Source: Roseburia sp.
Lineage (GTDB): Bacteria; Bacillota; Clostridia; Lachnospirales; Lachnospiraceae
Assembly: GCA_017626625.1 (NCBI GenBank)
Contig: JAGAIK010000415.1
Location: forward strand, 1-12,987
DNA length: 12,987 nucleotides
Direction: 5' to 3'
This document shows, one piece after another, positions 1 to 12,987 of this stretch; position 1 is the stretch's first letter, and each line of letters opens with the position of its first letter. The notes below the pieces were generated by a model. The model did not search any database and was not told the DNA's origin. It worked only from the letters and a program-made list of their open reading frames with translations. The position numbers and the translations under genes were made by a program.

Positions 1-489
1 AAGAGCCTTGGCAAACAGAAGAGCGAAGAGCATTTCTTCTATTTCCAGGTGCCAAACGAGGGCGAGAGCGTCTTAAAAGCAGTAGCCGGAGATTGCACGG
101 ATGAGAGTAAAATCCGTAAAGTGGAGGAGCCGAACCAGGATTACATCCTGAAAGAAAAAGGCGCTGTTTTAAACTGGTTTGATGTCACCGCACCGGAGGG
201 ATATTTCTCACTGAATGATAAGATGGGTGATATTCTTGCCAGTGAAGAAGGAAAAGCATTGCTTGGAGGACTGATGAAACAGGTAATGGGCGGTGCGAGC
301 GGCGCAGCCGGAGTACAGTTCGAGATGTCTGACGGCATGATGCAGATGATGGGAGGATTTACCATCCTGCGTATGGTAAATATGATGGGTATGATGAACG
401 ATATGAAGAATATGGAGAAGCCTGTCATTACCAAGGAAATGCTGTTAGGATTAAACGCACAGTTAAATCAGATTAAAAAACCGGAATAA
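1..489 (+). CDS. GH2 beta-galactosidase-like enzyme, C-terminal part (5' end outside window)
   Basis: The frame is open from base 1 to the TAA at 487-489, giving the last 162 residues of a longer protein. A GTG at 49 has no ribosome binding site and sits inside this frame, so it is not a start. The visible part begins with an Ig-like beta-sandwich end (FYFQVPNEGES, then LKAVAGD) and a linker with KVEEPNQDYIL and LNWFD. It ends in a tail with GYFSLNDKMGDIL, a methionine-rich stretch (MMQMMGGF, MMGMMNDM) and LLGLNAQLNQIKK. From memory this tail is typical of clostridial glycoside hydrolase family 2 beta-galactosidases or beta-glucuronidases. The catalytic TIM barrel lies outside the window, so substrate and anomer specificity cannot be judged. 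It is convergent with an AraC-type regulator that could control it, which is inference from position only. Confidence 0.75.
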   Translation, partial: KSLGKQKSEEHFFYFQVPNEGESVLKAVAGDCTDESKIRKVEEPNQDYILKEKGAVLNWFDVTAPEGYFSLNDKMGDILASEEGKALLGGLMKQVMGGASGAAGVQFEMSDGMMQMMGGFTILRMVNMMGMMNDMKNMEKPVITKEMLLGLNAQLNQIKKPE

Positions 490-501
490 GATAAAATAAG
501 G

Positions 502-535
502 ACAGGGAGACACCGTTTTGGCGTCTCCCTGTTTT
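502..535. terminator. Bidirectional rho-independent terminator
   Basis: A 13-bp hairpin has arms at 502-514 (ACAGGGAGACACC) and 520-532 (GGCGTCTCCCTGT) around a GTTTT loop, with a single A/C mismatch on the plus strand that becomes a G-U wobble on the minus strand. It is followed by TTTT on the plus strand. On the minus strand an AT-rich tract follows. It lies between two convergent genes ending at 489 and 538, so it probably ends both transcripts. Confidence 0.85.
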
Positions 536-537
536 AC

Positions 538-1743
538 TCAGCGGCTTTGCCGCCATTCCCTGGGCGTCACCCCGTTTTCCCGCCGGAACAGCCGGGTAAA
601 ATAGTGGATATCCGAAAAACCGCACTGTAAGGCAATGTTTTGAATGGAGAGGGTAGTGCTTTTTAACAGCTTTTTGGCATAGCCCAGACGGCAGTGGTTG
701 ACATAATCTGTAAGGTTCATCCCCACCTCCTTTTTAAAGAGGGAGGAGAGATAGCTGGTATTTAGAAACAGTTCTTCTGCAAACCGTTTCAGACTTAAGT
801 CCGCCGCCAGTGAGGCGTCAATGGTGACTAAAATCCGCCGGATGGGCTCGGAGTAGGCGGAGAGGCTTCGCTTTTCCACCAGATTGCAGTAGCTTCTTAT
901 CATGTAGGGAGGAATTTCCGAAATTTCCTTTTCCGTGCGGCACTGTTCAATCATTCTGGCATAATTTCCCGATATCTCGTCAATATAGAGGGGGTGAACC
1001 CCGGCTTCATAGGCAGTCCGCCTCATCAGGGTATTTAGCACCAGGAACAGATTTTTGGAGTTCCGCAGGGAATCCTCGGAGCGGGGCGAAATACGGTAGG
1101 CGGAAAAATGCTCCATTGCCTCTAACGCCTTCTGGGAGTTTCCCTCCGCAACCGCCTCTAAGAAGGTATTTTCTATCTGGTAGCGCTCTTCTAACAGATG
1201 CATACTGAGAAGGGGGTCTTTGGGAACCACAAATTCGTGGCTTGCCAGAAATTCCTGCCGGCTTTCCGCTTCCTTTAAGTCGAAGGTGAAAAAAGCCGGT
1301 TCTTTGCCGCCGGATAGTCCCTGATACAGCCTTCGGAGCAGCAGGTGGAGAAAATGAGGCTCCGGCAGCAGGGGCAGGGAATTAAAATAGTCCCGCAGTT
1401 GGGGGAACTGCTCCGGCGGAATCGCGAGCTCCTCCATCATGGCGGTTACCCCGTCCTCCGAAGGTGCTTCCGTCAGGTAGGGACCTGCAAAAAACAGCTT
1501 CCGTTCACCGGGAAATAAAAAGAAAGCGTAAAAGCAGCCGTAATAATCTTTGATACGATAAAGGCAGTCGGCATCTAAATGGGTCAGGGGACTTTGCCCG
1601 TGGGAGTCTTTCCTCTTTAAAATATTGTCCCGCAGTCCTAAATCCAGGGAAGAAAGTCCGATATGGAAATCCTCCGTAAGGGTAGTCCGGATATGTAAAT
1701 CAGAAAGATAATTTGTGACAAAAGATAAAATGGAAGGTTCCAT
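538..1743 (-). CDS. AraC-family transcriptional regulator
   Basis: A 401-residue DNA-binding regulator. The last ~98 residues form the AraC/XylS double helix-turn-helix. The first motif is around residues 316-338 (LSLKRFAEELFLNTSYLSSL) and the second around 366-388 (IALQCGFSDIHYFTRLFRR), followed by the usual GVTPREWR ending. The ~300-residue N-terminal part has no recognisable cupin arm and no receiver domain, so the signal is unknown. Residues 1-180 look like the poorly characterised sensor region of long clostridial AraC proteins that sit beside sugar-utilisation genes. The ATG at 1743 has AGGTG 10 bases upstream. The gene converges on the GH2 gene and diverges from spoVAC. Control of the GH2 gene is plausible but not shown. 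Confidence 0.93.
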   Translation of the reverse strand: MEPSILSFVTNYLSDLHIRTTLTEDFHIGLSSLDLGLRDNILKRKDSHGQSPLTHLDADCLYRIKDYYGCFYAFFLFPGERKLFFAGPYLTEAPSEDGVTAMMEELAIPPEQFPQLRDYFNSLPLLPEPHFLHLLLRRLYQGLSGGKEPAFFTFDLKEAESRQEFLASHEFVVPKDPLLSMHLLEERYQIENTFLEAVAEGNSQKALEAMEHFSAYRISPRSEDSLRNSKNLFLVLNTLMRRTAYEAGVHPLYIDEISGNYARMIEQCRTEKEISEIPPYMIRSYCNLVEKRSLSAYSEPIRRILVTIDASLAADLSLKRFAEELFLNTSYLSSLFKKEVGMNLTDYVNHCRLGYAKKLLKSTTLSIQNIALQCGFSDIHYFTRLFRRENGVTPREWRQSR

Positions 1744-1803
1744 ATGCTTGTTTCACCTGTTTCGTTAAGATTTTGTTTTAAAATATGGTTAGCCTGTCAT
1801 TTT

Positions 1804-1809
1804 ATTATA
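1804..1809 (-). promoter_or_regulatory. Probable sigma-A -10 element for the araC-type gene
   Basis: The minus strand reads TATAAT here, a perfect -10 hexamer about 60 bases upstream of the ATG at 1743. The best -35-like hexamer, TTGCAA (minus strand of 1830-1835), is 20 bases away, longer than the ideal 17. The promoter may therefore be weak or activator-dependent. Confidence 0.5.
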
Positions 1810-1919
1810 GTGGCATAATCCGGCAGAAATTGCAAGGGAGGAAAGAGGAATCTGAGTGCCGGGGAATACGGTTATGGGTCAGAAATTTTTGAACGCAGAA
1901 TCAATCTTAATAAAAAACG

Positions 1920-1949
1920 GTATAAAAGGAAGCAGTCCCGGACATACTA
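1920..1949 (+). promoter_or_regulatory. Forespore sigma-F/sigma-G type promoter of spoVAC
   Basis: GTATA at 1920-1924 and CATACTA at 1943-1949 are separated by 18 bases. This fits the Bacillus subtilis sigma-G consensus (about GHATR, 18-base spacer, CATNNTA), and sigma-F is similar. It lies 27 bases upstream of the spoVAC ATG. That placement and the target gene support forespore expression. Sigma-F and sigma-G cannot be told apart by eye. Confidence 0.8.
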
Positions 1950-1976
1950 AGATTAAAAAAGAAAGCGGGGACTGAT

Positions 1977-2444
1977 ATGGACGAGAAAAAAGAGCGTTTG
2001 CAGCAGAAATATAACAAATATGTCAAGGAGGTAACACCTACCCATAATCTGTGGCTGAACATGTTAAAGGCATTTGTTATGGGAGGCGCTATCTGCTGTA
2101 TCGGGCAGTTTATTTTAAACACCTGTCAGAATTACGGACTGGACAAGGATACCTCGGGCAGTTGGTGCAGCCTGATTCTGGTGCTGCTGTCGGTGCTGCT
2201 GACGGGCTTTAACATTTATCCTTCCCTGGCAAACTGGGGCGGAGCAGGGGCACTGGTGCCGATTACCGGATTTGCCAACGGCGTGGCGGCGCCTGCCATT
2301 GAGTTTCAGAAGGAGGGACAGGTGTTTGGCATTGGCTGTAAAATTTTTACCATTGCGGGACCTGTGATTTTGTACGGCATTTTTTCCAGTTGGTGCTTAG
2401 GGTTGATTTACTGGATTTTAAAACTGTTGGGGGTAGCGGCATGA
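1977..2444 (+). CDS. spoVAC: Stage V sporulation protein AC (SpoVAC)
   Basis: A 155-residue inner-membrane protein of the SpoVA family. SpoVA proteins form the channel that moves dipicolinic acid into the forespore and releases it at germination; SpoVAC of B. subtilis has been reported to act as a mechanosensitive channel. Family hallmarks are visible: KAFVMGGAICCIGQ (31-44), LLTGFNIYPSLANWGGAGALVPITGFAN (74-101) and EGQVFGIGCKIFTIAGPVI (113-131). Membrane segments are likely around 28-49, 62-82 and 118-150. Length matches the family (about 150). The start has a GCGGGGA Shine-Dalgarno and follows a sigma-F/G promoter. The usual partners spoVAD and spoVAE do not follow; a small acidic protein overlaps its stop instead, so this may be a solo or paralogous copy. 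Confidence 0.93.
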   Translation: MDEKKERLQQKYNKYVKEVTPTHNLWLNMLKAFVMGGAICCIGQFILNTCQNYGLDKDTSGSWCSLILVLLSVLLTGFNIYPSLANWGGAGALVPITGFANGVAAPAIEFQKEGQVFGIGCKIFTIAGPVILYGIFSSWCLGLIYWILKLLGVAA

Positions 2445-2632
2445 TAAAAGAGGACGGACTCCCGGTGGGCTTAGGTTTTGGGCTGGCAATGAATGAAGAG
2501 GCGATGGAGCAGTTCGCAGCCATGACAGAGGAAGAAAAAAGACAGGTAATTGAGGCGGCAAGAAGTATGCAGTCAAGGGAGCAGATGCAGCAGTTGGTGC
2601 AGAATATTGCAGATTTAAAATTTACACCTTAA
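2441..2632 (+). CDS. Small acidic conserved protein of 63 residues, function unknown
   Basis: The ATG at 2441 overlaps the spoVAC TGA (ATGA) and has GGGGG at 2429-2433, so translational coupling is likely. A longer reading from 2390 lies inside spoVAC and lacks a ribosome binding site. The sequence contains LPVGLGFGLAMNEEAMEQF, then MTEEEKRQVIEAA and SREQMQQLVQNIA. From memory this layout (LPxGxGxALAxN, FxxMTEEEK, a helix of the type SRxEMxxLV) recurs in small uncharacterised Firmicutes proteins. There is no signal peptide or membrane segment. It looks like two or three amphipathic helices, probably cytosolic. Its position suggests co-expression in the forespore. No function is assigned. Confidence 0.8.
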   Translation: MIKEDGLPVGLGFGLAMNEEAMEQFAAMTEEEKRQVIEAARSMQSREQMQQLVQNIADLKFTP

Positions 2633-2641
2633 CGCCGTTAC

Positions 2642-2670
2642 TTGCTAAAATGAGCAGAATATAGTAAAAT
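2642..2670 (+). promoter_or_regulatory. Possible sigma-A promoter of the chemotaxis protein gene
   Basis: TTGCTA (2642-2647) and TAAAAT (2665-2670) are separated by 17 bases, 40 bases upstream of the next ATG. No flagellar sigma-D pattern is seen here, so expression is probably by the housekeeping sigma factor. The small gene upstream ends only 9 bases before it. Confidence 0.5.
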
Positions 2671-2710
2671 CAGGTACAGAAGCTTATTTTTAACAGGTGA
2701 GGAGAAGAGT

Positions 2711-4186
2711 ATGGAACAGAAGAAGAACGGGGAGCAGATTTCCGAGACTGTACGTAATAATAAGATGGCAAAATTCGCCCACTGGCTGGATGTGATTGTG
2801 GTGATTGCGCTGATTTCGCTGGAAACCATCAGCCAGAAAAGGAGTGTAACCACGTTTCTCATTGCGGCGGTGATAGGTTTGCTGTTTCCGGTAATCGAGG
2901 AAATTTTCTGGCGCAGGGACAAAGAGACGCCTGCCATAAAACATCTGGTAGCTGTGGGGTATGCTTTGTTTTATACCTATATACTGTTTACCACGTCCAA
3001 TCAGTTTGTGTATGTTTTTGTTATCCCCATGATACTTCTGGTGTCTATTTTTAATGATGCAAAATATACGCTTATCATCAATGTGGGTGTGGTGCTGGAG
3101 AGTATTGTTTATGTCGCTATCGGTGCAACCACCGGAGCGCTGGGATATTTAGGAACGGATTATGGACTGCTGCAGATATCCACCATGATTATGGTTGGGG
3201 TTTACTCTTATTTTACGGCAAGAACCTTAAATCAGAATGCGGAGCAGAAAATTATCCGGGTCAGTGAAGCGCAGAGTGAGACGGAGAAGATATTGCAGGA
3301 TATTTCCGACCTTTCTGCGGAACTGAAAAGCGGCATTGAGGATATTAACGGGGAGCTTGCGAAACTCAGCACGGCATCGAAAACCACCGGAAACGCCATG
3401 CAGCAGGTTTCCACGGGGACAACGGATACAGCGGAGGCAGTGCAGAACCAGCTTCAGCAGACGGCTGCAATTCAGGAAAAGGTGGAGCTTGCGGGTACTG
3501 CGGCAGCCCATATTACCGAGAATATGCAGCAGACCTTTGAAGTGCTTGACAGCGGAAAACGGGATGTGGAGTTTCTGGTGCGGACGGTGGAGACTTCCGT
3601 ACAAAACGGCGTGGAGGTAGCAGAAAAACTCCGGACGCTGGATGCCTATATTGAGCAGATGAATACCATTGTGGAGCTAATCAACGATATTGCCTCTCAG
3701 ACAGGGCTTTTAGCGTTAAATGCCAGTATTGAAGCCGCCAGGGCAGGAGAGGCGGGAAGAGGCTTTTCCGTTGTGGCGACGGAGATTTCCGGCATGGCAA
3801 GCAGAACCAATGAAGCTACCTCCGACATCGCACAGCTCATTGGGAATGTTTCCGGCGCTATTCGCGAGGTGGTAAGCGTGGTACAGCATATGATTGACGG
3901 CATCAATGAAGAGAAACAGTCCACAGAGAATACGGCGGCAAGCTTTGACAGCATTCAGGAAAATACATATTCCATCCGTGACAATATTGACAGTCTGGCG
4001 GAACATATCGGGGAGCTTAAAGCTGCCAACAATGAAATTATGGATACGATACAGACCATTTCCGCCATATCCCAGGAGGTTTCCGCCCATGCCGGAGAGA
4101 CGTTAGCCGCTCAGGAGGACAATGGGAATATTTTAAGGGAAATTGCGGAGAAAATGCAGAGACTGGTGGAGCTCACCGGGGACTGA
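2711..4186 (+). CDS. Methyl-accepting chemotaxis protein with multi-pass membrane N terminus
   Basis: A 491-residue chemoreceptor-type signal transducer that would couple to CheW and CheA. Residues 22-170 hold about six hydrophobic segments (near 25-41, 46-63, 77-95, 98-113, 118-142, 152-170) joined by very short loops. There is no extracytoplasmic Cache or four-helix sensor domain and no clear HAMP domain. From about 185 to the end it is a coiled-coil MCP signalling domain. The hairpin tip (about 327-359) reads IASQTGLLALNASIEAARAG, then EAGRGFSVVATEI, close to the universal tip, with QTG in place of the common QTN. The ribosome binding site GGTGAGGAG is 6 bases from the ATG. It probably senses a membrane-state signal or a ligand in the membrane, which is inference. 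No other chemotaxis or flagellar gene is in the window. Confidence 0.95.
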   Translation: MEQKKNGEQISETVRNNKMAKFAHWLDVIVVIALISLETISQKRSVTTFLIAAVIGLLFPVIEEIFWRRDKETPAIKHLVAVGYALFYTYILFTTSNQFVYVFVIPMILLVSIFNDAKYTLIINVGVVLESIVYVAIGATTGALGYLGTDYGLLQISTMIMVGVYSYFTARTLNQNAEQKIIRVSEAQSETEKILQDISDLSAELKSGIEDINGELAKLSTASKTTGNAMQQVSTGTTDTAEAVQNQLQQTAAIQEKVELAGTAAAHITENMQQTFEVLDSGKRDVEFLVRTVETSVQNGVEVAEKLRTLDAYIEQMNTIVELINDIASQTGLLALNASIEAARAGEAGRGFSVVATEISGMASRTNEATSDIAQLIGNVSGAIREVVSVVQHMIDGINEEKQSTENTAASFDSIQENTYSIRDNIDSLAEHIGELKAANNEIMDTIQTISAISQEVSAHAGETLAAQEDNGNILREIAEKMQRLVELTGD

Positions 4187-4203
4187 AAACCGGCATGGCA
4201 GTA

Positions 4204-4222
4204 CCTGCTCCTTTGGGGCAGG
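4204..4222 (+). other. Short hairpin downstream of the chemotaxis gene
   Basis: CCTGCTCC (4204-4211) pairs with GGGGCAGG (4215-4222) with one G-T wobble and a 3-base loop. No T-run follows, so it is not itself a terminator. It may stabilise the 3' end of the transcript before the real terminator. Confidence 0.35.
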
Positions 4223-4262
4223 AGACAGAAAAGACAACAATTTCATATGGAATCAGAGTCGG

Positions 4263-4303
4263 AAAGGCGCATGGTACAGAAATGTAATCCATGCGCCTTT
4301 TTT
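4263..4303 (+). terminator. Strong rho-independent terminator
   Basis: Arms AAAGGCGCATGG (4263-4274) and CCATGCGCCTTT (4289-4300) pair perfectly. The loop extends the stem by TACA/TGTA around a GAAA tetraloop with a 2-base bulge, and the T-run continues to 4303. It isolates the chemotaxis gene from the export operon that starts at 4418. Confidence 0.92.
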
Positions 4304-4315
4304 AAACACAGTTTT

Positions 4316-4380
4316 TTAACCGTATCTTCACATAACCATCACATTACATTCAAAAACTATTTAGGTTGCTCTGCTATAGT
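4316..4380 (+). promoter_or_regulatory. Export operon promoter with PhoP/OmpR-type direct repeats
   Basis: TATAGT at 4375-4380 is a good -10 element 37 bases before the operon's first ATG, but no -35 hexamer stands at the right distance. Upstream are four hexamers at an exact 11-bp period: TTAACC (4316), TTCACA (4327), ATCACA (4338) and TTCAAA (4349). B. subtilis PhoP binds repeats of TT(A/T/C)ACA spaced by about 5 bases, and other OmpR-family regulators also bind 10-11 bp direct repeats. The pattern therefore suggests a promoter activated by a response regulator. Which regulator binds is unknown, and none is encoded in the window. Confidence 0.6.
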
Positions 4381-4417
4381 AAAGCGGAAAAAGTAAGAAA
4401 CAGGAAAGGGCAAAGAT

Positions 4418-6136
4418 ATGGAACGGAAAAAGAAGATTCGCTGTTTGGCAGTGGGTGCGGCAGTAATTATTTTGGCGGCGGGCGGTGGTCTTGCCTATCA
4501 GAGAATCGGGGGCAGAGTGGGAACAGAGGAAGCTTCTGCTCCGGAAAATATAGAAGCGCAGCAGGAAACGGAGGGCGGATTTTCGGAGGAAGGCACCACC
4601 CAGATGGGAGTGTTAAGCCAACTGCCGGAATTTTCTGTCGGGGTGGTAACCATGACGGTGGAGGAAGTCTATGAAGAGGCGGGGGACACGGTCAGTGCCG
4701 GGGATGCCCTGATGAAGCTGACGGAAGAGAGCATGGAGAATGCCAGAACTTATTATGAAAAAGCCGTGGCGGAGGCGGAGCGTACCCTTGCGTCGGCAGA
4801 GGCAGAATTAGCGTCGGGGGATTTAGAGGCGAAATCCGGTTTACAGGAGACAAAGCTGGATGCGGAACATGCGGCGGACAGCTATCAGGCGGCGGTGGAC
4901 GAAATTGATGTGAAGGTGGCAGAGAAAAAAGAGGCGTACGATACGGCGGTGGAGACCATTCAGGAATACCAGTCGGAGCTTGACAACGGAATCTATTATA
5001 CCGAAAACGGGCTTAGCGAGAAAAAAGATGTGGTTACCCAGGCGGAAACGGATTTAGGGACGGCGCAGTCGAATTTGTCAGACGCTAAAACCGCAGCGGA
5101 GATGGCAGCTCTTGCAGTGGGCAGCAGAATGACGGAGCTGCAGACCAAAATCAGTGAAAATGCGGATTACGAGACGCTGCAGAGTTTAACAGAGGAGCTT
5201 ATTTCCGAGTATGAAACACAGCAGAAAGCGGAGACGGCGCTGACGGAGGCGCAGACGGGCGCAGATACGGCACAGAGCAAATTAGAACAGGCGCAGCAGG
5301 CGTTTGACAATGCGGTGGAAGCCTATAACAAAGACACGGAGGAGGCGAATCAGAAGATTGCGGAGCTGACGGAACAGTTAGATAATCTTTTGTCGGAATA
5401 TGAATCAGCACAGCGGAGTGCGGAAACGGAAAAATTAGAACTGAAAAACCAGTATGACACGGCTGTCTTAGAGGGAGATTATGCGGACAGCACCTACCAG
5501 TCGGCGGTAAGCAGCTTAGAGACGGCAGTGGAAACAGCACAGGAAAATTTAGATACGCTACGGCAAGAACAGGAGAAGCTGCTGGCGTTAGAGGACGGCG
5601 TGATAAAAGCGGAGCAGGACGGAACGTTAGCCTACATAGCCTATGAGGCAGGAGATACCTTAGTCAGCGGTGCGGCGTTGGCGGCTTACAGCGATACCGC
5701 CGCCATTACCATTTCCGTGGAGGTGCCGGAGGATAAGATTTCCCAGGTGGAAGTAGGGCAGGAGGTGTCTGTCCGTATTTCCGGCAGCAGAAACAGTGTG
5801 ACGGGGACCGTATCCGCCGTGGCTTCTTCGGCTACTGTGGGGGGAAGTATTTCCAATGTGACTTACGCAGTAACCATTTCCATTGACAATACCGACGGGC
5901 AATTTGGTGCGGGCAGTTCTGCGGTGGTAACTTTTGCAGAGAGAAAAAAAGAAACGACGGAAGAAATTGAGGCAATAGAAGAAACCGAGCAAGAAACAGA
6001 GAAAGAAGCAGTAGAAGAAATCGAAGAAGGGACAGAGAAAGAGACAGTGGAAGAAATCGAGCAAGAAACAGAGAAAGAAGCAATAGAAGAAATCGAGAAA
6101 GAGACAGAGAAAGAAACAACGGAAAAGGAGAGTTAG
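4418..6136 (+). CDS. HlyD/MacA-type membrane fusion (adaptor) protein 1 with acidic repeat tail
   Basis: A 572-residue adaptor subunit of a MacB-like ABC exporter. Residues 1-28 are basic then hydrophobic, forming an N-terminal anchor. The first half of a lipoyl/barrel-sandwich domain is at about 72-104 (MTVEEVYEEAGDTVSAGDAL). A very long coiled-coil hairpin follows (about 105-390, Ala/Glu/Gln-rich). The second lipoyl half (GTLAYIAYEAGDTLVSGAAL) and a beta-barrel domain end near 507. In Gram-positive cells such adaptors are thought to extend into the wall. After residue 507 comes a Lys/Glu-rich tail with four 12-residue repeats (520-567), not usual for the family. The ribosome binding site AGGAAAGGG precedes the ATG. 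The next gene's Shine-Dalgarno (AAGGAG, 6125-6130) lies in its last codons. It is paralogous to the next gene: both share a VYxxxGxxVxxGDAxxKLTEES motif. Confidence 0.88.
   Translation: MERKKKIRCLAVGAAVIILAAGGGLAYQRIGGRVGTEEASAPENIEAQQETEGGFSEEGTTQMGVLSQLPEFSVGVVTMTVEEVYEEAGDTVSAGDALMKLTEESMENARTYYEKAVAEAERTLASAEAELASGDLEAKSGLQETKLDAEHAADSYQAAVDEIDVKVAEKKEAYDTAVETIQEYQSELDNGIYYTENGLSEKKDVVTQAETDLGTAQSNLSDAKTAAEMAALAVGSRMTELQTKISENADYETLQSLTEELISEYETQQKAETALTEAQTGADTAQSKLEQAQQAFDNAVEAYNKDTEEANQKIAELTEQLDNLLSEYESAQRSAETEKLELKNQYDTAVLEGDYADSTYQSAVSSLETAVETAQENLDTLRQEQEKLLALEDGVIKAEQDGTLAYIAYEAGDTLVSGAALAAYSDTAAITISVEVPEDKISQVEVGQEVSVRISGSRNSVTGTVSAVASSATVGGSISNVTYAVTISIDNTDGQFGAGSSAVVTFAERKKETTEEIEAIEETEQETEKEAVEEIEEGTEKETVEEIEQETEKEAIEEIEKETEKETTEKES
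5975..6118 (+). repeat. Four tandem 36-bp repeats encoding a 12-residue acidic motif
   Basis: Copies lie at 5975-6010, 6011-6046, 6047-6082 and 6083-6118 and encode IEETEQETEKEA, VEEIEEGTEKET, VEEIEQETEKEA and IEEIEKETEKET. They are in frame at the C terminus of adaptor 1. The near-identical purine-rich units are prone to slippage or recombination, so copy number may vary between strains. Confidence 0.92.
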
Positions 6137-6137
6137 C

Positions 6138-7577
6138 ATGAAAAAGTCGAAAAAATATCTTGCGGCGGGGCTGGGGGCAGCGGCGGTCTTAGCGGCAGGA
6201 GGCAGCATTTACGCTTATCAGTCTGCGGGGGAAAAGGAGACGGAAACGGTCTCTAAGGAGACGGTGGTGGAGAGAGGCAATCTTACCGTGGGCGTGACGG
6301 AAAGCGGCAGTATCGCCATCGGCAGCTTAAGCCAGGAAATGGAGTTTGAGGGAAGTTCTTCTAGCAGCGGACAATCCGGGGCGCAGTCAGCGGGAAATGC
6401 AGCAGACAGCAGCGCTTCCTCGGAGAGCCTTGAGGTGGAAAAGGTTTATGTTTCGGTGGGGCAGAAGGTAAAGATGGGGGACGCCATTTTAAAGTTGACG
6501 GAGGAAAGCGTGGAAAGCTGCCGCAAGGAGCTTGAAACAGCGGTGACAGAGGCAAAGGCAGAGGTGAGTGCGGCGAATTTATCTGCGGCAAAAACAAAGC
6601 TTTCCGCAAGCTATTCCTATAACGTCAGCATAGCAAAAGGCAGCGTGGCGGAGGAAGAGTATCAGGCGGCTTTAGCGGAATTAGAGGATGCGGTGGAGGA
6701 AGCCCAGGAGGCGTTTGACGAGTCGGCTGCCCTGGTGACTTATTACCAGCAGATGATAGAATCCGGTGTGGATTTGAGTGAGTCCTTAGCGGAAGAGCAG
6801 AAAAATTATGACAGCCTCTACAATAAACTGAAATCGGCACAGAGCGCCTATACCACATAATCGGCGGAGGCGGAGAAAACCTATCAGGAGGCGCTGTTTT
6901 CCAGCCAGAACGCCAGCAGCCAGTACTCCGCAGATGTAAACGGCGTGGAGGTTACTGCGGAAGAGGCGGCTGCGGCATTGGAGGAAGCGGAGGAAAACTT
7001 AGCGGAGTTTGAGGCATTTGTGGGGGACGGAACGGTATATTCCGCCTATGACGGAACGGTGATGGAAATCGGCTATGCGGCGGGGGATGAGCTGTCCTCT
7101 TCCACCGCAGTGGTGACCTTTGCGGATGCAGCCTCTGTTTCCATGACCGTGTCAGTTTCGGAGGAGGATATTGCAGGGATTGCATTGGGAGACGAGGTAA
7201 TGGTGGAGCTGACTGCCTATGAGGGCGAGACATTTCCTGCAGTGGTAAAGAGCACTGATACCTCCGTTTCCAGCGGTTCTTCCACGGTGTCCTATGATGT
7301 GGAGGTGCTTCTCACCGGAGATACGGACGGTATTTTTACCGATATGACGGGCAGTGTTACCTTTGTGGAAAAACAGGTGGAAGATGTGCTTTACGTGTCG
7401 AATAAGGCGGTGATTTCGGAAGGAACCAAGTCCTATGTCAAGGTGAAAAACAGTGACGGCACAACGGAGAAAAGAGAGGTTGCCACCGGATTTTCAGACG
7501 GTGTCAATGTGGAAATTCAGTCAGGACTTGAGGAGGGCGAGACGGTGCTGATAGAAAGCCAGGTGAAAACATCATGA
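6138..7577 (+). pseudogene. HlyD/MacA-type adaptor protein 2, interrupted by an in-frame TAA
   Basis: One reading frame of 480 codons runs from the ATG at 6138 (AAGGAG 7 bases upstream) to the TGA at 7575-7577, broken only by TAA at codon 241. Residues 1-240 give the N-terminal anchor (about 7-28), a Ser/Gly/Ala-rich insertion (about 72-97), the first lipoyl half (VEKVYVSVGQKVKMGDAILK) and the first coiled-coil arm. After the stop, the frame gives the second arm, the second lipoyl half (GTVMEIGYAAGDELSSSTAV), the beta-barrel and a membrane-proximal domain (LYVSNKAVISEGTKSYVKV, then GLEEGETVL). Both halves are needed for the fold, so the 240-residue product should not work as an adaptor. No ribosome binding site precedes the GTG at 6945 or the ATG at 7062, so restart is unlikely. 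The end overlaps the permease start (ATGA). Confidence 0.85.
6858..6860 (+). other. Premature in-frame TAA in adaptor 2
   Basis: The frame reads YTT, stop, then SAEAEKTYQEAL, with coiled-coil character continuing on both sides and no frame change. One base change from CAA, GAA or AAA (Gln, Glu or Lys, common coiled-coil residues) would explain it. TAA ends several other genes here, so reassignment of the codon is not supported. Confidence 0.9.
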
Positions 7578-9019
7578 AACCAGGGGAATTATTGCGGCTT
7601 GTCTGGATGAATATTATCCAGAATAAATTTAAAACCATTATGACCTCCATCGGAATCATTGTGGGGGCAGCCACGATTGTCATGGTGATTGCCATTGGAA
7701 AAGGCGGAAAAGAGGACGTGGCGGACCAGTTTAAAAACTTAAATGCCGGAGCCATTGATATTTCCTATGACGGCGGAACCGACGAAAGAAATATGGAAAG
7801 CGGCGGGGAAAGTACCGGCGGCGGAGGAATGGCAATGCCCCAGGGGGCGTCAGGCGGTTTTTCAGGAAATGCAGGAAATGCCGGGACAGGGGGCGGCTTT
7901 GGCGGCGGTGCACCCTCCTTCGGAGGTGATTTCGGCGGAGGCGGGGGAGATTTTTCTCCCGGCGAAATGCCCTCCGGAGGTGATTTCGGCAGAGGCGGCT
8001 TCTTCGGAGGCGGAAATGACATGCAGGAGCGGATGAATCAGGAAAACATCACCTTAGATGAGGAGGATGTGGACGATATCGAAACCTTTGCTGCCGGAGT
8101 TACGGATGTTACCATTTCTTATACCACCCGTTCTTCCGTGGACGGCGGTGAGTTAGAGGAAGCGGCAACCTATACCATCGGCGGCGTAAAGGAAAATTAT
8201 GCGGATATGAGCAACCTGTCCCTTGCCCTGGGGGAGTTTATCACAGAGGCGGATGATGAGAATAAGGAAAAAATCTGCGTGCTGGGGGCATCGGTGGCGG
8301 AGGAAATCTTTGGCAGCGCCATCGAAGCCTATGGCAGCGTGATTTACATTGACGAGCGTTCCTATGTGGTAAACGGCGTGTTGGAAACGATGGGTACGGT
8401 GTCCTCCGGAATCAGCCCCGATGATTCCATTTTCATTCCCTATGCCACCGGGGTGAAATATCTGGTGGGAACGAAGGTGAATCCCACCATCACCGTGTTG
8501 GCGGAGGACGTCAATAACATTGACGGCGTCATTGCGGAGGTGACGGAGGTGTTGGCGGCAACCTATCCCAACGCGGAATTTACCTTTGAGGATGCAGGCA
8601 GCAAGATGGAGGCAGCGGCGGCTTCCAACGAAATCCTTACCATGCTTCTAATTGCCATGGCGGCGATTGTGTTCGTGGTAGGCGGCATCGGAATTATGAA
8701 TGTCCTGTTTGTCTCCGTGAAGGAGCGCACCAATGAAATTGGTATCCTAAAGGCAATCGGCTGCTCCCAGAAAAATATTCTGTTTGAATTTTTGTGTGAG
8801 GCGGCGGCAATCAGCCTCATTGGCGGTGTGCTTGGGGTGGGAGCAAGTTTACTTGTGACCCCGGTGGCGCGGTATTTTGGGGTGCGGGTGGAATTGTCGC
8901 TGTCGGCGTTTTTGATTGCACTGCTCTTTGCAGTGGGAACGGGGACGATTTTCGGATTTTATCCTGCTTATAAGGCGTCAAAATTAGTCCCGGTAGAGGC
9001 ATTAGGCGCAGAAACTTAA
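7574..9019 (+). CDS. MacB/FtsX-type ABC transporter permease with Gly-rich extracellular insertion
   Basis: A 481-residue permease of the MacB type. The first membrane helix is at about 22-42, in TIMTSIGIIVGAATIVMVIA. A large extracytoplasmic domain (MacB periplasmic core type, about 43-350) follows. Three C-terminal helices are near 353-382, 407-432 and 444-463, with the FtsX signature GGIGIMNVLFVSVKERTNEI, then GILKAIG, and the FGFYPAYKASKLVPVEAL ending. Unlike fused MacB, the ATPase is a separate gene at 9801. The odd part is residues 77-148, a Gly/Phe/Met/Pro/Ser low-complexity insertion (GGGFGGGAPSFGGDF, EMPSGGDFGRGGFFGG) placed early in the extracellular domain. AGGTGA is 7 bases before the ATG, which overlaps the stop of the broken adaptor gene. 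Translation may be reduced if coupling to that gene is lost. Confidence 0.92.
   Translation: MKPGELLRLVWMNIIQNKFKTIMTSIGIIVGAATIVMVIAIGKGGKEDVADQFKNLNAGAIDISYDGGTDERNMESGGESTGGGGMAMPQGASGGFSGNAGNAGTGGGFGGGAPSFGGDFGGGGGDFSPGEMPSGGDFGRGGFFGGGNDMQERMNQENITLDEEDVDDIETFAAGVTDVTISYTTRSSVDGGELEEAATYTIGGVKENYADMSNLSLALGEFITEADDENKEKICVLGASVAEEIFGSAIEAYGSVIYIDERSYVVNGVLETMGTVSSGISPDDSIFIPYATGVKYLVGTKVNPTITVLAEDVNNIDGVIAEVTEVLAATYPNAEFTFEDAGSKMEAAAASNEILTMLLIAMAAIVFVVGGIGIMNVLFVSVKERTNEIGILKAIGCSQKNILFEFLCEAAAISLIGGVLGVGASLLVTPVARYFGVRVELSLSAFLIALLFAVGTGTIFGFYPAYKASKLVPVEALGAET
7917..7998 (+). repeat. 28-bp direct repeat within the Gly-rich insertion
   Basis: Copies at 7917-7944 and 7971-7998, 54 bases apart, differ at only two positions and both encode GGDFG-type residues. 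They look like a recent internal duplication of an 18-codon unit that enlarged the permease loop. Confidence 0.8.
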
Positions 9020-9041
9020 GGAAGAAGGGCTGAAGTGGAAA

Positions 9042-9779
9042 ATGAAGAAAAAAGGATTGATTTTGACAGCGGCGGGGATTTGCCTGGCAGCGGCAGCGGT
9101 TACGGTTTCCCTTTTGGCGGGTCGGGAAACCGGGAGTGCGGAGACGGTAAGTGTGGGAGAAAACCAGCGGATTGTTTACGGATATCTGACCTCCGTCCTG
9201 GGAAATGAAATCAGCTACACGGAGATAGAAACGTCGGTGGCGGAAGCCATGCTGGAGAAGCAGGCGGAAAAAAGTGACGAAAAGACAACCTCTGACGGGA
9301 AAGAAGCAGCGTCAGGCACAGGAGATGGAAGTATGCCGGAGGGAGCTCCGCAGGATGGGGGAAATGGCACTTCGGGAGAACAGCCGCCTGATATGGAAAC
9401 CGGAGATTTGGCAGGCAAAGCCCCGCAGGGTATGGAAAACGGTACTTTGGGAGAACAGCCCTACGATACGGAAGGCGGAGATTCGGCAGAAAAAACCTCT
9501 CAGAGTATAGAAAGCGGCACTTCGGGAGAACAGCTCTCCGATACGGAAACCGGAAATACAGCGGACGGAGAGCAAAGCAGACCGGAAACGGGAATGCAGT
9601 CCGGCATAGGAAGCGGAGAGAGCGTTACAGCACTGATTCCAGTGGGGACGGTGGTGCACACGACAACAGATACGGAGACAACATTTTCAAGGCTGGCAGC
9701 AGGGGATTTCGTGAAGTTCCTTCTGGAGACAACAGAGGACGGCGGGGAAACCATAGTGGAAATCTGGATGATACAGTAG
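9042..9779 (+). CDS. Membrane-anchored repeat protein of the export operon, function unknown
   Basis: A 245-residue protein with an N-terminal hydrophobic anchor or signal (about 4-26, GLILTAAGICLAAAAVTVSL). There is no lipobox: the only Cys, at 14, lies inside the hydrophobic core. Residues 40-75 (RIVYGYLTSVLGNEISYTEIE) and 195-245 (VTALIPVGTVVHTTT, then LAAGDFVKFLLE, ending VEIWMI) read like two parts of one small beta-rich domain, resembling the GxVTxVxGNxIT and LxxGDxVxI patterns of DUF5666-like proteins. The parts are separated by about 120 Gly/Ser/Glu/Pro-rich residues that include three 25-residue repeats. It sits between permease and ATPase, so it probably serves the exporter, for example as an extracellular accessory. 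This is inference. No family can be named with certainty. Confidence 0.75.
   Translation: MKKKGLILTAAGICLAAAAVTVSLLAGRETGSAETVSVGENQRIVYGYLTSVLGNEISYTEIETSVAEAMLEKQAEKSDEKTTSDGKEAASGTGDGSMPEGAPQDGGNGTSGEQPPDMETGDLAGKAPQGMENGTLGEQPYDTEGGDSAEKTSQSIESGTSGEQLSDTETGNTADGEQSRPETGMQSGIGSGESVTALIPVGTVVHTTTDTETTFSRLAAGDFVKFLLETTEDGGETIVEIWMIQ
9366..9590 (+). repeat. Three 75-bp repeats in the anchored protein gene
   Basis: Copies begin at 9366, 9441 and 9516, each opening with a GTxGEQ motif followed by aspartate and glutamate-rich sequence (GTSGEQPPD, GTLGEQPYD, GTSGEQLSD). The period is exactly 75 bases (25 residues). The third copy is more diverged in its second half. They are in frame and would change linker length without breaking the protein. 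Confidence 0.85.
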
Positions 9780-9800
9780 CATTGCGGAAAGGGAGAAAAA

Positions 9801-10481
9801 ATGAATATCATTACCATGCAAAACATCAATAAATCCTACCGGATGGGAAATCACAGCCTGCATGTATTAAAGAATGTGTCCCTTACGGTGGAAAAGGGGG
9901 AATACCTTGCCATATTAGGTCCCTCCGGTTCGGGAAAAAGTACGTTAATGAACATTATCGGCTGTATGGACGTGATGGACGAGGGCACATACTGCTTAGA
10001 CGAGGTTGCAGTGGAACATGCGAAGGAGAAGGAGCTTGTGAATATCCGCAACCGGAAAATCGGCTTCATTTTCCAGAAATACCATCTGATACCCACCTAC
10101 AATGTGCTTCAGAATATTGTCATGCCCCTTTTGATGCGGGGAATGAGCTTAAACGAGGCAAGAGAAGCGAGTATGGAAACCATAGAAATGTTAGGGCTCG
10201 CGGAGCGAATAAACCATAAGCCCAACGAGCTGTCTGGCGGACAGCAGCAGCGTGTCGCCATCGCCAGGGCGCTGGTGGGGCAGCCTGCCATTTTACTTGC
10301 GGACGAACCGACGGGGGCGTTAGACAGAAACAGCGGAAAAGAAGTGTTAAAGCTTTTCGGACGTCTGCATGATATGGGAAATACTATTGTGATGATTACC
10401 CACGATTTGGACGTGGCGGAACATGCCAAACGGGTGGTACGGATTGTGGACGGGGAATTGTTTGAGGGGAAAGAAGCGTGA
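9801..10481 (+). CDS. ABC transporter ATP-binding protein, MacB/LolD type
   Basis: A complete 226-residue ATPase that should power the permease encoded at 7574. All motifs are intact: Walker A GPSGSGKST (40-48), Q-loop Gln92 (FIFQKYHLIP), signature LSGGQQQRVAIARAL (144-158), Walker B ILLADEPTGALD (164-175) and the switch His201 (ITHD). IFQxxxLIPxxNVLxNIxMP is characteristic of the MacB/LolD/FtsE-like export branch. AAAGGGAG is 5 bases before the ATG, and the gap to the previous gene is 21 bases. It ends the operon. No clear hairpin terminator follows in the 63 bases before the next promoter. Confidence 0.96.
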   Translation: MNIITMQNINKSYRMGNHSLHVLKNVSLTVEKGEYLAILGPSGSGKSTLMNIIGCMDVMDEGTYCLDEVAVEHAKEKELVNIRNRKIGFIFQKYHLIPTYNVLQNIVMPLLMRGMSLNEAREASMETIEMLGLAERINHKPNELSGGQQQRVAIARALVGQPAILLADEPTGALDRNSGKEVLKLFGRLHDMGNTIVMITHDLDVAEHAKRVVRIVDGELFEGKEA

Positions 10482-10517
10482 ACAAAGACTTTTATATTCC
10501 GAAATGGGAACACAATA

Positions 10518-10546
10518 TTGAAGAAATAAATAATTTGTGCTAAAAT
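10518..10546 (+). promoter_or_regulatory. Sigma-A promoter of the DUF4143 ATPase gene
   Basis: TTGAAG (10518-10523) and TAAAAT (10541-10546) are 17 bases apart, with TGC just before the -10 (extended -10). Transcription should start near 10553. The ATG at 10545 lies inside the -10 element and so cannot be the translation start on this transcript. Confidence 0.7.
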
Positions 10547-10561
10547 GAGAACACTAATCGG

Positions 10562-10577
10562 GGAGGTGATTTCATTG
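10562..10577 (+). promoter_or_regulatory. Ribosome binding site selecting a TTG start
   Basis: GGAGG at 10562-10566 lies 8 bases upstream of TTG at 10575-10577, the ideal distance, and the next residues (VKRKEYLEQL) match the usual start of AAA_14/DUF4143 proteins. Confidence 0.75.
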
Positions 10578-11810
10578 GTAAAACGGAAAGAATATTTGGA
10601 ACAGCTCATCGGCTGGAAAGAGGAACAGGTGATAAAGGTTGTGACAGGTATCCGCCGCTGTGGGAAGTCAACACTTTTGGCTCAGTATCAGGAGTGGCTG
10701 AAAGAGAACGGTGTTGCAGAGGAACAAATTCTTTCGGTCAACTTTGAAGAACTGGAATATGAAGATTTGCTGGATTACAAAAGGCTGTATCAATATCTGA
10801 AAGAGCATTTGGCAGATGGAAAGATGACCTATATTTTTCTTGATGAAATACAGAAGGTTCCTTTTTTTGAAAAGGCTGTGGACAGTTTATATGTAAAACC
10901 CAATGTGGATTTGTATATTACCGGCTCTAATGCGTATCTGCTGTCAGGGGATTTGGCGACGCTTCTGACAGGCAGATATGTTGAAATCAAAATGCTGCCT
11001 CTTTCCTTCCGGGAATATCTTACGATGACAGGTTTAGAGCCGGAACAGGGGTTTCCTGAGTATTTAAGAAACGGCGGTATGCCGTATATTGCCGCTATGA
11101 ATCGTACAGACGAAAAAGTAAGCACCTATTTAGAGGGGATTTATAACACGGTTATCGTAAAAGATATTGAGGACAGACAGGCAAGAAAGGAGAGCGAGCC
11201 TTCCAAACGAAAAATCACAGATATTGCGCTTTTAAAGACGATTGCAAAGTATCTTGCCAGCGTTGCAGGCAATCCCGTATCGGTCAGAAGTATCACGGAT
11301 TATTTGATTTCAAACGGAAGAAAAATCTCACCCAACACGGTAGGAGATTATGTGGAAGCCCTGACGGAATCCTTTATCTTTTATCCAGCAGAGCGTTTTG
11401 ACATTGTAGGAAAACAACTTTTAAAAGCAAACCGGAAAATGTATATTGTTGATTTGGGACTGAGGAATCATATACTTCCCCGAAAGAGTTATGACCTCGG
11501 TTTTTCTCTCGAAAACATGGTTTATTTTGAACTCCTGCGCCGTGGGTATCAGGTGACCATCGGTAAGGTGGGAAACACAGAGGTTGACTTTGTTGCCCAA
11601 AAGCAGGGCGTCTATCAATATTTTCAGGTAACGGCGGATATGACAGCAAAGGAAACCTTTGACCGTGAAATCAGACCCCTGGAAAATATCAGAGACAATT
11701 ATGAAAAAATCATTCTGACAATGGATCGTTTGACACCCGGTAATTACAACGGGATTAAAGTTTGGTATTTACCGGACTGGCTGATTGGAACCAATCGTTT
11801 TATGCGGTGA
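10575..11810 (+). CDS. AAA_14/DUF4143 family ATPase
   Basis: A 411-residue protein from the TTG start chosen because of its ribosome binding site and promoter; an ATG at 10545 would add 10 residues. The N-terminal P-loop domain has Walker A GIRRCGKST (25-33), Walker B YIFLDEIQ (86-93) and a YITGSN sensor-like motif (114-119). The C-terminal DUF4143 part has a winged-helix stretch (LLKTIAKYLASVAGNPVSV) and a nuclease-like fold remnant with SLENMVYFELLRRGY and EVDFV (336-339). In the last strand Gln351 (FQV) replaces the Lys expected of an active PD-(D/E)XK enzyme. These proteins are common and mobile-looking in clostridia and Bacteroidetes, and their role is unsettled. The reading frame is intact. 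Confidence 0.92.
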   Translation: MVKRKEYLEQLIGWKEEQVIKVVTGIRRCGKSTLLAQYQEWLKENGVAEEQILSVNFEELEYEDLLDYKRLYQYLKEHLADGKMTYIFLDEIQKVPFFEKAVDSLYVKPNVDLYITGSNAYLLSGDLATLLTGRYVEIKMLPLSFREYLTMTGLEPEQGFPEYLRNGGMPYIAAMNRTDEKVSTYLEGIYNTVIVKDIEDRQARKESEPSKRKITDIALLKTIAKYLASVAGNPVSVRSITDYLISNGRKISPNTVGDYVEALTESFIFYPAERFDIVGKQLLKANRKMYIVDLGLRNHILPRKSYDLGFSLENMVYFELLRRGYQVTIGKVGNTEVDFVAQKQGVYQYFQVTADMTAKETFDREIRPLENIRDNYEKIILTMDRLTPGNYNGIKVWYLPDWLIGTNRFMR

Positions 11811-11822
11811 GAGGAGGAAAAA

Positions 11823-12290
11823 ATGTATTTAGAAAGTGAAAATTTTATTGTTAGAAAATTGAAGTTAGAGGATGAAGAGAATATAAGAGCTTTGGAGGAA
11901 TCAAGACCATGGGCAAAAGGTATATTAAAATTTGCTGCTTCTATACCAGGGGGAGAAAAAATTAAGTACGTTGAAAGTCTATGGGAGGATTATATAAAGG
12001 AGGATTATTTCTGGTGTATCTATAGGAAAGATGGTCAATTTTGTGGAGATGTACAATTAGATAAAGATAGTGAAACGGAATGTCATTTTTATATTCAACT
12101 TATGGATGAGGCAAAGATAGAAGGATTTGGTAAGGAACTGTTTGAACAACTTATAGATGAAGTTGTCAAAGAATCCGGAGCAAAGCATTTATATTTTGAA
12201 TTGTGGAATGATAAAGATAGAAGCAAAGAGATATTTGAAGAAGTCGGATATAATATGGAAAGCGGTGCATGGGAATATGATTGTAAGTGA
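11823..12290 (+). CDS. GNAT-family N-acetyltransferase
   Basis: A 155-residue cytosolic protein with the GNAT layout. It begins with LESENFIVRKLKLEDEENIRALE, the usual opening with beta-1 and alpha-1. FWCIYRKDGQFCGDVQLD (about 63-80) forms the central strands. The acetyl-CoA loop region IEGFGKELFEQLIDEVV (about 99-115) corresponds to a degenerate Q/RxxGxG/A motif, and LYFELWNDKDRSKEIFEEVGY is the usual last motif. The substrate is unknown. AGGAGG is 5 bases before the ATG and the gene starts 12 bases after the ATPase stop, so they are probably co-transcribed. It is clearly more AT-rich than the export operon, suggesting separate acquisition. Confidence 0.85.
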   Translation: MYLESENFIVRKLKLEDEENIRALEESRPWAKGILKFAASIPGGEKIKYVESLWEDYIKEDYFWCIYRKDGQFCGDVQLDKDSETECHFYIQLMDEAKIEGFGKELFEQLIDEVVKESGAKHLYFELWNDKDRSKEIFEEVGYNMESGAWEYDCK

Positions 12291-12326
12291 ATAAAATAAA
12301 AATGTTTATTGAAAGAAGGTGCTGCG

Positions 12327-12987
12327 ATGGATATGCAGGAATTAAAGCGACTTATTTACCAAGGAGAAAAAGTTGATATAGAGTGCAAACAGGCAGAGAG
12401 CAGTGTACCTAAGTCTGCTTATGAGTCATATTCTGCATTTGCCAATACTAAGGGCGGGTATATTATTCTTGGTGTTAGGGAGGATAAGTCAAAGAAAGTT
12501 CCGGAAGAGCGTTTTATTATACAAGGGATTGAAAATCCGGAAAAGCAGAAAGCGGATTTTTGGAATACCATTAACGGTAACAAGGTTAATGTAAATATAT
12601 TAAAAGATGAAAATGTTTATGTTGTTGAAGAGGATGGAATCAGTCTTATTGTCATTTATGTACCAAGAGCTGAATTTAACATGCGTCCGGTATATATTGG
12701 AGAAAATCCATATAAGGGAACATATAAGAGAAATTATGAGGGAGATTATCATGCTACGGAATATGAGGTCAGAAGTATGATTCGAGACCAGAATCCTGAA
12801 GGTAATGATAATATGATTGTTGAATATTACACTATGGATGATATTGATAAGGAAACTCTCAGAAAATATCGTCAGATTTTTGAAATCAGAAATGATGGAC
12901 ATGTATGGAATTCTCTTGATGATAAAACATTTCTTGAAAAACTTGGTGGGTATAGAAAAGACAGGGGAACAGGAGTTGAGGGGCTTA
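12327..12987 (+). CDS. AlbA_2/Schlafen-type putative ATP-binding protein, N-terminal part (3' end outside window)
   Basis: The frame is open from the ATG at 12327 (AGAAGGTG upstream) through the window end, giving the first 220 residues. The AlbA_2 domain (PF04326, formerly AAA_4) is seen in VDIECKQAE (17-25), SYSAFANTKGGYIILGVRED (about 35-54), ISLIVIYVPRA and the following NPYKGTYKRNYEGDYHATEYEV. From about 160 a linker leads to LRKYRQIFEIRNDGHVW and FLEKLGGYRKDRGTGVEGL, typical of RecG-like, winged-helix-containing members. Known members include putative transcriptional regulators and defence-island proteins. No role can be assigned from the fragment. It is AT-rich like the GNAT gene before it. 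Confidence 0.85.
   Translation, partial: MDMQELKRLIYQGEKVDIECKQAESSVPKSAYESYSAFANTKGGYIILGVREDKSKKVPEERFIIQGIENPEKQKADFWNTINGNKVNVNILKDENVYVVEEDGISLIVIYVPRAEFNMRPVYIGENPYKGTYKRNYEGDYHATEYEVRSMIRDQNPEGNDNMIVEYYTMDDIDKETLRKYRQIFEIRNDGHVWNSLDDKTFLEKLGGYRKDRGTGVEGL

Follow-up and report, generated by a model that had tools for sequence, protein, structure and literature searches.

The question raised by this locus is whether low-complexity expansions on the extracytoplasmic proteins of a bacterial exporter belong together, and whether they may act jointly outside the membrane, as the original prediction had it. The locus (4418..10481) lies in Roseburia sp. GCA_017626625.1, contig JAGAIK010000415.1, positions 1-12,987, and this whole 12,987-nucleotide stretch is referred to here as the window. 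The five-gene order that had been predicted was found on its + strand, with adaptor 1, adaptor 2, permease, anchored protein and ATPase following one another. From its sequence, the operon is identified as a putative MacB-type ABC exporter consisting of adaptors, a permease, a small anchored protein and an ATPase; profile matches and the gene order in relatives place a MacB/LolD-type ATPase and an HlyD-type adaptor within the permease's operon, and the predicted function of such a MacB-type (ABC3/FtsX) operon is adaptor-coupled export. The NCBIfam equivalog cut-offs were missed, for MacA (PRK11578) by the downstream piece of adaptor 2 with 35.3 of 342 bits, and for MacB (PRK10535, a model of 648 positions spanning both ATPase and permease, cut-off 966 bits) by the permease with 166.7 bits and the ATPase with 236.1 bits. 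The ATPase (9801..10481, +, 226 aa) is of the MacB/LolD type, with matches to ABC_tran and to LolD (231.9 bits, under the model cut-off of 307.75). ATPase ORFs across 90 loci are 220-298 aa in length (IQR 223-237), and the 226 aa of this one are free of low-complexity expansion, as had been noted. A scan of flanking genes, covering 58 of the 73 upstream and 53 of the 76 downstream genes collected, gave no common biosynthetic family. A shared flanking gene was also rejected, with response regulators present upstream in 13/58 and a histidine kinase in 8/58, and with any downstream family common to at most 4/53.

Adaptor 1 (4418..6136, +), with matches to HlyD_3 and HlyD_D23, belongs to the distal 'A3' adaptor clade (tree support 0.993). 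Because its match to RND_mfp (TIGR01730) covers profile positions 65-251 of 322 only, it seems to be without the membrane-proximal domain. It carries the expected Lys/Glu repeat tail, a K/E-rich stretch of 66 aa (5936..6133, +) with 36-bp tandem repeats at 5972-6119. Adaptor 2 is of the permease-proximal 'A1' type, its best match being the A1 clade with 274.9 bits against 98.9 for A2 and 65.3 for A3. Its 5′ part (6138..6860, +, 240 aa) possesses a Ser/Gly/Ala-rich loop of 27 residues (71-97; 6348..6428, +), in agreement with the insertion proposed at about 72-97, which precedes the lipoyl motif VEKVYVSVGQKVKMGD. This part closes at an in-frame TAA (6858..6860, +) read from the assembled sequence, a feature that had been overlooked in the original prediction. 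The downstream part of the same frame (6945..7577, +), whose first start codon is GTG at 6945, again has the A1 clade as best match and reaches 99.1 bits with TIGR01730 (cut-off 94.9). The adaptor-2 gene thus appears to be interrupted by a stop codon in the assembled sequence of this genome. Across relatives, the adaptor tree contains up to three paralogous groups (A1, A2 and A3).

The 481-aa permease (7574..9019, +) is of the MacB type, matching MacB_PCD (87.4 bits, cut-off 27) and FtsX (68.8 bits, cut-off 25.5). Its structural model (mean pLDDT 79.7) shows a helix at residues 18-53, mixed alpha/beta structure to 340 and long helices at 341-384, 399-434 and 443-469, a predicted layout in which TM1 is followed by the extracytoplasmic domain and then by three TM helices at the C-terminus. 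Within the porter domain, between a strand at 60-65 and a helix at 163-172 (strand 1-helix 1), lies a Gly/Met/Phe/Pro-rich loop comprising residues 66-157 (7769..8044, +). It is predicted to be disordered, with pLDDT <50 over residues 69-91, 95-98, 100-129 and 131-155 of the model. A Gly-rich insertion had been proposed for the permease and is present, but its length is 92 residues by alignment and not 72. The loop was found in 81 of 81 members of one clade (support 0.999), with lengths of 27-182 aa, whereas in 15 of 16 outgroup permeases the same stretch is 10-14 residues long and in the remaining one it has 32; this 81/16 division was drawn after the loops had been seen and was later recovered as a clade. 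By inspection, the loop is absent from two further MacB-like permeases, paralogues encoded in the same genome. The strand 1-helix 1 site is described as an insertion hotspot of porter domains in PMC8277102, where Y315 and F320 of E. coli MacB are also proposed as substrate-site residues. These two residues align to the start of the loop site.

Such a position raises the possibility of cargo capture, with Met/Phe-studded loops forming a hydrophobic brush at the porter-domain entry and an amphipathic peptide or lipid being passed from permease to adaptor. The alignment of Y315/F320 would fit this explanation, as would the composition of the loop, whose chief hydrophobics are Met (8.1%) and Phe (5.9%), Leu, Ile, Val, Trp and Tyr together accounting for 3.0% and Cys and His for 0.0%. 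PMC5768738 likewise proposes that Gram-positive MacAB-like pumps take substrate laterally, outside the membrane, and the permease loop can occur without adaptor loops. However, the scanned flanking genes share no biosynthetic family, and the sequence motif of the loop is also found in adaptor tails and in the anchored linker, leaving cargo capture an unlikely explanation.

Between the permease and the ATPase lies the anchored protein (9042..9779, +), with an N-terminal membrane helix and a small barrel (GNEI ... IPVG ... TTFSRLAAGD), for which no Pfam or NCBIfam family was identified at E 0.001. A low-complexity linker (residues 58-198; 9213..9635, +) sits between barrel strands 2 and 3 and includes 2.8 copies of a 75-bp (25-residue) repeat at 9344-9554. 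Both the Gly/Ser/Glu/Pro-rich region and its 25-residue repeats had been predicted, the length measured being 141 residues instead of about 120. From a model of the linker-free L011 orthologue and its structural matches, the barrel is predicted to be an OB fold, structurally near CusF and IF5A and not CusF by sequence. CusF, CusB and CusA pass metal along, and in a comparable relay Met-rich loops and a CusF-like barrel would hand soft metal (Cu+/Ag+) to the exporter. This is the least probable of the explanations considered here. CusF and unrelated OB folds tie in Z as matches to the barrel, and a CusF_Ec (PF11604) search of the genome gave a single match, which lies outside the operon and scores 13.1 bits (cut-off 27). 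Comparison of the anchored protein by hhalign with a manually entered CusF sequence gave a probability of 3.4%. The barrel consensus (residues at ≥50%) has no His or Met, the reference being the conserved His/Met metal site of CusF; the barrel core contains 0.4% His and 0.2% Cys, and both are nearly absent from the loops. A search of the genome with DUF5666 (PF18914) also gave no match at E up to 1.

The distribution of the loops was surveyed in 102 distinct relatives, annotated following removal of 8 duplicate permeases, with 5 of the 102 loci left out of loop measurement for a short or chimeric permease. Adaptors shorter than 380 aa or truncated at a contig end and the short proximal adaptor of L115 were dropped, as were two cut or masked anchored proteins before counting. 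All 59 measured operons of the Lachnospiraceae type (A1 clade) have a Ser/Gly-rich loop on the proximal adaptor together with the permease loop. By inspection, 9 single-adaptor operons within the 81-member permease clade carry the permease loop and no adaptor loop; the permease loop therefore does not need one. The anchored gene is missing in 16 of 81 operons of the permease clade. Among the operons in which all four parts could be measured (n = 28), 9 have all loops, 12 have no tail, 6 have no long linker and one has neither. With all four loops in just 9 of 28, the proposed expansion on each of the extracytoplasmic proteins does not hold as a rule, and the distal-adaptor tail and anchored linker appear to be gained and lost independently.

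Loop length gives a similarly divided picture. Permease and proximal-adaptor loops covary (r = 0.49, p = 0.0006, n = 59, with phylogenetic correction), but the sign agrees in only 34 of 58 contrasts, and without the 8 largest contrasts the correlation is r = 0.23, p = 0.09 (log) or 0.36, p = 0.007 (raw lengths). With the permease loop, the anchored linker gave r = 0.06 and the distal tail r = 0.07. The expectation that all insertions co-occur and covary is accordingly rejected in its general form (14 of 15 length pairs were not significant after phylogenetic correction) and survives for the permease and proximal adaptor, failing for the anchored linker, the distal tail and the 9 single-adaptor operons. 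A coupling of Met content between permease and tails was mostly gone once 3 contrasts were dropped.

These observations bear on neutral or nearly neutral drift, by which exposed loops and termini would tolerate slippage expansion, with turn-forming, soluble and protease-resistant sequence kept and no joint function. The tandem DNA repeats in two genes of the operon (36-bp in adaptor 1, 75-bp in the anchored protein) favour drift, as do the missing adaptor loops of the single-adaptor operons and the anchored linker and distal tail, which are often absent and uncorrelated with the permease loop. Lengths also differ greatly between close relatives, distal tails within the genus ranging from 8 to 68 aa, the 68-aa one including a folded domain; three such 'tails' (L099, L111 and L002) were kept in the length, covariation, motif and similarity counts. 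Drift is harder to reconcile with a permease loop that is never lost (81/81, minimum 27 aa) and yet is absent from the genome's two paralogous permeases, or with one oriented motif recurring in three unrelated families far over composition-preserving shuffles.

This motif can be written as a hydrophobic residue (mostly Met)-Pro-[Ser/Gly/Asp/Glu]-[Gly/Met/Phe] with Gly/Ser spacers, and is found in the permease loop, the middle and distal tails and the anchored linker. Over 194 loops, those <15 residues being excluded, there are 353 Met-Pro pairs against 6 Pro-Met (expected 56.6), the Met-Pro loops belonging to four subunits (permease, middle and distal adaptors, anchored protein). The permease loops (n = 81) hold 184 Met-Pro pairs against 28 in within-loop shuffles, and Met-Pro-x-[GMF] occurs 305 times in the operon proteins (164,224 aa) compared with 42 times in the other ORFs of the loci (242,971 aa). 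Forward and reverse counts for other pairs are 28/1 for Ile-Pro, 25/3 for Leu-Pro, 68/4 for Arg-Pro and 49/13 for Phe-Pro, whereas Ser-Pro and Gly-Pro are biased the other way (24/202 and 50/235). In the proximal-adaptor loop the motif is not abundant (6 MP, 4 PM), and the distal tails without L099, L111 and L002 still give 19 MP and 0 PM. The short motifs said to recur between proteins (MPQGA, MPSGG, MPEGAPQ and APQGM) are all present, and the sharing of Met-Pro is far stronger than the original prediction could show.

By analogy, the Met content of the permease loop could also point to a redox switch, in which loop methionines oxidised by host or microbial oxidants would loosen the assembly, as methionine oxidation does in the Met-rich domain of yeast Pbp1 according to PMC8394241. 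However, the Met position of the motif is also filled by Ile, Leu, Val, Phe, Ala or Arg, and such a switch is very improbable. The same replaceability indicates an elastin-like hydrophobic-Pro-x-Gly pattern and argues against the metal relay.

A number of other accounts of the motif were rejected. For recent DNA copying within operons, blastn gave four matches in three operons (L024, L046 and L049), compared to 52 between different genes of different operons. For a DNA palindrome GGCATGCC underlying Gly-Met-Pro, GGC precedes Met-Pro 13 times and GGA 75 times. For genome-wide spread, the coding pattern of Gly-Met-Pro-x-Gly-Gly gave 14 matches in six genomes and its reversed control 11, this strict pattern being a weak control with no match within the operon's permease stretch. 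A richer permease motif when the anchored gene is absent was not borne out (means 3.4 vs 2.0, p = 0.37). Nor is there an operon-specific dialect, the similarity of loops within one operon mostly not exceeding that between near relatives (eight pairs), with exceptions in 3-mers for permease and middle tail against near relatives (p = 0.028) and for permease and anchored protein against all operons (p = 0.039).

The shared one-directional motif suggests that the loops do a common job, for example holding moving parts together. The reading preferred here, and held tentatively, is that cohesive and extensible loops couple the permease and adaptors. The extracytoplasmic parts of this MacB-type exporter of Lachnospiraceae and relatives would have gained disordered, elastin-like loops, which, being multivalent, weakly self-cohesive and extensible, would maintain a flexible contact between porter domain and adaptors as that domain opens and closes with ATP-driven movements. 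The loops may also help to screen hydrophobic cargo at the adjoining entry site, with the tails and anchored linker as optional additional contacts. Neutral drift is nearly as likely as this coupling. A more far-reaching arrangement, in which Met-Pro disordered loops on up to four subunits and the proximal Ser/Gly loop would form an elastic network on the outer face, supplementing or replacing rigid adaptor-permease docking, is rather unlikely. Both the coupling and the network were given less weight because of the 9 single-adaptor operons without an adaptor loop.

Low-complexity regions that are disordered have received much study within eukaryotic cells and, to our knowledge, little in bacterial membrane machines. 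A search of open-access listings found no paper describing loops of this kind on MacB-type exporters, though one may exist. An oriented motif across three unrelated families in one exporter of common gut anaerobes offers a concrete system for asking whether disordered loops couple the moving parts of a pump, and a multi-adaptor ABC exporter family with an uncharacterised partner of predicted OB fold is brought to light.

Like MacAB and the Gram-positive MacAB-like exporters (Spr0693-0695, YknWXYZ), the operon combines a MacB_PCD/FtsX permease, a separate LolD/MacB-type ATPase and an HlyD-type adaptor, and YknWXYZ also has an extra fourth component, as the anchored protein is here. It differs in having at least two adaptor ORFs at 58 of the 102 loci and, at many, an anchored protein with a predicted OB fold; the disordered loops on permease and adaptors would be a further difference. 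Streptococcus pneumoniae FtsX and NPC1 share the insertion at the strand 1-helix 1 hotspot; in PMC8277102 theirs are described as beta-hairpins, whereas the permease loop here is long, Gly/Met/Phe/Pro-rich and predicted to be disordered. TriABC-OpmH, with its two adaptors, likewise uses multiple adaptor genes for a single pump, and EmrA is an adaptor without a membrane-proximal domain, as adaptor 1 appears to be; these are Gram-negative pumps of the RND and MFS types, whereas this is an ABC exporter whose adaptors fall into as many as three paralogous groups. Compared to CusF, the silver chaperone 8bxj and the SilB C-terminal domain, the anchored barrel has no sequence-profile match and no conserved His or Met, and bears its linker between the second and third strands. 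Elastin-like polypeptides are built on the VPGXG motif, and the loops resemble them in their oriented hydrophobic-Pro-x-Gly units and Gly-rich, predicted disordered chain. They differ in having Met rather than Val and irregular Met/Phe spacing in place of regular VPGXG pentads, and are embedded in membrane machinery, the likeness being one of sequence pattern and predicted disorder.

The operon in the window runs adaptor 1 (distal type), adaptor 2 (proximal type), permease, anchored protein and ATPase; the genome that it comes from is fragmented (723 contigs, 81% complete). It is a MacB-type exporter, although its proteins are not MacA/MacB equivalogs. Profile searches identified MacB_PCD and FtsX domains in the permease, a MacB/LolD-like ATPase, and HlyD families matching adaptor 1 and, in adaptor 2, the downstream piece. 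The anchored protein matched no Pfam or NCBIfam family at an E-value of 0.001 and is not CusF. The low-complexity regions of the original prediction are all present, but the permease loop, put there at 72 residues, is longer (residues 66-157), and an in-frame TAA in the adaptor-2 frame (6858-6860) had been missed. Adaptor 2 is therefore two ORFs in this assembly, with orthologues in relatives being full length (476-513 aa in loci L096-L101). Upstream of the operon lies an AraC-type regulator (538-1743, minus strand), whose closest NCBIfam model, a YSIRK-adjacent regulator, scores under its cut-off. A methyl-accepting chemotaxis-type protein (2711-4186, plus strand) is also encoded there. The upstream neighbours of relatives differ; 13 of the 58 scanned are response regulators.

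When a species-level genome collection was searched with the permease, the best 80 of 457 loci were retained. Permease matches were found at E 1e-40 in 10 of 62 genomes of the genus, the window's own counted and one (G044) being a distant paralogue (33% identity) without the loop, and, among 397 genomes sampled from the family, in 24 at E 1e-60. With the window, 110 loci were annotated and the 102 with distinct permeases were retained. An automatic count gave an adaptor directly 5′ with anchored protein and ATPase 3′ in 55 of these; in 33 it gave adaptor and ATPase but recognised no anchored gene, which some of the 33 have in a missed frame. Of the 81 operons in one permease clade (below), checked by script and by eye, 63 have the anchored gene (57 measured) and 16 lack it, with the ATPase close behind; its status in locus L043 could not be scored. 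Locus L102 has a mere C-terminal remnant of the anchored protein between permease and ATPase, which suggests gene loss.

Loops were measured in the 97 operons whose permease was usable. All 81 members of one clade (support 0.999) have a permease loop of 25 residues or more (range 27-182); in the remaining 16 it has 10-14 residues in 15 cases and 32 in L064, this split having been drawn after inspection. In the structure model of the window permease the loop lies between a strand (60-65) and a helix (163-172), with pLDDT under 50. According to a review (PMC8277102), strand 1-helix 1 is a hotspot for insertions in porter domains, and Y315 and F320 of E. coli MacB belong to a plausible erythromycin site; Y315 aligns with the start of the loop. 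Two paralogues in the same genome, also MacB-like permeases (L082, L083), lack the loop. All 59 operons measured in the proximal clade have the proximal-adaptor loop, which is never shorter than 24 aa. Nine inspected single-adaptor operons (Oscillospiraceae-type, same permease clade) have the permease loop and no adaptor loop, indicating that the former is the wider trait and the latter belongs to the multi-adaptor group. Such lone permease loops fit cargo capture by the loops, which we nevertheless consider unlikely.

It had been noted that every extracytoplasmic protein of this operon carries an expansion, with covariation across operons put forward as a test. Permease, proximal and distal adaptors and anchored protein could all be measured in 28 operons (low-complexity thresholds 25, 20, 20 and 45 residues, respectively). 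All four were expanded in nine of these; the other 19 lacked the distal tail (12), the long anchored linker (6) or both (1), and distal tail and linker were not positively associated (odds ratio 0.125, Fisher p=0.084). When lengths were compared by independent contrasts on a tree of permease plus ATPase, permease and proximal-adaptor loops covaried (r=0.49, n=59, p between 0.0004 and 0.0006), the other 14 of 15 pairs not being significant. This correlation persisted when all branches were given the same length (r=0.41, p=0.002) and when GC was added as a covariate (r=0.48), but signs agreed in just 34 of 58 contrasts, removal of the eight largest left r=0.23 (p=0.09, log lengths) or 0.36 (p=0.007, raw), and the uncorrected rank correlation was 0.16 (p=0.23). 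Met content of the permease loop and adaptor tails also correlated (r=0.57-0.60), with few contrasts carrying most of it. Neutral drift of tolerant loops, an explanation nearly as probable as the one that we prefer (below), accounts well for the variable tails and linkers but poorly for the universal permease loop and the oriented motif.

That shared, oriented motif is our firmest result. In loops of at least 15 residues, Met-Pro/Pro-Met counts were 184/4 in permease loops, 52/1 in middle-adaptor tails, 19/0 in distal tails and 98/1 in anchored linkers, compared with 6/4 in proximal-adaptor loops and 247/196 in neighbouring ORFs of 150 aa or more; per loop, Met-Pro occurred in 123/194 and Pro-Met in 4/194. 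The four motif-bearing subunits represent three unrelated families, since middle and distal adaptors are paralogues. Met-Pro-x-[Gly/Met/Phe] is approximately 8 to 19 times over within-loop shuffles in these four, and occurs 305 times in the 164,224 aa of adaptors, permeases and anchored proteins, compared with 42 times in the 242,971 aa of other ORFs, figures that are not p-values because related operons are not independent. Other residues also precede Pro rather than follow it (Ile 28/1, Leu 25/3, Val 27/7, Phe 49/13, Arg 68/4, Ala 81/37), with Ser, Gly, Asp and Glu mainly after it, so that the unit is hydrophobic-or-Arg, Pro, small polar and Gly/Met/Phe. Such a turn motif is comparable to elastin's VPGXG. 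A metal relay through the loops is disfavoured, as residues without metal binding stand in for Met. Outgroup anchored linkers (n=12) hold seven Met-Pro and no Pro-Met, so this linker may be the older carrier. The codon before ATG-CCN is GGA in 75 cases and GGC in 13, although across the loops as a whole Gly is most often encoded by GGC.

The position, conservation and predicted disorder of the permease loop and its oriented, shared motif were shown in this analysis. We tentatively prefer a flexible cohesion that would link the permease to the adaptors and might also screen cargo: sticker-and-spacer loops could weakly cohere and stretch, the permease loop sits on the porter domain, the movement of which MacB-type pumps are presumed to pass on, and adaptor-loop length follows that of the permease where the neighbouring adaptor has a loop. 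What is new is that paralogous adaptors, an OB-fold partner and a loop class common to several subunits come together in one exporter; a search of open-access literature found no paper describing this.

Loci had one (39), two (25), three (31), four (2) or no (5) adaptor ORFs, some counts being lowered by contig ends and others, the window's included, raised by split ORFs. In a tree of 166 adaptors, 35 sequences form a middle clade (support 1.0) and 46, window adaptor 1 among them, a distal clade (support 0.993); the proximal set comprises 60. The window adaptor-2 pieces, too short for the tree, both matched the proximal set best. Middle adaptors (n=35) have an acidic stretch in the lipoyl region (median 19 aa, 65% Asp+Glu), by sequence pattern at the site of the proximal type's Ser/Gly loop. 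In L130/L029 the first adaptor ORF is distal-type and unusually long (992 aa), its coiled-coil hairpin holding long Gly/Ser/Glu-rich repeats. The 580-aa permease ORF of L063 (Butyrivibrio sp. XPD2002) is an in-frame chimera, distal-adaptor-like at its N-terminus and permease-like from about residue 230, as if the intervening stretch had been deleted. The match of window adaptor 1 to the adaptor profile ends at position 251 of 322, as if the membrane-proximal domain were absent, and in this apparent lack it resembles EmrA, described as an adaptor without that domain (PMC13328181).
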